A stretch of DNA of 60,583 nt, from IMG/VR virus record IMGVR_UViG_3300028872_000001, positions 1 to 60,583 of that record; one strand, 5' to 3'. This document shows positions 1-60,583 of the stretch, one piece after another. The notes beneath the pieces were generated by a model that was not told where the DNA came from, ran no database searches, and saw only the letters and a program-made list of their open reading frames with translations. A program made the translations under genes and the position numbers. How positions within the stretch are numbered: the stretch's first letter is position 1; every line of letters begins with the position of its first letter. The stretch comes from a virus.

Positions 1-42
1 CGAGCGTGCGCGGGGTGCTGATGGGGGGTTTGCCGAGTGCCA

Positions 43-354
43 TCAGGTGAGCTCCATCACGTCCTCGGCCACCTGGATGGAGTAGACGCGCGAGGTACCG
101 TACACCTCGACTTCGAAGCTGGCGTACTCGTTCGCCAGCGGCAAGGTGAACTCCTCCTGGCTGGTGACGGTGACCTCGGTTAGCAGCGCCCCGTCAGCGT
201 ACAACCGCAGCAGGATGCTGGCGTAGTCCTCGGCCTTCACCTGGCAGATCGCGAATGCCGAGGGCCGCTCCAGCAGGTTCAGCTTGCCGCGCCAGGTGCG
301 CGGCAGCGGGTTACCGGGATCGGCATCGAACTCGAAGATGGTGGAGGTGGCCAC
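43..354 (-). CDS. Hypothetical protein, end of the tail operon (103 aa)
   Basis: A GTG start at 354 follows the stop of the preceding gene by 3 nt, so it is probably translationally coupled to it. I recognise no domain. The alternating hydrophobic and acidic residues in the second half (for example EEFTLPLANEYASFEVEVYG) suggest a small beta-rich protein. It is the last minus-strand gene on this side of the window, and if the molecule is circular the next gene is the tail fibre at 60583. A tail or fibre accessory role is inferred from position only. Confidence 0.6.
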   Translation of the reverse strand: MATSTIFEFDADPGNPLPRTWRGKLNLLERPSAFAICQVKAEDYASILLRLYADGALLTEVTVTSQEEFTLPLANEYASFEVEVYGTSRVYSIQVAEDVMELT

Positions 355-357
355 GGG

Positions 358-996
358 TCAGCCCTTCCAGATCGGAAAGTCATGCGTCTGCTCGATCCCG
401 GTGGGTAGCCACGTACGAATTAGCGCGCGGGCGCGAGGCACTTGGTCGCGGTATGCAGGCGCCAGTGTGCGGGAGGCCTGGTCAACGTGCTGCCGCCACT
501 CGTAGCCAACCATCGGTACCTGCACCGCGCCGAATTTCAGTGCCACGTACGCCTTTACGAGCCAATCAACGCACAGGGGTGCGACAGCTTGGAACACCGG
601 TAGCAGGTCCTTCGGTAGGTATTCCGTTCGAACGAGCGTCAGATGGTGCACGCTGTCCGGCAGGGACCCAAGCATGCGCCGGCTCACCGGGTTGCATGCC
701 GACTCTATTTCGTTTCCATCCGGGTCAATCTTGCGCTGCCACGTGAACGCCACTCCCACCTTGTGGGCGGCCATGGCTTTTTCGCACGCAGCCACCGCGC
801 CTGGGCAAAGCCGGTCGTCCCAATCCAGGCACGCCACGACGCCGCCCCAGGTGTACGTCTGCGCCCGGCCGGTGAAGAAGTCTCCGGCCGGCACCGTGAT
901 GTGATTGGCCTGTCCCGCGGCGGACTCCCGGCACTCCCGTGCCCAATCCTCGCGCAACGTCGCGCCGGTCGGGACCATGGTGATGAGCGTTGTCAC
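358..996 (-). CDS. Putative GT-A glycosyltransferase-like protein in the tail operon (212 aa)
   Basis: The GTG start at 996 overlaps the stop of the upstream tail gene (GTGA). Around residues 50-66 the sequence VVACLDWDDRLCPGAV resembles the nucleotide-sugar binding DxD region of GT-A family 2 glycosyltransferases, where an acidic pair coordinates a metal and UDP/GDP-sugar. The remainder (WQRKIDPDGNE, then a helical C-terminus ending near WLPTGIEQTHDFPIW) is compatible with a reduced GT-A fold, but I cannot see the full set of family motifs. An internal ATG (MVPTGA, residue 7) is an alternative start. Position among tail genes suggests it modifies a virion protein, or acts with the sugar-chemistry genes at 40.9-47.7 kb. 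Both ideas are inference. Confidence 0.5.
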   Translation of the reverse strand: MTTLITMVPTGATLREDWARECRESAAGQANHITVPAGDFFTGRAQTYTWGGVVACLDWDDRLCPGAVAACEKAMAAHKVGVAFTWQRKIDPDGNEIESACNPVSRRMLGSLPDSVHHLTLVRTEYLPKDLLPVFQAVAPLCVDWLVKAYVALKFGAVQVPMVGYEWRQHVDQASRTLAPAYRDQVPRARALIRTWLPTGIEQTHDFPIWKG

Positions 997-3446
997 GCGA
1001 TATCCCCGAGCCGATTGACTGTTACGGCCAGGGCTGCGGTGTATGGTACTGCTGCACCCGACGTCCCGTAGATGGTGGGGAAGAATGAGTCAGAGGCCGC
1101 CACGGTGAGGAGCCACATGTCCGTGATGGCCTCATTGGTTTGACCGGTGCTGTTGGCGTCAACGTGGTGTGAGCTAATGCCTGCGGCATTGGGATACTTG
1201 CTCGCACTAGCCAAACCGTATGGGGTGGTCCCAATGCAGCAATCGTAGTTTGTGAATACGCTGGAGTCGAATTGCGCAGAAAACACCACCTCGTATACCC
1301 CGGGTTGGTTTATCTCGATCTTCCCGGTATACGCGTTCCAGGACGCGTAGCTTGCAGTGGTCAACACCACTGCCGTACCCCACGTGGTGTTGAAAGAGAA
1401 ATCCATGCTCAAACCCGTATCTGCCAATTGCATGCTGAACACTTGTTCCTCCGTTTCATCCGTCTGGGTCATGAATAGCTTGTCAGTCAGTGGGTCGGAA
1501 TACATCGCGTTGGCGAAGTAGTCCAGCCGCACCAACCCGAAGCCGGAAGTCTTCAGGTCGAGCATGAACATCCCGCCCGACGCTGACGAGTTCGTGCCGT
1601 AACTGAAGAAGTAGATGTCGTCGTGCACCGCGGCGCGGATCGTCTCCGGCACGAGGTCCTGCCACTGGCGGCGGGTGAACACCCCCTCGGTCACGTTGCG
1701 CACGGTCGTCGGGCCGGTCATCGCCATCAGCCCATCCGGGCTCGCGAACACCACCCCCACCGAGTCGTTCAGGTACCGCATGGAGCGCTTAGCCACGCAC
1801 GCCTGCGGCGCTCCAGGCTGGCTCATGCTGTAGGCGGCCGGGTCGTTGCCGCTGGCGCTGTACACGAAGCTCTCCGTGCCCACCACCACCGTGGTGTCGA
1901 TGTTGGCGATCGACACGATGTCGGTGTCGGTGATGAGGCGATTGCCGACTGGCCAGGCGTGCGGGCGGTTCTGCGCGCTCAAGCAAAGCTGGTTCTTGCT
2001 GAACCCGGCCATCACCCCGTTCGGCAGGGCGATGATGCCGCGCAGGTCGTCCGGTGGCAGGTCGAACTCTTCGCTCTCCAGCACCTCTCCGAGTTGCTCG
2101 TCAGTGAGCACGTCCTCGTAGGTCTCGGTCGCCAGGTCGATCTCGGCCACGAACCTGAACACGGTGCCCGTGTTGCCGGTAGCGGCCCGGTAGATCCGTT
2201 TTGTGGTGATGCCGTACGTGCTGCTGATCCCGCTCGGGATCGCGGTGGGCGTGGTCACCGCCACCGACACGCCGTCCGGGCGTTGGATGACGCTGCTGGG
2301 TGTGCTGGGGGTGGACTCCTCGCCCAGGTCGTTGACGAACGTGTAGACGTAGCTGGTGGCGATGTTCACCGGCGTGAACCCGTTCGACCCGCTGGCCTGG
2401 ACGTGGATGTTGTCGAAGAGGGTTGCGTACTGGGCGTCCGCGTCATTCCCCGCTACGGCGTTGATCCCGATGTAGTCGCCCACCGTGAACACCGAAGTGG
2501 CGGTCACCGTGGCGATCTGCGCCGAACCTTGCAACACCTGCACCGTCACCGTCTGCGTACCGTTCGTGTTGACGATCATCACCACGTCGAACGTGTACCA
2601 GGTGTCGTAGGCCAAGGAGCACGGCACGGTATCCACTACGGCGCCACCGAACCACCCACCCTTGTCCGGCTGGTTGAAGATGCGCAGGCCGGTTCCGTTG
2701 AACACCTGTGCCGCGCAGCCCACGCCGTCAGCCGACGTGGCCACGGCAAAGCCTGCCCGGCGGGGAGCTTCGTTGTCGCTGTCGGTGAACTTGAAGTCTG
2801 CGCTGGCATGGATCACCGTCGCACTGGCGGTGTCCACTTTTCGGTACGCGTACGGGCCTGCCCCCGGCTTGCTCTCGTCGAAGCTGAGCTTGTAGCAACT
2901 GCCGGGATTACCGCCGGAGGCCTCCTGAGACACGTCGGAGTAAAGACCCCCACCTTGGGCATGAGGAGACGCAACCCACTGGCTGCCCAGCACGTCACCC
3001 TCGTCCAACACGTCCACGGTGAACGTCGTCGGGCTGGGGTCCACCCCGATCACGAGCGTCGGCTCCGAGACCGGGCCGGGCACGCCCAACGGCCGGGTGG
3101 TGACAGGGTAGGGAGCCGACCCGGTGGTGGCCAGCGCGTAGTTCGTGAATCGGGGTTGGTCGTACTCGTCCGGCCCGGTGAGGTACACCCGGTACGTCGT
3201 GTCCCCGGCAATGGGGCCGCGGGCCACGTCCACGTCGCTCTCCCATGAGAGCCACGCGTCATTCAGCAGGTAGATGGTCCGGGCGTCGTTGGCGAGGCTG
3301 GCCGTCTCCAGCATGCCGCGCCAGGACTCCAGGTCGCCGGACTGCAGCCGGGCGTTGATCGCCACCTGGGCGGCGTTGGGGGGCAGCGCCCGCGGCGTCA
3401 GTCGGGGTGCTTCACCTCGGAACGAGTCGATCGTGATTTTGGCCAT
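993..3446 (-). CDS. Large tail/stabilisation-type structural protein with inserted beta-sandwich domains (817 aa)
   Basis: The N-terminus (SFRGEAPRLTPRALPPNAAQ, then the NARLQSGDLESWRG segment) and the later YVYTFVNDLGEESTPSTPS segment are typical of the large minor tail or head-closure proteins of podophages. Residues about 150-345 form a Ser/Gly-rich segment with a concanavalin/LamG-like look (ending GINAVAGNDADAQYATLFDN) that interrupts that core. The last 120 residues (IEINQPGVYEVVFSAQF onward) resemble a C1q/TNF-like jelly roll. Such domains in tails usually bind surface glycans. The ATG at 3446 lies just past the stop of the upstream gene. The general tail assignment is fairly firm; domain names are by pattern only. 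Confidence 0.72.
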   Translation of the reverse strand: MAKITIDSFRGEAPRLTPRALPPNAAQVAINARLQSGDLESWRGMLETASLANDARTIYLLNDAWLSWESDVDVARGPIAGDTTYRVYLTGPDEYDQPRFTNYALATTGSAPYPVTTRPLGVPGPVSEPTLVIGVDPSPTTFTVDVLDEGDVLGSQWVASPHAQGGGLYSDVSQEASGGNPGSCYKLSFDESKPGAGPYAYRKVDTASATVIHASADFKFTDSDNEAPRRAGFAVATSADGVGCAAQVFNGTGLRIFNQPDKGGWFGGAVVDTVPCSLAYDTWYTFDVVMIVNTNGTQTVTVQVLQGSAQIATVTATSVFTVGDYIGINAVAGNDADAQYATLFDNIHVQASGSNGFTPVNIATSYVYTFVNDLGEESTPSTPSSVIQRPDGVSVAVTTPTAIPSGISSTYGITTKRIYRAATGNTGTVFRFVAEIDLATETYEDVLTDEQLGEVLESEEFDLPPDDLRGIIALPNGVMAGFSKNQLCLSAQNRPHAWPVGNRLITDTDIVSIANIDTTVVVGTESFVYSASGNDPAAYSMSQPGAPQACVAKRSMRYLNDSVGVVFASPDGLMAMTGPTTVRNVTEGVFTRRQWQDLVPETIRAAVHDDIYFFSYGTNSSASGGMFMLDLKTSGFGLVRLDYFANAMYSDPLTDKLFMTQTDETEEQVFSMQLADTGLSMDFSFNTTWGTAVVLTTASYASWNAYTGKIEINQPGVYEVVFSAQFDSSVFTNYDCCIGTTPYGLASASKYPNAAGISSHHVDANSTGQTNEAITDMWLLTVAASDSFFPTIYGTSGAAVPYTAALAVTVNRLGDIA

Positions 3447-3449
3447 GCA

Positions 3450-4091
3450 TCAGAACCCCGGCCGCACGAAGAGCCGCGGGCGGGCCCGCACGCTGCCCGT
3501 GTTGTAGCCGCGCTGCTCGTCCGCTTTGGCGTTGTTGATCGCCGACTGGAACTCCTTCTGCCGCTTCAAGGCCTGGCTGTGGTCGGTCCACGGCTGGCGA
3601 GGCAGATCCAGCAAGTACCCGAGCGCGCCGGCCATCAGCGCCAGGCTCCACTTGCGATCCAGTGCGTCAGGGATGGTCGTCGCTGTGCGGATGGGCTGCA
3701 CTTGCGCCATGACCGTGAGCGTGTAGGCCGCGTCCGGGGTCCGGTGCAGCACCAGGGCACCCTCGGGACTGTAGGAGTACCACCGCGGCTGGGCGTTGTC
3801 GGTGTTCAAACACTTGGTCGTGGCGTCCAGCGGGGGCAGTTCCCACTGCTGCCCGCGGCTGTCGGTGCCGATCACCTGCCGCACGCCGATCACCTCCAAG
3901 CCTTCGTCCGCGGACCCCAGCACGTACGACGGGTCGTCCACGGCGGTCGTGATGTCGGCCAAGGTCTCGCGCAGCCAGCGTGTCTGCCCGCAGAAGGTCC
4001 GCGCGGCGTCCACGTAGGCTCGGGTGAGGGTGGCTGTGGGGCACCGCCGCGCGATCTGCGCGATGCGCGGCAAGGCATCGACGATGTTCAT
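3450..4091 (-). CDS. Putative tail/head-completion protein (213 aa)
   Basis: I chose the ATG at 4091 because it overlaps the upstream stop (ATGA) and has GGAAGG about 7 nt ahead. The open frame extends further upstream, but that part overlaps the adaptor gene. Tryptophan-rich stretches (LRETLADITTAVDDPSYVLG and RQPWTDHSQALKRQKEF) and the location between the adaptor and the large tail protein resemble the small structural proteins that complete the podovirus neck or tail. No enzymatic motif is visible. It belongs to the tightly packed head-tail operon. Confidence 0.65.
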   Translation of the reverse strand: MNIVDALPRIAQIARRCPTATLTRAYVDAARTFCGQTRWLRETLADITTAVDDPSYVLGSADEGLEVIGVRQVIGTDSRGQQWELPPLDATTKCLNTDNAQPRWYSYSPEGALVLHRTPDAAYTLTVMAQVQPIRTATTIPDALDRKWSLALMAGALGYLLDLPRQPWTDHSQALKRQKEFQSAINNAKADEQRGYNTGSVRARPRLFVRPGF

Positions 4092-4732
4092 TGCATGCCT
4101 TCCGAGACGGAGACCTTGGGTGCGATGGCGACTTGCGCCTGGGTGTTCAGGCCCACGGCCTGGGCCCACTGCTGCCTGTAGTACCCGCTCTTGGTCAAGT
4201 CCTGGCGCTTGGAGTTCTTGGCGTAGGCTCGGTGCAGCACGTAGTCCACCAGCAGGGGTTGGTAGATGTCATCCACCAGCAGGTCGTCGGCCGTGCTGGT
4301 CACCGCCGGGTGCACCGCGCCGTACATCGTCCGCACCTCGCCCGTCCCATCGTTGGGTGGTGTCACGACGAACCGGCGCGGGTCACGCGGGTCGGCGGTG
4401 TAGTGCTGCACGTCGCGCTCGCGGTCGGCGGGCGTGAGGAACCGGTTGCACTCGTCCAGCAGCTCCTTGTCCACCAAGGTCACCGGTGTGCCGCTGTAGG
4501 CGTTCTCGAACACGTCGATCAGCGAGATGCCGTCTGTCGGCAGCTGCTGCAGTGACCCGCCGTCCATCTCGACGTTCCCGCGCTTCGTGTACAGGTCCGG
4601 CTTGACGGCGGAGGTGGCGCGCAGCGCCTCGTTGACGTAGCGGACCAGTTCCGCGTCCGGCCACGCCACCGCTGCGGCATCCAGCAGGGTGCCGCGGGCG
4701 GTGGTGACAACATCGGCGACGGTCAGCGCCAC
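4088..4732 (-). CDS. Phage adaptor / head-tail connector protein, DUF6682-like (214 aa)
   Basis: The N-terminus, with a helix followed by WPDAELVRYVNEALRATSAV and KPDLYTKRG, matches the pattern of the DUF6682 phage adaptor family. These proteins sit below the portal and link head to tail. The mid-region (LVDDIYQPLLVDYVLHRAYA) is the conserved helical segment of the same family. The start is a GTG at 4732, 3 nt after the upstream TAA. Its place two genes after the capsid gene and directly before tail genes agrees with the role. Confidence 0.75.
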   Translation of the reverse strand: MALTVADVVTTARGTLLDAAAVAWPDAELVRYVNEALRATSAVKPDLYTKRGNVEMDGGSLQQLPTDGISLIDVFENAYSGTPVTLVDKELLDECNRFLTPADRERDVQHYTADPRDPRRFVVTPPNDGTGEVRTMYGAVHPAVTSTADDLLVDDIYQPLLVDYVLHRAYAKNSKRQDLTKSGYYRQQWAQAVGLNTQAQVAIAPKVSVSEGMQ

Positions 4733-4735
4733 GGC

Positions 4736-5152
4736 TTAGCCCAGGGCGTCCGAGGTTTCCAACGTGGCCAGGTATTTGGTGAAGTCCACACGTAGGTTCT
4801 CCACCGTCTTGCGGGCGTCCAGCGCGTAGCCGTACTCCACGCTGGCGAAGGCGATCAGGTCGTCCTTGTCGGCCGTGGCCACCACGAAAGGCGCCGGTTC
4901 GGCTTCTACCACCACGCGCGCACGCTTCGGGCCGATACCGGACTTCAGATAGTCCATCCGCTCCTTGGCGGAGGCGTTGATGTCCCCGGTGTAGACGCGG
5001 TAGTCCGGGTTCTTGCGGATGTTCGGCACGTTCGGGAACAGGCGCCCGTCGTTGACGTTGATGCACATCGGGTTCGTCTTGTCCTGCGAGTACCGCTTGG
5101 ACTTCTGACGTTGGGCGACTGCCTGGATCTCTTGCTGGGAGCTGATGGCCAT
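4736..5152 (-). CDS. Hypothetical head-region protein (138 aa)
   Basis: A strong Shine-Dalgarno sequence (GGAGGAAACAC) precedes the ATG at 5152, implying high expression. It starts with a basic helix (QAVAQRQKSKRYSQDKTNPM) followed by NVNDGRLFPNVPNIRKNPDY. I see no known domain. Location between capsid and adaptor genes suggests a minor head or completion protein. Confidence 0.62.
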   Translation of the reverse strand: MAISSQQEIQAVAQRQKSKRYSQDKTNPMCINVNDGRLFPNVPNIRKNPDYRVYTGDINASAKERMDYLKSGIGPKRARVVVEAEPAPFVVATADKDDLIAFASVEYGYALDARKTVENLRVDFTKYLATLETSDALG

Positions 5153-5215
5153 GTGTTTCCTCCAAGGCGCGAGTTGAGAGCCAGGCCCGGCCTGGTGGTC
5201 GGGCCCGGGGTTGGA

Positions 5216-5422
5216 TTACGAGCCGGACGGGCTCGAATCGGGCGTCAGGGCACGGATCTTCATCGGACCCTTGCCACCGCCGGTGGTGACATCGACGGTG
5301 GGCTTGCCGCTCGGGTACCGCGGCTTGGCCTTGCCCTTGGCCATGTTGAGCTGGTGGGTGATGGTGTCGGGCGGCAGCAGCGCCTGAACGCTCTCGCCGT
5401 AGGGGGTGACGATCTTGACCAT
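5216..5422 (-). CDS. Small basic hypothetical protein downstream of the capsid gene (68 aa)
   Basis: The ATG at 5422 has GGAGA at a good distance. The product is Lys/Pro/Gly-rich (NMAKGKAKPRYPSGKPTVDV) and ends in a Ser/Pro tail, so it is probably largely disordered. GC hairpins flank it (about 5184-5205 and 5465-5481), which may stabilise the highly expressed capsid message. It could be a head decoration or a minor protein. Function unknown. Confidence 0.55.
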   Translation of the reverse strand: MVKIVTPYGESVQALLPPDTITHQLNMAKGKAKPRYPSGKPTVDVTTGGGKGPMKIRALTPDSSPSGS

Positions 5423-5489
5423 GTTGGATCTCCAGGTGAAGGTTGCAGTTTGCGGGTTGAGGCGCCCGGCCTGGGGCCGGGCTGCCTGC

Positions 5490-6422
5490 TTACGCCGGGG
5501 CCACGACGGCGGTACCGATGTACTGCCCCTCGATGACCTTGAACCCGAACACCATCAGGCCCTGGATCAGGTACCCGAAGTCGTTCGGATTGTCGATCAT
5601 CCGGAGCTGCACGATCTGCGATGCGAACGTCAGGCCGGCACTGTGGCCGAACATCACGTACGTGGCCGGGCCCGGGCTGGTCTGGCGGAGCAGGTTGCGC
5701 GACTGGTAGATCATGAACCGGTCGATCATCCCGACCTTGCCGTTGCGCAGGATCGAGGTGTTGTCCCCGGCCAGGCTGGCGATCTTCAGGTCGGACTTCT
5801 TGATCCGAGCCGTGAACCACGGAGGCACCACCATCCAGCGGCCTTCGTCGGGCACATCCTGCTCGTCCAGCACGGTGCCGCAATCCACCATGAAGTCCAG
5901 CACGTTGGTCTTGCTCACGCCGAACGGCGTGGTGCTGTCGCCCAGGTCGATGGAGCTGTCCACGCCCGCCACGCGCCCGCTGTTGTCCGCGGACACCTGG
6001 GCCGGGATCGTCTCCAGCACCTCGGCGTCGGCCGCCAGCCGAAGCTGGATGCTGCCGTCGTCAGCGAAGACGTTCGCCATGTCGATGTCGGACTGAGCCG
6101 CATCGACGGTGTTGAGCGCGACGGCGAACGACTTGGCCTGATCGATCGTCAGGCTGACGGCCACGCTGGCCGGGTACTCGTTGGCCAGCCCGCCACCGAT
6201 CGTGTAGTCGGAGACGGTGACATCCGGCACGGTGCGGATGATGACGTTGTTGCCGTAGCCGGTGATCTCGCCCTCGTAGTCGGTCGAGGCGATCTCGCCG
6301 AACACGGTGGACTTGTAGAACTTCTCGACCAGCTTGCCCGAGTACAGCTCGGGGATGAACTTGGAAGCGGACCCTACGGTGTAGTCAGTTTGACCGGAGG
6401 ACCGTGCGACGCCGATGGACAT
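5490..6422 (-). CDS. Major capsid protein (310 aa)
   Basis: Follows the scaffold gene and has a strong Shine-Dalgarno sequence (AAGGAAACACC). The sequence starts with FIPELYSGKLVEKFYKSTVF and has GEITGYGNNVIIRTVPDVTV, the layout of HK97-fold major capsid proteins of the coat/N4-gp56-like type: an N-terminal arm, an E-loop-like region, then a beta-rich domain with WMVVPPWFTARI. The late segment (FGHSAGLTFASQIVQLRMID) and the terminal beta strands fit the A/P domains. There is no protease domain, so scaffold-directed assembly from the separate gene upstream is likely. A perfect 7-bp hairpin just beyond the stop (5465-5481) may stabilise the message. Confidence 0.88.
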   Translation of the reverse strand: MSIGVARSSGQTDYTVGSASKFIPELYSGKLVEKFYKSTVFGEIASTDYEGEITGYGNNVIIRTVPDVTVSDYTIGGGLANEYPASVAVSLTIDQAKSFAVALNTVDAAQSDIDMANVFADDGSIQLRLAADAEVLETIPAQVSADNSGRVAGVDSSIDLGDSTTPFGVSKTNVLDFMVDCGTVLDEQDVPDEGRWMVVPPWFTARIKKSDLKIASLAGDNTSILRNGKVGMIDRFMIYQSRNLLRQTSPGPATYVMFGHSAGLTFASQIVQLRMIDNPNDFGYLIQGLMVFGFKVIEGQYIGTAVVAPA

Positions 6423-6467
6423 GGTGTTTCCTTGGTGGTTGGCGCGTTACCCGGCATGTGGCCGGAA

Positions 6468-7475
6468 TCACTGCCCCAATCGCCGCTCGAACTCCACACG
6501 CTCTTGATCCGTCACGTACCCTGGCTGACCAATCCGCTTCGTCGCCGCTCGCTTGTAGAAGTCCGCAATCTCCTTCGGACTCGGACGCCCCGTGGCACCG
6601 GTGTTCGGCTGCCGATTCGGGGGTACATCCCCGGTCGGCTGAGCACCTTTGCCGCGCGGCGCCACAGGGGGCGTCGGCGCTGGAGCAGGTGCCGGCACGG
6701 GCTGCAGCGTGGCCTGGTACGCCTTGAACATCCTGGCCACCCGGGGCGCGTCGCGCCGACCGTTGTGCCTGTCCAAAGTGACCTGCCGCTGCTCGCCGGT
6801 GTCGTCATCCGTTTCCGCCAACCACTCCAACCACGCCGGGTCCTTGTCGATCGTGAGGCAATCGGGGACCAGTTCCAGCAGCTTGGCGATGTAGCGTTCC
6901 TGGGCTTCGTCCTCCGCGGCTCTCGCTGCGGCGGCTTGCTGCTCCTGGATCGGCTTCAGGGCCTCCTGGGCGCTGTCTTGGGCGACCTTCTGCGCCGTGG
7001 CGATCATCGCCTGGCACTTCGCTTCACCCAGCGTCTCGATCTCCTCGGCACTGAAGTGCTTCGACAGATCGACTGGTGCTTGTGGTTGCGCGGCTTTCAG
7101 GTCACGGACCTGCTCCTGCAACTTGGTCATCTCCTGGCGATGCAGCGCTTTTTCGGTCCGGCGTTCCTCCGCGATGGCGGCCAACCGTCCTGAGATTGAG
7201 CGGTTCTTCTGCTCAAGATCACCGATCTGCCGGAGCAGATCCTGGATGGTCGGCAGCACCGGTGCGGTGGGTGCCAGATCGACGGGCGGGGCCGTCGTTA
7301 CAGGAGGGGTTGCGTTCTCGGTCGGGGGTGCCTCAGTTGCCTGGGGCGCAGCACCGGTCGGGTCCGCGGGATCTTGTCTCCGGTCCTTCTTGCCGTACTG
7401 CTCGTCGAGCTTCGTGCTCTTTCGCAGTACCGCACGGGGGAGGCGTGTGGTGTTCAACGTGGCGTCAGGGGCCAT
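6468..7475 (-). CDS. Scaffolding protein (335 aa)
   Basis: This is an acidic, Pro/Ala-rich protein with a long predicted coiled coil at about residues 80-200 (IGDLEQKNRSISGRLAAIAE, then KLQEQVRDLKAAQ), Pro-rich linkers on both sides and a basic C-terminus (FYKRAATKRIGQPG). This is the usual make-up of phage scaffolding proteins, whose C-terminal basic segment contacts the coat. Gene order portal, scaffold, capsid supports it. A small hairpin (CCGGC/GCCGG, 6451-6465) lies between it and the capsid gene. Confidence 0.82.
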   Translation of the reverse strand: MAPDATLNTTRLPRAVLRKSTKLDEQYGKKDRRQDPADPTGAAPQATEAPPTENATPPVTTAPPVDLAPTAPVLPTIQDLLRQIGDLEQKNRSISGRLAAIAEERRTEKALHRQEMTKLQEQVRDLKAAQPQAPVDLSKHFSAEEIETLGEAKCQAMIATAQKVAQDSAQEALKPIQEQQAAAARAAEDEAQERYIAKLLELVPDCLTIDKDPAWLEWLAETDDDTGEQRQVTLDRHNGRRDAPRVARMFKAYQATLQPVPAPAPAPTPPVAPRGKGAQPTGDVPPNRQPNTGATGRPSPKEIADFYKRAATKRIGQPGYVTDQERVEFERRLGQ

Positions 7476-7557
7476 TAGTCAGGTCTCCGCGAGCAGGACA
7501 CGCAAGGGTCCAGATGTCGCATGCTCGGGGGAGGCGAGACACCCCTGCCCAGCCTGT

Positions 7558-7803
7558 TTACGCCGTCAGCCGGGGCGCACGAGGCGCGGACTGGGGCGCA
7601 GATTTGGCGCTGAGCTTGGCGATCAGCCAGTCGAGCCGGCCTGCGTCACCTTGCGCCCGGTACATGCCCTGGTCGCTCAGTTTCCGCAAACTCTGCTCTA
7701 CGGCCGCCAGCTCGGCGCCGAGGATCTCTTGCAACGACCGGGCGTCGGGGGTTCGCGAGAACCGCTCCAAGAACGCAAGTTGGTCGTTGGTCAGTTGATT
7801 CAT
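7558..7803 (-). CDS. Small helical hypothetical protein between portal and scaffold (81 aa)
   Basis: ATG at 7803, ending 82 nt before the scaffold start. Two or three amphipathic helices (NDQLAFLERFSRTPDARSLQ and LAAVEQSLRKLSDQGMY) are followed by a Pro/Ala-rich basic tail. It lies in the head cluster and may be a small head accessory protein. I recognise no family. Confidence 0.55.
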   Translation of the reverse strand: MNQLTNDQLAFLERFSRTPDARSLQEILGAELAAVEQSLRKLSDQGMYRAQGDAGRLDWLIAKLSAKSAPQSAPRAPRLTA

Positions 7804-7812
7804 TGGGGTGGA

Positions 7813-10014
7813 TTATGCACCAGGCGCCTTCGGCGGGGCCAACCGGGCCGCCACCGCGGATTTCACGATATCGGCCGTGAGTTCCGCCTCCTGGCCCTGG
7901 CTCTCGCGCTGGGCGATGCCCTGCTCCTTGGCGGCCTGGAGCTGCATCTGCATCTGCAGTTGAGCCTGCTCAGCCTGCTGCTGGGCTTTGGCCTGCTCCT
8001 GCATGCGCTGGCCCATGGCCTCAGCGGTGGGCACCAGGTCCATCGGCAACTGCATCACGGCCGCCACTTCGCGCAGCGTCTCCAGGATCGCCTCGTTGCC
8101 GAGGATGTTGGCCAGCAGCGGGTTGGTCACCAGCGTCAGGAACTGCAGCCGGCGTTGCTGCATCGACTCGCGGATCAGGATCGCGGCCGCGCCGCGGGGC
8201 ACCACGATCGAGTCGCCCTTGATCGTGCGATCTGGGTTGTAGAGCATCTCGTTGACGAACGTGTTGCCGATCGTCGGCGCGATCACGTTGGCGTCGATGT
8301 TCCCGATGCTGCGGCGCAGACCCTTGGCCGAGTTGTTCATCAGCGTGTGCAGGCCGCTGGCCGTGTCCGCACTGCCGCCGGAGCGCTCGTTGCCGTAGGC
8401 GTAGCGTGGGATGCCGGTGCTGTCGTCGGCCTTCAACTCCCACTTCTCCAGCGCCGCCATGAGGTTGACGCTGTTGTCGTTGGGTTGGAAGAAGCCCACG
8501 CCCGGGTTCACACCCTGGGTCGGGTCGCTCTTGAGCTGGAACATCTTCCACGGGAACAGTTCCAGCGACTGCTCGCCATCCGCCAGGCGGTCGTTGTGGA
8601 TCCAGCCCATGGGCCCGGAGGCAATGGCCCAGTTGTTGGCCATGGCGCACACCAGCCCGTTGCACATCTTCTGCGGCGTGGAGGCCAGCTCCGGGATGCT
8701 GCGGCCCCAGAACGCGCCCGGCACGGCGTCGTAACACGCCTTGTGGTACGGACGCTGCTGCATCGGGTCGGTGTTCAGCGACGCGTAGAGCACGTAGGAG
8801 CCGCACAGCAGGGCGTTGCACTCGTACTCGCGGGTGTCCTCCAGGTCGCCGGTCACGCCCCAGGACTTGAGCTTCCAGCCCGGCACGGACCCCCAGTAGT
8901 TCAGAGCGTCGATCACCCCGGGAGGTGAGAGCCACATATACAGGGTCTCGTGCTCGAGCTGCTGGCGCTCGGATTCCGTCCACAGCCATCCTTCCAGGTG
9001 GCCGTTGGTGTAGTCCATCAGCGCGCTGTCGATCTGGTCGTCGCGGTACCCGGGCAGGCCCTTGAGGTCCCAGAGTTCACTGCGCTGGAAGCGCACGCGC
9101 TCGATGAAGTCCCCGGTCTGCGGGTCCTTGGCGGCCGGGGACGGGAACGCGTCGAAGGGGCTGACCCGCTCCCAGGTCTGCGCCGCATCGTTGGTGACGT
9201 GCGGCGTGAAGCCCTCACCCCAACTCAGGCGCTTGTGCCGGGCGTAGAACGGGCCCTTGAGGATGGCGGCCGGGTAGGTCACGAAGTCCTCGATGAACTC
9301 GTCCATAGCCGCGTGGTAGCCGCCTTGGGCAAGCCGGTCCGCGATCACCTTCTCCATGCGCTTGGCCCGGGTCTCGGCGATCTTCACGAACGTGGCCTCG
9401 GCCTCGTCGCGTAGTTTCTCGCCCAGCTCCATCACCATGTCGCGGAAGTCGCCCGGCTCCAGCGGCTCACCACCGCTCTGGACGATCTGCTGCATGATCT
9501 GCTGGCCCTGCTTGAGCGCCTTCTTGACCACGGCGTTCTTGACCGCGGCCGGCAGATCAGGCATCGGCGTGGCGCCAACGCCCCACGGCTGCTCACCTTC
9601 CGGCAGCACGATCTCGCGGATCCAGGCGGAGGCCGCGCGGCACTTCACCTCGGTGAGCGGGTGCCACACCAGGTTGCCGCCGCCCATGCCCTCCATGATC
9701 TGGATTTCCTGGGGGCTGTAGATCTCGCGGCGGGCACGCAGGCAGGCCAGCAGTTTCTGGCCGATCCGCTCCTTGGCGAGCTTGTTCCGGTTCCAGGCCA
9801 GGCGCACGTGGCCGGCGAGGGCCGACTCTGCGGCCGAGCCCTCGATCTCGGTGGTGGACTGCGGGAGCTTCTCCTTCTCCGCGTCCAGCACCTCCTGGAG
9901 GCCCATCCGCTGCACCAGCGGGTTACCACCACCCTCCGGCCGCGGGTCGAAACGCCGGCCGCCGGTCTGCGGGTCGGTGCTGGAGGTGAGCGTAGGGCGG
10001 GCTGCGAGTGCCAT
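7813..10014 (-). CDS. Portal protein (733 aa)
   Basis: Length, position after the terminase and composition fit a podovirus portal. There is a helical N-terminus, a central domain with LKGPFYARHKRLSWGEGF and FDAFPSPAAKDPQTGDFIER, the segment HKACYDAVPGAFWGRSIPEL typical of portals related to P22/N4-like phages, and a long Gln/Ala/Lys-rich helical C-terminus (QRMQEQAKAQQQAEQAQ, the barrel-type helices). The ATG at 10014 has no clear Shine-Dalgarno sequence. An 11-bp repeat, GGATTATGCAC, occurs at 7810-7820 (over its stop codon) and at 10021-10031 (just before its start). Confidence 0.88.
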   Translation of the reverse strand: MALAARPTLTSSTDPQTGGRRFDPRPEGGGNPLVQRMGLQEVLDAEKEKLPQSTTEIEGSAAESALAGHVRLAWNRNKLAKERIGQKLLACLRARREIYSPQEIQIMEGMGGGNLVWHPLTEVKCRAASAWIREIVLPEGEQPWGVGATPMPDLPAAVKNAVVKKALKQGQQIMQQIVQSGGEPLEPGDFRDMVMELGEKLRDEAEATFVKIAETRAKRMEKVIADRLAQGGYHAAMDEFIEDFVTYPAAILKGPFYARHKRLSWGEGFTPHVTNDAAQTWERVSPFDAFPSPAAKDPQTGDFIERVRFQRSELWDLKGLPGYRDDQIDSALMDYTNGHLEGWLWTESERQQLEHETLYMWLSPPGVIDALNYWGSVPGWKLKSWGVTGDLEDTREYECNALLCGSYVLYASLNTDPMQQRPYHKACYDAVPGAFWGRSIPELASTPQKMCNGLVCAMANNWAIASGPMGWIHNDRLADGEQSLELFPWKMFQLKSDPTQGVNPGVGFFQPNDNSVNLMAALEKWELKADDSTGIPRYAYGNERSGGSADTASGLHTLMNNSAKGLRRSIGNIDANVIAPTIGNTFVNEMLYNPDRTIKGDSIVVPRGAAAILIRESMQQRRLQFLTLVTNPLLANILGNEAILETLREVAAVMQLPMDLVPTAEAMGQRMQEQAKAQQQAEQAQLQMQMQLQAAKEQGIAQRESQGQEAELTADIVKSAVAARLAPPKAPGA

Positions 10015-10020
10015 GGGACC

Positions 10021-10031
10021 GGATTATGCAC
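10021..10031. repeat. 11-bp direct repeat copy in front of the portal gene (partner at 7810-7820)
   Basis: GGATTATGCAC occurs here and again at 7810-7820, where its complement carries the TAA stop of the portal gene. The two copies bracket the whole portal gene. They could be a relic of the modular exchange of that gene, or chance. Confidence 0.45.
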
Positions 10032-10047
10032 TGGACCCAGAAAGAGA

Positions 10048-10071
10048 AACCCCGGCACGGGGCCGGGGGTT
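10048..10071 (-). terminator. Candidate intrinsic terminator upstream of the portal
   Basis: On the minus strand a GC stem (CCCCGGC pairing with GCCGGGG, one bulged base) is followed by TTTCTCTTT. It lies between the HNH endonuclease and the portal gene and would end terminase-operon transcripts or reduce read-through into the portal. Confidence 0.55.
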
Positions 10072-10117
10072 CAATCGTCACGAGGACGGCGCCTTGGAGA
10101 AAGCGACGCCAGTGTAC

Positions 10118-10144
10118 CAAAGAAAACGGCCCGGAGAGGGCCGT
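10118..10144 (-). terminator. Intrinsic terminator after the HNH gene
   Basis: A perfect 7-bp stem, ACGGCCC/GGGCCGT (10126-10132 with 10138-10144) and a 5-nt loop, is followed on the minus strand by TTTTCTTTGG. This is a textbook rho-independent arrangement located 64 nt beyond the HNH stop. With the hairpin at 10048-10071 it forms a tandem pair. Confidence 0.7.
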
Positions 10145-10207
10145 AACGTGAGGCAGAGGCGGAAAGAAGAAAGGACCTGCGCAGTGTGGCTCAGGACTTG
10201 GAGGTTG

Positions 10208-10858
10208 TCAACCCAGGGGTGCGTCGATTGCCGGTGGGTGGCCCAGCCGGCGCCGGATGCCACAGCCTCTGGAGCAACACTCCTGGCCACCCTTCCGGTA
10301 CTTGTTGAAGGTGAATGTCGTCCCGCACTGGAGGCACGAGCCTACGGCGGTCTTGTGCCTGATACGGCCTTCTTTCTGCTCGCACGAGTGGGAGCAGAAC
10401 CGTGACCGGTCAGGGAAGTACGTCTGGTACGCCGCAGTGCAGACGGAGCACACCGCAGCCACTGGTTCGCGCTTCTCCCATGCCTGGAGGGAGTTCTTGG
10501 CGTGCCACTCACGGCCTTCCGGCGATGCATGCCACTCGGCCGCTTTGCCGGAGTTGTCTCTCAACGCCTGGATGGCCTTCGCCCTGAACTCAGGCTCCGC
10601 CATACGCTGCAGTTGGTGTTCTCGGCGGTGCTTGGAGATGGATCGCACTTCCAAGTTGCCCGGAGCGTTGTTCCTCCAGTCCTCATCCAGGTGGTGCACC
10701 TCTGTCCCTTCAGGGATCGGCCCGAAGTTGTCGGTCCAAATGCGACGGTGTAGCAGTCGCTCCTTGGCATTCGGGCCGTGACGACCGGACTGGAAGTACC
10801 GGCCGGTCGTCTGCAACCAAAACTTTTCACCGTTGTAGACTACGAATTCTCTTGGCAT
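10208..10858 (-). CDS. HNH homing-type endonuclease with C-terminal zinc fingers (216 aa)
   Basis: The central motif EVHHLDEDWRNNAPGNLEV followed by SKHRREH is the HNH nuclease signature (His-His, Asn, His) of free-standing phage homing endonucleases. Residues about 134-200 carry Cys pairs (CSVCTAAYQTYF..., CSHSC, CLQCGTTF, CCSRGC) that look like two zinc-ribbon fingers for DNA binding. Strong Shine-Dalgarno AAGGAGA. It is inserted between the large terminase and portal genes, which are usually adjacent, and is followed by its own terminators, consistent with a mobile selfish gene. Confidence 0.88.
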   Translation of the reverse strand: MPREFVVYNGEKFWLQTTGRYFQSGRHGPNAKERLLHRRIWTDNFGPIPEGTEVHHLDEDWRNNAPGNLEVRSISKHRREHQLQRMAEPEFRAKAIQALRDNSGKAAEWHASPEGREWHAKNSLQAWEKREPVAAVCSVCTAAYQTYFPDRSRFCSHSCEQKEGRIRHKTAVGSCLQCGTTFTFNKYRKGGQECCSRGCGIRRRLGHPPAIDAPLG

Positions 10859-10892
10859 AGCGGATCTCCTTAGTCTCGCTATTGTGCCAGAT

Positions 10893-12392
10893 TCAGGACG
10901 TTCTCGACCAGATTACCGTCCGACGTTTCGTAGGGATAACCTTGGCTCTGGTTGTGGTAATCTTAACGAGATCGGGGGCGAAGCTGATCGCTAAGGAGTC
11001 GGCGCGGTCCGGCGACTTACCTCCATTCTTCTTCATGTCCTTCTTGCTCTGCAACGAGATCCTGAACCGGTCGTCGTGGCCGTAGTCCAGACTCGTGAGC
11101 TGGTTGCTCAGGTCGTCCTCGTCCGGGATCTGCCCGCTCTCCAGCCACTCCCGCATCTTGCCCCAGCACTCGCTGCGCTGGTTGCGGTACTGCTTGTCGT
11201 CGCTCGCCGGCACGCCCCACTGAATCGGCATCAGGTGCGGTAGGCCCTGCATGCGGCGCAGCGCCGAGTCCAAGTCCGCTCCGTTGCCGATGGCGTCGTA
11301 CGCGATGCACGAGATCGGCCCCTCCTTGCGGCACAGCTCGAACACGCGGCCGGCCAGGTCCACGCCGTCGAAGCCTTGCAAGGCCACCTGCAGCAGGACC
11401 TTGAGGCCTTGCCGGATCGTGATGACCGACGAGTCGTCCCCGAAGCGGGCCGGGTCGATCGCCATGATCTTCGGGTATGCGCGGTAGGTCTCCGGTTTGA
11501 GCCGGCGGCGGCGGGCGTTGAACACCAGCTCGGGCGAGATGAAGTTGCTGTAGCCGGCCCGCGGGAACATACCCTTGACGTGCACCCGCACGAAGTCCGA
11601 GTCCTCCCCCTCCTCGTCGATCCACGCCTGGATCTCCTCCTTGTTCGTGAAGCTCACCTCGCGGCTGTCTACCCGGGTCACGACGTTGCGGTTGGGCTTC
11701 GTGCACCGGTTGAAGAACATCCCGGACGTGCGCGTCGGGTTGCCGTAGCGCAGCCACAGGATCTGAGTGCGGGCGTCCGTGAGGGTCCCGCGCATGCCCT
11801 CCCAGATCTTGTCGCTGATAGCAGACGCCTCGTCGAAGATCACGATCAGCCGCTTGCCCTGGTTGTGCAGGCCGTTGAACGACTCGGTGTTCGACTCGCT
11901 CCACGGGATTGCATCCACCCGCCACGCCTTCTCCCGCACCTTGTCGTTGGCGATGTAGATGCTGGTGGCTGTGAAGGTGAACAGGTCCCTGGCGATGAAG
12001 AGCTGGTGCCACTTGCTCAACTCCGCCCACGTCTTGGTCCGGAGTTGCGAGTCGGTGTTGGCGGTCACCACGCCGCGGGTGTCCTTGTGGGTGCTGACCG
12101 ACCACAGGATAAGCCACGACACCAGCGCCGACTTGCCGACCCCGCGGCCGGCCACCGTGTCCTCCTCGATCACGCAGCCCTGTGCGGGACTGGCGGCTCC
12201 CGCGCGCAGGCGCTCACCGATGCGCTTGAGCTGCGCCTCCTGCCACGGCTGCGGGCCGGCCTGGTCTTCGAGCGAGGTCCCGAACTCACCCCACGGGAAC
12301 GCCCACATCACGAAGCCGTAAGGGTCGTTGCAATACCGCTCCAGCCCGTCCATCACGCGGTCCAGGGCGGTACCTTCAATGGCGGCGTTCAT
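10893..12392 (-). CDS. terL: Terminase large subunit (499 aa)
   Basis: DNA-packaging motor. The ATPase domain has Walker A AGRGVGKSALVSW (about residues 81-90) and Walker B LIVIFDEAS (about 183-191). The RNase H-like nuclease domain has IMAIDPARFGDDSS (catalytic Asp near 313), IAYDAIGNGADL (near 366) and a C-terminal PDRADSLAISFA acidic site. I chose the ATG at 12392 because AGGAGA lies 7 nt upstream. The frame stays open to an ATG at 12512, but that would overlap the small upstream gene and has poorer support. It is flanked by the small terminase and an HNH endonuclease. Confidence 0.93.
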   Translation of the reverse strand: MNAAIEGTALDRVMDGLERYCNDPYGFVMWAFPWGEFGTSLEDQAGPQPWQEAQLKRIGERLRAGAASPAQGCVIEEDTVAGRGVGKSALVSWLILWSVSTHKDTRGVVTANTDSQLRTKTWAELSKWHQLFIARDLFTFTATSIYIANDKVREKAWRVDAIPWSESNTESFNGLHNQGKRLIVIFDEASAISDKIWEGMRGTLTDARTQILWLRYGNPTRTSGMFFNRCTKPNRNVVTRVDSREVSFTNKEEIQAWIDEEGEDSDFVRVHVKGMFPRAGYSNFISPELVFNARRRRLKPETYRAYPKIMAIDPARFGDDSSVITIRQGLKVLLQVALQGFDGVDLAGRVFELCRKEGPISCIAYDAIGNGADLDSALRRMQGLPHLMPIQWGVPASDDKQYRNQRSECWGKMREWLESGQIPDEDDLSNQLTSLDYGHDDRFRISLQSKKDMKKNGGKSPDRADSLAISFAPDLVKITTTRAKVIPTKRRTVIWSRTS

Positions 12393-12501
12393 GGCGTCTC
12401 CTGGACGGATCGGGACTCTGCATTGGGGTGGGGGAGCCCGTACGGTCGTGATGCCGGCCGGTAGGCCAGGCAGCCGTACGGGGCTGGCATTGATGGTCCC
12501 T

Positions 12502-12756
12502 TTAGTAGCCAATTCCCTTGCCTTGGTACGAGGCTTCCTCCAGCAGGTCCTCGGCCATGTCCGCGGTGGTGCCCTCCGGCGGTTCCGCAGCCAACTGCGA
12601 GCGCACGCGGCCGGTGGCCAGGCTGACGGCGAGGGTGTTGCCGACGCCGGTGGCCTTGGCTCGGAAGTCGGCGGCCGGTTGCAGTTCGGCGACGTGGGTG
12701 GCGCCGTGCGGGGTGGGAGTGAAGTTCGGGCTGCGCTTGCTGTAGTTGCAGGTCAT
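12502..12756 (-). CDS. Small hypothetical protein between the terminase subunits (84 aa)
   Basis: ATG at 12756 with a GGAG Shine-Dalgarno sequence. No recognised domain: an N-terminal Ser/Pro-rich part and a C-terminal acidic helix (TTADMAEDLLEEASYQG). It could assist packaging, but only its position suggests so. It overlaps the extended, less likely start of the large terminase. Confidence 0.55.
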   Translation of the reverse strand: MTCNYSKRSPNFTPTPHGATHVAELQPAADFRAKATGVGNTLAVSLATGRVRSQLAAEPPEGTTADMAEDLLEEASYQGKGIGY

Positions 12757-12795
12757 GGCGGTGTGCTCCGGAGTTGGGGACCGTAGGGGAGAGGG

Positions 12796-13536
12796 TCAGG
12801 ACCCGTAGTCTACGGCCCTGGGCTCGCGGATGACTGCATCCTCGATAGGCTGCGCTGGGGCAGTGCCGTGCATCCGCTTCTGGGCCCGGTCGAGCCGATC
12901 GGCCAGGGCGCTGGCGAGCGCGTTCACGCCGTCGCCCTCGTCGCCCACCAACTTGAAGTGCTTGGCCAGCAGGGTGAGGGCCGACATCCGGTCCGACATC
13001 CGCAGCTTCTTGACGCTGGTCACGCTGCGCATGCCCTCGGTCAGCGTGCGCTCCACCTTCGTCTCCACGTCCACCGACGAGATCGCCATGGCCGTGTCGT
13101 CGTCGAGCTGGTTGATCGGCACCATTCCACCCTCGTCGTCGAACGCCCGGCGGATGTCCGCGAAGGCGATTCGACCAATGGCGTGCATCACCTTGCCGGC
13201 GGTTATGTCCGCGGCAGCGAGGCGTTCTTGCGTCTTCTTCGCGATTGCGGCCTGGAGGCGCGGGTCACTGCTGCAGCGGTCGATAGGCAGTACCGTCTTG
13301 CGGGCGACTATCTCGGCGGCCTGCAACTCCAGGTTGCCCCGTGCGGAGATGCGCTCGGCGTACTCGGCGGTCTCCTCCTCGACGCGCTGGAGCCGCTGCT
13401 CGGCATCCGGGTCTCCGGCTGCTGCTGCCCGCTCTGCGGTGGCCCGCTTCCGGATGATATTGCCGCTTTTGGCAGGCTTTTTCACCGGGGGACGCTTCGG
13501 AAGTAGCGATTTGAGGTGGGCAGCAATATCGTCCAT
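12796..13536 (-). CDS. terS: Terminase small subunit (246 aa)
   Basis: The segment VMHAIGRIAFADIRRAFDDE, then VKKLRMSDRMSALTLLAKHF, is the conserved C-terminal oligomerisation pattern of Terminase_2-type small subunits (substrate-recognition subunit of the packaging motor). The N-terminus is basic and Lys/Pro-rich with a coiled-coil-like stretch (QRLQRVEEETAEYAERI) in place of a clear helix-turn-helix. Directly upstream of the large subunit. The ATG at 13536 lacks an obvious Shine-Dalgarno sequence; AT-rich dyads lie just ahead of it. Confidence 0.8.
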   Translation of the reverse strand: MDDIAAHLKSLLPKRPPVKKPAKSGNIIRKRATAERAAAAGDPDAEQRLQRVEEETAEYAERISARGNLELQAAEIVARKTVLPIDRCSSDPRLQAAIAKKTQERLAAADITAGKVMHAIGRIAFADIRRAFDDEGGMVPINQLDDDTAMAISSVDVETKVERTLTEGMRSVTSVKKLRMSDRMSALTLLAKHFKLVGDEGDGVNALASALADRLDRAQKRMHGTAPAQPIEDAVIREPRAVDYGS

Positions 13537-13543
13537 GGAAATT

Positions 13544-13609
13544 CAGAAAATAATTTCTGCAATTTTTAGCAAAGTGACGTTTTCTGGTCCCCGGAATCTC
13601 GATTTCCGG
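13544..13609. promoter_or_regulatory. Dyad symmetries ahead of the small terminase gene
   Basis: Two perfect 6-bp dyads lie upstream of the terminase start: CAGAAA/TTTCTG (13544-13559, in an AT-rich stretch unusual for this genome) and CCGGAA/TTCCGG (13591-13609). They could be binding sites for the small terminase (pac-like), promoter operators or RNA hairpins. The remainder of 13537-13695 shows only GC-rich sequence with no gene. Confidence 0.35.
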
Positions 13610-13695
13610 ATCGGGACTTGGACAGGCTGTGGGCCTAGGAGGGGGTGAGGGGCTTCCTGCCCAGCGCCCTTCTCCCCCTACCTCCCCACCCCCTC

Positions 13696-14004
13696 CTAAA
13701 TCACAAGCCCCGAGCCCTGAGTCACGACTCCCGTCCTCCCCAACCACGCCTCGTTGTGCTGAACCATCACCGCTTGGATCGCTGCCACACACGACGGGAT
13801 ATTCGTGCGCTCCAAATCATCGATCAGGCCGACCCGAAGCATGTGGTCCACAAGCTCTGTGGCCGCGTGCACGGCTGCCTTGTGCGTGTCTGTGATGTAG
13901 CCCGCGGAGGGCCATTGCACGGCCTTGGTGGCCCCGCTGGGGAAGGTGCAGAGCACGCCTCCGTGCTCGGGGTTCGTGGGGTGGTCCAGTCTTTGCAGGC
14001 GCAT
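13696..14004 (-). CDS. Hypothetical protein, first gene of the packaging operon (102 aa)
   Basis: I chose the ATG at 14004. A longer frame runs back to 14196 but only through the GGGGTTGCA repeats, which would give low-complexity Pro/Ala/Thr repeats. The mature part has WPSAGYITDTHKAAVHAATE and a helical centre, with no family recognised. No good Shine-Dalgarno sequence is visible. It heads the minus-strand late operon, so it could be a regulator or packaging accessory, but nothing in the sequence decides this. Confidence 0.5.
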   Translation of the reverse strand: MRLQRLDHPTNPEHGGVLCTFPSGATKAVQWPSAGYITDTHKAAVHAATELVDHMLRVGLIDDLERTNIPSCVAAIQAVMVQHNEAWLGRTGVVTQGSGLVI

Positions 14005-14045
14005 TTTGGGGGTGACGATTTTGGTTAACGGTTTGTGGCTTGGGA

Positions 14046-14070
14046 TTGACACAGTATGCAAGAAGCATAC
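14046..14070. promoter_or_regulatory. TTGACA box with GTATGC/GCATAC operator-like dyad
   Basis: A perfect -35 hexamer (TTGACA, 14046-14051, plus sense) is followed by a perfect 6-bp dyad, GTATGC-N5-GCATAC (14054-14070). The dyad occupies the spacer where a repressor would block the promoter. I see no good -10 at 16-18 nt. The site sits between the divergent packaging operon and the small-gene region. The arrangement (TTGACAC, then a palindrome) is mirrored at 29961. Confidence 0.45.
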
Positions 14071-14104
14071 CACAGAGGTATTTCTGGCGTTCGGCTTGGT
14101 GGAC

Positions 14105-14155
14105 GGGGTTGCAGGGGTTGCAGGGGTTGCAGGGGGTTGCAGGGGGTTGCAGGGG
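14105..14155. repeat. Five tandem GGGGTTGCA repeats upstream of a sigma-54-like promoter
   Basis: Five head-to-tail copies of a 9-10 bp unit (GGGGTTGCA, some with an extra G) end 2 nt before the first sigma-54-like promoter. They could be activator-binding sites or a slippage-prone microsatellite. Confidence 0.75.
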
Positions 14156-14173
14156 CTGGCACGAGTCATGCAT
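14156..14173 (+). promoter_or_regulatory. Sigma-54-like promoter 1
   Basis: CTGGCACGAGTCATGCAT carries the -24 GG and -12 GC of RpoN promoters with exactly 10 nt between them. The -12 GC lies 37 nt before the ATG at 14208. Part of an array of seven. Confidence 0.6.
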
Positions 14174-14207
14174 GTGTCTGTGCATTCAACCTGCAAGGAA
14201 CCGCAAC

Positions 14208-14387
14208 ATGAAAACCTACATCATCCGCGCCCGGTACGGCTACTTCTGCGGATTCAGTGATGCGGGCGAGCCCCTATTCTGTGAGCATCGTTCCGGTGCC
14301 CGTCGCATGGTCAGCGGCCGGGCCGGGTATCTCGCCCGCATGCTCACCTCTGAGGGTTGCGGTGACTGTCAGTGTGAGCCAAACTAA
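14208..14387 (+). CDS. Small basic hypothetical protein (59 aa)
   Basis: ATG at 14208 with an AAGGAA Shine-Dalgarno sequence, directly behind sigma-54-like promoter 1. The N-terminus MKTYIIRARYGYFCGF is similar to that of the gene at 15614 (MKTYLFRAGDG), so the two may be distant paralogues. It ends with a Cys-containing tail (EGCGDCQC) that could bind a metal. Function unknown; probably an early host-interaction protein by position. Confidence 0.65.
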   Translation: MKTYIIRARYGYFCGFSDAGEPLFCEHRSGARRMVSGRAGYLARMLTSEGCGDCQCEPN

Positions 14388-14404
14388 TTGGCACGGCCTT
14401 TGCT
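14388..14404 (+). promoter_or_regulatory. Sigma-54-like promoter 2 (perfect consensus)
   Basis: TTGGCACGGCCTTTGCT matches the RpoN consensus TTGGCACG-N4-TTGCW at every defined position. It lies immediately after the stop of the previous gene and 33 nt (from the -12 GC) before the ATG at 14436. Confidence 0.72.
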
Positions 14405-14435
14405 TCTCTACTCTCATTCAACCTAGAGAACTGCA

Positions 14436-14588
14436 ATGAACTACGGCACCATCCTCACCATTCGCGGCATCCTTGCGACTCAGGGGCTGGCGGCTGCCGT
14501 TGCTGAATTCCGCAGTCGCGCCCCGTGCTACGGGCCGGCGGACTTCTGTCTCTTCATCCTTGGCGCTCGTTCGGTGAAGATTCGTTGA
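14436..14588 (+). CDS. Small hypothetical protein (50 aa)
   Basis: An ATG start preceded by the conserved leader TTCTCTACTCTCATTCAACC found behind several promoters here. The product (MNYGTILTIRGILATQGLAA... to a basic C-terminus SVKIR) is a short amphipathic protein with two Cys. No family recognised. It is transcribed as a single gene from its own sigma-54-like promoter; the next promoter follows its stop codon directly. Confidence 0.6.
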   Translation: MNYGTILTIRGILATQGLAAAVAEFRSRAPCYGPADFCLFILGARSVKIR

Positions 14589-14605
14589 TTGGCACGATCC
14601 CTGCT
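14589..14605 (+). promoter_or_regulatory. Sigma-54-like promoter 3
   Basis: TTGGCACGATCCCTGCT, one mismatch from the RpoN consensus, GG-N10-GC intact. The -12 GC is 33 nt before the ATG at 14637, and the same leader TTCTCTACTCTCATTCAACC follows. Confidence 0.68.
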
Positions 14606-14636
14606 TCTCTACTCTCATTCAACCGGAGTCCGCGCC

Positions 14637-14873
14637 ATGCTCACACAAGCCCATTGCACTTTCACCACTGAAAACGCTGCACGTGCGGCGCTGACTGGCG
14701 TTCGCAAATACCATCGGGTTGCATTGCGGGGTGCGCTTGTGCTTCGTGATCCTGGGTTGTTTAGCTACTGCGTGCACTATGGAATGGAGGGAACTGGATT
14801 CTCCCCGGCCGAACTGGGCGCAGAGTTACGCGCTGCCGCGTTTCGTGCGGGCCTTGAAACCCACGTTAAGTAG
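14637..14873 (+). CDS. Hypothetical protein (78 aa)
   Basis: ATG with GGAG Shine-Dalgarno. The sequence (AHCTFTTENAARAALTGVRK, then GFSPAELGAELRAAAFRAGL) suggests a compact alpha/beta protein. The TTEN..R.AL pattern resembles small phage proteins of unknown function. Single gene behind sigma-54-like promoter 3; promoter 4 begins just after its stop. Confidence 0.65.
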   Translation: MLTQAHCTFTTENAARAALTGVRKYHRVALRGALVLRDPGLFSYCVHYGMEGTGFSPAELGAELRAAAFRAGLETHVK

Positions 14874-14874
14874 G

Positions 14875-14891
14875 TTGGCACGATCCCTGCT
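14875..14891 (+). promoter_or_regulatory. Sigma-54-like promoter 4
   Basis: TTGGCACGATCCCTGCT, identical to promoter 3, with TTCTCTTCTCTC following. The -12 GC is 26 nt before the ATG at 14916. Confidence 0.68.
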
Positions 14892-14915
14892 TCTCTTCTC
14901 TCAGGAGCCCACACC

Positions 14916-15062
14916 ATGAACCACTATTCTCTTATCTCTGCCGCAGCGGCTTGGATTCGTTGCCTTCGCAATGACCCGACCCGCCGGCACCTGGCACGCA
15001 ACTACGCCTTCGAAGCGCGTAGGCAGATTGGCGCAATTGAACTGCGTCGCGCTGTGGCCTAA
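14916..15062 (+). CDS. Small arginine-rich helical protein (48 aa)
   Basis: An ATG start with AGGAG just upstream. The product (SAAAAWIRCLRNDPTRRHLA and FEARRQIGAIELRRAVA) is basic and almost fully helical, suggesting binding to nucleic acid or to a host protein. No family recognised. It shares promoter 4 with the next gene, 15 nt downstream. Confidence 0.6.
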   Translation: MNHYSLISAAAAWIRCLRNDPTRRHLARNYAFEARRQIGAIELRRAVA

Positions 15063-15077
15063 CTCTGAAAGCACACC

Positions 15078-15434
15078 ATGAAACCCACTCGCAAACTCAC
15101 ACCCGACGAAGCGTTTTTCTTTCGCAACGCGGGTTACAGCCACAGGCCCGACGAAACCCCCGCCATGGGTCGCACACGTTGCGCCATCTCGCTGGCGGCT
15201 GCAGAACTGGTGTTCATGCGCTCTAACGCGACGTGCGAGTGGGTTGACGACGTTGACGGGGCCTACGATGCGAAGCACGACGGGTTCAGGTTCGAGACTT
15301 GCGAAGGTTGCCGCATCCGCAGTGCTGACGGCTACGTGCTCACCTCCTTATGGTCGATCCTTGACGCGAGTGACGCGTACCGCCGTGTAGTGCGGGCCGA
15401 ACTCGCTTCTGAATGCCTCGCCCAATTGGCCTAA
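15078..15434 (+). CDS. Hypothetical protein (118 aa)
   Basis: ATG 15 nt behind the preceding gene. Contains KLTPDEAFFFRNAGYSHRPD and a Cys pair (CEGCRIRSADGYVL). No domain identified. Sigma-54-like promoter 5 overlaps its last codons and stop. Confidence 0.62.
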   Translation: MKPTRKLTPDEAFFFRNAGYSHRPDETPAMGRTRCAISLAAAELVFMRSNATCEWVDDVDGAYDAKHDGFRFETCEGCRIRSADGYVLTSLWSILDASDAYRRVVRAELASECLAQLA

Positions 15435-15442
15435 CTCTTGCT
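15426..15442 (+). promoter_or_regulatory. Sigma-54-like promoter 5
   Basis: TTGGCCTAACTCTTGCT keeps TTGG and TTGCT with the GG-N10-GC spacing but diverges in between. It overlaps the end of the upstream gene and lies 27 nt before the ATG at 15468. Confidence 0.58.
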
Positions 15443-15467
15443 TCTCTCTACTCAAAGGAACCCAATC

Positions 15468-15617
15468 ATGACCACTCTGCAACGTGCCATCACTTTCGCG
15501 CGCATGATCGCCCGCACTGACCTTGCGGCCGCAGTGCGCGCGCTGCAAGCGGCTGGCGTGGCCTTCGCATCGGCCTGCCATTACGCGCTGCATTGCGCAC
15601 GGGGAGCACGGGCATGA
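15468..15617 (+). CDS. Small alanine/arginine-rich helical protein (49 aa)
   Basis: An ATG start with AAAGGAA. The product (TFARMIARTDLAAAVRALQA then AGVAFASACHYALH) is a small helical basic peptide similar in style to the one at 14916. Its TGA overlaps the next ATG (ATGA), so the two are coupled. Confidence 0.6.
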   Translation: MTTLQRAITFARMIARTDLAAAVRALQAAGVAFASACHYALHCARGARA

Positions 15618-15967
15618 AGACTTACCTATTTCGTGCTGGTGATGGCAATGAAGGTAACTTCCCCTGCCACACCGTGAACCTGGCCGACACTGAGTGCCCC
15701 TTCGCAGCCCTGCGTGCCTTGGTCTTGAGCATGTACAACGAAGGCCCTACCCGGCAGCACATAGCCGACACCATCACCACCGATGGTGAAGCTGAATATG
15801 GCGTGCTTGCAACCGTCTACGAAGGCCCGAACGGCGAACAAGCGTTCGGCGCAGCGTGGATCACTGCCGAACTGGAACCGGTTGACGAAGACCCCGACGC
15901 CGACACGCTGGCCGACTTGCTGGACAGTGCTGCAATGGCCGACTACCTGAAAGCCCGTCATGCTTGA
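15614..15967 (+). CDS. Hypothetical acidic protein (117 aa)
   Basis: The N-terminus MKTYLFRAGDGNEGN resembles the protein at 14208. The rest is acidic (TDGEAEYGVLATVYEGPNGE, ELEPVDEDPDADTLADL), a character shared by many DNA-mimic or host-takeover proteins. Coupled to the genes on both sides. No family recognised. Confidence 0.65.
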   Translation: MKTYLFRAGDGNEGNFPCHTVNLADTECPFAALRALVLSMYNEGPTRQHIADTITTDGEAEYGVLATVYEGPNGEQAFGAAWITAELEPVDEDPDADTLADLLDSAAMADYLKARHA

Positions 15968-16358
15968 ACTCGACATTACCGACTTCTTCAATTCCGAATA
16001 CCCCCGTGACTACTCGGCCAGCATTGCCGAACTCGGCCTTTCGGCAGGGCAATACACATGGCAAGCCGCGAATGACAACGCACCAAGGTACAACTACGTC
16101 ACCGACGAAAACCGTGACGAGGTTATCAGTCACTTCGAAGCGTACGGTGCATGGGATCGTGAAGAGCTGGAAGCCCACAGCAATGATGAGCTGTGCGCAA
16201 TGCTGATTCAGGATATCAGTGCTGCCATGCGCGAAAGCGGCATGCAATTGCCTTGGGATTGGGCTCTGTACCGGCAATACTGTGAAGACGGGGTGTGCAG
16301 CGGCCGCATTAGTCAGGGCGTTGACGAATCGAAAGTCTTCTTCTACGTCGGCGAGTGA
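15960..16358 (+). CDS. Hypothetical acidic protein (132 aa)
   Basis: Starts 8 nt inside the preceding gene. It is acidic, with aromatic clusters (ITDFFNSEYPRDYSASIAEL, LPWDWALYRQYCEDGVC) and net negative charge. The segment DENRDEVISHFEAYGAWDRE looks like a common phage small-protein helix pair. Function unknown. Sigma-54-like promoter 6 follows its stop. Confidence 0.65.
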   Translation: MLELDITDFFNSEYPRDYSASIAELGLSAGQYTWQAANDNAPRYNYVTDENRDEVISHFEAYGAWDREELEAHSNDELCAMLIQDISAAMRESGMQLPWDWALYRQYCEDGVCSGRISQGVDESKVFFYVGE

Positions 16359-16359
16359 A

Positions 16360-16376
16360 CTGGCACGATCCCTGCT
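16360..16376 (+). promoter_or_regulatory. Sigma-54-like promoter 6
   Basis: CTGGCACGATCCCTGCT, GG-N10-GC intact, starting 2 nt after the preceding stop. TTCTCTCTTCTCAGG follows and the ATG at 16399 is 24 nt from the -12 GC. Confidence 0.68.
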
Positions 16377-16398
16377 TCTCTCTTCTCAGGAAAACCCA

Positions 16399-16860
16399 AT
16401 GACCACTATCAAAGTCGCACCCTACTTCCAGCCCCTGCGGATTCGCAAGGGTGGCATCGTGTCGCACCACACCGCGCGCAGCGGCATCATCACCGGGCGC
16501 ATCGTTGAATCGCTGGAGTCGCGCACCCCTTTCGCGAAAGCGTACGGGGTTCAAGTCTCCTTCACCGATGGTGCCTCGTGCTGCGTGAGCGATATCGTGA
16601 CGTACGAACCGCCCCGCAAGCTCACCCCCTCCGGCCTGCGTGCCGAATTGCTGGCCCGGAATACCGAGTCGCATTACTTCTCTCGGGAGAACATGCGCTT
16701 TGCTGGTGACACGATGCGCAACTACGGTGTGCGCCTCACCACGATCAACGGCGGGGTGCAGGTGTTCGAACTCTACCGCCGCAAGCCTGTGAAGCACGGC
16801 TTGCAATCGTCTGCCTATTTCCTGGCTGATACCTTCGCTCAAACCTGGATCCAATCATGA
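16399..16860 (+). CDS. Hypothetical protein (153 aa)
   Basis: ATG with AGGAAAA. It begins with a beta-rich domain (PLRIRKGGIVSHHTARSGII) that could be a small barrel, then a helical part (SGLRAELLARNTESHYFSRE) and a basic beta C-terminus. No enzymatic motif. First gene of a four- to five-gene run driven by promoter 6; its stop overlaps the next start (ATGA). Confidence 0.65.
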   Translation: MTTIKVAPYFQPLRIRKGGIVSHHTARSGIITGRIVESLESRTPFAKAYGVQVSFTDGASCCVSDIVTYEPPRKLTPSGLRAELLARNTESHYFSRENMRFAGDTMRNYGVRLTTINGGVQVFELYRRKPVKHGLQSSAYFLADTFAQTWIQS

Positions 16861-17318
16861 ACCTCGACCTTGCTGGTGCAGTCTTCAACGTTGTCTACCG
16901 TGGTGAACGCGCTAATTCACTGGGCAGCGGCCGCACAATGGATGAGTGGGCGTGCACCTTCACTCGCGACAAGCAGTCAATCACCTTCGACTACTTCACC
17001 GCCCTTGGCAATCGCAAGATGCCTGAATGGAAGGGTCCCGGGCCCATCCCTAGCTTCCACAGCTTGATGGGGGCTGAACGGCTCGCTCAAGCCAAACCCC
17101 AAGCCCCGAGCCCTGCCGACGTGCTGCAGTGCGTGTTGTCCGATGCCGAAGCGTGTGGGCAGTCTTTCGAGTCGTGGTGTGGTGACTTCGGTTACGACAC
17201 CGACTCGCGCAAGGCATTCGCGACGTACGAAGCGTGCCAGCGCAACGGAGACAAACTGCGCGGCTTCTTCACTCCCGAGGAACTGGCACGCTTCGCTACC
17301 GAACTGCAGGACTACTGA
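16857..17318 (+). CDS. Conserved phage hypothetical protein (153 aa)
   Basis: The C-terminal pattern FESWCGDFGYDTDSRKAFATY followed by ACQRNGDKL is one I recognise from many unrelated phages as a conserved protein of unknown function. The N-terminus (DEWACTFTRDKQSITFDYFT) belongs to the same family. Overlaps the upstream gene by ATGA. No known biochemical role. Confidence 0.72.
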   Translation: MNLDLAGAVFNVVYRGERANSLGSGRTMDEWACTFTRDKQSITFDYFTALGNRKMPEWKGPGPIPSFHSLMGAERLAQAKPQAPSPADVLQCVLSDAEACGQSFESWCGDFGYDTDSRKAFATYEACQRNGDKLRGFFTPEELARFATELQDY

Positions 17319-17321
17319 GTC

Positions 17322-17558
17322 ATGGCTTCTTACACCTTCGACAAGCAATTCGTCACCAACGCCGCGGGTGCTGTGGTGGCGATCGACACCGCAGCGTGCT
17401 ACGGCTACTGGGAACGTGCTGACGGCACGGAGGGTGGTGGCCTGTGGTTCACGGGCCTCGAACTCACCGACTACGACGGGGCAGGTGAACTGCCGCAGCG
17501 CGTAGTGCAGTGCTTGCGGGACGCAGGCTACATCCTTGATGAGACATTCAACCCATGA
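17322..17558 (+). CDS. Hypothetical protein (78 aa)
   Basis: ATG 4 nt after the previous stop. Contains AACYGYWERADGTEGGGLWF and GELPQRVVQCLRDAGYILDE, which suggests a small alpha/beta protein. Its stop overlaps the next start (ATGA). No family recognised. Confidence 0.65.
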   Translation: MASYTFDKQFVTNAAGAVVAIDTAACYGYWERADGTEGGGLWFTGLELTDYDGAGELPQRVVQCLRDAGYILDETFNP

Positions 17559-17740
17559 GTCCCGACCCGGCCCCCGCCCCCACATGCGCGCCCGTCCGGC
17601 TGGTGCTGGACTTCTACCCCCGGGCCCCCGACACGGTAGAGGTGGTGATCGTTGCCGTTGACGGCTCCGCTGCGTGCACGCTGACCTTCGGTTCCGTGCT
17701 CTGGGTTGAATCTGCAAAATTCTGCAAGGACACTAAGTGA
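17555..17740 (+). CDS. Small beta-rich hypothetical protein (61 aa)
   Basis: ATGA overlap with the previous gene and GTGA overlap with the next, so it sits inside a translationally coupled operon. A Pro-rich start is followed by TVEVVIVAVDGSAACTLTFG. No family recognised. Confidence 0.58.
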   Translation: MSPDPAPAPTCAPVRLVLDFYPRAPDTVEVVIVAVDGSAACTLTFGSVLWVESAKFCKDTK

Positions 17741-17991
17741 GTAAGCGCACACGAACTATTAAGGCTGTGCTCCGGTCCATGAACCCGTGGGTCGTCGATT
17801 TCCGGGCCGTAGAGGCTCCCGCGAGCCGTCAAGCCACCACCCTACCGACCTACGCCGAATGTGCTGCTGTGTGCCCTCCTGGGTGGGTTCTTGAGCATGT
17901 CTCAGGGCGGTGGCAGGCCCGACACATGAACGATCCGCCACAAACAGCCAAACGGCCGGGTGGGCGGAGCCAAAATGCACCAAATCGGTGA
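17737..17991 (+). CDS. Small basic hypothetical protein (84 aa)
   Basis: GTG start overlapping the upstream TGA. An N-terminal basic helix (SKRTRTIKAVLRSMNPW), a central CAAVCPPGWVLEHVSGRWQA segment and a basic C-terminus. Last gene before the AT-rich inverted-repeat segment. Possibly nucleic-acid binding from charge; no family recognised. Confidence 0.58.
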   Translation: MSKRTRTIKAVLRSMNPWVVDFRAVEAPASRQATTLPTYAECAAVCPPGWVLEHVSGRWQARHMNDPPQTAKRPGGRSQNAPNR

Positions 17992-17992
17992 A

Positions 17993-18141
17993 TGTCGGGT
18001 TGGTTTTAGCTTTTAGCCCCTTACAGCCTATCGCGTCATGCGGGAAAAATTCAAACGTTATTTCTGTTACAAATATATTTCCAAATTCTCTTACGCAATA
18101 CGCGGAGGTGTAAACGCTTGAAAGCTAAACCCAACCCGACA
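17993..18141. repeat. AT-rich segment bounded by a 21-bp inverted repeat (possible origin or MITE-like element)
   Basis: The left arm (17993-18013, TGTCGGGTTGGTTTTAGCTT plus T) and the right arm (18121-18141) are inverted copies with one mismatch. They enclose 107 bp that is far more AT-rich than the rest of the window (for example TTACAAATATATTTCCAAAT near 18069-18088). No ORF spans it. It could be a replication origin with unwinding element, a transcription terminator of unusual size, or a non-autonomous mobile element with terminal inverted repeats. I see no flanking target duplication. Confidence 0.7.
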
Positions 18142-18192
18142 CCAAGTGTGAATAAGTCACGAACACTGGCTCACGCGGCCTGAATTTCGCCT

Positions 18193-18209
18193 CCGGCACG
18201 GTTTTCGCT
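18193..18209 (+). promoter_or_regulatory. Sigma-54-like promoter 7
   Basis: CCGGCACGGTTTTCGCT has GGCACG and a GC exactly 10 nt after the GG; the flanking T residues are replaced by C. The -12 GC is 51 nt before the ATG at 18259. The remaining bases of the 17992-18258 gap hold no gene. Confidence 0.52.
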
Positions 18210-18258
18210 ACCTCTGACCCGCCCCCTCCCTCAAACCGCAACACAGGATCCCTGCACC

Positions 18259-18732
18259 ATGCCTTCACGCATCACCCTCGACCAGCTCCTAGCCCACGGT
18301 GCCTGCCAACCTCAAGTTGCACTTTTCCGCAAGCACTTCCCGACCGGTTCGGCCTTGGTCACCCCTGCCGCCTGCCTCGCTCTCGCCTCGGTGTTTGACT
18401 TCGGGTGGGCGGCAAACAACCTGCTGACCGGCACCGCGCGGACCCAGTACGACGCCGCACGCAGCACCGCGCGGACCCAGTACGACGCCGCACGCAGCAC
18501 CGCGCGGGCTCAGTACGCCGCCGCATGCGACACCGCGCGGGCTCAGTACGCCGCCGCATGCGACACCGCGTGGGCCCAGTACGACGCCGCACGCAGCACC
18601 GCGGGGGCCCAGTACGACGCCGCACGCAGCACCGCGCAGACCCAGTACCAAGCCGCAGTCGCCCCCACGCTGGCCCAGTACCAAGCCGCAGTCGCTGTAG
18701 CATTCGCTGACGCCTACCTCTCGCAACCTTGA
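18259..18732 (+). CDS. Protein with eight tandem 11-residue repeats (157 aa)
   Basis: A short globular N-terminus (ITLDQLLAHGACQPQVALFR to VFDFGWAANNLL) is followed by eight consecutive 11-residue units of the type ARTQYDAARST from about residue 58 to 145. They predict a continuous right-handed coil or long helix with Tyr on one face. The N-terminal pattern is shared with other phage proteins that carry similar repeat tails. Function unknown. The 33-bp DNA repeats would allow length changes by recombination. ATG at 18259 behind sigma-54-like promoter 7. Confidence 0.75.
   Translation: MPSRITLDQLLAHGACQPQVALFRKHFPTGSALVTPAACLALASVFDFGWAANNLLTGTARTQYDAARSTARTQYDAARSTARAQYAAACDTARAQYAAACDTAWAQYDAARSTAGAQYDAARSTAQTQYQAAVAPTLAQYQAAVAVAFADAYLSQP
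18427..18690. repeat. Eight 33-bp tandem repeats within the coding region
   Basis: The unit begins GCGCGGACCCAGTACGACGC and is repeated eight times with variation. Neighbouring copies pair off as near-identical (1=2, 3=4), which points to duplications of single and double units. Confidence 0.8.
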
Positions 18733-18748
18733 GCCGAAAGCCCGCACC

Positions 18749-19336
18749 ATGTCTTCACGCAGACTCGCAATCCTCCGCGCGCAAGCCGCAGCGGCTGCAC
18801 TCACCTCCGCAACCACTCAGGACACGGCCTACAAGGCCCGCTGCGCCGCGTTCGAGAGTGGAGACCACTCACTGCCGACACCGCCCGCACCGGTGCCTGA
18901 TACGCCCACCCCCGTACCAGCCCCTGAGACCACCGACACGTGGCACAGCGAGCCCCCACCCGTGCCGGGCGTGTACATCGCATCGGTGCGCAGGAAAACC
19001 AACGTGGAACGCCACTGGGACGGCAAGGAGTGGTCGAAGGCAGGAAAGCAGCGCTACGACGTGAAGGCACCGAAAGGAGTCGCCGTCGAGTGGCTGCGAC
19101 TTGTGAAAGCGGATGCAGCACCCGTGCCCACCCCCACGTGGCGCCGCGGGCCTGACGTCCCGGAAGCCGAACGCACAGGGCTGTGGCACGCATCCGGAGA
19201 CCCTTCCGCACCTCACCGGCAGGATCGTGCGACCTCATCACCGCTGTTCCTCCGCGACTGCTGGTACCGAGCCGCAGCGCCCGGCACGCAAGTCGGTGAC
19301 CCGTACGACGAAGCGAAGTACGGGAGCGCGGCATGA
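18749..19336 (+). CDS. Hypothetical protein with proline-rich linker (195 aa)
   Basis: A helical N-terminus (SRRLAILRAQAAAAALTSAT) and a Pro/Thr-rich linker (about residues 42-75) lead to a domain with GVYIASVRRKTNVERHWDGK and WSKAGKQRYD, then a Trp/Arg-rich tail. It may be a modular protein joining a helical part to a small beta domain. ATGA-type coupling with the next gene. No family recognised. Confidence 0.62.
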   Translation: MSSRRLAILRAQAAAAALTSATTQDTAYKARCAAFESGDHSLPTPPAPVPDTPTPVPAPETTDTWHSEPPPVPGVYIASVRRKTNVERHWDGKEWSKAGKQRYDVKAPKGVAVEWLRLVKADAAPVPTPTWRRGPDVPEAERTGLWHASGDPSAPHRQDRATSSPLFLRDCWYRAAAPGTQVGDPYDEAKYGSAA

Positions 19337-20595
19337 ACCTCAAACTCGCTGACCTTGTGAACGGTGCCGGCATCCTCGGCTCCGACACGTCCGCCGTCGT
19401 GATCGCGAAGCTGCAAGCCGTGATCGACAAGCGGGCTCCCGAGCCGGTAGTCACGGTGATCCCCATGCTTGAAAGCCACCGCAAAACGTGGTGGGTTCAG
19501 ATCCGTGTCGGCAACAAGACGGAGTACACCCACCAGTACGACGAGCACCACAAGAACCGCGCCGATTACGAGGCGGCGCGGCTGAAGCACCTGTTCGGCC
19601 AGGGTGAGCGACCGTCCATCATGGACTACGAGGACACCTGTTCGGACGGCGTGTACGCAGCCGGTGGGGGTGACCTGCCGAGTCCCGAGCCGATCCCCTC
19701 GACCCGGCAGCCGGGCCTCTACACCAAGTTCGAGGTGCACCGCACCGATGGCACCGACGCGCCAGGCGGCAAGCACCACGGGTGTGACTACTTCGTGCTG
19801 GACGTGACCCACGACAAGTGCGCACCGGCTGCGCTGGCCGTCTACGCGGCCGCGGTGGAGGGCACGCACCCGCAGCTTGCGGCCGACATGCGCAGCCGGT
19901 GGGGGTTGACCTCTGAGCCGGTAGCCGCGGACCCGGCGATGCCGGTGGTGGCGTGGGTGTGGCCGGAAGAGGATTGCAGCCTGCCTTGTTGCTACACGCC
20001 TGCAGGTCCGCGCGCAGACGGGACGTTTGCAAGAGCCGTCGTCTACCTGACCGACGCGCAAGCAGCGCTGGCAGCCGCAGCGCTCAAGCCGGTAGACATG
20101 ATCCTGCACTGCCCGGCTTGCCTGCACCAGCACATTGATGCGCCGGAACCTGACATCGTCCAGGACGACGATCCGCAGACGTACCGGTGGACCAACCCAC
20201 CCCACCGCAGCCGCCTGTGCGGCAACTGCGGCTTCGTGTGGCGCCCCGCTGACGTGCCCACCAACGGAGTCGAGACCATCAAGACCCGAGGCAAGAACGA
20301 CATGGTGCTGATCGACGGTCCGGCGGTGGAACTGGAGCGCCTGCGACGGCTGGACGGGCCCAAGCTGGAGTGGGATGACAACCTGGGGCGCGCATGCAGT
20401 GCAGAGGTGCGGCACTTCGACTCGATCACCCGCACGGAGGTGCAGCCCGCGCCGCCGCCGCAACAACCACTCAACGGCTGTGCTGCAGGCCGGGACGGGG
20501 ACTGCACCCACAGCCAGTGCCCGCAGTTGAGGGATCGTGAGCCGGCCACAACTGGGCGAAGCTGCCCGCTGTGGAGAGAAGCGGAAGAATCGTGA
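19333..20595 (+). CDS. Ead/Ea22-like multi-domain protein with zinc-binding segment (420 aa)
   Basis: The segment ILHCPACLHQHIDAPEP, then WTNPPHRSRLCGNCGFVWRP with ADVPTNGV, is a conserved Cys4-type unit often found at the C-terminus of Ead/Ea22-like accessory proteins of phages. A second conserved block (HHGCDYFVLDVTHDKCAPAA to LAADMRSRWGL) precedes it. Further Cys/His lie near the end (CTHSQCPQL). The role of these modular proteins is unknown; they vary in domain order between phages, which fits their accessory status. Overlaps the previous gene by ATGA. Confidence 0.68.
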   Translation: MNLKLADLVNGAGILGSDTSAVVIAKLQAVIDKRAPEPVVTVIPMLESHRKTWWVQIRVGNKTEYTHQYDEHHKNRADYEAARLKHLFGQGERPSIMDYEDTCSDGVYAAGGGDLPSPEPIPSTRQPGLYTKFEVHRTDGTDAPGGKHHGCDYFVLDVTHDKCAPAALAVYAAAVEGTHPQLAADMRSRWGLTSEPVAADPAMPVVAWVWPEEDCSLPCCYTPAGPRADGTFARAVVYLTDAQAALAAAALKPVDMILHCPACLHQHIDAPEPDIVQDDDPQTYRWTNPPHRSRLCGNCGFVWRPADVPTNGVETIKTRGKNDMVLIDGPAVELERLRRLDGPKLEWDDNLGRACSAEVRHFDSITRTEVQPAPPPQQPLNGCAAGRDGDCTHSQCPQLRDREPATTGRSCPLWREAEES

Positions 20596-20783
20596 CCACC
20601 AAACCTAAGTGCAAAGTCTGCAGCCGCGACCCGGCAACCACCAACACCACGTTCAAGGAGTGCTCACACATCGACTGCCCGTACCGCCGCCGGGCGTGGA
20701 GCGAGCGACCGGAACCCACCTACCGCGGCCCCTGGCCCACCAACGTGGACGAAGACCCGAAACCACTGGATCAGCAATCATGA
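20592..20783 (+). CDS. Small Cys-rich protein (63 aa)
   Basis: GTG start overlapping the upstream stop. CKVCSRDPATTNTTFKECSH with the following CPYRRR holds four Cys that could form a zinc knuckle. Its stop overlaps the next ATG. Possibly nucleic-acid binding, by the Cys and Arg content; not recognised. Confidence 0.6.
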   Translation: MTTKPKCKVCSRDPATTNTTFKECSHIDCPYRRRAWSERPEPTYRGPWPTNVDEDPKPLDQQS

Positions 20784-20971
20784 AGTACACCGACTTGATC
20801 TTCAACACCACGCTGTGCGCGGTAGTCACTGGTGTTGTCGTTTCCTGCGGCGTTGCAAACCGAGAGCCCGCAGCCCCGACGCCCAAACCGTTCACCGTCC
20901 ACGGCCCTGACGAGCACGGTGTCGTGTGCTACGTGAACTTCAACGCCACGTCCTGCGTCAAGGTGAAGTAG
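20780..20971 (+). CDS. Putative small lipoprotein (63 aa)
   Basis: The ATGA-coupled start gives MKYTDLIFNTTLCAVVTGVV followed by VSCG, an N-terminal hydrophobic segment with a lipobox-like VVSC cleavage site. The mature part would be about 40 residues. If lipidated it would sit in the host envelope and could act in superinfection exclusion. Lipidation is inferred from this short motif alone. Confidence 0.5.
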   Translation: MKYTDLIFNTTLCAVVTGVVVSCGVANREPAAPTPKPFTVHGPDEHGVVCYVNFNATSCVKVK

Positions 20972-21403
20972 GTGAGCCGCAAGTCTTGCCGCCGCAGGCA
21001 CGTCACGCCACTTCCACCGCCCGGCATGCGCCCGAAGCTCACCCGCTCGCAGGTGCGCGATTTGGGGCTCACGCACGCGGTCAACCTGGACGCTATCGCG
21101 CGGGGTTCCGCTGACGAGGCCACGATGTGGCAGTTCGTTGGCGGTGTGTACACGTGGGCCCGAGTCGCCCACCTTCTCCAGGTGGGCGTGCCGGAGATGG
21201 ACGCTCAGGTAGCGGTTGCCCGCCGACTCGTGACCCGCTACTGGAACACCGGCAAGGTCGGCTTCAGCGGCCCGGACTACCAAGCCGCACGCACGGGGCT
21301 GCAAGTCATGGATGAATTGATTACCATCGTGGGCCTGCCCACCGCGATGCTTGCGTCTGAGTGGGCAGAGCAAATAACCAACGAATTGAAAGGATCATCG
21401 TGA
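20972..21403 (+). CDS. Conserved phage hypothetical protein (143 aa)
   Basis: GTG start immediately after the previous stop. It has an Arg/Lys-rich N-terminus, then a helical domain with LTHAVNLDAIARGSADEATM and ARTGLQVMDELITIVGLPTA. The layout resembles a conserved small protein of many tailed phages. Function unknown. GTGA overlap with the next gene. Confidence 0.65.
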   Translation: MSRKSCRRRHVTPLPPPGMRPKLTRSQVRDLGLTHAVNLDAIARGSADEATMWQFVGGVYTWARVAHLLQVGVPEMDAQVAVARRLVTRYWNTGKVGFSGPDYQAARTGLQVMDELITIVGLPTAMLASEWAEQITNELKGSS

Positions 21404-22218
21404 GCACCCTTACCCCTGAACAAACCCAAGCCATCATCCAGCGCCTTGCTGCCCAGACCAACATCCCTTACGGCCTGGGCGACAAGCACGAGGCGTGCAG
21501 CGTTGCTGCAATAAACCTCGCCTTGACTGGTCAACTGACCGACTCCGTGCCTCCCTGCATGTCGGAGGTCATCGGGCGTTGGATCATCGCGACGCAGGAC
21601 GCCATGCCTGCCACCTTGCGCAACAGCATTGAGTGGCGGGCCTTGCTACCCCAGGCCGCAGGCACGGGACGCGACCCGGCTGCAGAGCGCAGGCGGCTTG
21701 AGGTGCTCCTCACGCACATGTGGGAGGTGGCTCTACCGATGGTGCAACCAACAGCCGACAGGTACGGCTTCGGCCCCGAGTGGCAAACCATGTGCCGCCT
21801 CCGCACGCCTGAGGCGGCGGCGCGGGCGGCGCGGGCGGCGCGGGCGGCGCGGGCGGCGCGGGCGGCGCGGGCGGCGCGGGCGACGGAGGCGGCGGCGGCG
21901 ACGGAGGCGGCGGCGGCGGCGGCGGCGGCGCGGGCGGCGGCGGCGGCGTGGGCGGCAGAGGCGGCGTGGGCGGAGGCGGAGGCGGAGGCGGCGTGGGCGG
22001 AGGCGGCGGAGGCGGCGTGGGCGGAGGCGGCGTGGGCGGCGGAGGCGGCGTGGGCGTGGGCGGCGGAGGCGGCGTGGGCGGAGGCGGCGGAGGCGGCGTG
22101 GGCGGAGGCGGCGGAGGCGGCGTGGGCGGAGGCGGCGGCGGCGGAGGCGGCGGAGGCGGCGTGGGCGTGGGTCGAGCTCGACCCCGTAGGCTTGCTGCGT
22201 AAGCTCGTGGCAGCTTGA
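21400..22218 (+). CDS. Protein with conserved head domain and extreme alanine-rich repeat tail (272 aa)
   Basis: GTG start coupled to the upstream stop. Residues 1-140 form a conserved phage domain (IPYGLGDKHEACSVAAINLA, VIGRWIIATQDAMPATLRNS, EWRALLPQAAGTGRD). Residues about 143-255 are almost only Ala with Arg, Glu and Trp at regular intervals (ARAARAARA, then EAAWAEAAEAAWAE). A short ordered end follows (ELDPVGLLRKLVAA). The tail predicts a very long amphipathic helix or collagen-like rod. Similar Ala-rich tails occur on homologues of this head domain that I know from other phages. Function unknown. Confidence 0.7.
   Translation: MSTLTPEQTQAIIQRLAAQTNIPYGLGDKHEACSVAAINLALTGQLTDSVPPCMSEVIGRWIIATQDAMPATLRNSIEWRALLPQAAGTGRDPAAERRRLEVLLTHMWEVALPMVQPTADRYGFGPEWQTMCRLRTPEAAARAARAARAARAARAARAARATEAAAATEAAAAAAAARAAAAAWAAEAAWAEAEAEAAWAEAAEAAWAEAAWAAEAAWAWAAEAAWAEAAEAAWAEAAEAAWAEAAAAEAAEAAWAWVELDPVGLLRKLVAA
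21822..22163. repeat. GCG-rich tandem repeat tract (9-bp and 15-24-bp units)
   Basis: First about seven copies of a 9-bp unit (GCGCGGGCG register), then longer units built from GCGTGGGCGGAGGCGGC. Nearly pure G/C with a strong G excess on the plus strand. Prone to slippage and possibly to G-quadruplex formation. Confidence 0.8.
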
Positions 22219-22227
22219 CCAGGGACT

Positions 22228-22347
22228 GTGAGCCCCAACAAACGAGCCGACCCTCTCGGCTGGCCATTCGGCCGGCTCGACCTGAAAGAGTGGGCCCGGC
22301 TCAAGAAGCAACAACCGAAGCCGGTCTATCCGCCGGCTCCTTTTTGA
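22228..22347 (+). CDS. Small proline-rich hypothetical protein (39 aa)
   Basis: GTG start with AGGGA upstream. The product (SPNKRADPLGWPFGRLDLKE to YPPAPF) is plausible as a gene because the frame fills the gap exactly and has a ribosome site. Its 3' end overlaps an intrinsic terminator. No family. Confidence 0.45.
   Translation: MSPNKRADPLGWPFGRLDLKEWARLKKQQPKPVYPPAPF
22319..22345 (+). terminator. Intrinsic terminator
   Basis: AGCCGG (22319-22324) pairs with CCGGCT (22333-22338) over an 8-nt loop and is followed by CCTTTTT. It overlaps the last codons of the 39-aa gene and precedes the next gene's AAGGAG ribosome site. Confidence 0.6.
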
Positions 22348-22360
22348 AAGGAGCCTAGTC

Positions 22361-22657
22361 ATGACGACGAAGGCAGACTCCGATGTTATGCGCGAACTGG
22401 AAGCGGTGGCCGCAGACAGGAGCGCTGGATTTTGGTCGCAGGTACTGGCTGTATCTGCGATTCGCATGGTCACGCAACGCGATGCCAAGATCGACAGCCT
22501 ACGCACCGATCTTAAAGAAGCCGCACGCACGTTGCGGCGGTACGAGGAACTGCACCGCGCCAAGAACGCACCCGACAGCCTGGTCAAGGCCGAGGTGAAT
22601 GCCGCGCTTGCGGCCCGCTTTGAGCAGACCCTCGCATCACCTGCGGCAGGAAGCTGA
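22361..22657 (+). CDS. Hypothetical coiled-coil-like protein (98 aa)
   Basis: ATG with AAGGAG. It is mostly helical with a heptad-like middle (DAKIDSLRTDLKEAARTLRR, EELHRAKNAPDSLV). Starts a new block after the terminator. Function unknown. Confidence 0.65.
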   Translation: MTTKADSDVMRELEAVAADRSAGFWSQVLAVSAIRMVTQRDAKIDSLRTDLKEAARTLRRYEELHRAKNAPDSLVKAEVNAALAARFEQTLASPAAGS

Positions 22658-22662
22658 ACACC

Positions 22663-22851
22663 ATGACCCGACACAAACTGTCAAAGGCTGACCTGCTGGA
22701 CTACGCGCTGGAAGGTGCTCTCACGCGCAAGGGTCTGCAGGATGATTCCCAGGGCGCCTATGACGACTACTACGAGGAACTCGAAAAGGACATCGCTGAA
22801 ATCGAGCGCCGCATCAAGCTGGTCGAGATCGCAGAGAGGAAGAAGTCGTGA
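22663..22851 (+). CDS. Small acidic helical protein (62 aa)
   Basis: ATG 5 nt after the upstream stop. Helical and acidic (AYDDYYEELEKDIAEIERRI) with a basic end. Its stop overlaps the GTG of the next gene. No family recognised. Confidence 0.6.
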   Translation: MTRHKLSKADLLDYALEGALTRKGLQDDSQGAYDDYYEELEKDIAEIERRIKLVEIAERKKS

Positions 22852-23102
22852 GCGCTGAATCGATTATTGCCGGCATACGGGTCAGGTCCTGGTCCGACCA
22901 GGACGGGGTGCAACTCGACGGCCGTCACTTCCTGTGCCAGATCACCGGGATGACGCACGACGAGGTGCACCGCGTGGTCGGGCACATTGCCGCAGCCGTT
23001 GCAGAGCGATGCGCACAGGAGTGCGACCGCCTGGCCAACGGCTACGGCAGTGAGAAGCGCGACTTCGCCGAAGCCATCCGAGCCCTGTTTCCCAAACCCT
23101 GA
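22848..23102 (+). CDS. Hypothetical protein (84 aa)
   Basis: GTG overlapping the previous stop. It has MTHDEVHRVVGHIAAAVAER and CAQECDRLANGYGSEKRDFA. The Cys/His arrangement (AERCAQECDRLA) is seen in phage and prophage proteins that give no clear function. Possibly a metal site. Confidence 0.6.
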   Translation: MSAESIIAGIRVRSWSDQDGVQLDGRHFLCQITGMTHDEVHRVVGHIAAAVAERCAQECDRLANGYGSEKRDFAEAIRALFPKP

Positions 23103-23119
23103 ACCGAAAGGGCACCTAC

Positions 23120-23395
23120 ATGAGCACTGAACCAGAACGCCTCGACCTTGCAGGCGGCAAGTACACGATCGTCAACAACATGGGCCGGTTGTCAGCCCTG
23201 CGCTACGGCCAGCCGTGGCGTGAGCAGGACCTGCTGGGTGACAACCTCGTGGGTGCGCTGTTCATGGAGCTGCAGCAGGCCCGCGAGGCTCTGCAGAACG
23301 TGCACGACTACGTGCGAGGCAAGGACAGCATGTACGCCAACGGGGCACTGAACCAGTTCTGTGAGGAAGGTCTCGGCATCAGGAAACCGGAATGA
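23120..23395 (+). CDS. Hypothetical protein (91 aa)
   Basis: ATG with GAAAGG upstream. A central helix, DNLVGALFMELQQAREALQN, then VHDYVRGKD. Last plus-strand gene before the terminator at 23478. No family recognised. Confidence 0.62.
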   Translation: MSTEPERLDLAGGKYTIVNNMGRLSALRYGQPWREQDLLGDNLVGALFMELQQAREALQNVHDYVRGKDSMYANGALNQFCEEGLGIRKPE

Positions 23396-23477
23396 ACTGC
23401 GGCGGCATCGCCATTGCCAATTAACCAAGCTGGCGGCTGTGTCTGCTTGCTCCAAACCCTGAACCCGTAGAATGACG

Positions 23478-23512
23478 AAGCCCGCGCAGCGCTACCAACG
23501 CTGTGCGGGCTT
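23478..23512. terminator. Strong 14-bp hairpin, probable bidirectional terminator
   Basis: AAGCCCGCGCAGCG (23478-23491) pairs with CGCTGTGCGGGCTT (23499-23512) with one mismatch and a 7-nt loop. It sits in the gap after the small-gene block. The U tract is short on both strands (the arms end in TT and AA), so efficiency is uncertain. The rest of 23396-23538 holds no gene. Confidence 0.65.
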
Positions 23513-23538
23513 CTGACCACTCTGCGAGGACACGCACC

Positions 23539-24054
23539 ATGGCTACTGCCGATTCTCTCACCGCCGCTCGGTTGCGTGAGGTTCTCTCCTACGATCCGGA
23601 CACAGGAATTTTCACTTGGCAGGTCAACACAGGACCAAGGGCGAAGGTTGGGGCTGTCGCTGGGACACTTGACGGGGGTGGGTACGTTAGGATCAAGGTG
23701 GACGGGCGCAAATACGGCGCGCACCGCCTCGCATGGTTGTTTGTCTTCGACGTGTGGCCAGAGACCGGAGTCGATCACCGCGATGGTGTCGGATCGAACA
23801 ACCGGATCAAGAACCTGCGGCTCGCTACCCAGGCGTTGAACATGCAGAACCAGAGGAAGGCACGTTCAAACAGCAAGTGCGGCCTGCTCGGTGTGAGCCC
23901 AAACGGGAATCTGTGGAAGGCCAGGATCGTGGTGGACGGGGTGCACGAGTACCTCGGGACGTTCACCACCCCCGAGCTAGCACATGCCGCATACCTGGCA
24001 GCCAAGGCGCTCTACCATCCGTTTCAAACCCTCGTCACTCCGGCAGGAGCCTGA
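23539..24054 (+). CDS. HNH endonuclease with AP2-like DNA-binding domain (171 aa)
   Basis: The HNH core lies at about residues 65-105: YGAHRLAWLFVFDVWPETGV followed by DHRDGVGSNNRIKNLRLATQ and NMQNQRK. The C-terminal segment CGLLGVSPNGNLWKARIVVD, then YLGTFTTPELAHAAYLAAK, matches the AP2/ERF-like DNA-binding module often fused to phage HNH nucleases. I chose the ATG at 23539 (MATADSL) rather than an upstream non-ATG start that would read through the terminator stem. It converges on the helicase gene and overlaps its end by 20 nt. Probable homing endonuclease. Confidence 0.87.
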   Translation: MATADSLTAARLREVLSYDPDTGIFTWQVNTGPRAKVGAVAGTLDGGGYVRIKVDGRKYGAHRLAWLFVFDVWPETGVDHRDGVGSNNRIKNLRLATQALNMQNQRKARSNSKCGLLGVSPNGNLWKARIVVDGVHEYLGTFTTPELAHAAYLAAKALYHPFQTLVTPAGA

Positions 24055-25600
24055 TCCCTTCGACGCGCAGCACGTCGCGGCGGCCACCACCTTCGACTGA
24101 GGCTTTGCCGTGCGTGAATCGGCAACCTGGGACTGCCCGGCGAAGCTCCGCGGCAAACTTCTGGCGGCTCATCACGTAGACGCCCGACTCCTTGCACCAA
24201 CTGCTGTACGTCGGGTACAAGCCCCCACCCATACCGCCGGGCTCGGTCAGTAGCTCCGTCCATCCTTGAGTCCCGCCAGTCCCCTCCCCTCCTCTTGTTA
24301 CGGCACTCTGGTCCACCTCGCAGCATTCGGACACGAACGCCTTCACGCGGTCCTGCTCGGCCTGGTACTCGGCCTTGGCGGCCAGCACCACCGAGGGCGG
24401 CCGCAGCCCGGTCTCAAACCACTCGCGAGCGCCAGCCACGATCCAGGCCAGCACGCCCTCAAGCTCCTCGCGGCGCGCGAGCTTGGCGGCCAGGTCCTGA
24501 TCCTTGAGCCACTGTGTCTCACCCGTGGCTACCTGGTCCTCGGTACCGAAGAGCTGCAGGTATGGCACCAACAACACCCGCCGCCAGATTCCATGATCTT
24601 GACCTTTTATGACAGGTTTGAAGTTGGTCATCAACTGCAACTTGTGGGTGGGAGTGAACTCGAAGAAGTCCTGATTCATGTACCGGGCCTTGATTTTGTC
24701 GTCCCCGGTCACACCCTTGATGAACGCCTCGCGCAGCGTCATGCCGTCCCCGGTCTCCTTGGCGGTGACCATACGCCGGCCCTTCAGGTCCGCGATCTCG
24801 GTGGGGTGGCGGCTATCGCCGTCGCCTCGCGAGTCGGCCATCAGGCCGGGCGCGGCCGCACCGGCGTACTCACCCAGCGCCCGCTCTATGGTGCTCATGA
24901 CCAGCGACTTGCCGTTCGACCCCTTGCCCCAGTGCACGACGAATGCCTGCTCGCGCACGCTGCCAGTGGCGCAGTACCCGAACCATCGTTGCAAGAACCC
25001 GACCAGCGCTGCGTCCCCGCCCGCGATCTGCCCGAGCACGGTCTCCCACAGCACGCTTCGGGCTTCGGGCTTGTAGTCCAGGTCCGTCAGCTTGGTGATG
25101 AGGTCCTCGGAGCGGTGCTCGCGCAGAGCGCCGGTGCGCAGGTCCACAGTGCCGTTGCGGCAGTTCAGCAGCCACGGGTCGCGGTCCATCACCTCGATGT
25201 CCACGGTCAACATTTTGCGGAGCAGGCCCACCGCGGCGTCGATGCGCGGCTTCATCTCGCACTCGCGAGCCCAGGCCCGCAAGGCGTCGGCGCTCTCCTC
25301 CTCCCACGGCTTGGCCTTGGCCGCCTCGCGCTCGGCGCGCTCGGCCAGGGTCACGGCCTTGCGAGCCTGGTGTCGGGCCTCAGTGGCAGCCTTGCGGGCC
25401 AGCGTGGCCGCAGCCTTGGCCTCGACCGTCTTCTCGACCCCGGCCTTAGCCACCGCGGTCGCGGCGATGCCCTCCAGCCGGTCGGCGGTGGCCAGCAGGT
25501 TGCCGGCACGTTCGGTTGCAGCCTCCGCGACCTCGGCCAGCTCGCTGCGGCTGGCCTCGTACTCGGCTCGGACCTTGGTGTCGTCGGTGGCGGTGGTCAC
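24035..25600 (-). CDS. SF3 (D5-like) replicative helicase, separated from its primase (521 aa)
   Basis: ATP-dependent DNA unwinding at the fork. Walker A is VVHWGKGSNGKSLVMST (about residues 222-238), followed by MADSRGDGDSRHPTEIADL, the RRMVTAKETGDG segment, ARYMNQDFFEFTPTHKLQLM and TNFKPVI, all typical of D5/DUF5906 helicases. Residues 110-170 (AWARECEMKPRIDAAVGLLR, DPWLLNCRNGTVDLRTG) are the second half of the D5_N domain. The first half of that domain is at the end of the separate primase gene (27220-28512). Residues 1-100 are an Ala/Glu/Lys-rich coiled coil, not usual for the family. The GTG at 25600 overlaps the upstream stop. Confidence 0.85.
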   Translation of the reverse strand: MTTATDDTKVRAEYEASRSELAEVAEAATERAGNLLATADRLEGIAATAVAKAGVEKTVEAKAAATLARKAATEARHQARKAVTLAERAEREAAKAKPWEEESADALRAWARECEMKPRIDAAVGLLRKMLTVDIEVMDRDPWLLNCRNGTVDLRTGALREHRSEDLITKLTDLDYKPEARSVLWETVLGQIAGGDAALVGFLQRWFGYCATGSVREQAFVVHWGKGSNGKSLVMSTIERALGEYAGAAAPGLMADSRGDGDSRHPTEIADLKGRRMVTAKETGDGMTLREAFIKGVTGDDKIKARYMNQDFFEFTPTHKLQLMTNFKPVIKGQDHGIWRRVLLVPYLQLFGTEDQVATGETQWLKDQDLAAKLARREELEGVLAWIVAGAREWFETGLRPPSVVLAAKAEYQAEQDRVKAFVSECCEVDQSAVTRGGEGTGGTQGWTELLTEPGGMGGGLYPTYSSWCKESGVYVMSRQKFAAELRRAVPGCRFTHGKASVEGGGRRDVLRVEGIRLLPE

Positions 25601-25857
25601 GTCAAAGTCCTCACGCTCATCCAGGGCCCGAGCCCCAAGCCGATGTACCCTGGCCGGAGCCCAGGCGCCCCGGGGCTCAGGAGGTAGGTCACCTCGCGCA
25701 GGCACTCGCGGCCGGTGTAGGCGGCCTCCATGGGGCACCACTCACGCAGGTGGAGCACGTCACCCTTCTGGTAGTTGCGGTCATTGAGCCGCAACTCGAA
25801 GGGCTTGACGTAGAGGTCGTTGAAGTACCTGGACCAGCACTTGAGTTCGTGCTTCAT
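25597..25857 (-). CDS. DUF3850 (ASCH-like) protein (86 aa)
   Basis: The pattern HELKCWSRYFNDLYVKPFEL, then RLNDRNYQKGDVLHLREW and YTGRECLREVTYLL, is the DUF3850 family, a small PUA/ASCH-like RNA-binding fold common in phages. It begins with an ATGA overlap and ends with a GTGA overlap to the helicase. GGAG Shine-Dalgarno. It may bind RNA or modified nucleotides; the exact role is unknown. Confidence 0.82.
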   Translation of the reverse strand: MKHELKCWSRYFNDLYVKPFELRLNDRNYQKGDVLHLREWCPMEAAYTGRECLREVTYLLSPGAPGLRPGYIGLGLGPWMSVRTLT

Positions 25858-26051
25858 GAGGGATTCTCCTGGTCACGCCGGAGCAGGATGTCAAACCGCT
25901 CCTTCCACTCGGCGAGTTCGTCTTCAGCTTTCGAGAGTCGTACGAGGGCCCGATGACGCTCCTGCTTCACCTGCCAAAGCTCGTCTCGCAACTCCTTGGC
26001 CTCGCGCTTTGCGGTTCTCAACTGGGTCGCTTCACTCGGTAGCCTGGCCAT
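25854..26051 (-). CDS. Small coiled-coil protein (65 aa)
   Basis: ATG with AAAGGAGG. The whole chain is charged and helical (REAKELRDELWQVKQERHRA, SKAEDELAEWKERFDILL), a classic coiled coil. It lies between the RMF-like and DUF3850 genes inside the split primase-helicase locus. Function unknown. Confidence 0.65.
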   Translation of the reverse strand: MARLPSEATQLRTAKREAKELRDELWQVKQERHRALVRLSKAEDELAEWKERFDILLRRDQENPS

Positions 26052-26238
26052 GCGCGCCTCCTTTGCGTCGTGCGTCCATCCAACCCAGCTCCCAGAGCCC
26101 GGCGTCGTGATCGCCGAGAGGGTGGGGGTTGGTCAGGCCGTCGTAGTAGCCGTTCCAGCCTGCGCGGTACGGGCTGTACGTTGGGTCGTTGCCGGGTTTG
26201 GAGTTGAACACCAGGTGGCTCTTGTATCTTCCGTCCAT
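26032..26238 (-). CDS. RMF/CrpP-like small protein (68 aa)
   Basis: RAGWNGYYDGLTNPHPLGDH, then WELGWMDARRKG, has the G.xxG.xxNP....W..GW..A spacing of ribosome modulation factor and of CrpP-like proteins of plasmids and phages. Known RMF dimerises 70S ribosomes; many phage relatives have no proven role. Overlaps the next gene by 20 nt. Confidence 0.6.
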   Translation of the reverse strand: MDGRYKSHLVFNSKPGNDPTYSPYRAGWNGYYDGLTNPHPLGDHDAGLWELGWMDARRKGGAHGQATE

Positions 26239-26243
26239 GGCGA

Positions 26244-26453
26244 TCAGCCCAGCAGGTCCAGGTCGACCTCCGGCAGCGGCGTAGGCGTCGGCTCCTCAGT
26301 AGGCGTCGGCTCCTCAGTAGGCGCGAACCGCGAGTCGTACTCCAGCATTGCTTGGTCTGCGTATTCGGCAGCGACCTCAATTACGCAGTTTCTCAGTGTG
26401 GCGAGGTATACCTCGCGCCAGAAGTCTCGGCAATCTTGCTGATGGTCGTTCAC
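26244..26453 (-). CDS. Small acidic protein with PTPTEE repeats (69 aa)
   Basis: GTG start overlapping the upstream stop. A helical N-terminus (RDFWREVYLATLRNCVIEVA) is followed by an acidic linker, EEPTPTEEPTPTPLPEVDLD, encoded by an 18-bp direct repeat (26281-26298 and 26299-26316). Disordered acidic tails like this can recruit partner proteins. Function unknown. Confidence 0.58.
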   Translation of the reverse strand: MNDHQQDCRDFWREVYLATLRNCVIEVAAEYADQAMLEYDSRFAPTEEPTPTEEPTPTPLPEVDLDLLG

Positions 26454-26761
26454 TTTGACATCTCCTCGAACACGTGAAGGGGCGGCGAGCTGGGACTACT
26501 CCACGACCCGATGTACTTGGCCTTGGCACCCCAGGGAAGCTTGTCGCAGTTGCGCAGCAGGTACATCGTGCGCTTCTCGGTCGTTGCTGGCGTGTCATCA
26601 TCCTCGGTGTACCGACACACCAGCCCGAAACCCCAACCGATCGGACCTGAAAGACCCAGGATCTCGGCGGTGTGAGGCACCTCGCACCACGCCTCTACGA
26701 TGCCGTCACCCGACCCCGTGGTCCTGGCAACGACAGTGAACTCGTCTACTACCGTTTTCAT
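26450..26761 (-). CDS. Hypothetical protein (103 aa)
   Basis: ATG with AAAGGAAA. It is beta-rich with aromatic residues (EAWCEVPHTAEILGLSGPIG, RNCDKLPWGAKAKYIGSW). No domain recognised. Lies between the primase and helicase genes in a coupled operon. Confidence 0.6.
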   Translation of the reverse strand: MKTVVDEFTVVARTTGSGDGIVEAWCEVPHTAEILGLSGPIGWGFGLVCRYTEDDDTPATTEKRTMYLLRNCDKLPWGAKAKYIGSWSSPSSPPLHVFEEMSK

Positions 26762-26773
26762 TCAGTTTTCCTT

Positions 26774-27223
26774 TCAATGCGTTACAGGTTTAAAGGCCCA
26801 GGCCTTGGCAAACAAAACAGCCACGCCCTTTTCTAATTCTCTCTTGATGGCATCCTGCGCCAGAATTGCGCGCTGACCGGCGGCATGTACCGCGATGGCG
26901 GCTCCGCGATGCGTGTCCGGCCCGGCGTCGTCCGGAGGTATGGCAGCAGCCACTTCGGCCTCAAAGCGAACCGATACTTGGGCCATACCTGAGCGAAACG
27001 CTTCTGAGAGTCTGTCCAGATCATTAGAAAAAGGGTCTTTGGCATAGAACGGCAGGGTCCGAAACGCCCACCCCCAGTCTACGAAGCCCGCCAGTTCAAT
27101 GCAGGATTCTTCGTTCACTTCGGTAATCTGGATTGGGCCCCGGCTTTCCAGTTCAGCCAATAGCTCTTCCCGATTGCTCGCTTGACACACCACAGCAAGA
27201 CGGTTCAACGTTACGGTGTTCAC
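26774..27223 (-). CDS. Hypothetical protein (149 aa)
   Basis: GTG overlapping the primase stop. N-terminal alpha/beta part (NREELLAELESRGPIQITEV), a central aromatic segment (FVDWGWAFRTLPFYAKDP) and helical end. First gene downstream of the primase half, at the split point. Not recognisable as a helicase remnant. Confidence 0.6.
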   Translation of the reverse strand: MNTVTLNRLAVVCQASNREELLAELESRGPIQITEVNEESCIELAGFVDWGWAFRTLPFYAKDPFSNDLDRLSEAFRSGMAQVSVRFEAEVAAAIPPDDAGPDTHRGAAIAVHAAGQRAILAQDAIKRELEKGVAVLFAKAWAFKPVTH

Positions 27224-28512
27224 TCAGTTTTCTCCTTCGCTCGTTGCAACAACACGCGCGCCTCGTCCCCGACGATGCGGGAGAGTTGACACGCGTACCT
27301 GTAGATTCCTGCCTCGTCCAGCGCCCAGCGCTTGCCGTCGTCGATATACCACTTGTCGCCTGCACACAGCGCCCGGTGACCGTAGGCCTTGACCAGCCTG
27401 TTGGCATTGGCTTGGTCCGTGGTCTTGTGCTCGGCCGCCGGAACACCGCGGCGCCTGACCGGTGCGGCACTCTCCGCCACCCCAGCATCTTCAACCCCTT
27501 CGCCTTCCTCGGTCAACACCGAGAACGCGCTGTCGTCCAGCGGCTCCTGCCACCCGTTGCCGCGGGCCATGGCCATGATCGTGTTGCCGGTGATCGGCTG
27601 CGCGTGGTCGCTGCGCACGAACGGCCACACCCGCTCACGCAGGAAGTCCAAGTCGGCCTTCGCGGATCGGGCGCTGAACTCCTCGACGATGGACAGGCCC
27701 TCCGGGCTGCCCCCGGTCTCGTAGTGGACGGCGAACACCACGTTGCGCCAGGCGTCGTAGTCCAGAGTCGCGGTGCCCGAGTTGGGGATCGCGTCCAGCG
27801 CCAGCATCCACGGCGTATCACGCTCCGCGGAGCGGGCCACGAGGCCGCGCTGGTGCTCAGGCCTCTCGACCACCGGCACGGGCGGGGACATGGGCCAGTG
27901 CATCCCGACCACCGACTCGCGGGGTACGATCTCCAGGATGCCGCTCAACTCCTCGAACTGCAGGAGTTCGGACTTGCCTGCGAGGGGCAGGATGAACTGG
28001 TTGCCGAAGCCATCCGGGGCCACGGCATCCTGCTTCGGGAACACCTCCACCTGTCCGGCGCTGACGCTCTTCACACCCGGCCGCAAGCCGCAGGACCTGA
28101 GCACCTCGGCCAACCACGTGCGCACGCTGTAGGCGTCCTGCGGGTCGTCCCAGAGGACGTAGAGGTGCACCCCGCGGCCACCGGTGGAGCGGAACAGCAC
28201 CGGCACCGCGCCGTGGCACAACTCCAGCGCGCTGGCCACCAGCCACACGGTGTGGCTCATGGTCGCCCAGTTGGTCTCACCCTTGTGGCTGTCGAAGTCG
28301 AGCAGCCCGAGCATGGTGACCGACTCGCCGGCCTTGATGGGGCAGACCCCGCGGGCAGGACCTCCGTTGTAATGTTTGGCCAGGCGCTCAGGGGTCAGGG
28401 CCTGCTTGGTCCACGCCTGCAGCCCATCCAGCCGGCGGACCGCGGTCACGTCGGTGCGCACCCGGCTGGTGATGGGCTCCAGCGCAGCAATGAGTGGGTT
28501 GTCGGGGGTCAC
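27220..28512 (-). CDS. AEP-type primase, separated from its helicase (430 aa)
   Basis: Primer synthesis. The archaeo-eukaryotic primase core shows the metal-binding LLDFDSHKGE (about residues 70-79), the STGGRGVHLYV nucleotide-binding loop with its His (about 109-119), and QVEVFPKQ. A PriCT-like helical unit follows (YDAWRNVVFAVHYETGG). The C-terminus (DKWYIDDGKRWALDEAGIYR to RIVGDEARVLL) is the first half of the D5_N linker that normally leads straight into an SF3 helicase. I chose the GTG at 28512 (AAGG 9 nt upstream) just past the ligase stop; an ATG at 28542 would overlap the ligase gene. Confidence 0.82.
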   Translation of the reverse strand: MTPDNPLIAALEPITSRVRTDVTAVRRLDGLQAWTKQALTPERLAKHYNGGPARGVCPIKAGESVTMLGLLDFDSHKGETNWATMSHTVWLVASALELCHGAVPVLFRSTGGRGVHLYVLWDDPQDAYSVRTWLAEVLRSCGLRPGVKSVSAGQVEVFPKQDAVAPDGFGNQFILPLAGKSELLQFEELSGILEIVPRESVVGMHWPMSPPVPVVERPEHQRGLVARSAERDTPWMLALDAIPNSGTATLDYDAWRNVVFAVHYETGGSPEGLSIVEEFSARSAKADLDFLRERVWPFVRSDHAQPITGNTIMAMARGNGWQEPLDDSAFSVLTEEGEGVEDAGVAESAAPVRRRGVPAAEHKTTDQANANRLVKAYGHRALCAGDKWYIDDGKRWALDEAGIYRYACQLSRIVGDEARVLLQRAKEKTE

Positions 28513-28516
28513 CCAC

Positions 28517-29047
28517 TCACACCTTCGACTTCGGTTCTGCATCCTTGTCCAGCGTCTTCTTGAAGTAGATGCGCGCCGCGGTGTGGTAGATCATGATGCC
28601 TTCCGCCTTCGCCGAATAGGCCGCGTAACTGCCGGTGTCTTTCAGGTCAGCCAGCACGCGATCAACCACGCCCGTGTCGAACAACCCCTCCCAGAGAACC
28701 GGCACCACCGAGCAGCAAGCCGGAGGTGGCGTCTCCGCGGTCCAACGGCTGACGTTGAAGAGCGAGAACCTGCGCTCGGTGAGCCCGTAGCCGCGCTGGA
28801 TGCCTCGACCCCACCACTCGCCGAAGTGGCGGCCTGGCCCGAGCGCCCGGAGTTCGCCCTCGTGCTCTTTCACCCACGCCGCGAACCCGAAGTTGTCGTC
28901 CTCGGGCGTGATCCAGCGAGTGCGGGACCCGGCGCTGATGGTGCCATCTTCACCCACGCAGACCTGGGCGTTGGTGCCGTCGATCTTCTCGGTGATTACG
29001 ACTTGCCGGCTGAGCCGGGCGATCTTGCCAAACGATTCAAATTCCAC
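28517..29047 (-). CDS. RNA ligase, Rnl2/T4 gp24.1-like (176 aa)
   Basis: Nucleotidyltransferase that seals RNA (or nicked RNA/DNA). The adenylation site is EKIDGTNAQV with the attacking Lys at residue 21. Further motifs: HFGEWWGRGIQRGYGLTERR with LFNVSRW (motif III/IIIa region), AEGIMIYHT (motif IV) and IYFKKTL (motif V). I chose the GTG at 29047 because AAGGAG sits 6 nt upstream. It lacks a C-terminal accessory domain, so it is a minimal catalytic version. Placed in the replication operon between small membrane genes and the primase; possible roles are tRNA or RNA repair against host nucleases. Confidence 0.85.
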   Translation of the reverse strand: MEFESFGKIARLSRQVVITEKIDGTNAQVCVGEDGTISAGSRTRWITPEDDNFGFAAWVKEHEGELRALGPGRHFGEWWGRGIQRGYGLTERRFSLFNVSRWTAETPPPACCSVVPVLWEGLFDTGVVDRVLADLKDTGSYAAYSAKAEGIMIYHTAARIYFKKTLDKDAEPKSKV

Positions 29048-29049
29048 AG

Positions 29050-29136
29050 CTATCTCCTTCGTAGTGACCGCAGGATCTCCCACAGCACGTAGGCTGCGGC
29101 GAGGACCGCCAGCAGCCGGTTCAGTCTTCGACCCAT
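29050..29136 (-). CDS. Possible 28-aa single-span membrane peptide
   Basis: An ATG at 29136 opens a frame that ends 2 nt before the ligase start: basic ends around one hydrophobic stretch (LNRLLAVLAAAYVLWEIL). It overlaps the preceding gene by 16 nt, and AAGGAG for the ligase lies within its last codons, suggesting coupled translation. Short, with a weak ribosome site, so it may not be a real gene. Confidence 0.35.
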   Translation of the reverse strand: MGRRLNRLLAVLAAAYVLWEILRSLRRR

Positions 29137-29324
29137 TGCAGCACCGTGTCGCCAGTCGCAAGGTCGGTGCTGGTGCTCAAGGTCCCGTAGATGACCCCGG
29201 TCGGGAACAGGACCCCGGCCACGGGGACCAGCGCGTCCCGCAACTCGTTCAGCAGGAGCTGGCCCTTGAGGACCTCGTTCTCGCGCTCCGCGAGGCGGTG
29301 CGCTGCGATTCGGATCTCGACCAT
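29121..29324 (-). CDS. Small hypothetical protein (67 aa)
   Basis: ATG at 29324, 1 nt after the upstream stop. A helical N-terminus (HRLAERENEVLKGQLLLNEL) and a beta-like C-terminus with VIYGTLSTSTDLATGDTVLQ. No family recognised. Part of the regulator-led minus-strand operon. Confidence 0.55.
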   Translation of the reverse strand: MVEIRIAAHRLAERENEVLKGQLLLNELRDALVPVAGVLFPTGVIYGTLSTSTDLATGDTVLQWVED

Positions 29325-29325
29325 C

Positions 29326-29661
29326 TCAGATGCTCGGTGCTGCAGGGACTGGGGCCGGAATCGGGATGCAACCAACGAAGATGCGAAACTTGGCCCTGCC
29401 GGCCGCCGCTTCGACGGCGTTCTGCTGCAGTTCGCGCTTCGCTCGTGCCTCGCACGACTCGCGATCCGCGTACAGCGAACCGTGGATCTCGTGGTCCTCG
29501 TACACGCGCTCATCGACCTTGAGCGGCTGGGCGATCTTCACCATGGCGTACAGTACGTCTCCCGTCTTCACGGTCGGCGCGGCGTCAGCGGGCGTCGTGA
29601 CGAGCGCCACGACCACAGCCGCAATCCCGATACCAACGATCCAGGCGTCTTCACGTGTCAT
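29326..29661 (-). CDS. Small exported or membrane protein (111 aa)
   Basis: ATGA overlap with the regulator gene. The N-terminus (MTREDAWIVGIGIAAVVVAL, then VTTPADAAP) is a signal peptide or single membrane anchor with a plausible cleavage after ADAA. The rest is a soluble domain with two Cys (ESCEARAKRELQQNAVEAAA, FVGCIP). Could act in the periplasm. Function unknown. Confidence 0.6.
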   Translation of the reverse strand: MTREDAWIVGIGIAAVVVALVTTPADAAPTVKTGDVLYAMVKIAQPLKVDERVYEDHEIHGSLYADRESCEARAKRELQQNAVEAAAGRAKFRIFVGCIPIPAPVPAAPSI

Positions 29662-29909
29662 GACTTCCCTTTCTTGCTCCGCTCACACTGGCGGGCGTAC
29701 TCACAGGTGGCGCATGCGGACGAGAGGTCCGAGCGCGGGATGTGCAGGCCGATTTTCGCGGCGGCCCGCTCGATGCGGATGGCCATACCAGAACTCGCCT
29801 GGCGGCGGCCCGTCGCGATGTGCCGGATGACGGCTTCGCTTGTGGACATCTCCGCAGCAAGTTCGTGCCGCGTTGCCACATCCAGGTCTGAGAGGTTGGT
29901 CCGCTTCAT
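29658..29909 (-). CDS. Cro/YdaS-like HTH transcriptional regulator with Cys-rich tail (83 aa)
   Basis: The helix-turn-helix lies at about residues 12-50 (TRHELAAEMSTSEAVIRHIA, GRRQASSGMAIRIERAAAKI), similar to small Cro/YdaS-type repressors. The C-terminal CATCEYARQC motif could hold a metal, which is unusual in this family. First gene of the leftward operon and next to the divergent operator region 29921-30000, so it probably represses one or both promoters there. No CI-type repressor or integrase accompanies it, so it need not imply lysogeny. Confidence 0.75.
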   Translation of the reverse strand: MKRTNLSDLDVATRHELAAEMSTSEAVIRHIATGRRQASSGMAIRIERAAAKIGLHIPRSDLSSACATCEYARQCERSKKGKS

Positions 29910-29920
29910 GAGGGGCCGAC

Positions 29921-30000
29921 TGTAGCACTTGGTTCGGTAATCGCAAATACCGCGTAGGGGGTTGACACAATCCTTGGACCAAGTGCTACACTCGGTTCGC
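29921..30000. promoter_or_regulatory. Divergent promoters with inverted 13-bp operators
   Basis: TGTAGCACTTGGT (29921-29933) and its exact reverse complement ACCAAGTGCTACA (29977-29989) flank the region. Rightward promoter: TTGACA (29961-29966) and TGCTACACT (extended -10, 19-nt spacer). Leftward promoter: TTGCGA and TACAGT with a 16-nt spacer. Each -10 overlaps one operator copy. An 11-bp palindrome, CTTGGACCAAG, sits in the right spacer, and GGTTCG follows both -10 regions. It drives the replication operons in both directions. Confidence 0.7.
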
Positions 30001-30017
30001 TACTTCTGGGGAACAAA

Positions 30018-30173
30018 GTGAAGACGTGGTGGTACAGGATCTTGCTGTGGTGGGCATTGACTCGCTGGTCGAGGTCCGTGATCCAGGACGACGAGGACTC
30101 CAGGAAGCGAACCTGCAGGGTGAAAGCGCTCTGCGTTCTGATTCAACGACTCAACCAACGAAGGACCCCATGA
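30018..30173 (+). CDS. Small tryptophan/arginine-rich leader protein (51 aa)
   Basis: A GTG with GGGGA upstream opens a frame whose TGA overlaps the next ATG (ATGA), the coupling style of the whole operon. The product (MKTWWYRILLWWALTRWSRS, then a basic end) is an amphipathic, membrane-seeking peptide. It is the first frame behind the rightward promoter and could be a leader peptide or a small membrane-active protein. Confidence 0.5.
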   Translation: MKTWWYRILLWWALTRWSRSVIQDDEDSRKRTCRVKALCVLIQRLNQRRTP

Positions 30174-30682
30174 CGATCCAAGTCACTCTCAATTTCAGCA
30201 CGCCCGGCGAAGCCGCAGCGGCTCTCACCCTCCTGGCAGGAGGCGCGGCCCAGGCCACGAGCCCGACCCCAAAGTCTGCGGAGACGGCAGCCCCTGCCGG
30301 TACTTCGCAGCCTGCAACCCCGGAAGTCAAGACCCCGCCGCCCGCTGCGTCCGCCACGAAAGCAACCGCTGGCAAGGGCAAGACCCCCGCCGAAAAGCCC
30401 GCGCCGCCCCCGGCTGAACCTGCGGCCAGCACCAGCCTCGCCGGCAAGTCCTACCCCGAGACCGGCATCGGCGACCTCATCAACGGCTACCTGCGCAAGG
30501 ACGCGGTGAAGAACCGGCCCACCCTGGTGGCCGCCCTGGCCGCCCTCGGCGGCGCCAAGAGCGGGCTGGAGATCAAGCCCGAGTACTACGACGCCGCGCA
30601 CGCAGCGTTCAAGGCCCTGAACGACGGTGCCGACCCGGCGGCCGTGCTGGCCGGCCTCTCCGGCGAAGAGAGCATGGGTTGA
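30170..30682 (+). CDS. Hypothetical protein with Pro/Ala-rich linker (170 aa)
   Basis: ATG at 30170 with AAGGA. A short N-terminus (TIQVTLNFSTPGEAAAALTL), a long Pro/Ala/Lys/Thr linker (about residues 28-95), then a conserved-looking C-terminal domain (TGIGDLINGYLRKDAVKNRP, GLEIKPEYYDAAHAAFKALN). The pattern of terminal domain plus disordered linker suggests a tether. Early replication-operon gene of unknown role. Confidence 0.62.
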   Translation: MTIQVTLNFSTPGEAAAALTLLAGGAAQATSPTPKSAETAAPAGTSQPATPEVKTPPPAASATKATAGKGKTPAEKPAPPPAEPAASTSLAGKSYPETGIGDLINGYLRKDAVKNRPTLVAALAALGGAKSGLEIKPEYYDAAHAAFKALNDGADPAAVLAGLSGEESMG

Positions 30683-30812
30683 AGCTCGCGCCCTTGGCTA
30701 CGGCCTGGGGCCATGCCGGCCTCAACTGGTCGTGCGATGCGAGGACCGCACGCAGGTTGTGGCCGATTCACCGAATCATGCGGGCGTACCTCGCTGCCTG
30801 CGAAGGAAGAAC

Positions 30813-31055
30813 ATGGAACAGCAAATTCCGTTGGGGGTGACCCCGGTGCAGGTGGTGGACAGCCTGCCACCCATGCCGGCGGTCGCGAAGATCGCCAAGG
30901 TCAAGAAGCCCAACCCGACAGGCCTGTCGCGGGCTGAGATCCGTCTGCTGGCGGATGCGGTGGGCTACTACACCTCCGAAGCGGTCCACGCCGATGAAGC
31001 CGCCAAGATGAAAGCCGCGTTGCGCAAGCTCCGGGCTGCGGCGGGAGTGCGCTGA
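30813..31055 (+). CDS. Hypothetical protein (80 aa)
   Basis: ATG with GAAGGAAG. It has a Lys/Pro-rich middle (AKIAKVKKPNPTGLSRAEIR) and a helical end. Its stop shares bases with the next start (TGATG), coupling it to the nuclease gene. No family recognised. Confidence 0.6.
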   Translation: MEQQIPLGVTPVQVVDSLPPMPAVAKIAKVKKPNPTGLSRAEIRLLADAVGYYTSEAVHADEAAKMKAALRKLRAAAGVR

Positions 31056-32437
31056 TGAGCGAGCACGCCAGGCACAGCCCGTCAGGCGCGGCCCGGCGCT
31101 TCGTGTGCCCCGGGTCCCTCACCCTGGAGGACGCCTACCCGAACAACTCGTCCAAGGCCAGCGAGGACGGCACCTGCAAGCACCACTTCGCGGCGGTGGT
31201 GCTCGCCGCCCCGGGCGGTATCGTCGAGGCCAAGGACTACGTGGGCATGGGCTGCCCGGTCTACGAGAACAACAGGCAGACGCACACCATCCCCTTCACC
31301 GAAGGGATGACGCCTCCGGTCCAGGAGTACGTGGACTACGTGCGCGGCGTCGCTGGCAACGACCTGCTGATGGTCGAGCAGCGGGTGGAGTTCGGGCAGT
31401 GGATCGAGGTGCCCGGCCAGTTCGGCACGGCCGACGCGATCGTGGTCAAGCCGTGGGCCGACCCCCTCACCGGTGAGGTCGGCCACGAGCTGATCGTCAT
31501 AGATGCCAAGTTCGGCTACAAGTTCGTGCCGGTGGAGGAGAACCCGCAGCTCCTGTACTACGCGCTCGGGGCGTACAGCATGTTCGAGCTGTCGCACGAT
31601 ATCCGCTCCGTCCGGCTCGTGATCTACCAGCCTGAGCAGGGCGGCGAACGGGAGTGGACTTGCGACCTGGCCTACCTGCTCAAGTTCGCGCAGACGGCTC
31701 GGTCTCGCGAGGCGTCGGTGCGGGTCGCGATGGAGGCGTACCCGCTCTCGGTGGGGGACACGAAGCGCACCACGATCTGGATGGAGACCTTCCTCAACCC
31801 GGACCCGAACGACAGGGACTGCGCGTTCTGCCGGGCGATCCCGACCTGCCCGGCCTACAGGCTCAAGCTGGAGCGCGCGGTGGGGGACGAGTTCGAGGTC
31901 ATCGCCGCAAGGGGCGAGGTGAAGCTCCCCGGCGAAGCGAATCAGGACCTGGCGCTCTCCATGTCGGTCACCGACATGCTGGAGGACTGGATCATCGCGG
32001 TGCGGGCGGAGACGGAGCGCCGGCTCATCGCGGCCAACAACGACCTGGCGGTCTGCCAGGAGCTGGGCTACGGCCTGGAGCTGGGCCGTGAAGGACCGAG
32101 GAAGTGGCAGGACGCGGACGCGGCCGAGGCGGAACTCAAACGCATGCGGCTCAATACGGAGGAGATGTACGACCTGAAGCTGATCTCCCCCACCACTGCG
32201 GAGAAGCTGGCGACGCAGAAGTTGAACCGCAAGAAGGAACCGGTGGGTCCTGCACCGGTGATCGGGCCCGGCCAGTGGAAGAAGCTGCAGAAGCTGGTGG
32301 TCAGGAACAAGCCCAAGCCGTCAGTCAAGAGGCTGGAGGCGATCAAGGAGCTGTACGTGGTGCCGGGGTTGGAGAGTTCCGACTTCGGTGTTGTTGATGA
32401 ACCTGCTGCCGATGACGGTGGCGAACTGTTGGGCTGA
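31055..32437 (+). CDS. DUF2800 Cas4-like PD-(D/E)XK nuclease (460 aa)
   Basis: The N-terminal HARHSPSGAARRFVCPGSLT, the catalytic block GTADAIVVKPW, then ELIVIDAKFGYKFVPVEENP with QLLYYALGA, is the DUF2800/Cas4-RecB nuclease core (Asp, then DxK, then Gln). A C-terminal Cys cluster (DCAFCRAIPTCPAY) with the early Cys probably holds an iron-sulphur cluster. Such enzymes resect DNA for recombination next to phage DUF2815 single-strand binding proteins and polymerases, which is the arrangement here. Confidence 0.85.
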   Translation: MSEHARHSPSGAARRFVCPGSLTLEDAYPNNSSKASEDGTCKHHFAAVVLAAPGGIVEAKDYVGMGCPVYENNRQTHTIPFTEGMTPPVQEYVDYVRGVAGNDLLMVEQRVEFGQWIEVPGQFGTADAIVVKPWADPLTGEVGHELIVIDAKFGYKFVPVEENPQLLYYALGAYSMFELSHDIRSVRLVIYQPEQGGEREWTCDLAYLLKFAQTARSREASVRVAMEAYPLSVGDTKRTTIWMETFLNPDPNDRDCAFCRAIPTCPAYRLKLERAVGDEFEVIAARGEVKLPGEANQDLALSMSVTDMLEDWIIAVRAETERRLIAANNDLAVCQELGYGLELGREGPRKWQDADAAEAELKRMRLNTEEMYDLKLISPTTAEKLATQKLNRKKEPVGPAPVIGPGQWKKLQKLVVRNKPKPSVKRLEAIKELYVVPGLESSDFGVVDEPAADDGGELLG

Positions 32438-32455
32438 GCCCAGAAGAAGGACGAT

Positions 32456-32770
32456 ATGGACGAGAGCACACGAGTGCGTGGGACCACGTTGCACACAGGG
32501 CTGGCGGCGGACGTGGCGATCAGAAACCTGGCGGCAACCACGGAGATGCTGCTTAACGTGGTGGGCGATCACATTGCCTACCAACGTGCTGCATGCGGGC
32601 CGGTGAGCAGCCTCCCCGCTGTCGGCGGTTCCGTCGTGCTGAAAGATGCTGACGAGCAGCAACGCCTCCAGGAGGCGCAGCCCGAGCGGTGGCTCGCCAT
32701 GGCCCGCACTGATTTCCAAACCGGGCTGATGAAGCTCACACGTGCCGTGGCACAACCCACGGGTCTTTGA
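32456..32770 (+). CDS. Candidate Acb2/Tad1-hairpin-like small protein (104 aa)
   Basis: The chain is two long helices around a loop. The C-terminal helix, ERWLAMARTDFQTGLMKLTR followed by AVAQP, resembles the conserved helix of Acb2-type cyclic-nucleotide sponges, which often appear in phages between nuclease and ssDNA-binding genes. Known Acb2 proteins form hexamers that sequester cGAMP and related signals of CBASS/Thoeris defence. The family match is by pattern recall only and the N-terminal part (VAIRNLAATTEMLLNVVGDH) is less telling. A generic helical phage protein is the alternative. Confidence 0.5.
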   Translation: MDESTRVRGTTLHTGLAADVAIRNLAATTEMLLNVVGDHIAYQRAACGPVSSLPAVGGSVVLKDADEQQRLQEAQPERWLAMARTDFQTGLMKLTRAVAQPTGL

Positions 32771-32795
32771 ACTTATTTTTGTGAAGGAGATCCCC

Positions 32796-33458
32796 ATGGG
32801 GGTGAAGTTGATGTTGACGGATGTGCGAGGGTCGTTCCTGGTCCTCGGTGAGCCCAAGCCGTACAAGGAGGGCGACCCGGCGCGGTGGTCCGCCTCGGCG
32901 CTGATCCCGGCCGACAGCCCGCAGCGCAAGAAGGTGGACGCGGTGCTGGAGCAGTTGGCCAAGGAGAAGTGGGACAAGAAGTGGCAGACCACCCTGGAGG
33001 CCATCAAGCGCGACCCGAAGGGCTGCTGCTGGGCGGACGGCAACCTGAAGGACTTCGACGGCTACGCCGACCACTGGGTGCTCTCCGCGCACCGGTACCA
33101 GAAGGACGGCCGCCCGCTGGTGTTCGACCAGTTGAAGCACCCGCTGTACCAGCAGAACGGCATCGCGGTCCCGGGCAAGGAAGGTGTGCTGTACTCGGGC
33201 TGTTTCATCAACATGCACGTCGAGATCTGGGCGCAGCAGAACACCAACGGCAAGGGCATCCGGGCTACGCTGCTGGGTGTGCAACTGGTGCGCAAGGGCG
33301 ACTCGTTCGGCGGTGGCAGCATGCCCGACGAGAACGACTTCACCGAGATGGAAGTCGGGGCCGACGCGGACGCGTTCGGTGGTGGTGGTGGTGGTGGTGG
33401 TGGTGGTGGTGGTGGTGGTGGTGGTGGTGGTGGTGGTGGTGAGGGCGACCTGGGCTGA
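32796..33458 (+). CDS. DUF2815-type single-stranded DNA-binding protein with poly-glycine tail (220 aa)
   Basis: The N-terminus VKLMLTDVRGSFLVLGEPKP, WSASALIPADSPQRKKVDAV, and the strand GIRATLLGVQLVRKGDSFGG match DUF2815, the ssDNA-binding protein partner of Cas4-like DUF2800 and DNA polymerase A in many phages. The tail ends with a run of 21 Gly from (GGT)21 and a short acidic tip (EGDLG). Typical family members have a shorter Gly-rich linker before the acidic tip. ATG at 32796 with AAGGAG. Confidence 0.85.
   Translation: MGVKLMLTDVRGSFLVLGEPKPYKEGDPARWSASALIPADSPQRKKVDAVLEQLAKEKWDKKWQTTLEAIKRDPKGCCWADGNLKDFDGYADHWVLSAHRYQKDGRPLVFDQLKHPLYQQNGIAVPGKEGVLYSGCFINMHVEIWAQQNTNGKGIRATLLGVQLVRKGDSFGGGSMPDENDFTEMEVGADADAFGGGGGGGGGGGGGGGGGGGGGEGDLG
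33378..33440. repeat. (GGT)21 trinucleotide microsatellite in the SSB gene
   Basis: An uninterrupted run of 21 GGT codons encodes the glycine linker. Codon choice is completely uniform, which points to recent slippage expansion and not to selected composition. Confidence 0.9.
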
Positions 33459-33546
33459 TGTGACTTTGTGATCTGAAGATGTTTTGGTCTGCCACTCCAC
33501 GAGGGGTGGCAGCACAAAGCAAAACCCACCAACCCGGAGAAAGCTG

Positions 33547-33747
33547 ATGGGATTCCTGAACCGTTTCAACCCGTTCCAGATCGCAGGCACCGACCGCAGG
33601 CGCAAGAAGTTGCTGGAGGAGGCCCGCGGCCAACTCATCGACGCCGTGAGCAACAAGGAATACTTCGACGCCGTGGTGCCGATGCTGCGCAAGCGCATCC
33701 ACCGTCTGGAGACCGAGATCAGCAAGCTGGCGAAGGGGCGGTCGTGA
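33547..33747 (+). CDS. Small basic helical protein (66 aa)
   Basis: ATG with CGGAGA. Starts with GFLNRFNPFQIAGTDRRRKK, then one long helix (LEEARGQLIDAVSNKEYFDA, RKRIHRLETEISKLA). A DNA-replication accessory role is possible from position. No family recognised. GTGA overlap with the next small gene. Confidence 0.6.
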   Translation: MGFLNRFNPFQIAGTDRRRKKLLEEARGQLIDAVSNKEYFDAVVPMLRKRIHRLETEISKLAKGRS

Positions 33748-33848
33748 AGTGGTCCAACACCTGCCCCCTGTGCGGCGGCAAGCGCACCCTGAGCCACTGC
33801 CCGCGGTGGGTGGCACCTCCGCCACCCCCTCCGAAGGAGAAGTCGTGA
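33744..33848 (+). CDS. Mini zinc-finger-like protein (34 aa)
   Basis: GTG overlapping the upstream TGA; its TGA shares a base with the next ATG (TGATG). The product holds CPLCGGKRTLSHCPRW, a plausible one-finger zinc site, then a Pro-rich end. It fills an otherwise empty 100-nt gap exactly, which favours a real gene. Confidence 0.5.
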   Translation: MKWSNTCPLCGGKRTLSHCPRWVAPPPPPPKEKS

Positions 33849-34075
33849 TGGAACGTTCGCTACCGCACGACTACCGTCGCAAAGCGGCGGAAGCCCACGA
33901 TCGTCGCATCGAACTGGAAGACCGCGCGCTTGAGATCTTCAAGCTGGTGGTCGCTGAGTGGAAGTCCGACCCGATGTCGGTGCAGTGCTTCGACTTGCGC
34001 ATCGTGCGTGAAGCCATCGCGGCCCACGACGAGTTGGTTCAGATCGACACCAAGTTCCCCAACAGGCTTTTCTGA
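33848..34075 (+). CDS. Hypothetical protein (75 aa)
   Basis: I chose the ATG at 33848 (GAAGGAGAAG just upstream), not the longer frame from 33749, because of the coupling with the mini gene. Helical and charged (YRRKAAEAHDRRIELEDRAL, LRIVREAIAAHDELVQIDTK). Directly precedes the polymerase. No family recognised. Confidence 0.58.
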   Translation: MERSLPHDYRRKAAEAHDRRIELEDRALEIFKLVVAEWKSDPMSVQCFDLRIVREAIAAHDELVQIDTKFPNRLF

Positions 34076-34078
34076 CCC

Positions 34079-36436
34079 GTGAAGAATTTCTTTTTTGATC
34101 TCGAAACCTTCAGCCCCGTCCCGATCAAGGACGGCGTGCACCGCTACGCTGAGCAGGTGGAGGTGATGCTCTGGTCGTACGCCACAGGCGACGGGCTTGT
34201 CAAGGTGTGGGACCTGACAGACGGCACCGTGCACTGGCCGGAGGTCGAGGAGTTGTCTGGCACGGTCGAGTGGCACCAGTCGCCAACACAACCTAAGGGT
34301 GGCCCTGGTTGGCAGTTCCCGCCGGTGGACCTGGAGCAGGCCCTGGCCGACCCTGAGTGCCTCGTGTGGGGGCACAATTCCGGCATGTTCGACTTCGTGG
34401 TGCTGGACAAGGCCCTGCCCGGCCTGGCCAAGTGGATCACCAAGTCGAGACGCCGGGACACCATGGTGCAGGCGTTCTGCCACGGGCTGCCCGGTTCGCT
34501 GGAGAAGCTCGGGCACGCCCTCAACATCGACGAGGCCAAGCGCAAGGACACTGAAGGGAAGAAGTACATCCACCTCTTCTGCAAGCCGCAAGGCGAAGCC
34601 TTCATCAAGAAGTACGGCACGAACCGGGCCACCAAGCACACGCACCCCGCGGAGTGGGCGGCGTTCATCCGCTACGCCGGCCGCGACATCACGGTGATGC
34701 GTGAGGCGCACCGGAAGATGCCGAAGTGGAACTACACCGGCCGCCAGGTCGAGCTGTGGCACATCGACCTGACGATCAACCAGCGCGGGTTCTGCGTGGA
34801 CCAAGACCTGGCCGTCGCGGCGGTGGAGGCCGTGGCCAAGGCCAAGGCCACGTTGAACGAGCGCACGGTCGTCATCACGGACGGGGAGGTGGGTGCGGCC
34901 ACCCAGCGCGACGCGCTGCTGGAGTGGATCCTGGCGTCGCACGGCGTGGACCTGCCTGACATGCAGGCCGACACGCTGGAGCGCCGGCTGAAGGACCCGG
35001 ACCTGCCTGACGGCGTGAGGGAGCTGATCGCGATCCGGCTGCAGTCGTCCATGAACAGCGTCAGCAAGTACAAGACGCTGCTCAAGGCCGTGAACCAGGA
35101 CGGGCGGCTGCGTGGCGGGGCCCAGTTCCGCGGCGCGTTCCGCACCGGCCGCTGGGCCCACCGACTGTTCCAGCACGGCAACATGCCGCGGATGGACACG
35201 GCGACGATTGCCGCCTGGTGGGGCCTGCCCAAGGAGAAGGTCAAGGACGCCCACATCCTCCAGTACGTGAACTCGGGCATCGAGGCACTGAAGGGTGGCT
35301 CTGCCGACCTGACCCACGGCGATGTGATCCGGCTGGCAAGCTGCTGCATCCGCGGCTGCATCGTCGCGGCTCCGGGCAAGAAGCTCGTGATTGCGGACTT
35401 GGCCAACATTGAAGGCCGTGTGCTGGCGTGGCTGGCCGGCGAGGAGTGGAAGCTGCAGGCGTTCCGGGACTACGACGCGGGCACTGGCCCGGATCTGTAC
35501 AAGCTCTCGTACGCTCGCGCGTTCAACGTGTCGCACGAAACCGTCACGCACGACCAGCGCCAGATCGGCAAGGTGCTGGAGTTGATGCTCGGCTACCAGG
35601 GCGGAGTCGGGGCGTTCCTGACCGGGGCCGCGACCTACGGCATCGACCTGACGGCCATGGCTGAGGCCGCGTGGCCTGTGCTGCCGGGGGACGTGGTCGA
35701 CGAGGCGGAGAGCTTCCGGGAGTGGGTGGAGCACACCGCGTTGACGGCGTTGTTGCGGAGGGTCGGGTTGCTCCCGAAGACCGGGAAGATCACTGACACG
35801 CAGTACGAGATGGCACTCGACATCGCGATGGCTACGAGACCCGATGACGTGGCAGCAGCCAAGTCGAAAGTCCAGTTCGGACTGAGCGACAAGGTGTTCG
35901 TGGTTTGCGACTCGCTGAAGCGCCTCTGGCGCCGGGCCCACCCGAACATCGAAGCGCTGTGGGGTGAGGCCGAAGCTGCAGCCAAAAATGCTGTGCTGAA
36001 CCCTGGCACCGTATTCCGGGCTCGCCGGCTTGCGTTCCGTCGCGACGGGGCCTGGCTGCGCATGGCGCTGCCCAACGGCCGGGTGCTGTGCTACCCCCAG
36101 CCGCAGGTGGACCCCAAGACCGGGACCCTGAGCTACATGGGGCTCAACCAGTACAGCCGGAAGTGGGAGCGCCTGAGCACGTATGGCGGCAAGACCATCG
36201 AGAATGGCACCCAGGCCGTAGCCGCAGACCAGCTTTCGGACTGCATGCCGGCAATCGAAGCCGCCGGCTACCCGATCGTCTTCCACGTGCACGATGAGAT
36301 CGCAGCCGAGGTCCCCGACACGGGGGACTTCACGCACGAGAAGCTGGCGGAGATGATGTGCGCTGAACTGCCCTGGAACGCCGGCTTGCCGCTGGCGGCT
36401 GCCGGGTTCGAGACCTACCGCAATAGGAAGGGGTGA
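34079..36436 (+). CDS. DNA polymerase, family A, with 3'-5' exonuclease (785 aa)
   Basis: Replicative polymerase. Exonuclease motifs: FFDLETFS (residues 5-12), LVWGHNSGMFDFVVL (about 95-109) and RYAGRDI (about 198-204), all intact for proofreading. Polymerase motif A: VIADLANIEGRVLAWLAGE (about 437-455). Motif B: QRQIGKVLELMLGYQGG (about 493-509). Motif C: VFHVHDEIAAEV (about 734-745). The start is GTG at 34079, 3 nt after the upstream stop, with no strong ribosome site, so coupling is likely. Length is usual for phage family A enzymes without a 5' nuclease domain. Confidence 0.94.
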   Translation: MKNFFFDLETFSPVPIKDGVHRYAEQVEVMLWSYATGDGLVKVWDLTDGTVHWPEVEELSGTVEWHQSPTQPKGGPGWQFPPVDLEQALADPECLVWGHNSGMFDFVVLDKALPGLAKWITKSRRRDTMVQAFCHGLPGSLEKLGHALNIDEAKRKDTEGKKYIHLFCKPQGEAFIKKYGTNRATKHTHPAEWAAFIRYAGRDITVMREAHRKMPKWNYTGRQVELWHIDLTINQRGFCVDQDLAVAAVEAVAKAKATLNERTVVITDGEVGAATQRDALLEWILASHGVDLPDMQADTLERRLKDPDLPDGVRELIAIRLQSSMNSVSKYKTLLKAVNQDGRLRGGAQFRGAFRTGRWAHRLFQHGNMPRMDTATIAAWWGLPKEKVKDAHILQYVNSGIEALKGGSADLTHGDVIRLASCCIRGCIVAAPGKKLVIADLANIEGRVLAWLAGEEWKLQAFRDYDAGTGPDLYKLSYARAFNVSHETVTHDQRQIGKVLELMLGYQGGVGAFLTGAATYGIDLTAMAEAAWPVLPGDVVDEAESFREWVEHTALTALLRRVGLLPKTGKITDTQYEMALDIAMATRPDDVAAAKSKVQFGLSDKVFVVCDSLKRLWRRAHPNIEALWGEAEAAAKNAVLNPGTVFRARRLAFRRDGAWLRMALPNGRVLCYPQPQVDPKTGTLSYMGLNQYSRKWERLSTYGGKTIENGTQAVAADQLSDCMPAIEAAGYPIVFHVHDEIAAEVPDTGDFTHEKLAEMMCAELPWNAGLPLAAAGFETYRNRKG

Positions 36437-36439
36437 GGC

Positions 36440-36652
36440 ATGGGTGAGATCGCAGACGACCACTTCGATCGGTTGTGGGACGGTGATGAGGACGAGAACC
36501 TGGACGACGAGTACCGACCCCTGACCCGTTGCAACCGTTGCGGGAGCCGCGACGTGCGCTGGCGCCAGCAGACCGGCAAGTGGGTCCTCTTCAACCTCGG
36601 TCCGGGCGAGCACGTGTGCCAGATCGACGACCCGTTCAAGGTGCTGCCATGA
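36440..36652 (+). CDS. Small Cys-containing acidic protein (70 aa)
   Basis: ATG 3 nt after the polymerase. An acidic N-terminus (ADDHFDRLWDGDEDENLDDE), then CNRCGSRDVRWRQQTGKWVL and a later Cys (HVCQI) form a possible zinc ribbon. ATGA overlap with the next gene. Function unknown. Confidence 0.62.
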   Translation: MGEIADDHFDRLWDGDEDENLDDEYRPLTRCNRCGSRDVRWRQQTGKWVLFNLGPGEHVCQIDDPFKVLP

Positions 36653-36885
36653 CCAGAAGCACACGCGTGAACGCGAAGTCACCGGGTACGTGGATCGGCA
36701 AGTTTGGGGACGTGGTAGGGCTGTTGTGGAGGACCCCCAGGACCGTGCGCGAAGTCGTGAAGGTGACAGGTGCCGGCGTAGACACCACGGCTCGGTACTT
36801 CGCCGTGCTCGAAGCCGAGGGCCTTATCGTCAGAGACGGGTCGCGTGACAGGTCAGCGGTTTACAGGTGGGTTGACAGGAGTTGA
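36649..36885 (+). CDS. Small winged-helix-like DNA-binding protein (78 aa)
   Basis: ATG overlapping the upstream stop. The segment TPRTVREVVKVTGAGVDTTA, then RYFAVLEAEGLIVRDGSRDR with AVYRW, has the helix-turn-helix and wing layout of MarR/ArsR-type folds. Possibly a transcriptional regulator of the operon. Confidence 0.6.
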   Translation: MTRSTRVNAKSPGTWIGKFGDVVGLLWRTPRTVREVVKVTGAGVDTTARYFAVLEAEGLIVRDGSRDRSAVYRWVDRS

Positions 36886-36886
36886 C

Positions 36887-37177
36887 ATGACGAACGTGAA
36901 AACCGGCGATCTGGCGATCATCATCAAGGACGAGCGGCCTGAGAACATCGGTGCGATCGTCGAGGTGGGCAAGCGCGACTACGACTGGCGGCTACCAGGT
37001 CCCGGGCCGTACTGGCACTGCACGGCCACGGGTCGGCCTCTCGTGACGCTGTGCTTGGTCGATCTCCAGTACCGCATGTGCACCGAGGTGCTGTGCCCTG
37101 ACGACTACCTGCGCCCGATCAGCGGCATCCCCGACGCAGACGTTACGGCACGACCCAAGGAGCGCAAGAATGCGTGA
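36887..37177 (+). CDS. Hypothetical protein (96 aa)
   Basis: ATG at 36887. Begins like a small beta barrel (NVKTGDLAIIIKDERPENIG, AIVEVGKRDYDW), with a Trp/Cys/His segment (YWHCTATGRP) and the end LCPDDYLRPISGIPDAD, a pattern shared by a widespread phage and prophage small-protein family of unknown function. Overlaps the nuclease gene start by 8 nt. Confidence 0.62.
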   Translation: MTNVKTGDLAIIIKDERPENIGAIVEVGKRDYDWRLPGPGPYWHCTATGRPLVTLCLVDLQYRMCTEVLCPDDYLRPISGIPDADVTARPKERKNA

Positions 37178-37457
37178 GAGCAGGATCGAGGCGTACTTCG
37201 TGGAGCAGGCCAACGCCCAGGGCTGCCTGGTCCGAAAGGCGGCCTGGGTCGGGCGCAAGGGCTGCCCGGACCGGGTGGTGATGTTCCCTGACGGGCGGAT
37301 CGTGTGGGTTGAACTCAAGGCATCTGGGCTGGCGGCTGGGTTCCCGTCCAACGCCCACGAGCGCCAGCAGGACCGTGAGCACGAGCGCATGCGCCGTCGC
37401 GGCCAGCAGGTTGAGATCGTGGACTCGTTCGAGCGGGTGGACGAGGTGCTGGCATGA
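37170..37457 (+). CDS. VRR-NUC domain nuclease (95 aa)
   Basis: Stand-alone VRR-NUC domain (PD-(D/E)XK fold): N-terminal RIEAYFVEQANAQGCLVRKA, the active-site strands CPDRVVMFPDGRIVWVELKA, then HERQQDREHERMRRRGQQVE. The Asp of PDR and the Glu/Lys of VELKA are the catalytic residues. Such proteins act as Holliday-junction-type or structure-specific nucleases in phages. ATGA coupling with the next gene. Confidence 0.88.
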   Translation: MRESRIEAYFVEQANAQGCLVRKAAWVGRKGCPDRVVMFPDGRIVWVELKASGLAAGFPSNAHERQQDREHERMRRRGQQVEIVDSFERVDEVLA

Positions 37458-37765
37458 AGGTCAATGCCATGATGATGGCCATGCTCGTCAAGGCCATGAT
37501 CGACGGCACGATGACGTGCCGCGAGCTGGCCGCGGAGACCGGCCTGCACTACCTCACGGTGCTGCAGTACGGCAAGGCCATGCACAAGGCCGGCGCGGCC
37601 CACATCTCGGGTTGGGAGTTGGACTCCCTCGGCCGGTGCAGCATTCGCATCTACCGGCTCGGGCCCGGCAAGGATGCAAAGAAGCCGACGAGGACCCGGG
37701 CGCAGGTGTGCGCAGATCGACGGGCCAGGAAACGCGACGCAGAACTTCTAGGATTGAAGACATGA
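37454..37765 (+). CDS. Putative HTH DNA-binding protein (103 aa)
   Basis: ATG overlapping the upstream stop. The core LVKAMIDGTMTCRELAAETG, then LHYLTVLQYGKAMHKAG, looks like a helix-turn-helix. A small domain (DSLGRCSIRIYRLG) and a basic tail (KKPTRTRAQVCADRRARK) follow. Probably a DNA-binding regulator; target unknown. Confidence 0.6.
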   Translation: MKVNAMMMAMLVKAMIDGTMTCRELAAETGLHYLTVLQYGKAMHKAGAAHISGWELDSLGRCSIRIYRLGPGKDAKKPTRTRAQVCADRRARKRDAELLGLKT

Positions 37766-38373
37766 GCAGACTGGTCGATCTCTCCGGTAGGCGTTTCGGC
37801 ATGTTGGAGGTTCTGGAGCGGGGCCCGGACATGCCTCGTGCCGACCACGGCGGTCGCACTCAGTGGTATTGCGTGTGCGACTGTGGTGCCCTGTGCTTGG
37901 TGGAGGGTTGCAACCTGAAATCCGGGAACAGTGAGTCGTGCGGTTGCACCCACGGTGAAAAACACGGAATGGGGCACCTACCAGAGTACAGAGTTTGGTG
38001 TGGCATGTGGAAACGCTGCAGCAACTTGAAGAGCAAGTCCTACCGTAACTACGGCGGGAGAGGGTTGGAGGTCTCCGAGAAGTGGTCAACATTCAGCCGG
38101 TTTTACCAGGACATGGGGCCACGACCGACGCCTTGGCACACCTTGGAGCGGGAGAGGAACTCTGAAGGCTACGGGCCTGGCAATTGCGTGTGGGCCACGA
38201 GAAAAACCCAAGGTAACAACCGGAGAGGTAACTTGCGGATTACTGCATTCGGGGTCACAAAAACATTGGCTCAGTGGGCAGAGAGCACCAAGCTGAAAAG
38301 TAGCACCATTCGGTACAGAATCGTGGTATCTGGGTGGACCCCAGAAGAAGCACTAAGCAGACCGGTGCAATGA
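37762..38373 (+). CDS. HNH-like homing endonuclease family protein with CDCG/SCGC zinc finger (203 aa)
   Basis: N-terminal DLSGRRFGMLEVLERGPDMP, then WYCVCDCGALCLV and NSESCGCTHG (a Cys4 finger), is the typical N-terminus of a mobile phage protein family. The later MGPRPTPWHTLERERNSEGY with GPGNCVWATRKTQGNNRR carries the HNH-like metal site, and the C-terminal domain (LAQWAESTKLKSSTIRYRIV) looks DNA-binding. Inserted in phase between coupled genes (ATGA on both sides). Its codon use and AT content look a little different from its neighbours, consistent with mobility. Confidence 0.78.
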   Translation: MSRLVDLSGRRFGMLEVLERGPDMPRADHGGRTQWYCVCDCGALCLVEGCNLKSGNSESCGCTHGEKHGMGHLPEYRVWCGMWKRCSNLKSKSYRNYGGRGLEVSEKWSTFSRFYQDMGPRPTPWHTLERERNSEGYGPGNCVWATRKTQGNNRRGNLRITAFGVTKTLAQWAESTKLKSSTIRYRIVVSGWTPEEALSRPVQ

Positions 38374-39782
38374 CGTTACGCCATCTCACCCCTCGCCCCT
38401 TCCAGCCGCTGATGTGGAACCACATCGTGGAGCACCACCGCAGCATGCTGTTGGTGCCCATGGGTATGGGAAAGACAAGCTCGGTGCTGATGGCCATCTC
38501 CATCCTGCTGATGTCCGGGTCGGCCCGCAAGGTGTTGGTGCTGGCCCCGCTGCGCGTGGCCCAGAGCACGTGGCCGGACGAGGTGAAGAAGTGGGCCGAG
38601 TTCTCACACCTGCGTGTGTCGACCATCGTTGGCACTCCAGTCGAACGCCTGGCGGCCTTGAAGGTGAAGGCTGACATCTACACTACCAACTACGACAACC
38701 TGGTCTGGTTGATCGAGACGGTGGGTGACAAGTGGTTCTGGGACATGGTAGTGGCAGACGAGTGCACGCGCACAAAAAACTTCCGTACGAAGCAGGGCGG
38801 CAAGCGCGCGCAGGCGCTGAGCAAAGTTGCCCACAAGCACGTGAAGCGCTGGGTTGGGTTGACAGGGACTGTGGTACCCAACGGTGTCAAAGACCTGTGG
38901 GGCCAGATGTGGTTCATCGACCAGGGCGCCAGGCTGGGCAGCACCTACACGGCGTTCATGAACCGGTGGTTCGGGTTCCGGAATGCGAAGGACGCCGCGA
39001 ACAACTCCGGCAAGGCGTACGTCGAGAGGATCCCCTTCCCGCACGCGCAGAAGGAGATCGAGGTGCTGGTCAAGGACGTGTGCCTCACGCTCGACGTGAA
39101 GGACTGGTTCGACGTGAAGGATCCGGTTGTAAACACTCTTTACGTGGACCTGCCGCCGAAGCAGCGCAAGCACTACCAGGAGATGGAGCGCGAGCTGTAC
39201 ACGGTGCTGGAGAACAACGAGATCGAGGCGTTCGGCGCTGCTGCGAAGACGATCAAATGTCTTCAATTCGCGAGCGGAGCCGCATACATTAACGGGTCGA
39301 ACGACGAGTGGGTGGAGATGCACGATGAAAAACTGCAAGCGCTCGAAAGCATCATTGAGGAGGCGGCCGGCGCGTCGGTACTGGTTGCGTACCACTTCAA
39401 GTCTGACCTTGCGCGTATACAGCGGCGCTTCCCGCAAGCCCGGGTCCTCGACAAGAAACCACAAACAATACTTGATTGGAACGAGGGGCGGATCGGACTC
39501 CTCCTTGCTCACCCGGCTTCTGCGGGCCACGGCCTCAACTTGCAAGACGGGGGCAACATCCTGGTCTTCTTCTCGCACTGGTGGTCACTGGAAGAGAGGC
39601 AGCAGATCGTCGAGCGGATCGGCCCGGTCCGTCAGCTTCAGGCCGGACATGATCGACCGGTCTTTATCCATCAGATCGTTGCTCGTAATACCGTGGACGA
39701 GGATGTGATCGCACGCATTTCAACCAAGCAGGATGTCCAAGACGTTCTGCTGCAAGCACTGAAGAGGAGATTGGAATCATGA
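38370..39782 (+). CDS. SNF2-type SF2 helicase / translocase (470 aa)
   Basis: RecA domain 1: Walker A LVPMGMGKTSSVL (about residues 28-40), LVLAPLRVAQSTWPDEVKKW (motif Ia region), and Walker B as VVADECTRTKNF (about 128-139), with DECT in place of DEAH as in many phage SNF2 proteins. LTGTVVPNGV is motif III. Domain 2: VLVAYHFKSDLARIQRRF, HGLNLQDGGN and QQIVERIGPVRQLQAGHDRP (motifs IV-VI with the arginine finger). ATG at 38370 by ATGA coupling. Probable role in replication fork or recombination. Confidence 0.88.
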   Translation: MTLRHLTPRPFQPLMWNHIVEHHRSMLLVPMGMGKTSSVLMAISILLMSGSARKVLVLAPLRVAQSTWPDEVKKWAEFSHLRVSTIVGTPVERLAALKVKADIYTTNYDNLVWLIETVGDKWFWDMVVADECTRTKNFRTKQGGKRAQALSKVAHKHVKRWVGLTGTVVPNGVKDLWGQMWFIDQGARLGSTYTAFMNRWFGFRNAKDAANNSGKAYVERIPFPHAQKEIEVLVKDVCLTLDVKDWFDVKDPVVNTLYVDLPPKQRKHYQEMERELYTVLENNEIEAFGAAAKTIKCLQFASGAAYINGSNDEWVEMHDEKLQALESIIEEAAGASVLVAYHFKSDLARIQRRFPQARVLDKKPQTILDWNEGRIGLLLAHPASAGHGLNLQDGGNILVFFSHWWSLEERQQIVERIGPVRQLQAGHDRPVFIHQIVARNTVDEDVIARISTKQDVQDVLLQALKRRLES

Positions 39783-40339
39783 AGTTGATCTACAGCCCGG
39801 TGACCGGTGTCCGGCACGTTGACGTTTCACTGACGGCGGAGGAGTACCGGGAGCTGTGCCCGACCGAGTCGTGGGCCTTCAACCCTTTGACGGGGAAGCG
39901 TCGTGCCACGTACGACGTGGTGCACGACCCCCAAGGGCTGATGATCGTGGCTGGTGAGGAGTTGAAGGCAGCCGCGGGGGTGCTGGACAAGCAGCCGGTA
40001 CCGACCGAAGGTCGGATGCTCTACGACCCGGAGACCAACACCGTCATCGGGGTGCCCACCGACACCCTCACCGACACCCTCACCGACACCCTCACCGAAC
40101 GCGGCAAGCGCTACGGCAAGTTCACCGACCACGCTCAGATATCTCAGGACCTGGAAGACGTGATGCGGGCCTGCCCGAAGTGGTCGGCGCTGGCAGCCGA
40201 CCAGAAGGAGGCGTTGAAGATGGTCGTCCACAAGATCGCCAGGATCCTGAATGGCGACCCGAACTACGACGACTCGTGGGTGGACATCTCGGGCTATACC
40301 AAGCTGGTGGCCGACAGGCTGCAAGGAGTGTCACGGTGA
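39779..40339 (+). CDS. DUF6378-domain protein with TDTL repeats (186 aa)
   Basis: The C-terminal GKRYGKFTDHAQISQDLEDV and ADQKEALKMVVHKIARILNG, then DPNYDDSWVDISGYTKLV, is the DUF6378 family, common in phages and of unknown role. The middle contains three perfect 12-bp repeats (GACACCCTCACC, 40061-40096) encoding DTLTDTLTDTLT. The N-terminal half is beta-rich. ATGA coupling on the upstream side and GTGA on the downstream side. Confidence 0.8.
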   Translation: MKLIYSPVTGVRHVDVSLTAEEYRELCPTESWAFNPLTGKRRATYDVVHDPQGLMIVAGEELKAAAGVLDKQPVPTEGRMLYDPETNTVIGVPTDTLTDTLTDTLTERGKRYGKFTDHAQISQDLEDVMRACPKWSALAADQKEALKMVVHKIARILNGDPNYDDSWVDISGYTKLVADRLQGVSR

Positions 40340-40890
40340 GAGAACTTGCGCAACACATCCTCACCAACGCCAATGCGTTCGAGTGGTCCCTGCAAGGCAT
40401 GGGCTTGCTCCGACTTCACCTGCCAAACCACTGCCGGCTGCATGTCTGGGACTCGCGGTTCCGCAAGCCGGGCGTCAGCATGATCCACGACCACCTGCAG
40501 TGGGGCCTGCACTCGACCATCCTTGCCGGGGTGATGACGAACCGCCGCTACGTCGAAGACGCGAACGGCACGGAGGTCATGCACATGACTATCAAGCCGG
40601 GGTACGGGTACTTCAAGAAGTCGGAACCCGCGGGTATTCGGCTGCGAGCCCTCCCTGCTGAGTTCTACCGCCCTGGAGAGACCTACTCGCAAGAGCCGAA
40701 CGAGATCCACGAGACCGACGCCGACGACGGCACCGTCACGTTCATGCGCAAGTCGCCCACCACCGACGAGTCGGCCCGGGTGTTCTGGCCCCTTGGCCAG
40801 GAGTGGGGCAGCGCCGAACCGCGGATCGCGACCGCGGGTGAGGTGACCGCGATCACCGAGCACGCGCTGAAGCGGTGGTTCGGGGTATGA
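40336..40890 (+). CDS. Cupin-like (cysteine-dioxygenase-type) protein (184 aa)
   Basis: GTG overlapping the upstream stop. The beta-barrel pattern has the metal-binding block SMIHDHLQWGLHSTILAGVM (His-x-His) and a second conserved part around YSQEPNEIHETDADDGTVTF (Glu and His). Small cupins of this layout include thiol dioxygenases and sugar or small-molecule isomerases. It opens the sugar-chemistry block, so it may work on a sugar nucleotide, which is an inference. Confidence 0.68.
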   Translation: MRELAQHILTNANAFEWSLQGMGLLRLHLPNHCRLHVWDSRFRKPGVSMIHDHLQWGLHSTILAGVMTNRRYVEDANGTEVMHMTIKPGYGYFKKSEPAGIRLRALPAEFYRPGETYSQEPNEIHETDADDGTVTFMRKSPTTDESARVFWPLGQEWGSAEPRIATAGEVTAITEHALKRWFGV

Positions 40891-41489
40891 GCAAGCTGCT
40901 CGACTGGTCCGGCAAGACCTGCGTCATCCTGGCCAGTGGCCCAGGTCTCACCGAGGAGCAGGTCGAGCACGTCGGCGGCAGTACCGGCCCTTTGAGGTCG
41001 ATTGCCGTCAACTCCACCTTCAAGCCCGCGCCCTGGGCCGACGTAGCGTACGCAGGCGACATGCAGTGGTGGAAGAAGTACCACAAGGAGGTCCCCGCGC
41101 CGATGCAGCGCTGGACCTGCGACCACCAGGCTGAGCACCACTACAAGATCAACCGCGTGAAGGGTGTCAACCGGCCCGGCCTGGGCCTGAACGTGCTGCA
41201 CACGGGCGGGAACAGCGGGTACCAGGCGATCAATCTCGCGTTCCTGTTCGGCTGCCGGCGGATCCTGCTTCTGGGCTTCACCATGCGGGTGATCGACGGC
41301 CGCAAGCACTGGCATCCAGACCACCCGGCACCCCTCACTCAGGTGGTGCTTCCAGATGAGTGGCGCCACAAGTTCACGAAGATGGCGGATGATCTCAAGG
41401 CTCACGGCTGCACGGTTGTGAACTGCGATCCCTTGAGCGCGCTGACCTGTTTCCCGATGAGCACAATCGAAGAGGAGTTGAGGACATGA
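40887..41489 (+). CDS. MptE/DUF115-like (GT-fold) protein (200 aa)
   Basis: ATGA-coupled start. The N-terminus GKTCVILASGPGLTEEQVEH, then AVNSTFKPAPWADVAYAGDM with QWWKKYH, and the later HTGGNSGYQAINLAFLFGCR with ILLLGFTM, form the Rossmann-like pattern of DUF115 and related phage glycosyltransferase-like proteins. It may bind a nucleotide sugar. Chemistry not determined. First clear member of the glycan block. Confidence 0.72.
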   Translation: MSKLLDWSGKTCVILASGPGLTEEQVEHVGGSTGPLRSIAVNSTFKPAPWADVAYAGDMQWWKKYHKEVPAPMQRWTCDHQAEHHYKINRVKGVNRPGLGLNVLHTGGNSGYQAINLAFLFGCRRILLLGFTMRVIDGRKHWHPDHPAPLTQVVLPDEWRHKFTKMADDLKAHGCTVVNCDPLSALTCFPMSTIEEELRT

Positions 41490-41887
41490 ACAGTATCCCG
41501 ATACCTGAAGGCATGCCGGGTTTGATCTCGGCAACGTTGGTCGGCAGCCGCGTGACGTGCAGTCCGCCACCCGCCGACACCGACCTGGACGTGCTGGTAC
41601 TGGTAGGCGAGGACCAGTGGGACGAAGCTCAAGCGTTCCTGGTGGCGAACGGCTACGGACACGACGGTTCGGACATCAGCGACAAACTCGGCTTCGTGTC
41701 CGACTCGTGCTTCAAGTCCTACTCGCTCGGCGAGGTGAACATCATCGTCACACACGACGGGGATTTCCACGATCGGTTCTTGGCTGCGTCGTCGGTCGCC
41801 AAACGGTTGAACCTGCTGCAGAAAGCTGACCGTGTAGCGCTGTTCCAGGCTGTGCTCTACGGCAACTCTTGCGTGGACTTCTCGTGA
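41486..41887 (+). CDS. Nucleotidyltransferase-fold protein (133 aa)
   Basis: The pattern LVGSRVTCSPPPADTDLDVL is the hG[GS]...DxD signature of the pol-beta-like nucleotidyltransferase superfamily (Gly-Ser and two Asp for metal). The C-terminal helix KRLNLLQKADRVALFQAVLY fits the fold. Phage relatives are common beside sugar and modification genes. Possible roles: nucleotidyl transfer to a sugar, protein or RNA. Confidence 0.78.
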   Translation: MNSIPIPEGMPGLISATLVGSRVTCSPPPADTDLDVLVLVGEDQWDEAQAFLVANGYGHDGSDISDKLGFVSDSCFKSYSLGEVNIIVTHDGDFHDRFLAASSVAKRLNLLQKADRVALFQAVLYGNSCVDFS

Positions 41888-42204
41888 GCAGCACTGAAGC
41901 CTATGTCGTGGACGGCGGTGAAGAACGCCGTCTGCGCAACCCCAACGAAGGTCCGGACGGCGAGATGGTACCGACAGGCGTGCAGCGGCGGGCTGGGCTC
42001 ACCGGCGTGCTCCACCTGCTGGACCAGATCGCCCGGCGCGACGAGAGCCGTGACTTCCGAGTCGCGGCACGCGCTCAGGCGAACGTCGTCCGCGGGCTCC
42101 TGGGCCTGGAGACCAAGGACTACGGTGGTGAGGTCCAGGCCTCGCCTTCGCAACTGAAGATCGGCAACGTCACCGACGTGCTGGTGATCGAGAACAAGCC
42201 ATGA
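41884..42204 (+). CDS. Hypothetical protein (106 aa)
   Basis: GTG overlapping the previous stop. Contains LTGVLHLLDQIARRDESRDF and FRVAARAQANVVRGLLGLET, mostly helical. No family recognised. Coupled to the next gene by ATGA. Confidence 0.6.
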   Translation: MSSTEAYVVDGGEERRLRNPNEGPDGEMVPTGVQRRAGLTGVLHLLDQIARRDESRDFRVAARAQANVVRGLLGLETKDYGGEVQASPSQLKIGNVTDVLVIENKP

Positions 42205-42995
42205 GCCGTATTGCCGTCGTCAAGGTTCGCAAAGAGCCGCACTACCGCCGCCAGGCCATCGAGTCGGGCCTCCTGCGCTGCGGGTTCGCGCTCGCGGCCA
42301 GCATCAAGGCCCCGCAACTCCACAAGGACGACTGGCTGGTGCTCTGGAACCGCAAAGCTGGCGTCGAGGAGGCGGAGGCCGAGGACTGGGAGCGCCGGGG
42401 CGGCAGCGTCATCGTCATGGAGAATGGCTACTTAGCTAAGGTAGACAAGACCATGTACGCGATCAGCGTGGGCCAGCACAACGGCGCGGGCTGGTTCCCG
42501 GTGGGCGACGAGGACCGATTCACGAAGCTCGGGTTCGAGATCAAGCCGTGGCGCGAGGGTGGTGAGTACGTGCTGGTGTGCGCACAGCGCGGCATCGGCT
42601 CGAAGCTCATGGCCAGCCCGCCAGGGTGGGATCGCAAGATGGCCGAAAGCCTCAAGAAGATCATTCTGCTTCCGGTCAAGGTGAGGTCTCACCCTGGCAA
42701 TTTCGTCGCCAAGGTGCCGCTGGTGACCGACTTGGCGAAGGCTGAATCGTGCGTCATCTGGTCCAGCGGCTCAGGGGTCAGGGCTCTGGTGGAGGGCGTG
42801 CCGGTGAACTACAGCGCGCCTCACTGGGTCTGCGAGCAGGCAGCAATCTCGTGGAGAGCGCGTCACGGTGGTGGGGTTCCGGTTTGCGACCTGTACCGTA
42901 AAGAGGCCCTCCACCGCATGAGCCACGGGCAGTGGCACGTAGACGAAATCACAACCGGCGAACCCTTCGCCAGAATCTTGGAAGGACTGAAATGA
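42201..42995 (+). CDS. Capsule-synthesis-like (KpsC/S-type) glycosyltransferase-like protein A (264 aa)
   Basis: The N-terminal half resembles a Rossmann-like domain (SRIAVVKVRKEPHYRRQAIE, DDWLVLWNRKAG, GGSVIVMENGYLAKV). The segment SCVIWSSGSGVRALVEGVPV has the S-x-x-G-x-x-A-L-x-x-G-x-P motif of the GT-B capsule enzymes KpsC/KpsS (Kdo transferases). It shares FEIKPWR and LVCAQRG with the protein at 43150, so the two are paralogues. Substrate unknown. Confidence 0.65.
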   Translation: MSRIAVVKVRKEPHYRRQAIESGLLRCGFALAASIKAPQLHKDDWLVLWNRKAGVEEAEAEDWERRGGSVIVMENGYLAKVDKTMYAISVGQHNGAGWFPVGDEDRFTKLGFEIKPWREGGEYVLVCAQRGIGSKLMASPPGWDRKMAESLKKIILLPVKVRSHPGNFVAKVPLVTDLAKAESCVIWSSGSGVRALVEGVPVNYSAPHWVCEQAAISWRARHGGGVPVCDLYRKEALHRMSHGQWHVDEITTGEPFARILEGLK

Positions 42996-43153
42996 GCGAC
43001 GAGGAAATGAAGCGTGACGCGGCCCGCTGGCGCTGGCTGCGCGAGCAGTCGAAGCAGGTGGCGCCTGTGGCGGCCGTGGTGTGGCAGACGCCACCCTTCG
43101 ACGCCACCGACCTGGACACCGCGGCGGATCGCTACGTGGAGCATGACGAATGA
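42992..43153 (+). CDS. Small hypothetical protein (53 aa)
   Basis: ATGA-coupled on both sides, placed between the two KpsC/S-like genes. The N-terminus SDEEMKRDAARWRWLREQSK, with DTAADRYVEHDE at the end, is a common phage small-protein pattern of unknown function. Confidence 0.62.
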   Translation: MSDEEMKRDAARWRWLREQSKQVAPVAAVVWQTPPFDATDLDTAADRYVEHDE

Positions 43154-43884
43154 CCCCCTACCCCACCCTTGGCAAGCCGAAAGCCAAAGTCCTCCTCGAC
43201 GCCTTCATGGAGGGCTGCGGCGATCTGAAGGAGAACGCCGCGGTCTTCTACGGCGTCAACGAGACCAACATCGAGCACTGGCGCGAGGTGCGCCGGTTCC
43301 GGCGGCCGTACTACTCGATCGACAACTCGTACTTCGACCAGACCCGCGGCTTCAAGGAGCCGCACGCGCAGTTCCGGATCACGAGGAACAGGTTCCAAGT
43401 GCCCGCGGTGGACCTCAAGTCTGACGGCTTTCGGTTCGCGGCGTTGGGCATCAAGCTGCAGCCGTGGCGGCACCCGACCGCCACCAGCCACACGCTGGTG
43501 TGTCCGCAGTCGGACGCGTTCATGCGTGACATCGCCCAGTACCCGGGCGACTGGGCGAAGGACACGATGCAGAGCCTGGCCCACGCCTCGCCGGTGGTGT
43601 TCCGCGCGTGGGGCCGCGACAAGCTGAAAGCTGCAAGCACCCTGCCGCACGACCTGGAGAACGCGCACCTGCTCGTGACCCACAGCTCCGCCGCCGCGGT
43701 TACGGCGCTCATCCACGGGGTGCCGGTTCAGGTGTCGAGCATGTCGGCGCTGTGGGGTTGCAATTTTGACGTTGGCAACGACAATTGCCCGGTCCGGCTC
43801 AACGTCATGGGTGTGCTGGCGGACAACCAATTTTCACTTTTGGAAATCAAACAGGGGGTGGCGTGGAAATGGCTAAGCAAGTGA
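43150..43884 (+). CDS. Capsule-synthesis-like (KpsC/S-type) glycosyltransferase-like protein B (244 aa)
   Basis: The sequence has PYYSIDNSYFDQTRGFKEPH and ALGIKLQPWRHPTATSHTLV (with VCPQSD). The segment HLLVTHSSAAAVTALIHGVP, then VQVSS, is the same late GT-B nucleotide-binding motif seen in protein A. It is a distant paralogue of 42201-42995. ATGA coupling with the small gene. Probably acts on the same sugar or lipid pathway, but substrate and product are not predictable. Confidence 0.65.
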   Translation: MTPYPTLGKPKAKVLLDAFMEGCGDLKENAAVFYGVNETNIEHWREVRRFRRPYYSIDNSYFDQTRGFKEPHAQFRITRNRFQVPAVDLKSDGFRFAALGIKLQPWRHPTATSHTLVCPQSDAFMRDIAQYPGDWAKDTMQSLAHASPVVFRAWGRDKLKAASTLPHDLENAHLLVTHSSAAAVTALIHGVPVQVSSMSALWGCNFDVGNDNCPVRLNVMGVLADNQFSLLEIKQGVAWKWLSK

Positions 43885-44426
43885 AAAGCGGATGGTTCAC
43901 AACTCCCGGTCGCCCCGGCGACCGCACGCTCCAGGACCAGATGAAGGGCTTGGACCACGTGTTCGAGTTCGTCCACGGCAAGACCGTGCTCGACATCGGT
44001 TGTGCTGAGGGCATGCTCACGGCCGAGATGGCTCACCGCGGCGCGGTGGCGGTGCACGGCGTCGAGGTGGTCAAGGCCCACGTCGAGACCGGCCGCAGGG
44101 TGCACGCAGACCTGGCGGCCTGCTTCGAGGTCGGCGACGCCAACGTGTGGGTTCCGAAGCGCAAGTACCACGTCGTGCTGCTGCTGGCGGTGCTCCACAA
44201 GCTGAAGAACCCCACCGAGGCGTGCGCCCGGTTCGCGGACGCAGCCATCGACATGGTGGTCATTCGCCTGCCGCCCGAGCACGCACCCACGATCATCGAC
44301 TCGCGCAGCGGTAACAACCCCCACCACATCGACCGAGTGATGGAGGTTCGGGGCTGGCGGTTGGAGCGGGTGACGCGTGGGCACTTCATCGAGTGGTGCG
44401 GGACGTACGTGAGGAGTGGCGCGTGA
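43869..44426 (+). CDS. SAM-dependent methyltransferase (185 aa)
   Basis: The class I fold shows the SAM-binding motif VLDIGCAEGMLTAEMA, then AVHGVEVVKAHVE (acidic residue for the ribose) and VVLLLAVLHKLKNP (motif IV region). I chose the ATG at 43869, 16 nt before the preceding stop. It is followed by a coupled small gene. Likely a sugar or protein methyltransferase by position; a small-molecule target is equally possible. Confidence 0.82.
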   Translation: MAKQVKSGWFTTPGRPGDRTLQDQMKGLDHVFEFVHGKTVLDIGCAEGMLTAEMAHRGAVAVHGVEVVKAHVETGRRVHADLAACFEVGDANVWVPKRKYHVVLLLAVLHKLKNPTEACARFADAAIDMVVIRLPPEHAPTIIDSRSGNNPHHIDRVMEVRGWRLERVTRGHFIEWCGTYVRSGA

Positions 44427-44644
44427 AGATGGAAGTCAAGCACTACGATGCTGAGGCCCGGAAGTTCCTCGCGAATCTGAAGACCCACAAGGAGGACCCC
44501 GATCGGCGGGAGGTGGTCGGTCAGATCACGGTGGAGTCCCGCGGACGGCAGTTCGTCAGGAACATCCGGGACGGGGATGTCCTGGACATCGAAGCTGTAC
44601 AACGAGAGGTTCAGACCCTCCACACCAAGAGGCGCAAGCTGTGA
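44423..44644 (+). CDS. Small hypothetical protein (73 aa)
   Basis: GTG overlapping the methyltransferase stop. Charged and mixed alpha/beta (YDAEARKFLANLKTHKEDPD, VGQITVESRGRQFVRNIRDG). Stop overlaps the GTG of the next methyltransferase. No family recognised. Confidence 0.6.
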   Translation: MKMEVKHYDAEARKFLANLKTHKEDPDRREVVGQITVESRGRQFVRNIRDGDVLDIEAVQREVQTLHTKRRKL

Positions 44645-45165
44645 CCGACCTGACCCCGCTGTACCGTGACATGGCCGCAGGCGGCCAGTCGTTCTTCGGC
44701 CTCTCGATTCTTCAGCACGAGAAGACGATCCGCAAGCTGGTCCGCAAAACCGGCGCCAAGACGATCCTCGACTACGGCTGCGGTCGCGGGGACGCCTGGG
44801 GCGCTGGTGGTAACCTGCACCGCGACATCGGCGTCAAGCGCAAGGACGTGACGCTGTACGACCCGGCGTTCAAGGGCAACGCCCGGGTGCTGCCCGAGGG
44901 CCGCAAGTTCGACGGCGTGCTCTGTAGTGACGTGCTGGAGCACGTGCCTCGCGAGGACGTGGACGCGCTGATCGACAGGCTGTTCGGGCACGCCAAGCTG
45001 TTCGTCTGGGCCAGCGTCTGCTGCCGGCCGGCCAAGAAGTGCTTTCCGGACGGCACCAACCTGCACGTCACCATCGAGCCGTACGAGTGGTGGCTCAAGA
45101 AGTTCCACGGCATGAACGCAACGCGGGTTGCGCCTCTCGACTTCTGCTTGACGGAGACACCATGA
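44641..45165 (+). CDS. SAM-dependent methyltransferase, second copy type (174 aa)
   Basis: TILDYGCGRGDAWGAGG is the motif I glycine loop; DVTLYDPAFKG follows as motif II and FDGVLCSDVLEHVP is motif IV, typical of small phage methyltransferases. GTG start coupled to the upstream gene. Clearly distinct from the gene at 43869. Possible targets: sugar, nucleoside or host protein. Confidence 0.8.
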   Translation: MTDLTPLYRDMAAGGQSFFGLSILQHEKTIRKLVRKTGAKTILDYGCGRGDAWGAGGNLHRDIGVKRKDVTLYDPAFKGNARVLPEGRKFDGVLCSDVLEHVPREDVDALIDRLFGHAKLFVWASVCCRPAKKCFPDGTNLHVTIEPYEWWLKKFHGMNATRVAPLDFCLTETP

Positions 45166-45392
45166 CCGATGCTGACATTCACCGGCTTACCCAGATGCCG
45201 GACAAGGAACTCATCCAGTACCTGAAGACCCTCCCGGGAGCCTTGACCGTAGAAGTGGCAAGGAGCCTTCTCGTGCGCCTGGACCGCCTGCACGCGGCGG
45301 TTGATGACGTGGCGGATGACGTGGGGCGGTACACACGAGGTGATCCGCAACACCCGCTCCGAGCCGCGATGGTGTTCCATGGGTCTCGGTGA
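45162..45392 (+). CDS. Small hypothetical protein (76 aa)
   Basis: ATGA overlap upstream. Helical (HRLTQMPDKELIQYLKTLPG, ARSLLVRLDRLHAAVDDVAD). It overlaps the following glycosyltransferase gene by 14 nt. No family recognised. Confidence 0.58.
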   Translation: MTDADIHRLTQMPDKELIQYLKTLPGALTVEVARSLLVRLDRLHAAVDDVADDVGRYTRGDPQHPLRAAMVFHGSR

Positions 45393-46128
45393 TTTTTTGA
45401 TGGCATCCGGCCGAGCCCGGAAGCTGTACCAGGAGAACAAGCTCCCGGTGCTCATCCTTGGCCGGAACGGGACTCGCGCCTGGTCCGACCTCTGGGATGG
45501 TTTGCCATACATCGCCCGCCGGCCTGCGGGCCGCCGGTACCAGACCATCGTGGACGGCTCGGGCGTGCGCCCCTACATCGCGGCCAAGACCGCGGAGCGG
45601 TGGACGTGGAAGCCGTACGGCCCCACGCCGGCCCAGATCGTGTTCACGCCTGCCGAGCTGGCGTTCGCGGAGCTGTACCGCGGGATGGTGATGGTCGAAC
45701 CGAACGTGAAGGCCATCGGGCACACGAACAAGGCCTGGAGTTGGGGTCGGTGGCAGGAGGTGGTGCGCGCGATGCCGGAAACGCGGTTCGTGCAGTGCAT
45801 CTCGAACGGTCTCCAGCCGACCTTGCACGGCGTGTCGTGGGTGGTGTCGCCGTCCTTCCGCCACGCCTGCGCCGTGCTCTCGGTCTGCAAGGCGTTCGTC
45901 GGTACTGAGGGCGGCCTCATGCACGCGGCTGCGGCCGTGGGCACACCGGCCGTGGTATTGTTCAGCGAGTTCATCAGCCCGGACATCACCGGCTACACCG
46001 CGCACCGCAACATCCGGCATGCCGGGCCAGCGTGCGGCATGCGCACCGACTGCCCCGGCTGCCGGACGTCCATGGAAGCCATCTCGGTTGACGAGGTGGT
46101 TCGCAACTTGAAGGAGATCCTGGAATGA
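45379..46128 (+). CDS. GT9-like (heptosyltransferase/ADP-heptose type) glycosyltransferase (249 aa)
   Basis: GT-B fold. The N-terminal loop MGLGDFLMASGRARKLYQEN is the family's first glycine loop, and FVGTEGGLMHAAAAVGTPAV, then VLFSEFISPDITGY, is the conserved donor-binding region of GT9 (the G-x-G-G-x-x-H-x-A motif). CGMRTDCPGC at the end is a Cys-rich tail. The ATG at 45379 lacks a good ribosome site. The frame is open upstream, so a GTG at 45340 or an ATG near 45304 may be the true start. Confidence 0.75.
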   Translation: MGLGDFLMASGRARKLYQENKLPVLILGRNGTRAWSDLWDGLPYIARRPAGRRYQTIVDGSGVRPYIAAKTAERWTWKPYGPTPAQIVFTPAELAFAELYRGMVMVEPNVKAIGHTNKAWSWGRWQEVVRAMPETRFVQCISNGLQPTLHGVSWVVSPSFRHACAVLSVCKAFVGTEGGLMHAAAAVGTPAVVLFSEFISPDITGYTAHRNIRHAGPACGMRTDCPGCRTSMEAISVDEVVRNLKEILE

Positions 46129-46775
46129 AACTTCACAAAGGCTGGTGGTTCCCGGACCATGAGCAGCACCTCACGGCCTGGATGGACAGCAAGAAGAACA
46201 AGGTCGAGATGAACGGTCGGTCGGCCTACCAAGGATCGAAACAGATCGCGGCGCTCAAGCGCTGCACTTCGTTCCGGCTGGCCGTGGATGTCGGAGCGCA
46301 CGTCGGGCTCTGGAGCCGCAACCTGGCGTTCGCGTTCGACACCGTGTTCGCCTTCGAGCCGGTAGCCGAACACCGCGAGTGCTTCCAGAAGAACGTCACT
46401 GGAGTTGGCCAAGTCACTCTGTTGCCGTACGCGCTCGGGGCCAAGCCCAGCATGGTCTCCATTGACACCGAAGTCGGAAGCAGCGGTAACAGCGCGGTGG
46501 GCGGGCCTGGTGAGATCGAGATGCGCACCCTCGACAGCTTCGGGCTCAACGACCTGGACTTCCTGAAGATCGACACCGAAGGCTTTGAAGAGAACGTCCT
46601 GCGCGGCGGTGAGCAGACGATCAAGGCTTGCAAGCCAGTGATCGTCGTGGAGCAGAAGCGGGAGATGGCCTCGCGGTTCGGGCTACCCACGCTGGGCGCC
46701 GTGCACCTCCTGGAGTCGTGGGGCTACAAGGTGGTCGAGGAGATAAGCGGTGACTACATCTTGGTGCCGACATGA
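46125..46775 (+). CDS. FkbM-family methyltransferase (216 aa)
   Basis: VDVGAHVGLWSRNLAFAFDT is the SAM loop, followed by VFAFEPVAEHRECFQKN and, later, LDSFGLNDLDFLKIDTEGFE with NVLRGGEQTI, the diagnostic FkbM pattern. Family members O-methylate sugars and related metabolites. ATGA coupled to the GT9-like gene, so methylation of a glycan is the simplest reading. Confidence 0.87.
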   Translation: MKLHKGWWFPDHEQHLTAWMDSKKNKVEMNGRSAYQGSKQIAALKRCTSFRLAVDVGAHVGLWSRNLAFAFDTVFAFEPVAEHRECFQKNVTGVGQVTLLPYALGAKPSMVSIDTEVGSSGNSAVGGPGEIEMRTLDSFGLNDLDFLKIDTEGFEENVLRGGEQTIKACKPVIVVEQKREMASRFGLPTLGAVHLLESWGYKVVEEISGDYILVPT

Positions 46776-46972
46776 AACTCAAGAAGTACATCGTGGACGG
46801 GAAACCGGTAGAGGCCGGAACGCACAGGTCGGCGCTACGGAAAGCACGGGGCTACAAGTCCTTCCCTGGGCACCACGTGGAGGAGTGCGCTGAAGGAACT
46901 GAAGGCTGTGCTCGTGTCGAGGACGGCGACGGGAATCTGATCTGTTGGGTAGTCGAAGTGGAGCACGGTTGA
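46772..46972 (+). CDS. Small hypothetical protein (66 aa)
   Basis: ATGA overlap with the FkbM gene. Basic start (KLKKYIVDGKPVEAGTHRSA), Cys/acidic end (ECAEGTEGCARVEDGDGNLI). No family recognised. Confidence 0.58.
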   Translation: MKLKKYIVDGKPVEAGTHRSALRKARGYKSFPGHHVEECAEGTEGCARVEDGDGNLICWVVEVEHG

Positions 46973-46974
46973 AC

Positions 46975-47670
46975 ATGAGAATCCTGATCGGCTACGACGA
47001 ACGCGAAGCGGAAGCCGCGCGTGTCGCGCTCAAGTCGCTGCGCAGCGTGTCCAACGTGCCGGCTGAACTGCTGGACGCGGAGAAGCTGGCGGCCCACGGC
47101 CTGCTCAACAGGCTCGGCGACCACCGGGGCGGCCAGGACTATGACCTGGTGTCCAACGCGAAGAAGAGCACCCGCTTCGCGGTCTCGCGCTTCCTCACTC
47201 CGATCCTGTGCCAGGAGGGTTTCGCACTCTTCACCGACTGCGACGTGGTGTTCCTGCGCAACCCGGAAGAGATGTTGAACGAGATCGAACCGGGCAAGGC
47301 CGTCTACGTCGTGAAGCACGACTACACGCCATCCACCCGGTTCAAGATGGTGAATCAGGAGCAGAGCAACTACGTCAGGAAAAACCAATCTTCGGTGATG
47401 TTGTTCGACTGCTCCCACCCCGCCAACCGCCGGCTCACGCTCTGGGACGTGAACAACCGGCCTGGCCGCGACCTGCACAGGTTTTACTGGCTGCACGACG
47501 ACGAGATCGGTGACCTGAGCCCGGCCTGGAACTGGCTCTGCGACGAAGTAGAGAGGCCCGACAACCTGGGCATAGCCCATATGACTCTAGGAGGGCCTTG
47601 GATACCAGGCTGGGTCACCGGTAAGGGGTGTTTCGACAACGAGTGGTGGGAGGCGGCGCGCAATGAGTGA
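46975..47670 (+). CDS. GT8-type glycosyltransferase (231 aa)
   Basis: GT-A fold. ILIGYDEREAEAARVALKSL at the N-terminus, then SRFLTPILCQEGFALFTDCD with VVF, contains the DxD metal/UDP site (DCD, about residues 90-92). A later NQSSVMLFDCSHPANRR and RFYWLHDDEIGDLSPAWNW, then a His in GIAHMTLGGPW, match GT8/glycogenin-like enzymes. Last confident gene of the plus-strand operon; a hairpin follows. Confidence 0.82.
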   Translation: MRILIGYDEREAEAARVALKSLRSVSNVPAELLDAEKLAAHGLLNRLGDHRGGQDYDLVSNAKKSTRFAVSRFLTPILCQEGFALFTDCDVVFLRNPEEMLNEIEPGKAVYVVKHDYTPSTRFKMVNQEQSNYVRKNQSSVMLFDCSHPANRRLTLWDVNNRPGRDLHRFYWLHDDEIGDLSPAWNWLCDEVERPDNLGIAHMTLGGPWIPGWVTGKGCFDNEWWEAARNE

Positions 47671-47686
47671 GAACGCCCTCGTCCAC

Positions 47687-47702
47687 AAGGCGGCCGGGCC
47701 TT
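47687..47702. terminator. Candidate bidirectional terminator between convergent operons
   Basis: AAGGC (47687-47691) pairs with GCCTT (47698-47702) over a GGCCGG loop that can also pair internally; TCT follows on the plus strand. It lies at the point where the plus-strand operon meets the minus-strand lysis genes. Confidence 0.45.
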
Positions 47703-47703
47703 T

Positions 47704-47943
47704 CTACTTCGGCCAAGCCTCAAGCACCGAGTCGAGCCGCGAAGCGCACTCGTCGTACAGCACGATGACCTCGCGGCTCCACAGCACCTGGTCTGCGCCG
47801 GTCTTACCGGTCGGGGCTGGAAGCGCTGGGCAGCGCCGGTCCAAGTTGGCGGCGAGCGTTGGAGGCGGCGATGTCGTCAGAGAGGATGCGCAACCCACCG
47901 TCATCAAGACACACGTTGCGGTACACAGGCTTTTCCAGAACAC
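47704..47943 (-). CDS. Rz1-type outer-membrane spanin lipoprotein (79 aa)
   Basis: GTG start at 47943 with AAGGAGG 6 nt upstream. The N-terminus MFWKSLCTATCVLMTVGCAS is a signal peptide with a lipobox-like TVGC. The mature part is Pro-rich (TTSPPPTLAANLDRRCPALP), the hallmark of o-spanins. It starts inside the Rz gene in another reading frame and extends beyond it, an overlapped Rz/Rz1 layout. It would join Rz to fuse inner and outer membranes during lysis. Confidence 0.82.
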   Translation of the reverse strand: MFWKSLCTATCVLMTVGCASSLTTSPPPTLAANLDRRCPALPAPTGKTGADQVLWSREVIVLYDECASRLDSVLEAWPK

Positions 47944-48166
47944 GTTGAACCTCCTTCACGACGATGCGCTCTCGCGCACCACGTTGTTCTCGTTGAGTCT
48001 CAAACCTGGCCGATGCCTGTGAGACCATGCGTTGCTGCTCGTCGGCCACTTCCTTCTGAGCCTGGACCCTTTGCAGTTCCCGGGCGTCGGCTCGCCAGTC
48101 AGCGACCGTCCAGCCCAGACCGATCCCTGCAACCAGCGCCGCGCCAGCAACATAGGCGGCGATCAC
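47804..48166 (-). CDS. Rz-type inner-membrane spanin (120 aa)
   Basis: GTG overlapping the endolysin stop. The N-terminal membrane anchor IAAYVAGAALVAGIGLGWTV is followed by a coiled-coil periplasmic domain (RELQRVQAQKEVADEQQRMV, QREQRGARERIVVKEVQRVL) and a Cys-containing end (VCLDDGGLRILSDD). Rz1 is embedded in its 3' half. Completes the lysis cassette. Confidence 0.85.
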   Translation of the reverse strand: MIAAYVAGAALVAGIGLGWTVADWRADARELQRVQAQKEVADEQQRMVSQASARFETQREQRGARERIVVKEVQRVLEKPVYRNVCLDDGGLRILSDDIAASNARRQLGPALPSASSPDR

Positions 48167-48777
48167 GACAGGGCCTGCAAGGCGCGGTCGAACCGACAGC
48201 GCCGCTCGTCAGCACCCAGCATGGCTCGGCCGTTGATCTTGCGGGTGATGGCGTCGATCTGTGAGCCGTCAGCCAGGTCGTTGCAGCCGGCGGCGGACCA
48301 GAACCATGCGGCGGTCATGGCCGCGCTCTCAGGCTCAGCCACCATGGCCGGGTGGTTCTTCAGGTCCACCCCGAGCGCCCCTCCGGCGGCCATGTAGTTG
48401 GCCCGGCCGGTGATCTGGAAGAGACCACGGCCCCGGTACCTCCACCCATCTCCGCTGGCGTCGTCGCCGTTGCCGAGCCTGTTGGCATACACGCGGTTGG
48501 CCAAGGCTTCAGGATTGCGGATGAGCGGCGCCGCAGCAGCGGTTGACGGCACGCTGGACGGGAACACGGCTGCGATGCGCTCCGGCGTCGAGTAGTGCAG
48601 GTTCTCCTCCAACCGGGTGAAGTTGACCGACTCGTGAGCCGCCTGGGCGATGAACGCCGCCATGCGCACCGGGCTGAGGATCTCGAAGCGCTCGAAGGCT
48701 TGCTGGAGCGGAGCGAGGAAGGTGCGGGCCTGGGTCGGCCCGATACCGCACGCGATCAGGTGGTCGAGAGTGAGCAT
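48163..48777 (-). CDS. Endolysin, GH19 chitinase-like (204 aa)
   Basis: Peptidoglycan-degrading glycosidase. FIAQAAHESVNFTRLEENLH holds the catalytic Glu pair (HES at about 48-50 and EEN at about 57-59). GWRYRGRGLFQITGRANYMA is the conserved second block, and NRVYANRLGNGDDASGDGW lies between. No signal peptide, so holin-dependent release is expected. GGAGG upstream of the ATG at 48777. Confidence 0.9.
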   Translation of the reverse strand: MLTLDHLIACGIGPTQARTFLAPLQQAFERFEILSPVRMAAFIAQAAHESVNFTRLEENLHYSTPERIAAVFPSSVPSTAAAAPLIRNPEALANRVYANRLGNGDDASGDGWRYRGRGLFQITGRANYMAAGGALGVDLKNHPAMVAEPESAAMTAAWFWSAAGCNDLADGSQIDAITRKINGRAMLGADERRCRFDRALQALS

Positions 48778-48833
48778 GGTTTGTGCCCTCCTCAGACCAT
48801 GCTACGCCCGGCCCCCGGGCGGCGCAACGGCTG

Positions 48834-49208
48834 TTACCTTCCAGCCAGGCGAACGCGACTCGGGACTCGCTGCTGGTGCACCTGCTGACCTGGCTTGAGA
48901 GTGCCCTCCGGGGCTCCGTGGCGCCAGCGGGCCGACCCTGCCAGCAGGTAGACCATGACGCCGACGCTCAATACCGCGACCCCGATCCGTGGTTGCGCCA
49001 TCAGGTCCACGACCCAGCCTTCGGCTCCGTAAGCACGCAGCAATCTCCAGTCCAGCGCCGTCATGCCGGCCACAAACAGGCTCAACGCCAGGACGGCGTG
49101 CTGGAACACTACCACGCCCCGGGTCCGGCCGGAGACCATGAACGCTATGCGGCACAGCACCGCCCAGATGGCCATGTTGGCCGCGATCAACGTCACGATC
49201 GTCATCAT
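48834..49208 (-). CDS. Small membrane protein, holin candidate (124 aa)
   Basis: Three probable membrane spans (IVTLIAANMAIWAVLCRIAF, HAVLALSLFVAGMTALDW and VAVLSVGVMVYLLAG) and a basic C-terminal tail. ATG at 49208 with AGGGGTGAG. It lies directly upstream of the endolysin, the usual holin position, and has class I holin topology. No family recognised, so holin status is by location and topology. Confidence 0.6.
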   Translation of the reverse strand: MMTIVTLIAANMAIWAVLCRIAFMVSGRTRGVVVFQHAVLALSLFVAGMTALDWRLLRAYGAEGWVVDLMAQPRIGVAVLSVGVMVYLLAGSARWRHGAPEGTLKPGQQVHQQRVPSRVRLAGR

Positions 49209-49212
49209 TTAC

Positions 49213-49617
49213 TCACCCCTTAGATCGCGATTCCACGAATCGCTCAATGCGGCGCTTGACTAGCGCCGCAGACCACTGACCAACCCTGATCCAGTCCATG
49301 CCGATGGCGGGAATCCCAAGCGCGACAAAGAACAACCAGTCGGTAGGGTTACCACCGTTGTGGGCCGCTAGCCAGGTGGCCGCCGTGCTGGCGCTGCCGA
49401 CCGTCACCACGAACGAGACCATCACGAACCATAGCGCACGCACCCTCACCCCGCCGCCTTCAGGGTCGGACTGCAGCCTCAACAGGCCGACCAACATGCC
49501 CCCGAACCACCCGAACACGATCAGCGCGAATGTGCTGATTAAAGGCCCCATTTGCTGGCCGAACACCACCGTCGCTACGACGGCGATGAAGGTCTCAAGA
49601 TTTGGTATTTTTTCCAC
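49213..49617 (-). CDS. Membrane protein, holin/antiholin candidate (134 aa)
   Basis: I chose the GTG at 49617 (GGAG 8 nt upstream), which overlaps the preceding gene by 23 nt; a TTG at 49638 is possible. Four hydrophobic stretches (FIAVVATVVFGQQMGPLIST, FALIVFGWFGGMLVGLL, ALWFVMVSFVVTVGSASTAA, WLFFVALGIPAIG) with a charged C-terminus. Second of four neighbouring small membrane genes in the lysis region. Confidence 0.6.
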   Translation of the reverse strand: MEKIPNLETFIAVVATVVFGQQMGPLISTFALIVFGWFGGMLVGLLRLQSDPEGGGVRVRALWFVMVSFVVTVGSASTAATWLAAHNGGNPTDWLFFVALGIPAIGMDWIRVGQWSAALVKRRIERFVESRSKG

Positions 49618-49972
49618 GACTACTGCTCCGTACGGCAAGCGAAACCATGAGACCGATGTACATCCCTAGCAAGGTGATCGGGGTGTTGAACACCCCATCA
49701 CATTGGGCCTCGCCAGGCACCGGGGTCCACGGCTCGATGAGCCAGGCTACGGAACAACCGGCGGTGGCAAGCTGGAGGCAAATGAGGTACGCCAGCACCA
49801 ACCCCATCTCCTCGCTGCGGTGGAACACCGCGGCCAGCAGGCCCAGCAGCAACGCCGTATAGATGGCCCCGGAGGCGTTCCACACGTTCGCCTGCATCGC
49901 GATGGGTGCCCACATCCACCCAAAGCGGGCGCAGAGCCCCACCAGCAGGAGGACGAGGGCCAGCGACTTCAC
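49595..49972 (-). CDS. Membrane protein (125 aa)
   Basis: GTG overlapping the stop of the short gene upstream. Hydrophobic segments SLALVLLLVGLCARFGWMWA, AIYTALLLGLLAAVF, VLAYLICLQLATAGCSVAWL and TLLGMYIGLMVSLAV suggest four spans. Possibly part of a multi-component holin system; no family recognised. Confidence 0.6.
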   Translation of the reverse strand: MKSLALVLLLVGLCARFGWMWAPIAMQANVWNASGAIYTALLLGLLAAVFHRSEEMGLVLAYLICLQLATAGCSVAWLIEPWTPVPGEAQCDGVFNTPITLLGMYIGLMVSLAVRSSSRGKNTKS

Positions 49973-50100
49973 ACCGGGGTCGTCGGGTGGGGGCCGACCA
50001 GCACCACCAGCAAGCCGTCTTTCACTTTGGACTCGGGGAGCTTCTTCACGCCGTAGATGGTCGCACGGTAGGCGACCAAGGCCAGCAGGATCTCGATCAT
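49969..50100 (-). CDS. Short membrane-associated protein (43 aa)
   Basis: ATG at 50100 with an excellent Shine-Dalgarno sequence (AAGGAGA) and a stop that overlaps the next GTG. The product begins MIEILLALVAYRATIYGVKK and ends in a hydrophobic Val/Leu stretch. The strong ribosome site, and a position only 11 nt after the large ejection-protein gene, make it a probable real gene missed by length cut-offs. Confidence 0.65.
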   Translation of the reverse strand: MIEILLALVAYRATIYGVKKLPESKVKDGLLVVLVGPHPTTPV

Positions 50101-50111
50101 TGGGTTCTCCT

Positions 50112-53100
50112 TCAGGGTTTGGGTTTCTTCATCGCGTCGCGCAGGGCCTGCACGATGCCTTTGCCGGCGAACGCATTGTCCACGGTCACCTCGCCGGTTG
50201 GTGTGACGCGCCCGATGCGGTTGCCTTGCTTGTTCACCGCCTCGAAACCGCCAGTCTTCACCGGCCGCAAGGTCACGCCTTCGGGTAAGGGTCTTTCTTT
50301 GCCGGCTTCGGCTTTGGTATCGGGAACGGGCTTTTCTTTGCGGGTTTCGGCGGTTTGACCATTTTGGTCTCCTTTGAGGTCTGAAGCCTTGGCACGAGGG
50401 CCGTCAGCTTCCTTGTTGATGATATTCTTGCTCTGCATCTCCTCCACGAATGCGAGACCGTCAGTGGTCTGCACGCGGCCTGGAGCGATATCGTGACCGG
50501 CATCCCGGACCGCCCGGTACATCATCTCCGCCAAGCCGCGCCTTCTGAGGTACGGGGCGACCTTCACGTTCTCGGCCACCAGAGTGCCGTCCTTGCGGAT
50601 CGCGAAGTCCACGAACCCCCGCCGCTGACCGGTCACCGGGTCATGCACCTCCACCAGGATCGCCTTCTCCTTCTTGTCGGCCCCAAGCACCTGTTCACTG
50701 ACCTTGACCTGGTAGGGGTCGCCCTTCTTGTCGAAGCCTTCAAGCTGACCGCGAGGCCCCTTCTCCAGCCGCACCTCGGCCTCCGGAGCCTTCGCCTCGC
50801 CTTTGCCGGGCGCGGTGAACAACTCCTTGGCCTCACCAACAGGGATCGCCTCTTCGACGCCCGAGTCGGTGACGTGAGTGGCCTCACCGGTGGGGAGCTT
50901 CTTCATCTCCGGTGCCCGACCGGTGGCGGGCTCGTTGGGCACCTCCGTGGCCTTGCCCACCGGGATCTTGCCGACCTTCTCGGTCTTGATCTCGGGCTGA
51001 CCTTCGGTCACCTCACCGACCGGGATCTTCTCCGGCTTCTCCAGGTCCTCAGCGCGCGCCAGCAGGCGCTCTTTCAGCTTCGCGTCCTTGACCCCCGCGG
51101 CCACCTGGCGCAACTCGGCCACGTCGGCCTTGAGCTTCTCGGCTTCGGCCTGGGCCTTGATCTCGCGCTTGAGCTTGGCGGCCTCCGCGGTCAGCGCCTT
51201 CTTCACGGCTTCTGACTTCGCACCCTGCTGCAACTGTTCGATCTCCGCCAGGCGCGGGTCGGTAGGCGCGACCTCGGTGGCCTCACCCACCGGGATCTTG
51301 CCGGGGTTCTGGGCTTCGAACTCGTCGATCGTCGCCAGCGCGTCCTGCATCGCGCGGCCGGTGGGCTCCGTGGCGCCGACCTCCTTCGGAGGACCGCCCA
51401 CCATGGCGTCGGGCAGGTCCGGACGCCCAGGCACGGCCGGGATCTGCTCGCCGGCTCGCCGGCCGGGAGTTGGGGGTTCGGCCACCACCTGCTTCACCGG
51501 GCCGGCATCCGACTGGTTCTCTCGGGAGATCCGTAGGTCGGCGCCACCGGGGCGCACCCGGGCAGGCCCGCCGGCCTCATCGACCGCGGGCACCAGCCCC
51601 TCAGTCGGAACCACCTCCTGGCGGCCTGCGGACGCCGTAGCGCCGGGCGCGGTCTCCCAGTCTGGCGTCAAGTCGCCCAGCGGGCCCGCGGGCGGTGCAC
51701 CGTCCTCCCGAGCCGGGAATGGTGACTGCTCGGCGGTGAGTTCCGGCTTGGGGGCCGGGGCTTGGGGTTTCTTGCCTGCCATGCGCTTCTGCATGAATTC
51801 GCTACCCAGGGCGGCACGCGCCCCGGGCCGGGCGACGAGCGCCGCCAGCGCGGTGGTCGGGCCGTGAAGCGCCGCCAGCAGAATGTCGCGGAAGTCAGGG
51901 CCGGTACCGCCGGACTTGCCCTTCTTCTGTGCGAGGCCCTCCTCGCCGAACTGCTTGGCGAACTCAGCGATCTGCTTGGCACCTCCGGTGAGCTTGGCAC
52001 CCTTCTCCAGCGCCCGTTTGTAGGCCATGGCGTTCACCTCGCCCGGCTTGCCGTCCATGGCCTCGTCCAACAGGTACGTCTTGGCGATGCGCACCCGGGC
52101 AGCCTGGTACTTGGCCACCGCGTCGGCGAGTTCCGGCGAGCGCTTCGTCTCCGCCATGCGTGTCAACGCCCGGTCCAAGGAGTTGTCCACCGCAGATGCA
52201 GCCGCACGGTACGAGGCCCCGAGCTTCTTGTCGCCGGCCCGGAACGCCTTGTCGGCCTCGTTGCGCAGGTCCTTCACCACCTCGATCGCGGAGGCCGAAT
52301 CCACATCCGCCTTGCGCAGGCCTTCGACGCGCTTGATGATGGGATTGTTCAGCAGCTCCGGGAAGTCCTTGGCGGCCTCGGTGTACGGCCTGGTGATGTT
52401 GTCCAGGTCCTTGCCGTACTGGGCGTCGTTCTCGAACCGGCCAACGTCCTTCACGACCGCGTAGTTCTCACCTTCCTGCTTGCGGATCGCGGCTGTGGCT
52501 TCAGGCGTCGCCGGCACGTCGTCAGGCAGGCCCACGTCCTGACGGGCGAGCCTGGAGGTGTTCTCGGCGTTGTGGGCGGAGAACTCCTTCTCCAGCCGCC
52601 CAGAACCGGCTGCGGTCTGAGTCATGCGGGCAGCCACACCGGCATTGGCCGCCTTCGGGGTCAGCTTGTACCCGGCCTCGTGCGCGGCTTCGATGCCGGC
52701 CCGTTCCGGGGCCGCGAGGGCGGCTTCCTTAGCAGCCTTCACTTCTCGGGCAACCGTGCGGGTGGCGTTGAACTTCCGGTTCGCGTCCAGCGCCGCGGAG
52801 CCCGCGGTACGCAGGTCGCGACCCACCATCCGGCTGGCACTGCTGAGTGCTGCGGCTTCAGCCGGCAGGCCTCCCAGAGGTGCGAGTTGGGACAGACCCT
52901 CGGCCGCCTGGGCTGCACGCTCTTGCCCAAGTTCACTGCGGGGGTTGTAGACGAGGCTGGCGGCCCCCTCCTTGGCACCCGCACCGATCGCGTCCAGCGC
53001 CGGCACGCTGCCGTCCGCCTGGCGACGCAGCCCGCCGCTGGCAGCCGAGCCTGCGAACGCCCCGAGGCCCCCACCCACGGCCCCGAGCAACCCGCCGGTG

Positions 53101-53339
53101 GCCGCGCTCGCCAGGTGCATGCCGGTTTCCACCAGCGCCGTGATCTTCTGCGTCAGCGTGGGTGGGGCAGACGACCGCCCCGGCAGGGAAGGTTGACTGA
53201 CCCGGCCGGAGGCGGGGTCCAGTGTCGGGACGCTGGAGAAGGCCGGCGCGGGCGCAGCATCGCCTCCGGCGTCCATCTCGAAACCAGGAGGTGGCGGCGG
53301 ATCTTCCTCGAAGCCGGGAGGCAGTGCAGGATCATTCAT
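50112..53339 (-). CDS. Internal virion / ejection-type protein with KIPVGEATEV repeats and GNAT-like C-terminus (1075 aa)
   Basis: Begins with duplicated PPGFE units (ALPPGFEEDPPPPPGFEMD), common at the start of podovirus internal proteins, then a Gly/Ala membrane-active-like stretch (TGGLLGAVGGGLGAFAGSAA). A long helical body follows (about 100-450). From about residue 690 the motif [K/A]IPVGEATEV recurs five times with variation (for example GKIPVGEATEVAPTDPR, EKIPVGEVTEGQ, GKIPVGKATEV). The end (VAPYLRRRGLAEMMYRAVRD, TTDGLAFVEEM) resembles a GNAT acetyltransferase acetyl-CoA loop. I chose the ATG at 53339 (ATGA overlap); 53354 is possible. Confidence 0.75.
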   Translation of the reverse strand: MNDPALPPGFEEDPPPPPGFEMDAGGDAAPAPAFSSVPTLDPASGRVSQPSLPGRSSAPPTLTQKITALVETGMHLASAATGGLLGAVGGGLGAFAGSAASGGLRRQADGSVPALDAIGAGAKEGAASLVYNPRSELGQERAAQAAEGLSQLAPLGGLPAEAAALSSASRMVGRDLRTAGSAALDANRKFNATRTVAREVKAAKEAALAAPERAGIEAAHEAGYKLTPKAANAGVAARMTQTAAGSGRLEKEFSAHNAENTSRLARQDVGLPDDVPATPEATAAIRKQEGENYAVVKDVGRFENDAQYGKDLDNITRPYTEAAKDFPELLNNPIIKRVEGLRKADVDSASAIEVVKDLRNEADKAFRAGDKKLGASYRAAASAVDNSLDRALTRMAETKRSPELADAVAKYQAARVRIAKTYLLDEAMDGKPGEVNAMAYKRALEKGAKLTGGAKQIAEFAKQFGEEGLAQKKGKSGGTGPDFRDILLAALHGPTTALAALVARPGARAALGSEFMQKRMAGKKPQAPAPKPELTAEQSPFPAREDGAPPAGPLGDLTPDWETAPGATASAGRQEVVPTEGLVPAVDEAGGPARVRPGGADLRISRENQSDAGPVKQVVAEPPTPGRRAGEQIPAVPGRPDLPDAMVGGPPKEVGATEPTGRAMQDALATIDEFEAQNPGKIPVGEATEVAPTDPRLAEIEQLQQGAKSEAVKKALTAEAAKLKREIKAQAEAEKLKADVAELRQVAAGVKDAKLKERLLARAEDLEKPEKIPVGEVTEGQPEIKTEKVGKIPVGKATEVPNEPATGRAPEMKKLPTGEATHVTDSGVEEAIPVGEAKELFTAPGKGEAKAPEAEVRLEKGPRGQLEGFDKKGDPYQVKVSEQVLGADKKEKAILVEVHDPVTGQRRGFVDFAIRKDGTLVAENVKVAPYLRRRGLAEMMYRAVRDAGHDIAPGRVQTTDGLAFVEEMQSKNIINKEADGPRAKASDLKGDQNGQTAETRKEKPVPDTKAEAGKERPLPEGVTLRPVKTGGFEAVNKQGNRIGRVTPTGEVTVDNAFAGKGIVQALRDAMKKPKP

Positions 53340-55489
53340 TTGAGGGGTACCCATTGACCGTTCTGGAGCATCAGTTTCTCACCGGTCTTCGGGTTGGTGG
53401 CGGTACGCACGCCAGGCGGTGCTTTCGGAGCCGCAGCACCACCAGGCTGTTGCAGCCCGAGGCCACGGGCTGGCGCAGTGGCCGCACCCTGAGCCTTCTG
53501 GGCCGCAACCACGTCTTTCAACGTCAGGTTGGGGTTGTCCTCCTGGCCCTTGGTCAACTGCGACAGATCGCGCTGAGTGAACGGTACCGACTTCCGGATG
53601 TTGGCTACGACTTCCTCGGCGTGATCCCGCATTTCCTTCGGCACCCGCGGGTTGGCGATCGTGGTCTCCAACCCGGCCTCGACGATCTGTCGGGTCTGCG
53701 CCAGCTTCTGCAGCTTCGTCAGGTTGGTGTCGCCTTCCTTGAACAGCACGGAATCCATCTGGTGAGTCAACGAACCGGAGGGTGCGAGGCCCGCGGACTC
53801 GATGGCGGCCAGAGAGCGTTGGAAGCCGGTAGCCATGACGTTGTACGACTGCGCCTCCTGCCCGGTCATCTTGTTGGCGAGCACCTCCTTGGCGGCATCC
53901 ATCAACCCGACACCTTGCTTGCGCCCACCGAACAGACCGGTGCTGGCTGTCAGCGGGAGGCTCGTGACGCTCTCCAGATCCTTGGCAGCTTCATTTCCGG
54001 ACAACAGCACCCGTTGGATGAATATCGCTTCCCGAGACCCGAGTTCGCTTTGCTTGCCCATGTCGGCGCCAGGCTTGTACTGCAGCGCCAGGGACAGCAT
54101 GCGCCTCCGTTCCTCGCCCTTGGTGCTGATGTCGGTGGGCTTAATCTTCCCTTCGGCCAGGGCACGAACCACATCCGCATCCGCCTTCGGGAGTGTCTTC
54201 AGGAAATCCTCACCGTGCAGGTCAGGATTCGCCAGAACCTCACCTGGCGTAGCATTGGGTGCGGCCTTTGTCGGCCTGATGCCTGACATGTTGGCCTTGC
54301 GCATCGCCGCCGCCTCTTCGGGCGTGATGTCGCCGTCTACTTCTGCCTGGTCGATGTCCGCCATCTTGGCCCGGTACGTAGACACCCCGGCGCCTGGCGA
54401 GAACAGCTTCGGCGTTGCACCTTTCTTCAACTCCGTCTGGTTGACCACCTTGCCGGTGATGTCGATCTCACGGTCCAGCACGCGGTCACCGAGATCCACC
54501 TTCTCACGGGTTACGGTCTTCTTGCTGGGTTTCGTGAGGGAGTAGAACTCGTCGAAGTACTTCTGCACCTCCGGCCCGACCTCACGCTCGCCCTGCGCCA
54601 TCTTCTCGGCGATGTCCGGGCGCTGCAACGCGGTCGTCAGCACACCCAGGTTCCCAACCCAATCCAACGACTTCTTGACGCTGATGGGTTCGACCTGCTC
54701 GTCCTGCACCGAGGCACCGCGCGTCATGGGGGCGTCGTAGTAGCGCTCCTGGGTGTCGCCGGGGCGCTGCACGTAGACACGGATGACCGGGAACACCTTG
54801 TCCGGGTCCATCCGCCCATTGGCGTCCTTCGCCGGCACGAGGCGGATCACCTCCTTGCGGGTGATCTTGCCGTCCGAGGGCGCCTCCTCACCCACACCCT
54901 GCCGCAGCCGCGGGGCGAACAGCCCGTTGACGGCCTGGAGCGTGAGGCCCTGGTTGTTGGTCTCGATGCCGGCTTGCAGGTCGTTGGCGTGCTGCGGCAT
55001 GCCGGCCAGGTCCTTCATCGTCATGCCGGTGCCCACGGTCACGGCCTTGAACGCCTGGGCCGGTGACATGCTGCCCAGGTCAAGCTGGCCAGCGGCGAGG
55101 CGTGAGGCGTCGTCGAGCGCCGCCTGACGCAGCTTCGCCAGCCGGCCGGACACCACGCTGTACTCCTCGGCCGTGCCGGCCGGGACTGGCGCCCCTGCAG
55201 TCTGCGCAGCGGTGCTGGCGGCCAGGAGTTCAGCCCGGCGGCTTGTCAGCGCCGTGGTCGCCCGAGCGGTGGCGTCGCGACGTTCTGCGTCCTGCAGCCG
55301 GGTCTCGGCTCGCTGGTCCGCGCTGCGCCGGAGCCCGAGTTCCTCCTCGGCTCGGGTGTCGGCCTGTGCCTGGCGGGCTTCCTGGACACCACGCTGGCGC
55401 TTCTCCTCCGCCGCAGCGTCAGCACGCAGCCCGAGGCCGAAGCCTGTCTCAATCCCGCGGGCGGCGCCCGCACCGAAGCTGGTGGCCAT
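53336..55489 (-). CDS. Internal virion / ejection protein (717 aa)
   Basis: An Ala/Arg/Glu-rich helical N-terminus (ADAAAEEKRQRGVQEARQAQ) is followed by long helical and acidic regions (TPEEAAAMRKANMSGIRPTK, LALQYKPGADMGKQSELGSR), ending with GVRTATNPKTGEKLMLQNGQ and WVPLK, a C-terminal tag shared by many podovirus internal proteins. Such proteins leave the capsid to form the trans-envelope channel at infection. Stop overlaps the next start. Confidence 0.75.
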   Translation of the reverse strand: MATSFGAGAARGIETGFGLGLRADAAAEEKRQRGVQEARQAQADTRAEEELGLRRSADQRAETRLQDAERRDATARATTALTSRRAELLAASTAAQTAGAPVPAGTAEEYSVVSGRLAKLRQAALDDASRLAAGQLDLGSMSPAQAFKAVTVGTGMTMKDLAGMPQHANDLQAGIETNNQGLTLQAVNGLFAPRLRQGVGEEAPSDGKITRKEVIRLVPAKDANGRMDPDKVFPVIRVYVQRPGDTQERYYDAPMTRGASVQDEQVEPISVKKSLDWVGNLGVLTTALQRPDIAEKMAQGEREVGPEVQKYFDEFYSLTKPSKKTVTREKVDLGDRVLDREIDITGKVVNQTELKKGATPKLFSPGAGVSTYRAKMADIDQAEVDGDITPEEAAAMRKANMSGIRPTKAAPNATPGEVLANPDLHGEDFLKTLPKADADVVRALAEGKIKPTDISTKGEERRRMLSLALQYKPGADMGKQSELGSREAIFIQRVLLSGNEAAKDLESVTSLPLTASTGLFGGRKQGVGLMDAAKEVLANKMTGQEAQSYNVMATGFQRSLAAIESAGLAPSGSLTHQMDSVLFKEGDTNLTKLQKLAQTRQIVEAGLETTIANPRVPKEMRDHAEEVVANIRKSVPFTQRDLSQLTKGQEDNPNLTLKDVVAAQKAQGAATAPARGLGLQQPGGAAAPKAPPGVRTATNPKTGEKLMLQNGQWVPLK

Positions 55490-55492
55490 GGC

Positions 55493-55753
55493 TTAAAAAA
55501 GGCCTCCGGCAATCGAGCCGATCGCGCCGCCCACAAGCGAGCCCACCGGGCCCCAGGCCATGCCGATGGTCGATCCGATCGTGGCGCCAAGCTGGCGGTT
55601 GCCAGCCTTCTCGTTCTGCTCCATCTGCTGGTTGGCGATGTTGCGGCGCTGCTCCGTGCCTGCCGCCTGAGCAGCCTCGTACATCGCCTCGCGACCGCGG
55701 CTGGCACCCAGGGTGGCGAGGTTGGCTCCGATTCCGAGACCACGAGTGGCCAT
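55493..55753 (-). CDS. Small glycine-zipper virion protein (86 aa)
   Basis: The N-terminus (TRGLGIGANLATLGASRGRE) leads to a helical middle (QRRNIANQQMEQNEKAGNRQ), then a strongly Gly/Ala-rich membrane-like end (GSTIGMAWGPVGSLVGGAIG, SIAGGLF) with GxxxG spacing. Similar to small ejection-associated proteins. Located between two ejection-type genes. Confidence 0.62.
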   Translation of the reverse strand: MATRGLGIGANLATLGASRGREAMYEAAQAAGTEQRRNIANQQMEQNEKAGNRQLGATIGSTIGMAWGPVGSLVGGAIGSIAGGLF

Positions 55754-55754
55754 G

Positions 55755-56156
55755 TCAAACTCCTTGGGGTGCAGGGTTGCCCAAAATTTGCTGTTGCCGT
55801 TGAACCGTGAGGTCCCGAGCCGTGTTCTGGGCCTGCACGTCCGTCAGCGACTTGCTGAGGGCCGTGGCCCGCGTGCTGGCGGTCTGCTGCTCAGGTGTCA
55901 ACTGCAGGCCCAACCCGCGCAGCCGGCGTCCCGTGGCGCCCTCCTGCGCCGCGAAAGAGTCGTTGACGTTCTGGCTGGCGTCCGCCATCGCCCGGTTTGC
56001 GGCTTCCGGGTCGGTGGCCATCTGGATGAGTTGGTTCTCCAGCGGGACGAACGTGTTCTGGTAGTCAGCCCACTGCTCGCGCGTGAGCGCGGCGAAGGTG
56101 TTGGAAGCTGAAGGCTGTTGCTGGCCTATCCAGCTACCGAGATTGAGTCCGGCCAT
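55755..56156 (-). CDS. Small virion-associated protein, paralogue of the next gene (133 aa)
   Basis: The segments REQWADYQNTFVPLENQLIQ, then AANRAMADASQNVNDSFAAQ and RGLGLQLTPEQQTASTRATA, align in layout with the larger protein at 56158 (YADWKQRWLPLQKQL, then DTAIQFADAGSKLEKQL and ATGAGLNSGRAVMA). The two may be an old duplication. Ala/Gln-rich, helical. Probable internal head protein. Confidence 0.65.
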   Translation of the reverse strand: MAGLNLGSWIGQQQPSASNTFAALTREQWADYQNTFVPLENQLIQMATDPEAANRAMADASQNVNDSFAAQEGATGRRLRGLGLQLTPEQQTASTRATALSKSLTDVQAQNTARDLTVQRQQQILGNPAPQGV

Positions 56157-56157
56157 C

Positions 56158-56811
56158 TCAACGCCTCCCCATCACATCAGCTCCAGTGCGCGAATACTGC
56201 ATCCCTGAAGCATCGTTGTTGTAGCTGTACTGCGGCGTGCCTGGAGCACCCTTCAGGCCTTGTTGCAGCCCGTACCCAGCGAACTGGCCCACCAGCTCGG
56301 CGTTGCCGGCCCGGTTCTCCAGCGCGATCGATGCGTCGGACTGCGCCTGCTGGGCGCTCTGCCGGGCCTGGAGGCCCATGGCGTCACCCACCTGTGCGCG
56401 CTGGCCCTGCCCGAGGCTGGTCAGCGCGGCCAGACCCTCGACGTAGGCGTCGTTCATCTGCTGGTCGGAGATGGTGAGCCCCATCCCGGTGGACTTGGCC
56501 GCGTCGTCGCCGAGCCCGGCGGTGGCCATCACGGCCCGGCCGGAATTCAACCCTGCGCCGGTGGCCGTGAGTTGCTTCTCCAGCTTGCTACCGGCGTCTG
56601 CGAACTGGATGGCCGTGTCGGTGGACGCCTTGCCGGCGGCCAGGCCGCGCTGTGGGGAGTTCTCGTCGCCGGCTGCGGTGATGCTGCGGGCGAGTTGCTT
56701 CTGCAGCGGTAGCCAGCGCTGCTTCCAGTCGGCGTAGGAGTCCTTCGCGTGCTGGGCCAGCGCGCGCTCCTGTGCGGTCTCCTGCACCTTTCCGTCGTCA
56801 CCACCGCCCAT
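56158..56811 (-). CDS. Internal virion-type protein (217 aa)
   Basis: Starts GGGDDGKVQETAQERALAQH and carries the W-rich motif SYADWKQRWLPLQKQLARSI shared with its neighbour. Helical, Ala/Gly/Gln-rich middle and an end with GQFAGYGLQQGLKGAPGTPQ. Position upstream of the ejection proteins fits a structural role. No enzymatic motif. Confidence 0.68.
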   Translation of the reverse strand: MGGGDDGKVQETAQERALAQHAKDSYADWKQRWLPLQKQLARSITAAGDENSPQRGLAAGKASTDTAIQFADAGSKLEKQLTATGAGLNSGRAVMATAGLGDDAAKSTGMGLTISDQQMNDAYVEGLAALTSLGQGQRAQVGDAMGLQARQSAQQAQSDASIALENRAGNAELVGQFAGYGLQQGLKGAPGTPQYSYNNDASGMQYSRTGADVMGRR

Positions 56812-56812
56812 G

Positions 56813-57178
56813 TCACACCTCTCGGACGAACTCGCGGGTTCCGCGGGGGCGCCACTCAGGACCCAGCCGCCTCGCCCAACCCCGCCTCCGAGACTCGAAG
56901 GCGACCGTTGTTGCTCCGAGATCGCGGGCGACTGCGCACACCGCGGCGGCTTGACGCTCGAAGGCGCCGTGCTTCAGGGCCACGGCCAGCCAGACGAACA
57001 TCTCCAAGGCTCCGTCCCGCGCTCGAAGGTCGAAGACGATCACTACGTCCTCACACACCAGGCAGGTGGCCCTGTCAGCTTCGCATTCTGCCTGAACTTC
57101 CGCCAGCCCGGCGGTGAGGTTCGGGCGCACACGCAGCGCCGGCAGGGGTTGGATCGTGAACTGGGTGCCGGCGATCAC
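56813..57178 (-). CDS. Small GNAT-like hypothetical protein (121 aa)
   Basis: GTG at 57178 overlaps the upstream stop (GTGA); the frame is open further but overlaps the neighbour. The pattern (VVIVFDLRARDGALEMFVWL, CAVARDLGATTVAFESRRRG, then WARRLG and a REFVREV end) is like the reduced GNAT-fold proteins often found next to phage structural genes. No active-site assignment possible. Confidence 0.58.
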   Translation of the reverse strand: MIAGTQFTIQPLPALRVRPNLTAGLAEVQAECEADRATCLVCEDVVIVFDLRARDGALEMFVWLAVALKHGAFERQAAAVCAVARDLGATTVAFESRRRGWARRLGPEWRPRGTREFVREV

Positions 57179-57408
57179 ACGTTGCCGGCCCAGACCACAA
57201 GTCCGCCGGCTGCAGTCCAGGCCACGTCGCGCCAGTCTGGAGTGCCACGTTTGGACACCAGGTCGTACACCTCCTTGGCAAACCCGAGCGCCACCACGGC
57301 GATGAGGCCGGCGATAGGTTGTCGGGTGAGGAGGGTGACCACGGCACATACCACCGTGCCGTAGAGGAAGTGGTTGGCCTTGTCCTGAGGGATGGGAGGG
57401 AGGGTCAT
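57175..57408 (-). CDS. Small membrane protein, YfiM/DUF2279-like layout (77 aa)
   Basis: The N-terminus IPQDKANHFLYGTVVCAVVT, the stretch IAGLIAVVALGFAKEVYDLV, and DWRDVAWTAAGGLVVWAG give two or three membrane spans with the KA.HF.YG...KE..D...D spacing seen in a family of small phage and bacterial membrane proteins. Role unknown; may help virion entry or lysis. Confidence 0.62.
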   Translation of the reverse strand: MTLPPIPQDKANHFLYGTVVCAVVTLLTRQPIAGLIAVVALGFAKEVYDLVSKRGTPDWRDVAWTAAGGLVVWAGNV

Positions 57409-57971
57409 TTTTTCGCGGTTTTCGGTGTGCCGCGTGCCGCAACAAGGGTGGCCGCGGCGCTCAGTCGGTGCTTGGTCTCACGCAGCAGAAAGCGCGCAGA
57501 CCTCATGGCGAGGATCAGGTCGCGCTCGACACCGCGGATCGCCTGTTCGGCGTTCCTCGTGCGCAGCCGCAGGGCTGTGATCTCCAACGCGTTCGTCCCC
57601 GCCTGGGGAGGCTCGGAGTACGGCACGTCGAGCACGGCTTGGTGCTGGTTGATGGCTTCGACCAGGTTGTCCAGTCGGTTCTGTACCTGCAGTAGATCCG
57701 CGGCGATAGCAGCGGCTTCGGCTTCGTCCGCGATTTCCTGCGGGGTTTTGTCGATGACGGTCCAGGTCTCCCGAGCCTGCAGCGCCTCGATCACGACTGG
57801 GCCTGCGACGATCCGCTGCAGGTTCGTGATAGTCGGTAAGGGGTCGGTCACCAGAACGCGCAGGAGAGCGTACCTGGCAGGGTTCGATACCTGCAGATCG
57901 TTGTAAGCCTGAGTTTCCATCAGGACCACATCCCTAAATGACAGATCCGGAAACAGACGAGCGAGTCTCAT
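57405..57971 (-). CDS. Putative tail accessory / fibre-assembly-like protein (188 aa)
   Basis: ATG at 57971 with AAGG; an internal ATG (METQAYNDL) at 57920 is an alternative. Conserved-looking text YNDLQVSNPARYALLRVLVT and DKTPQEIADEAEAAAIAADL, then a coiled coil (NRLDNLVEAINQHQAVLD, RNAEQAIRGVERDLILAMRS). Directly follows the receptor-region gene, which suggests a fibre assembly or attachment helper. Confidence 0.55.
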   Translation of the reverse strand: MRLARLFPDLSFRDVVLMETQAYNDLQVSNPARYALLRVLVTDPLPTITNLQRIVAGPVVIEALQARETWTVIDKTPQEIADEAEAAAIAADLLQVQNRLDNLVEAINQHQAVLDVPYSEPPQAGTNALEITALRLRTRNAEQAIRGVERDLILAMRSARFLLRETKHRLSAAATLVAARGTPKTAKK

Positions 57972-57981
57972 GCCGGTGCCC

Positions 57982-58968
57982 TTACAGTTTGAAATTCGTC
58001 AACCACGGTATCCCGGTGGTCACCACGGTGTTACCGCTCATGTGCCGAGCCTGCACCGCAGGGCCCGTCGTACTGTACACCGTGAACGAACCTGTCACGG
58101 CCGGGCCGAAGGCTACCTGCCGGTGCTTCAGGATAGGGCCCTCGCCTTTCGTGTTCCCGATCACGGCCACAGGTAAGAACCACGCTTTATTCAACGCCGT
58201 ATCTGTCATTATGTCCGTGGGGGAAGCGGCGGAAGCTGCCCAAACCCCGTTGATGCTGTAGGCGTTGTAGTACGTGCGGTTGCTCGAACCGTAGTTGGTA
58301 CGAATAACTTGTGTGGAAGCACCAGCGGATATCGTAGTAGCAGAGAACAGGTGTTGAGTGGCGCCGCTCGCTGACCACGACAAGGTTCCCGAACCTCCAC
58401 CGCCGATCGTGGCACCATACGCAACGTCACTGCCGTCAACGAGCAGGTCTCCGGCGGCCATGTACCCTATCGTGGAGGCAGCAGGATTCGTCTGGAAGAA
58501 CCAGATCCCTTCGTCAGAATCGAAGTAGTAGTGCTGAAATAAAGCTGGGTAGTTTGCGTTGGTAGTACCGTTATTGGCTGCTTTAACGACACCGGTATCA
58601 TCGCCCAGTATCGTTCCTGAAGCTGCAGTCAGGTTTGAAGGTGTGTCCACATTCCCAGCTGGAAACCACGCGATGTACGCGCCGGTTGTGAGTATGGATC
58701 CGGCGGCTACGTCAAACAGCGCGGTGTTCGCTCCGGCAGGGGCAGCAGTATAGGCCACGATCAGGATGCGCCCCGCCGCCCCGCTCTTGCGTTTCAGACA
58801 TAGCCAATTGGGGTTGCCCGCAACACTTACGGAAGCCACCTCCCACTTGAAATTGGCGTCCGCTACCTTCGTAACCACCAAGTTATTCAAGTCCGTGATG
58901 AAGTCGGCCCGGGTAGTGCCAAGTTTCACCCCTAGACCGCTGGAAAACCAAGTCAACGTTGCGGACAT
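57982..58968 (-). CDS. Virion surface / tail-spike-type protein (328 aa)
   Basis: Ser/Thr/Ala/Gly-rich and beta-dominated (VKLGTTRADFITDLNNLVVT, GRILIVAYTAAPAGANTALF, FQHYYFDSDEGIWFFQTNPA). It ends with VQARHMSGNTVVTTGIPWL. The composition and location between the fibre and ejection genes indicate a receptor-binding or fibre component. AT content is slightly higher than in neighbouring genes, in line with recent exchange of the adhesin part. Confidence 0.6.
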   Translation of the reverse strand: MSATLTWFSSGLGVKLGTTRADFITDLNNLVVTKVADANFKWEVASVSVAGNPNWLCLKRKSGAAGRILIVAYTAAPAGANTALFDVAAGSILTTGAYIAWFPAGNVDTPSNLTAASGTILGDDTGVVKAANNGTTNANYPALFQHYYFDSDEGIWFFQTNPAASTIGYMAAGDLLVDGSDVAYGATIGGGGSGTLSWSASGATQHLFSATTISAGASTQVIRTNYGSSNRTYYNAYSINGVWAASAASPTDIMTDTALNKAWFLPVAVIGNTKGEGPILKHRQVAFGPAVTGSFTVYSTTGPAVQARHMSGNTVVTTGIPWLTNFKL

Positions 58969-58975
58969 TTTGTAC

Positions 58976-59176
58976 CTATATGTGCGTTATGAGAGTGAAC
59001 GGTGTTTCGAGGTTGGGCAGTTCTACTACGGCTTCTTGTACTAATTCCACCGCCACCAAGACCATAGCCATCTGACCGTGGTTCAACGTTCGGCCCCAAG
59101 CACTACCGTTGTACGTCCACGATATTGCCCCCAGAGATACCTGAGTACCAACTGCTGGTGAGGTTGGAAATTCCAT
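58976..59176 (-). CDS. Small fibre-linked protein (66 aa)
   Basis: ATG with GGAG. SLGAISWTYNGSAWGRTLNH matches the short W-Y-NGSAW motif that recurs in tail fibre and decoration repeats. Lies between the fibre and spike genes; probably a connector or small adhesin. Confidence 0.55.
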   Translation of the reverse strand: MEFPTSPAVGTQVSLGAISWTYNGSAWGRTLNHGQMAMVLVAVELVQEAVVELPNLETPFTLITHI

Positions 59177-59185
59177 CCCTGGCTC

Positions 59186-60583
59186 CTATGCGTAGAACGG
59201 AAATTTACGGAGAACCCCGTCCACCTTGATGTTCAGGTAGCCCAACGGGGTGGCAGGCAACGCTCCAGCACCGCCAGCCGAAGGGGATGCGGTTGTGATG
59301 GTCAGTTCCTGTAAATCCAGGTCAGTAAACGCCTTTATGACCAGATCACCTGTGTCGTTTTCTATGACGCTGTTCGTACCGTCGTGGTAAAGCCGCAGAT
59401 CCGCGCTGGCGCCGATGCGCAGTTCTTTGCTGTCCGCGGCGAGGTCCACTGGCGCACTGCCGGCCAACGCCCCAGCCAGGGCCCCAGCCAAGGTGGTGGT
59501 ACCTGTCCCACCGTTGATGACCGGTAGAACCCCTCCGATGGCATCCAACGACGTGCCGACCTCGACCCACTGAAACGACGTGCCGTCGTCGATGTAGGTG
59601 TACTCGACACCGGTGTCGGAATCGACCCAGCGCGATCCAACCGCCGGGGTGGGCGACGACGGCGCGGAGGACTGGTAGTAGAAATCACCGCTGGCGGGAG
59701 ATCCACCAGAGCCCCCACCGCTGGCGGCGTCGATCGTCACCGTCAAGGTGTTGGACACCCGCGCGACCGTCACGCCGGACCCTACAAAATCGACGGTTGT
59801 GACCGTCCCGCTGGTCCCGAGGTTGGACCCTTCGTCCTGGAACTGGATCGCGGACTGCCCGCTACCTCCGGCAAGGTTCGCGATCTCCTGCGCCGTCACC
59901 TGGATGACGGTGCCGGAGCCGTTGTCCACGGCCACCTGCTCCAGGCCGCTCAGGCCCCCGCTGTGGATCGGCAGGCTGGACGGCGGGGTGATGCTGATCG
60001 TGAACGTGTTGCTACCGTCCACGTACGCAAAGTCGATGCCCTGACCCTCCACCAACAGCGCGGCCACTCGGTCGTCCACTGCCTCAGAGAAGTCGGAGAT
60101 CGTGGACGCTGCCTGCGTGCCGGTGTGGTTCGCCCTGGCGAGCAACGTGGCGTCAGAGGAGTTAGCGGTAGCTCCGGTGGCGATCCCGGCCAGCTTCACC
60201 TGCATGGCTGCGGTCATGACCCCTGCATCGGTGCCGGTGGCCGCGACCAGTGTCGCGTCGGTGCCGGTGTCGCTGGTGACGGTGACGGTGGTCGAACTGA
60301 CGCTGGTGCCGAGGTTGGTGGCGCCAGTGCCTGCCAGGTCCAGAACGTCCTGGATCGTGTACTGGTAGGAGACACCATCCCCATGATCGACCGCGATCAG
60401 GTCTGTGGCCTGCAACCCGCCGCTCTGGATCGGCAGCTCGGCGATGGGGTCCACGACGACCAAGGCTGCGAGGTCGCTCAAAGAGGCGTGAACCGTCTGC
60501 CCGCTCTCCAGGTCAACGGCGATCAGTTCGTTGCCGCTGAACCCGCCGCTGGGGGCCGGATCTAGGCCGGTGATGGTTGGCAT
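59186..60583 (-). CDS. Tail fibre protein (465 aa)
   Basis: Three copies of an about 36-residue unit: SGGFSGNELIAVDLESGQTV (residues 12-31), SGGLQATDLIAVDHGDGVSY (54-73) and SGGLSGLEQVAVDNGSGTVI (about 207-226), each followed by a short helix ending in LA. Fibre features continue with TAAMQVKLAGIATGATANSS, SPTPAVGSRWVDSDTGVEYT and LRLYHDGTNSVIENDTGDLV, all frequent in phage fibres. The ATG is exactly the last three bases of the window, with no ribosome site if joined to base 1, so the true N-terminus may lie outside. Confidence 0.78.
   Translation of the reverse strand: MPTITGLDPAPSGGFSGNELIAVDLESGQTVHASLSDLAALVVVDPIAELPIQSGGLQATDLIAVDHGDGVSYQYTIQDVLDLAGTGATNLGTSVSSTTVTVTSDTGTDATLVAATGTDAGVMTAAMQVKLAGIATGATANSSDATLLARANHTGTQAASTISDFSEAVDDRVAALLVEGQGIDFAYVDGSNTFTISITPPSSLPIHSGGLSGLEQVAVDNGSGTVIQVTAQEIANLAGGSGQSAIQFQDEGSNLGTSGTVTTVDFVGSGVTVARVSNTLTVTIDAASGGGSGGSPASGDFYYQSSAPSSPTPAVGSRWVDSDTGVEYTYIDDGTSFQWVEVGTSLDAIGGVLPVINGGTGTTTLAGALAGALAGSAPVDLAADSKELRIGASADLRLYHDGTNSVIENDTGDLVIKAFTDLDLQELTITTASPSAGGAGALPATPLGYLNIKVDGVLRKFPFYA

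What the first reader, a model, noticed from the sequence alone, without database searches (positions are those of the whole stretch)
40336..47670. Phage-encoded glycan synthesis and methylation block
A single coupled run encodes a cupin, an MptE/DUF115-like protein, a nucleotidyltransferase, two KpsC/S-like paralogues, three methyltransferases including FkbM, a GT9-like and a GT8 enzyme, with small genes between. A GT-A-like gene sits in the tail operon (358-996). Together this is enough to build and decorate a small glycan. Targets could be capsid or tail proteins, phage DNA bases, or host LPS to exclude other phages. The combination, sitting in the replication operon, is not one I recognise as a described system.
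Basis: partly seen in the sequence, partly recalled or inferred. Interest (0 to 1): 0.7.

Follow-up and report, generated by a model that had tools for sequence, protein, structure and literature searches.

The report
Phage sugar-chain building gene cassette
This phage carries a compact set of eight sugar-attaching and methylating enzymes that recurs in unrelated phages, often among the genes for the virus shell and tail, so it probably decorates virus particles with a small methylated sugar chain made from host precursors.

Summary
The block is real. Its core is eight genes (40887-47670): DUF115/GT42-fold, two KpsC-fold paralogues, two class I methyltransferases, GT9, FkbM and a GT8-like GT-A enzyme. 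Ten further, diverged viral contigs carry all eight in the same order, and three carry seven. Subsets recur in Caulobacter jumbo phages, other siphoviruses and a Rubrivivax MAG. Within this podovirus lineage no contig that spans the slot lacks it. The cupin, the nucleotidyltransferase and the 358-996 gene do not travel with it.

The AlphaFold model of KpsA matches retaining Kdo transferases (KpsC, WbbB). It keeps their donor-binding Gln and RxHP motif but has an invariant Gly where they have the catalytic Asp. DUF115 matches sialyltransferase CstII.

In unrelated carriers the genes sit next to head or tail genes. No membrane protein, GtrA or thymidylate-synthase-type base hydroxymethylase is present. 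Best reading: a mobile cassette that builds a small methylated glycan on virion proteins from host LPS-core-type donors. Target, sugars and activity are inferred. No description was found in the open library searched.

The parts
40336..40890 (+).
   Evidence: phrog_4784 4.5e-8, unknown function; no Pfam hit; found only in near-identical contigs
40887..41489 (+). DUF115/MptE-like, GT42 (CstII)-fold glycosyltransferase candidate; core gene 1
   Evidence: phrog_4603 2e-44; AF2 pLDDT 94; Foldseek best hits CstII 1ro7/1ro8, then archaeal MptE-type HPPK
41486..41887 (+). Accessory gene called a nucleotidyltransferase; hGS..DxD-like motif visible by eye; not conserved with the cassette
   Evidence: phrog_15166 3e-27, unknown function; no Pfam or NCBIfam hit
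41908..42204 (+). Small accessory ORF
   Evidence: coding score; weak matches in L101 and L088 only
42201..42995 (+). KpsA: KpsC-fold GT-B enzyme with invariant Q129 and RxHP but Gly at the nucleophile position; core gene 2
   Evidence: AF2 pLDDT 90; Foldseek KpsC/WbbB/KrkA prob 1.0; motif counts
43150..43884 (+). KpsB: paralogue of KpsA; Q conserved, nucleophile Asp and HP absent; core gene 3
   Evidence: hhalign 99.8% with KpsA; motif counts; PF20471 putative GT 0.0087
43863..44426 (+). MT1: class I SAM methyltransferase; core gene 4 (start may be 43941)
   Evidence: PF13489 2.6e-9
44641..45165 (+). MT2: class I SAM methyltransferase; core gene 5
   Evidence: PF13489 6e-8, phrog_24759 7e-23
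45304..46128 (+). GT9 (heptosyltransferase-like) glycosyltransferase; core gene 6
   Evidence: PF01075 3.4e-7; heptosyltransferase II 1psw 7.5e-6; TIGR02195 1.4e-7
46125..46775 (+). FkbM-family O-methyltransferase; core gene 7
   Evidence: PF05050 4.7e-20, TIGR01444 1.9e-21
46969..47670 (+). GT8-like GT-A glycosyltransferase with invariant DxD (residues 88 and 90 of the ATG-started 231-aa form, 46975-47667); core gene 8
   Evidence: PF03407 5e-4, phrog_28018 2e-37

Best explanation
The core is a mobile, modular phage cassette that builds a short, O-methylated oligosaccharide on a virion protein (capsid, or a tail or tail-fibre protein) in the cytosol of a Gram-negative host. KpsA, KpsB and the DUF115 enzyme are proposed to transfer CMP-activated ulosonic-type sugars (Kdo or nonulosonates), GT9 an NDP-heptose-type sugar, and the GT8-like enzyme a hexose. 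FkbM, MT1 and MT2 would O-methylate the product. No nucleotide-sugar synthesis genes are needed if donors come from the host's LPS-core pool. The glycan would shield or tune the particle surface. Shown: the gene set, conserved order, folds, motifs and neighbourhoods. Inferred: donors, order of steps, acceptor protein and benefit.
For: All eight genes in one order in ten further diverged contigs, seven in three more. Of 16 contigs chosen only by capsid protein, 11 keep GT8 and 10 keep KpsA; the five without either do not span the slot. In unrelated phages the cassette or a subset lies inside the virion module: terminase-portal-capsid-DUF115-FkbM (L059); portal-cassette-head-tail adaptor (L081); capsid-portal-adaptor-head closure-cassette-major tail-tape measure (L099); protease/capsid fusion-cassette (L100); and after the tail genes and before lysis in CcrColossus and CcrBL9, with the same position in phage C1. 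The lone DUF115 homologue of D3 directly follows the capsid gene region. KpsC and CstII folds. No transmembrane segments by hydropathy. Virion glycosylation is known in mycobacteriophages (as summarised in PMC12619734).
Against: In the window's own lineage the cassette is at the end of the replication operon, on the strand opposite the virion genes. No acceptor was identified. Structural modules can pick up unrelated cargo genes, so neighbourhood is indirect. KpsA and KpsB lack the catalytic Asp of the Kdo transferases they resemble, so their chemistry is uncertain. P1 pmgO and pmgP, from the P1 region that matches the DUF115 gene, are dispensable for plaque formation (PMC10695390).
Confidence: 0.6

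Rival explanations
1. The cassette modifies the host surface (LPS core or capsule) during infection or lysogeny, to exclude competing phages or protect progeny from sticking to debris.
For: KpsC-, GT9- and GT42-type enzymes are LPS/capsule enzymes by origin. LPS-core assembly itself uses cytosolic GT9 and Kdo enzymes. Some carriers are prophage-like or carry an integrase.
Against: No membrane segment in any cassette protein and no GtrA in 12 records. Placement inside head/tail modules is odd for lysogenic conversion. The window record has no tyrosine integrase match.
Confidence: 0.17
2. The enzymes hypermodify phage DNA bases with a glycan against restriction.
For: Phage GTs that add diverse glycans to DNA are described (Pyle et al. 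2024, cited in PMC12619734). In the window the block lies next to replication genes.
Against: No thymidylate-synthase-type hydroxymethylase in 17 carrier records, with the control ringing. The cassette occurs in head/tail modules of other phages. FkbM is a family of sugar and small-molecule O-methyltransferases (own knowledge).
Confidence: 0.07
3. The enzymes act on a small molecule, a host protein or an RNA during infection (counter-defence or host takeover) rather than on virion or envelope.
For: In the window lineage the block is in the replication operon. MT1 weakly matches a defence methyltransferase model (mad2, 2.6e-8), as generic methyltransferases do.
Against: Eight co-inherited glycan-type enzymes are excessive for a single small modification. 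Structural-module placement elsewhere.
Confidence: 0.1
4. KpsA, KpsB and DUF115 are degenerate, non-catalytic relatives and only GT9, GT8 and the methyltransferases act, adding single sugars. This can be true together with the virion reading.
For: Loss of the QXXXD Asp in both KpsA and KpsB, and of HP in KpsB.
Against: Invariant Q, HPG, E, H and other active-site-like residues across 20 diverged KpsA proteins point to a selected site.
Confidence: 0.15

Closest known systems
Mycobacteriophage virion glycosylation (Freeman et al. 2023, as summarised in PMC12619734)
   Same: Phage-encoded glycosyltransferases thought to act on capsid or tail proteins
   Different: There, glycans on capsid and tail-tube C-termini are reported. 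Here eight co-inherited genes of other folds, with three methyltransferases, in phages of Gram-negative hosts; glycan not shown
KpsC / WbbB / KrkA retaining beta-Kdo transferases (GT107, GT99, GT140)
   Same: Fold; Q of the QXXXD motif; (K/R)XHP CMP-binding motif in KpsA
   Different: Invariant Gly in place of the nucleophile Asp; shorter (264 aa); KpsB lacks HP; phage cassette, no capsule export genes in it
CstII (GT42) and DUF115/MptE proteins; phage D3 orf7 and P1/P7 DUF115 homologues
   Same: Fold and phrog_4603 family; D3 orf7 also lies beside the capsid gene
   Different: In D3 the annotated surroundings hold the gene without the Kps-GT9-FkbM-GT8 set, and KpsA and GT9 searches find no D3 or P1 match
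Caulobacter jumbo phages (CcrColossus gp126-131, CcrBL9 gp522-527)
   Same: Six of the eight enzymes in one block; annotated mostly as hypothetical
   Different: Different order; sits between tail and lysis genes; block lacks MT1 and the FkbM gene of the window type
LPS heptosyltransferases (GT9, WaaF)
   Same: Pfam family and C-terminal half
   Different: Phage protein of 274 aa, about 70 aa shorter than the 348-residue WaaF chain; acceptor unknown

Membership tests
Retaining beta-Kdo transferases (GT99/GT107/GT140) | KpsC-type two-domain fold | tested here: met
   KpsA AF2 model (pLDDT 90); Foldseek 6mgd 2.8e-7, 5fa0, 9yfx, prob 1.0
Retaining beta-Kdo transferases (GT99/GT107/GT140) | Nucleophile Asp in a QXXXD motif | tested here: not met
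   KpsA: Q129 20/20 but +4 is Gly 20/20; KpsB: Q120 20/20, +4 is Phe or Trp (motif from PMC12887879)
Retaining beta-Kdo transferases (GT99/GT107/GT140) | (K/R)XHP CMP-binding motif | tested here: met
   KpsA: H and P 20/20, R 16/20. KpsB does not meet it (Trp or gap at that place)
Retaining beta-Kdo transferases (GT99/GT107/GT140) | Transfer of Kdo from CMP-Kdo | not testable with these tools
   needs purified enzyme
GT42 / DUF115 sialyltransferase-like | CstII-like fold | tested here: met
   1ro7/1ro8 E 3e-4 to 7e-4, prob 1.0; MptE-type HPPK also prob 1.0
GT42 / DUF115 sialyltransferase-like | Catalytic His and donor CMP-Sia | tested here: inconclusive
   H141 invariant, H146 at least 90%, but equivalence to the CstII catalytic His was not established
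GT9 glycosyltransferases | Match above Pfam cut-off | tested here: met
   PF01075 30.3 bits against a cut-off of 22
FkbM methyltransferases | Match above curated cut-off | tested here: met
   PF05050 72.8 bits; TIGR01444 77 bits
Phage virion glycosylation systems | GT genes within or beside virion genes | tested here: met
   L059, L081, L099, L100, CcrColossus, CcrBL9; not the case in the window itself
Phage virion glycosylation systems | Glycan present on a virion protein | not testable with these tools
   needs virion MS
DNA base glycosylation systems (T4-like) | Thymidylate-synthase-type hydroxymethylase supplying hydroxymethyl bases | tested here: not met
   PF00303 absent in 17 carrier records
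Serotype conversion (gtr) modules | GtrA flippase and membrane GTs | tested here: not met
   PF04138 absent in 12 records; no transmembrane segments in cassette proteins

The most novel reading that the evidence does not exclude
A horizontally mobile cassette lets phages of Gram-negative bacteria build an LPS-inner-core-like, methyl-capped oligosaccharide (ulosonate, heptose, hexose) directly on their virion proteins from host LPS precursors. It would use a KpsC-fold transferase family that has lost the double-displacement Asp and therefore works by a different, probably inverting, mechanism. Gene gain and loss in the cassette would vary the glycan between phages.
Probability: 0.25. Interest if true: 0.82.

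Novelty: new variant of a known kind. Interest (0 to 1): 0.6.

Why it matters
Phage virion glycosylation is demonstrated in only a few phages (own knowledge). This cassette is widespread in uncultivated podoviruses and also present in phages isolated on Caulobacter crescentus, a tractable host, so a hidden virion surface chemistry becomes directly testable. If the KpsC-fold enzymes are active, they would also define a glycosyltransferase family that keeps the Kdo-transferase donor site but not its nucleophile.

Tried and rejected
- Linking 358-996 to the set: no relative in 18 carrier records, no Pfam or NCBIfam hit.
- Counting the cupin and nucleotidyltransferase as core: conserved only in near-identical contigs.
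- Filing KpsA as a GT107 Kdo transferase: rejected because the nucleophile is absent.
- Reading capsid-protein relatives without the cassette as true negatives: G020 ends at the helicase and G023, G027, G031 and G033 lack the helicase, so the slot is not covered.
- PDB sequence searches with KpsA, KpsB and a phage KpsC-like protein gave nothing useful.
- Promoter and terminator scans in the block were uninformative.
- Literature: no paper describing this cassette was found in nine searches of the open library. Subscription papers and preprints were not searched.

Full report
WHAT IS THERE. The window is a 60,583-base IMG/VR virus record classed linear. It encodes a podovirus-like phage: terminase, head-tail adaptor/portal, major head protein and internal virion proteins on the minus strand at the left, PolA, gp2.5-like SSB and helicase on the plus strand, and lysis and further virion genes on the minus strand at the right. 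By major capsid protein the nearest isolates are Rhizobium phages such as RHph_TM3_14A (42% identity), whose annotation shows no glycan block between the helicase and the convergent genes. The reported block fills 40336-47670 as a run of overlapping or abutting genes directly after the helicase and a DUF6378 gene.

THE CORE IS EIGHT GENES. Family searches, alignments and structure prediction give, in order: DUF115 (40887-41489), KpsA (42201-42995), KpsB (43150-43884), MT1 (43863-44426), MT2 (44641-45165), GT9 (45304-46128), FkbM (46125-46775) and a GT8-like enzyme (46969-47670). KpsA and KpsB are names used in this report only. tblastn of every block gene against fetched viral loci shows that these eight travel together. 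Counting one locus per contig and leaving out near-identical contigs, ten other contigs hold all eight in the same order (L101, L107, L012, L088, L097, L100, L087, L089, L109, L008) and three hold seven in that order (L108, L040, L090). In those aligned, KpsA is 46-65% identical to the window copy, so they are not clones; two of them (L008, L087) look close to each other. The cupin-like gene, the nucleotidyltransferase-like gene and the small ORFs are not part of the conserved set, nor is the gene at 358-996.

DISTRIBUTION. Of 16 further contigs picked only by their capsid protein, 10 have KpsA and 11 have GT8. The five that lack both do not cover the slot: G020 stops at the end of the helicase gene, and G023, G027, G031 and G033 contain no helicase. 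Content is modular: some relatives lack GT9, FkbM or a methyltransferase in the stretches read. Outside this lineage, Caulobacter jumbo phages CcrColossus, CcrBL9 and C1 carry DUF115, KpsA, KpsB, GT8, MT2 and GT9 in one block. L099 and L081 carry five-gene versions in other orders. A Rubrivivax MAG contig carries seven of the eight (all but GT9), followed by genes that read as terminase and portal (that reading is by eye).

NEIGHBOURHOOD. In carriers unrelated to the window the genes lie among virion genes. L059: terminase, portal, major head protein, DUF115, FkbM. L081: portal, other genes, cassette, head-tail adaptor. L099: major head protein, portal, adaptor Ad1, head closure Hc1, cassette, major tail protein, tape measure. 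L100: protease/major head fusion, about 3 kb, cassette. L040: tail-type and portal-type matches, cassette, neck protein. In the Caulobacter phages the block lies between tail genes and endolysin (for phage C1). The lone DUF115 gene of Pseudomonas phage D3 follows the major head protein. In the window lineage, by contrast, the cassette ends the replication operon. These neighbourhoods are the main reason to prefer a virion target.

ENZYMES. The KpsA model (pLDDT 90) best matches solved KpsC, WbbB and KrkA retaining beta-Kdo transferases. Those enzymes share a QXXXD motif whose Asp is the covalent nucleophile and a (K/R)XHP motif that binds CMP (PMC12887879; PMC10148158). In 20 KpsA proteins the Gln is invariant and HP is invariant (R two before the H in 16), but the +4 position is an invariant Gly. 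The equivalence rests on the fold match and on the same strand-Gln-helix-strand-RxHP layout, not on a coordinate superposition. KpsB is a clear paralogue that keeps the Gln and lacks both the Asp and the HP. So KpsA looks like a CMP-ulosonate-type transferase that cannot use the known double-displacement route; an inverting route is my inference. DUF115 models confidently (pLDDT 94) and matches CstII sialyltransferase first, archaeal MptE-type HPPK second. GT9 matches heptosyltransferase II. The GT8-like protein has an invariant DxD.

RIVALS. DNA glycosylation would normally need a hydroxymethyl-base synthase; PF00303 is absent from 17 carrier records while the controls ring. Host-envelope modification of the gtr kind needs GtrA, absent from 12 records, and no cassette protein has a membrane span by hydropathy. 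Neither rival is excluded: a base could be hydroxylated after replication, and LPS-core enzymes are cytosolic. PADLOC finds no defence match beyond a generic methyltransferase resemblance.

VERDICT. Virion glycosylation is the best-supported role (0.6), with acceptor, sugars and benefit all inferred. The kind of system (phage virion glycosylation) is known from mycobacteriophages; this gene set and its KpsC-fold enzymes without the nucleophile are not described in the papers I could search.

Noticed in passing
18396-18723 and 21757-22190: Two in-frame tandem arrays: seven copies of a 33-base unit (11-aa repeats) in ORF 18259-18732, and a run of a 9-base unit (Ala-rich 3-aa repeats) in ORF 21400-22218.
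   Followed up: no
24035-28539 (-): Primase/helicase-type matches are split over two ORFs about 1.5 kb apart (27220-28539 N-terminal part, 24035-25738 C-terminal part), with small ORFs between.
   Followed up: no
28517-29044 (-): RNA ligase (PF09414, 3.8e-13) next to the primase gene.
   Followed up: no
50112-53351 (-): 1079-aa protein conserved in cassette-bearing relatives, with a GNAT-like stretch near its C-terminus (PF14542 8e-4).
   Followed up: no
59186-60583 (-): Tail-fibre/decoration-like protein with the highest Ser+Thr content in the window (21.5%), a possible acceptor to test.
   Followed up: partly
L118:1732-9017: Phage DSL-LC06 (29.8 kb) carries another multi-gene set annotated as methyltransferase, heptosyltransferase, FkbM, two glycosyltransferases, KpsC-like and sialyltransferase genes around a DNA-packaging gene; possibly a further cassette variant.
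   Followed up: no
KpsA model against BFVD: KpsA-fold proteins also occur in Tetraselmis virus 1, an algal giant virus, and DUF115 hits occur in Tetraselmis records.
   Followed up: no
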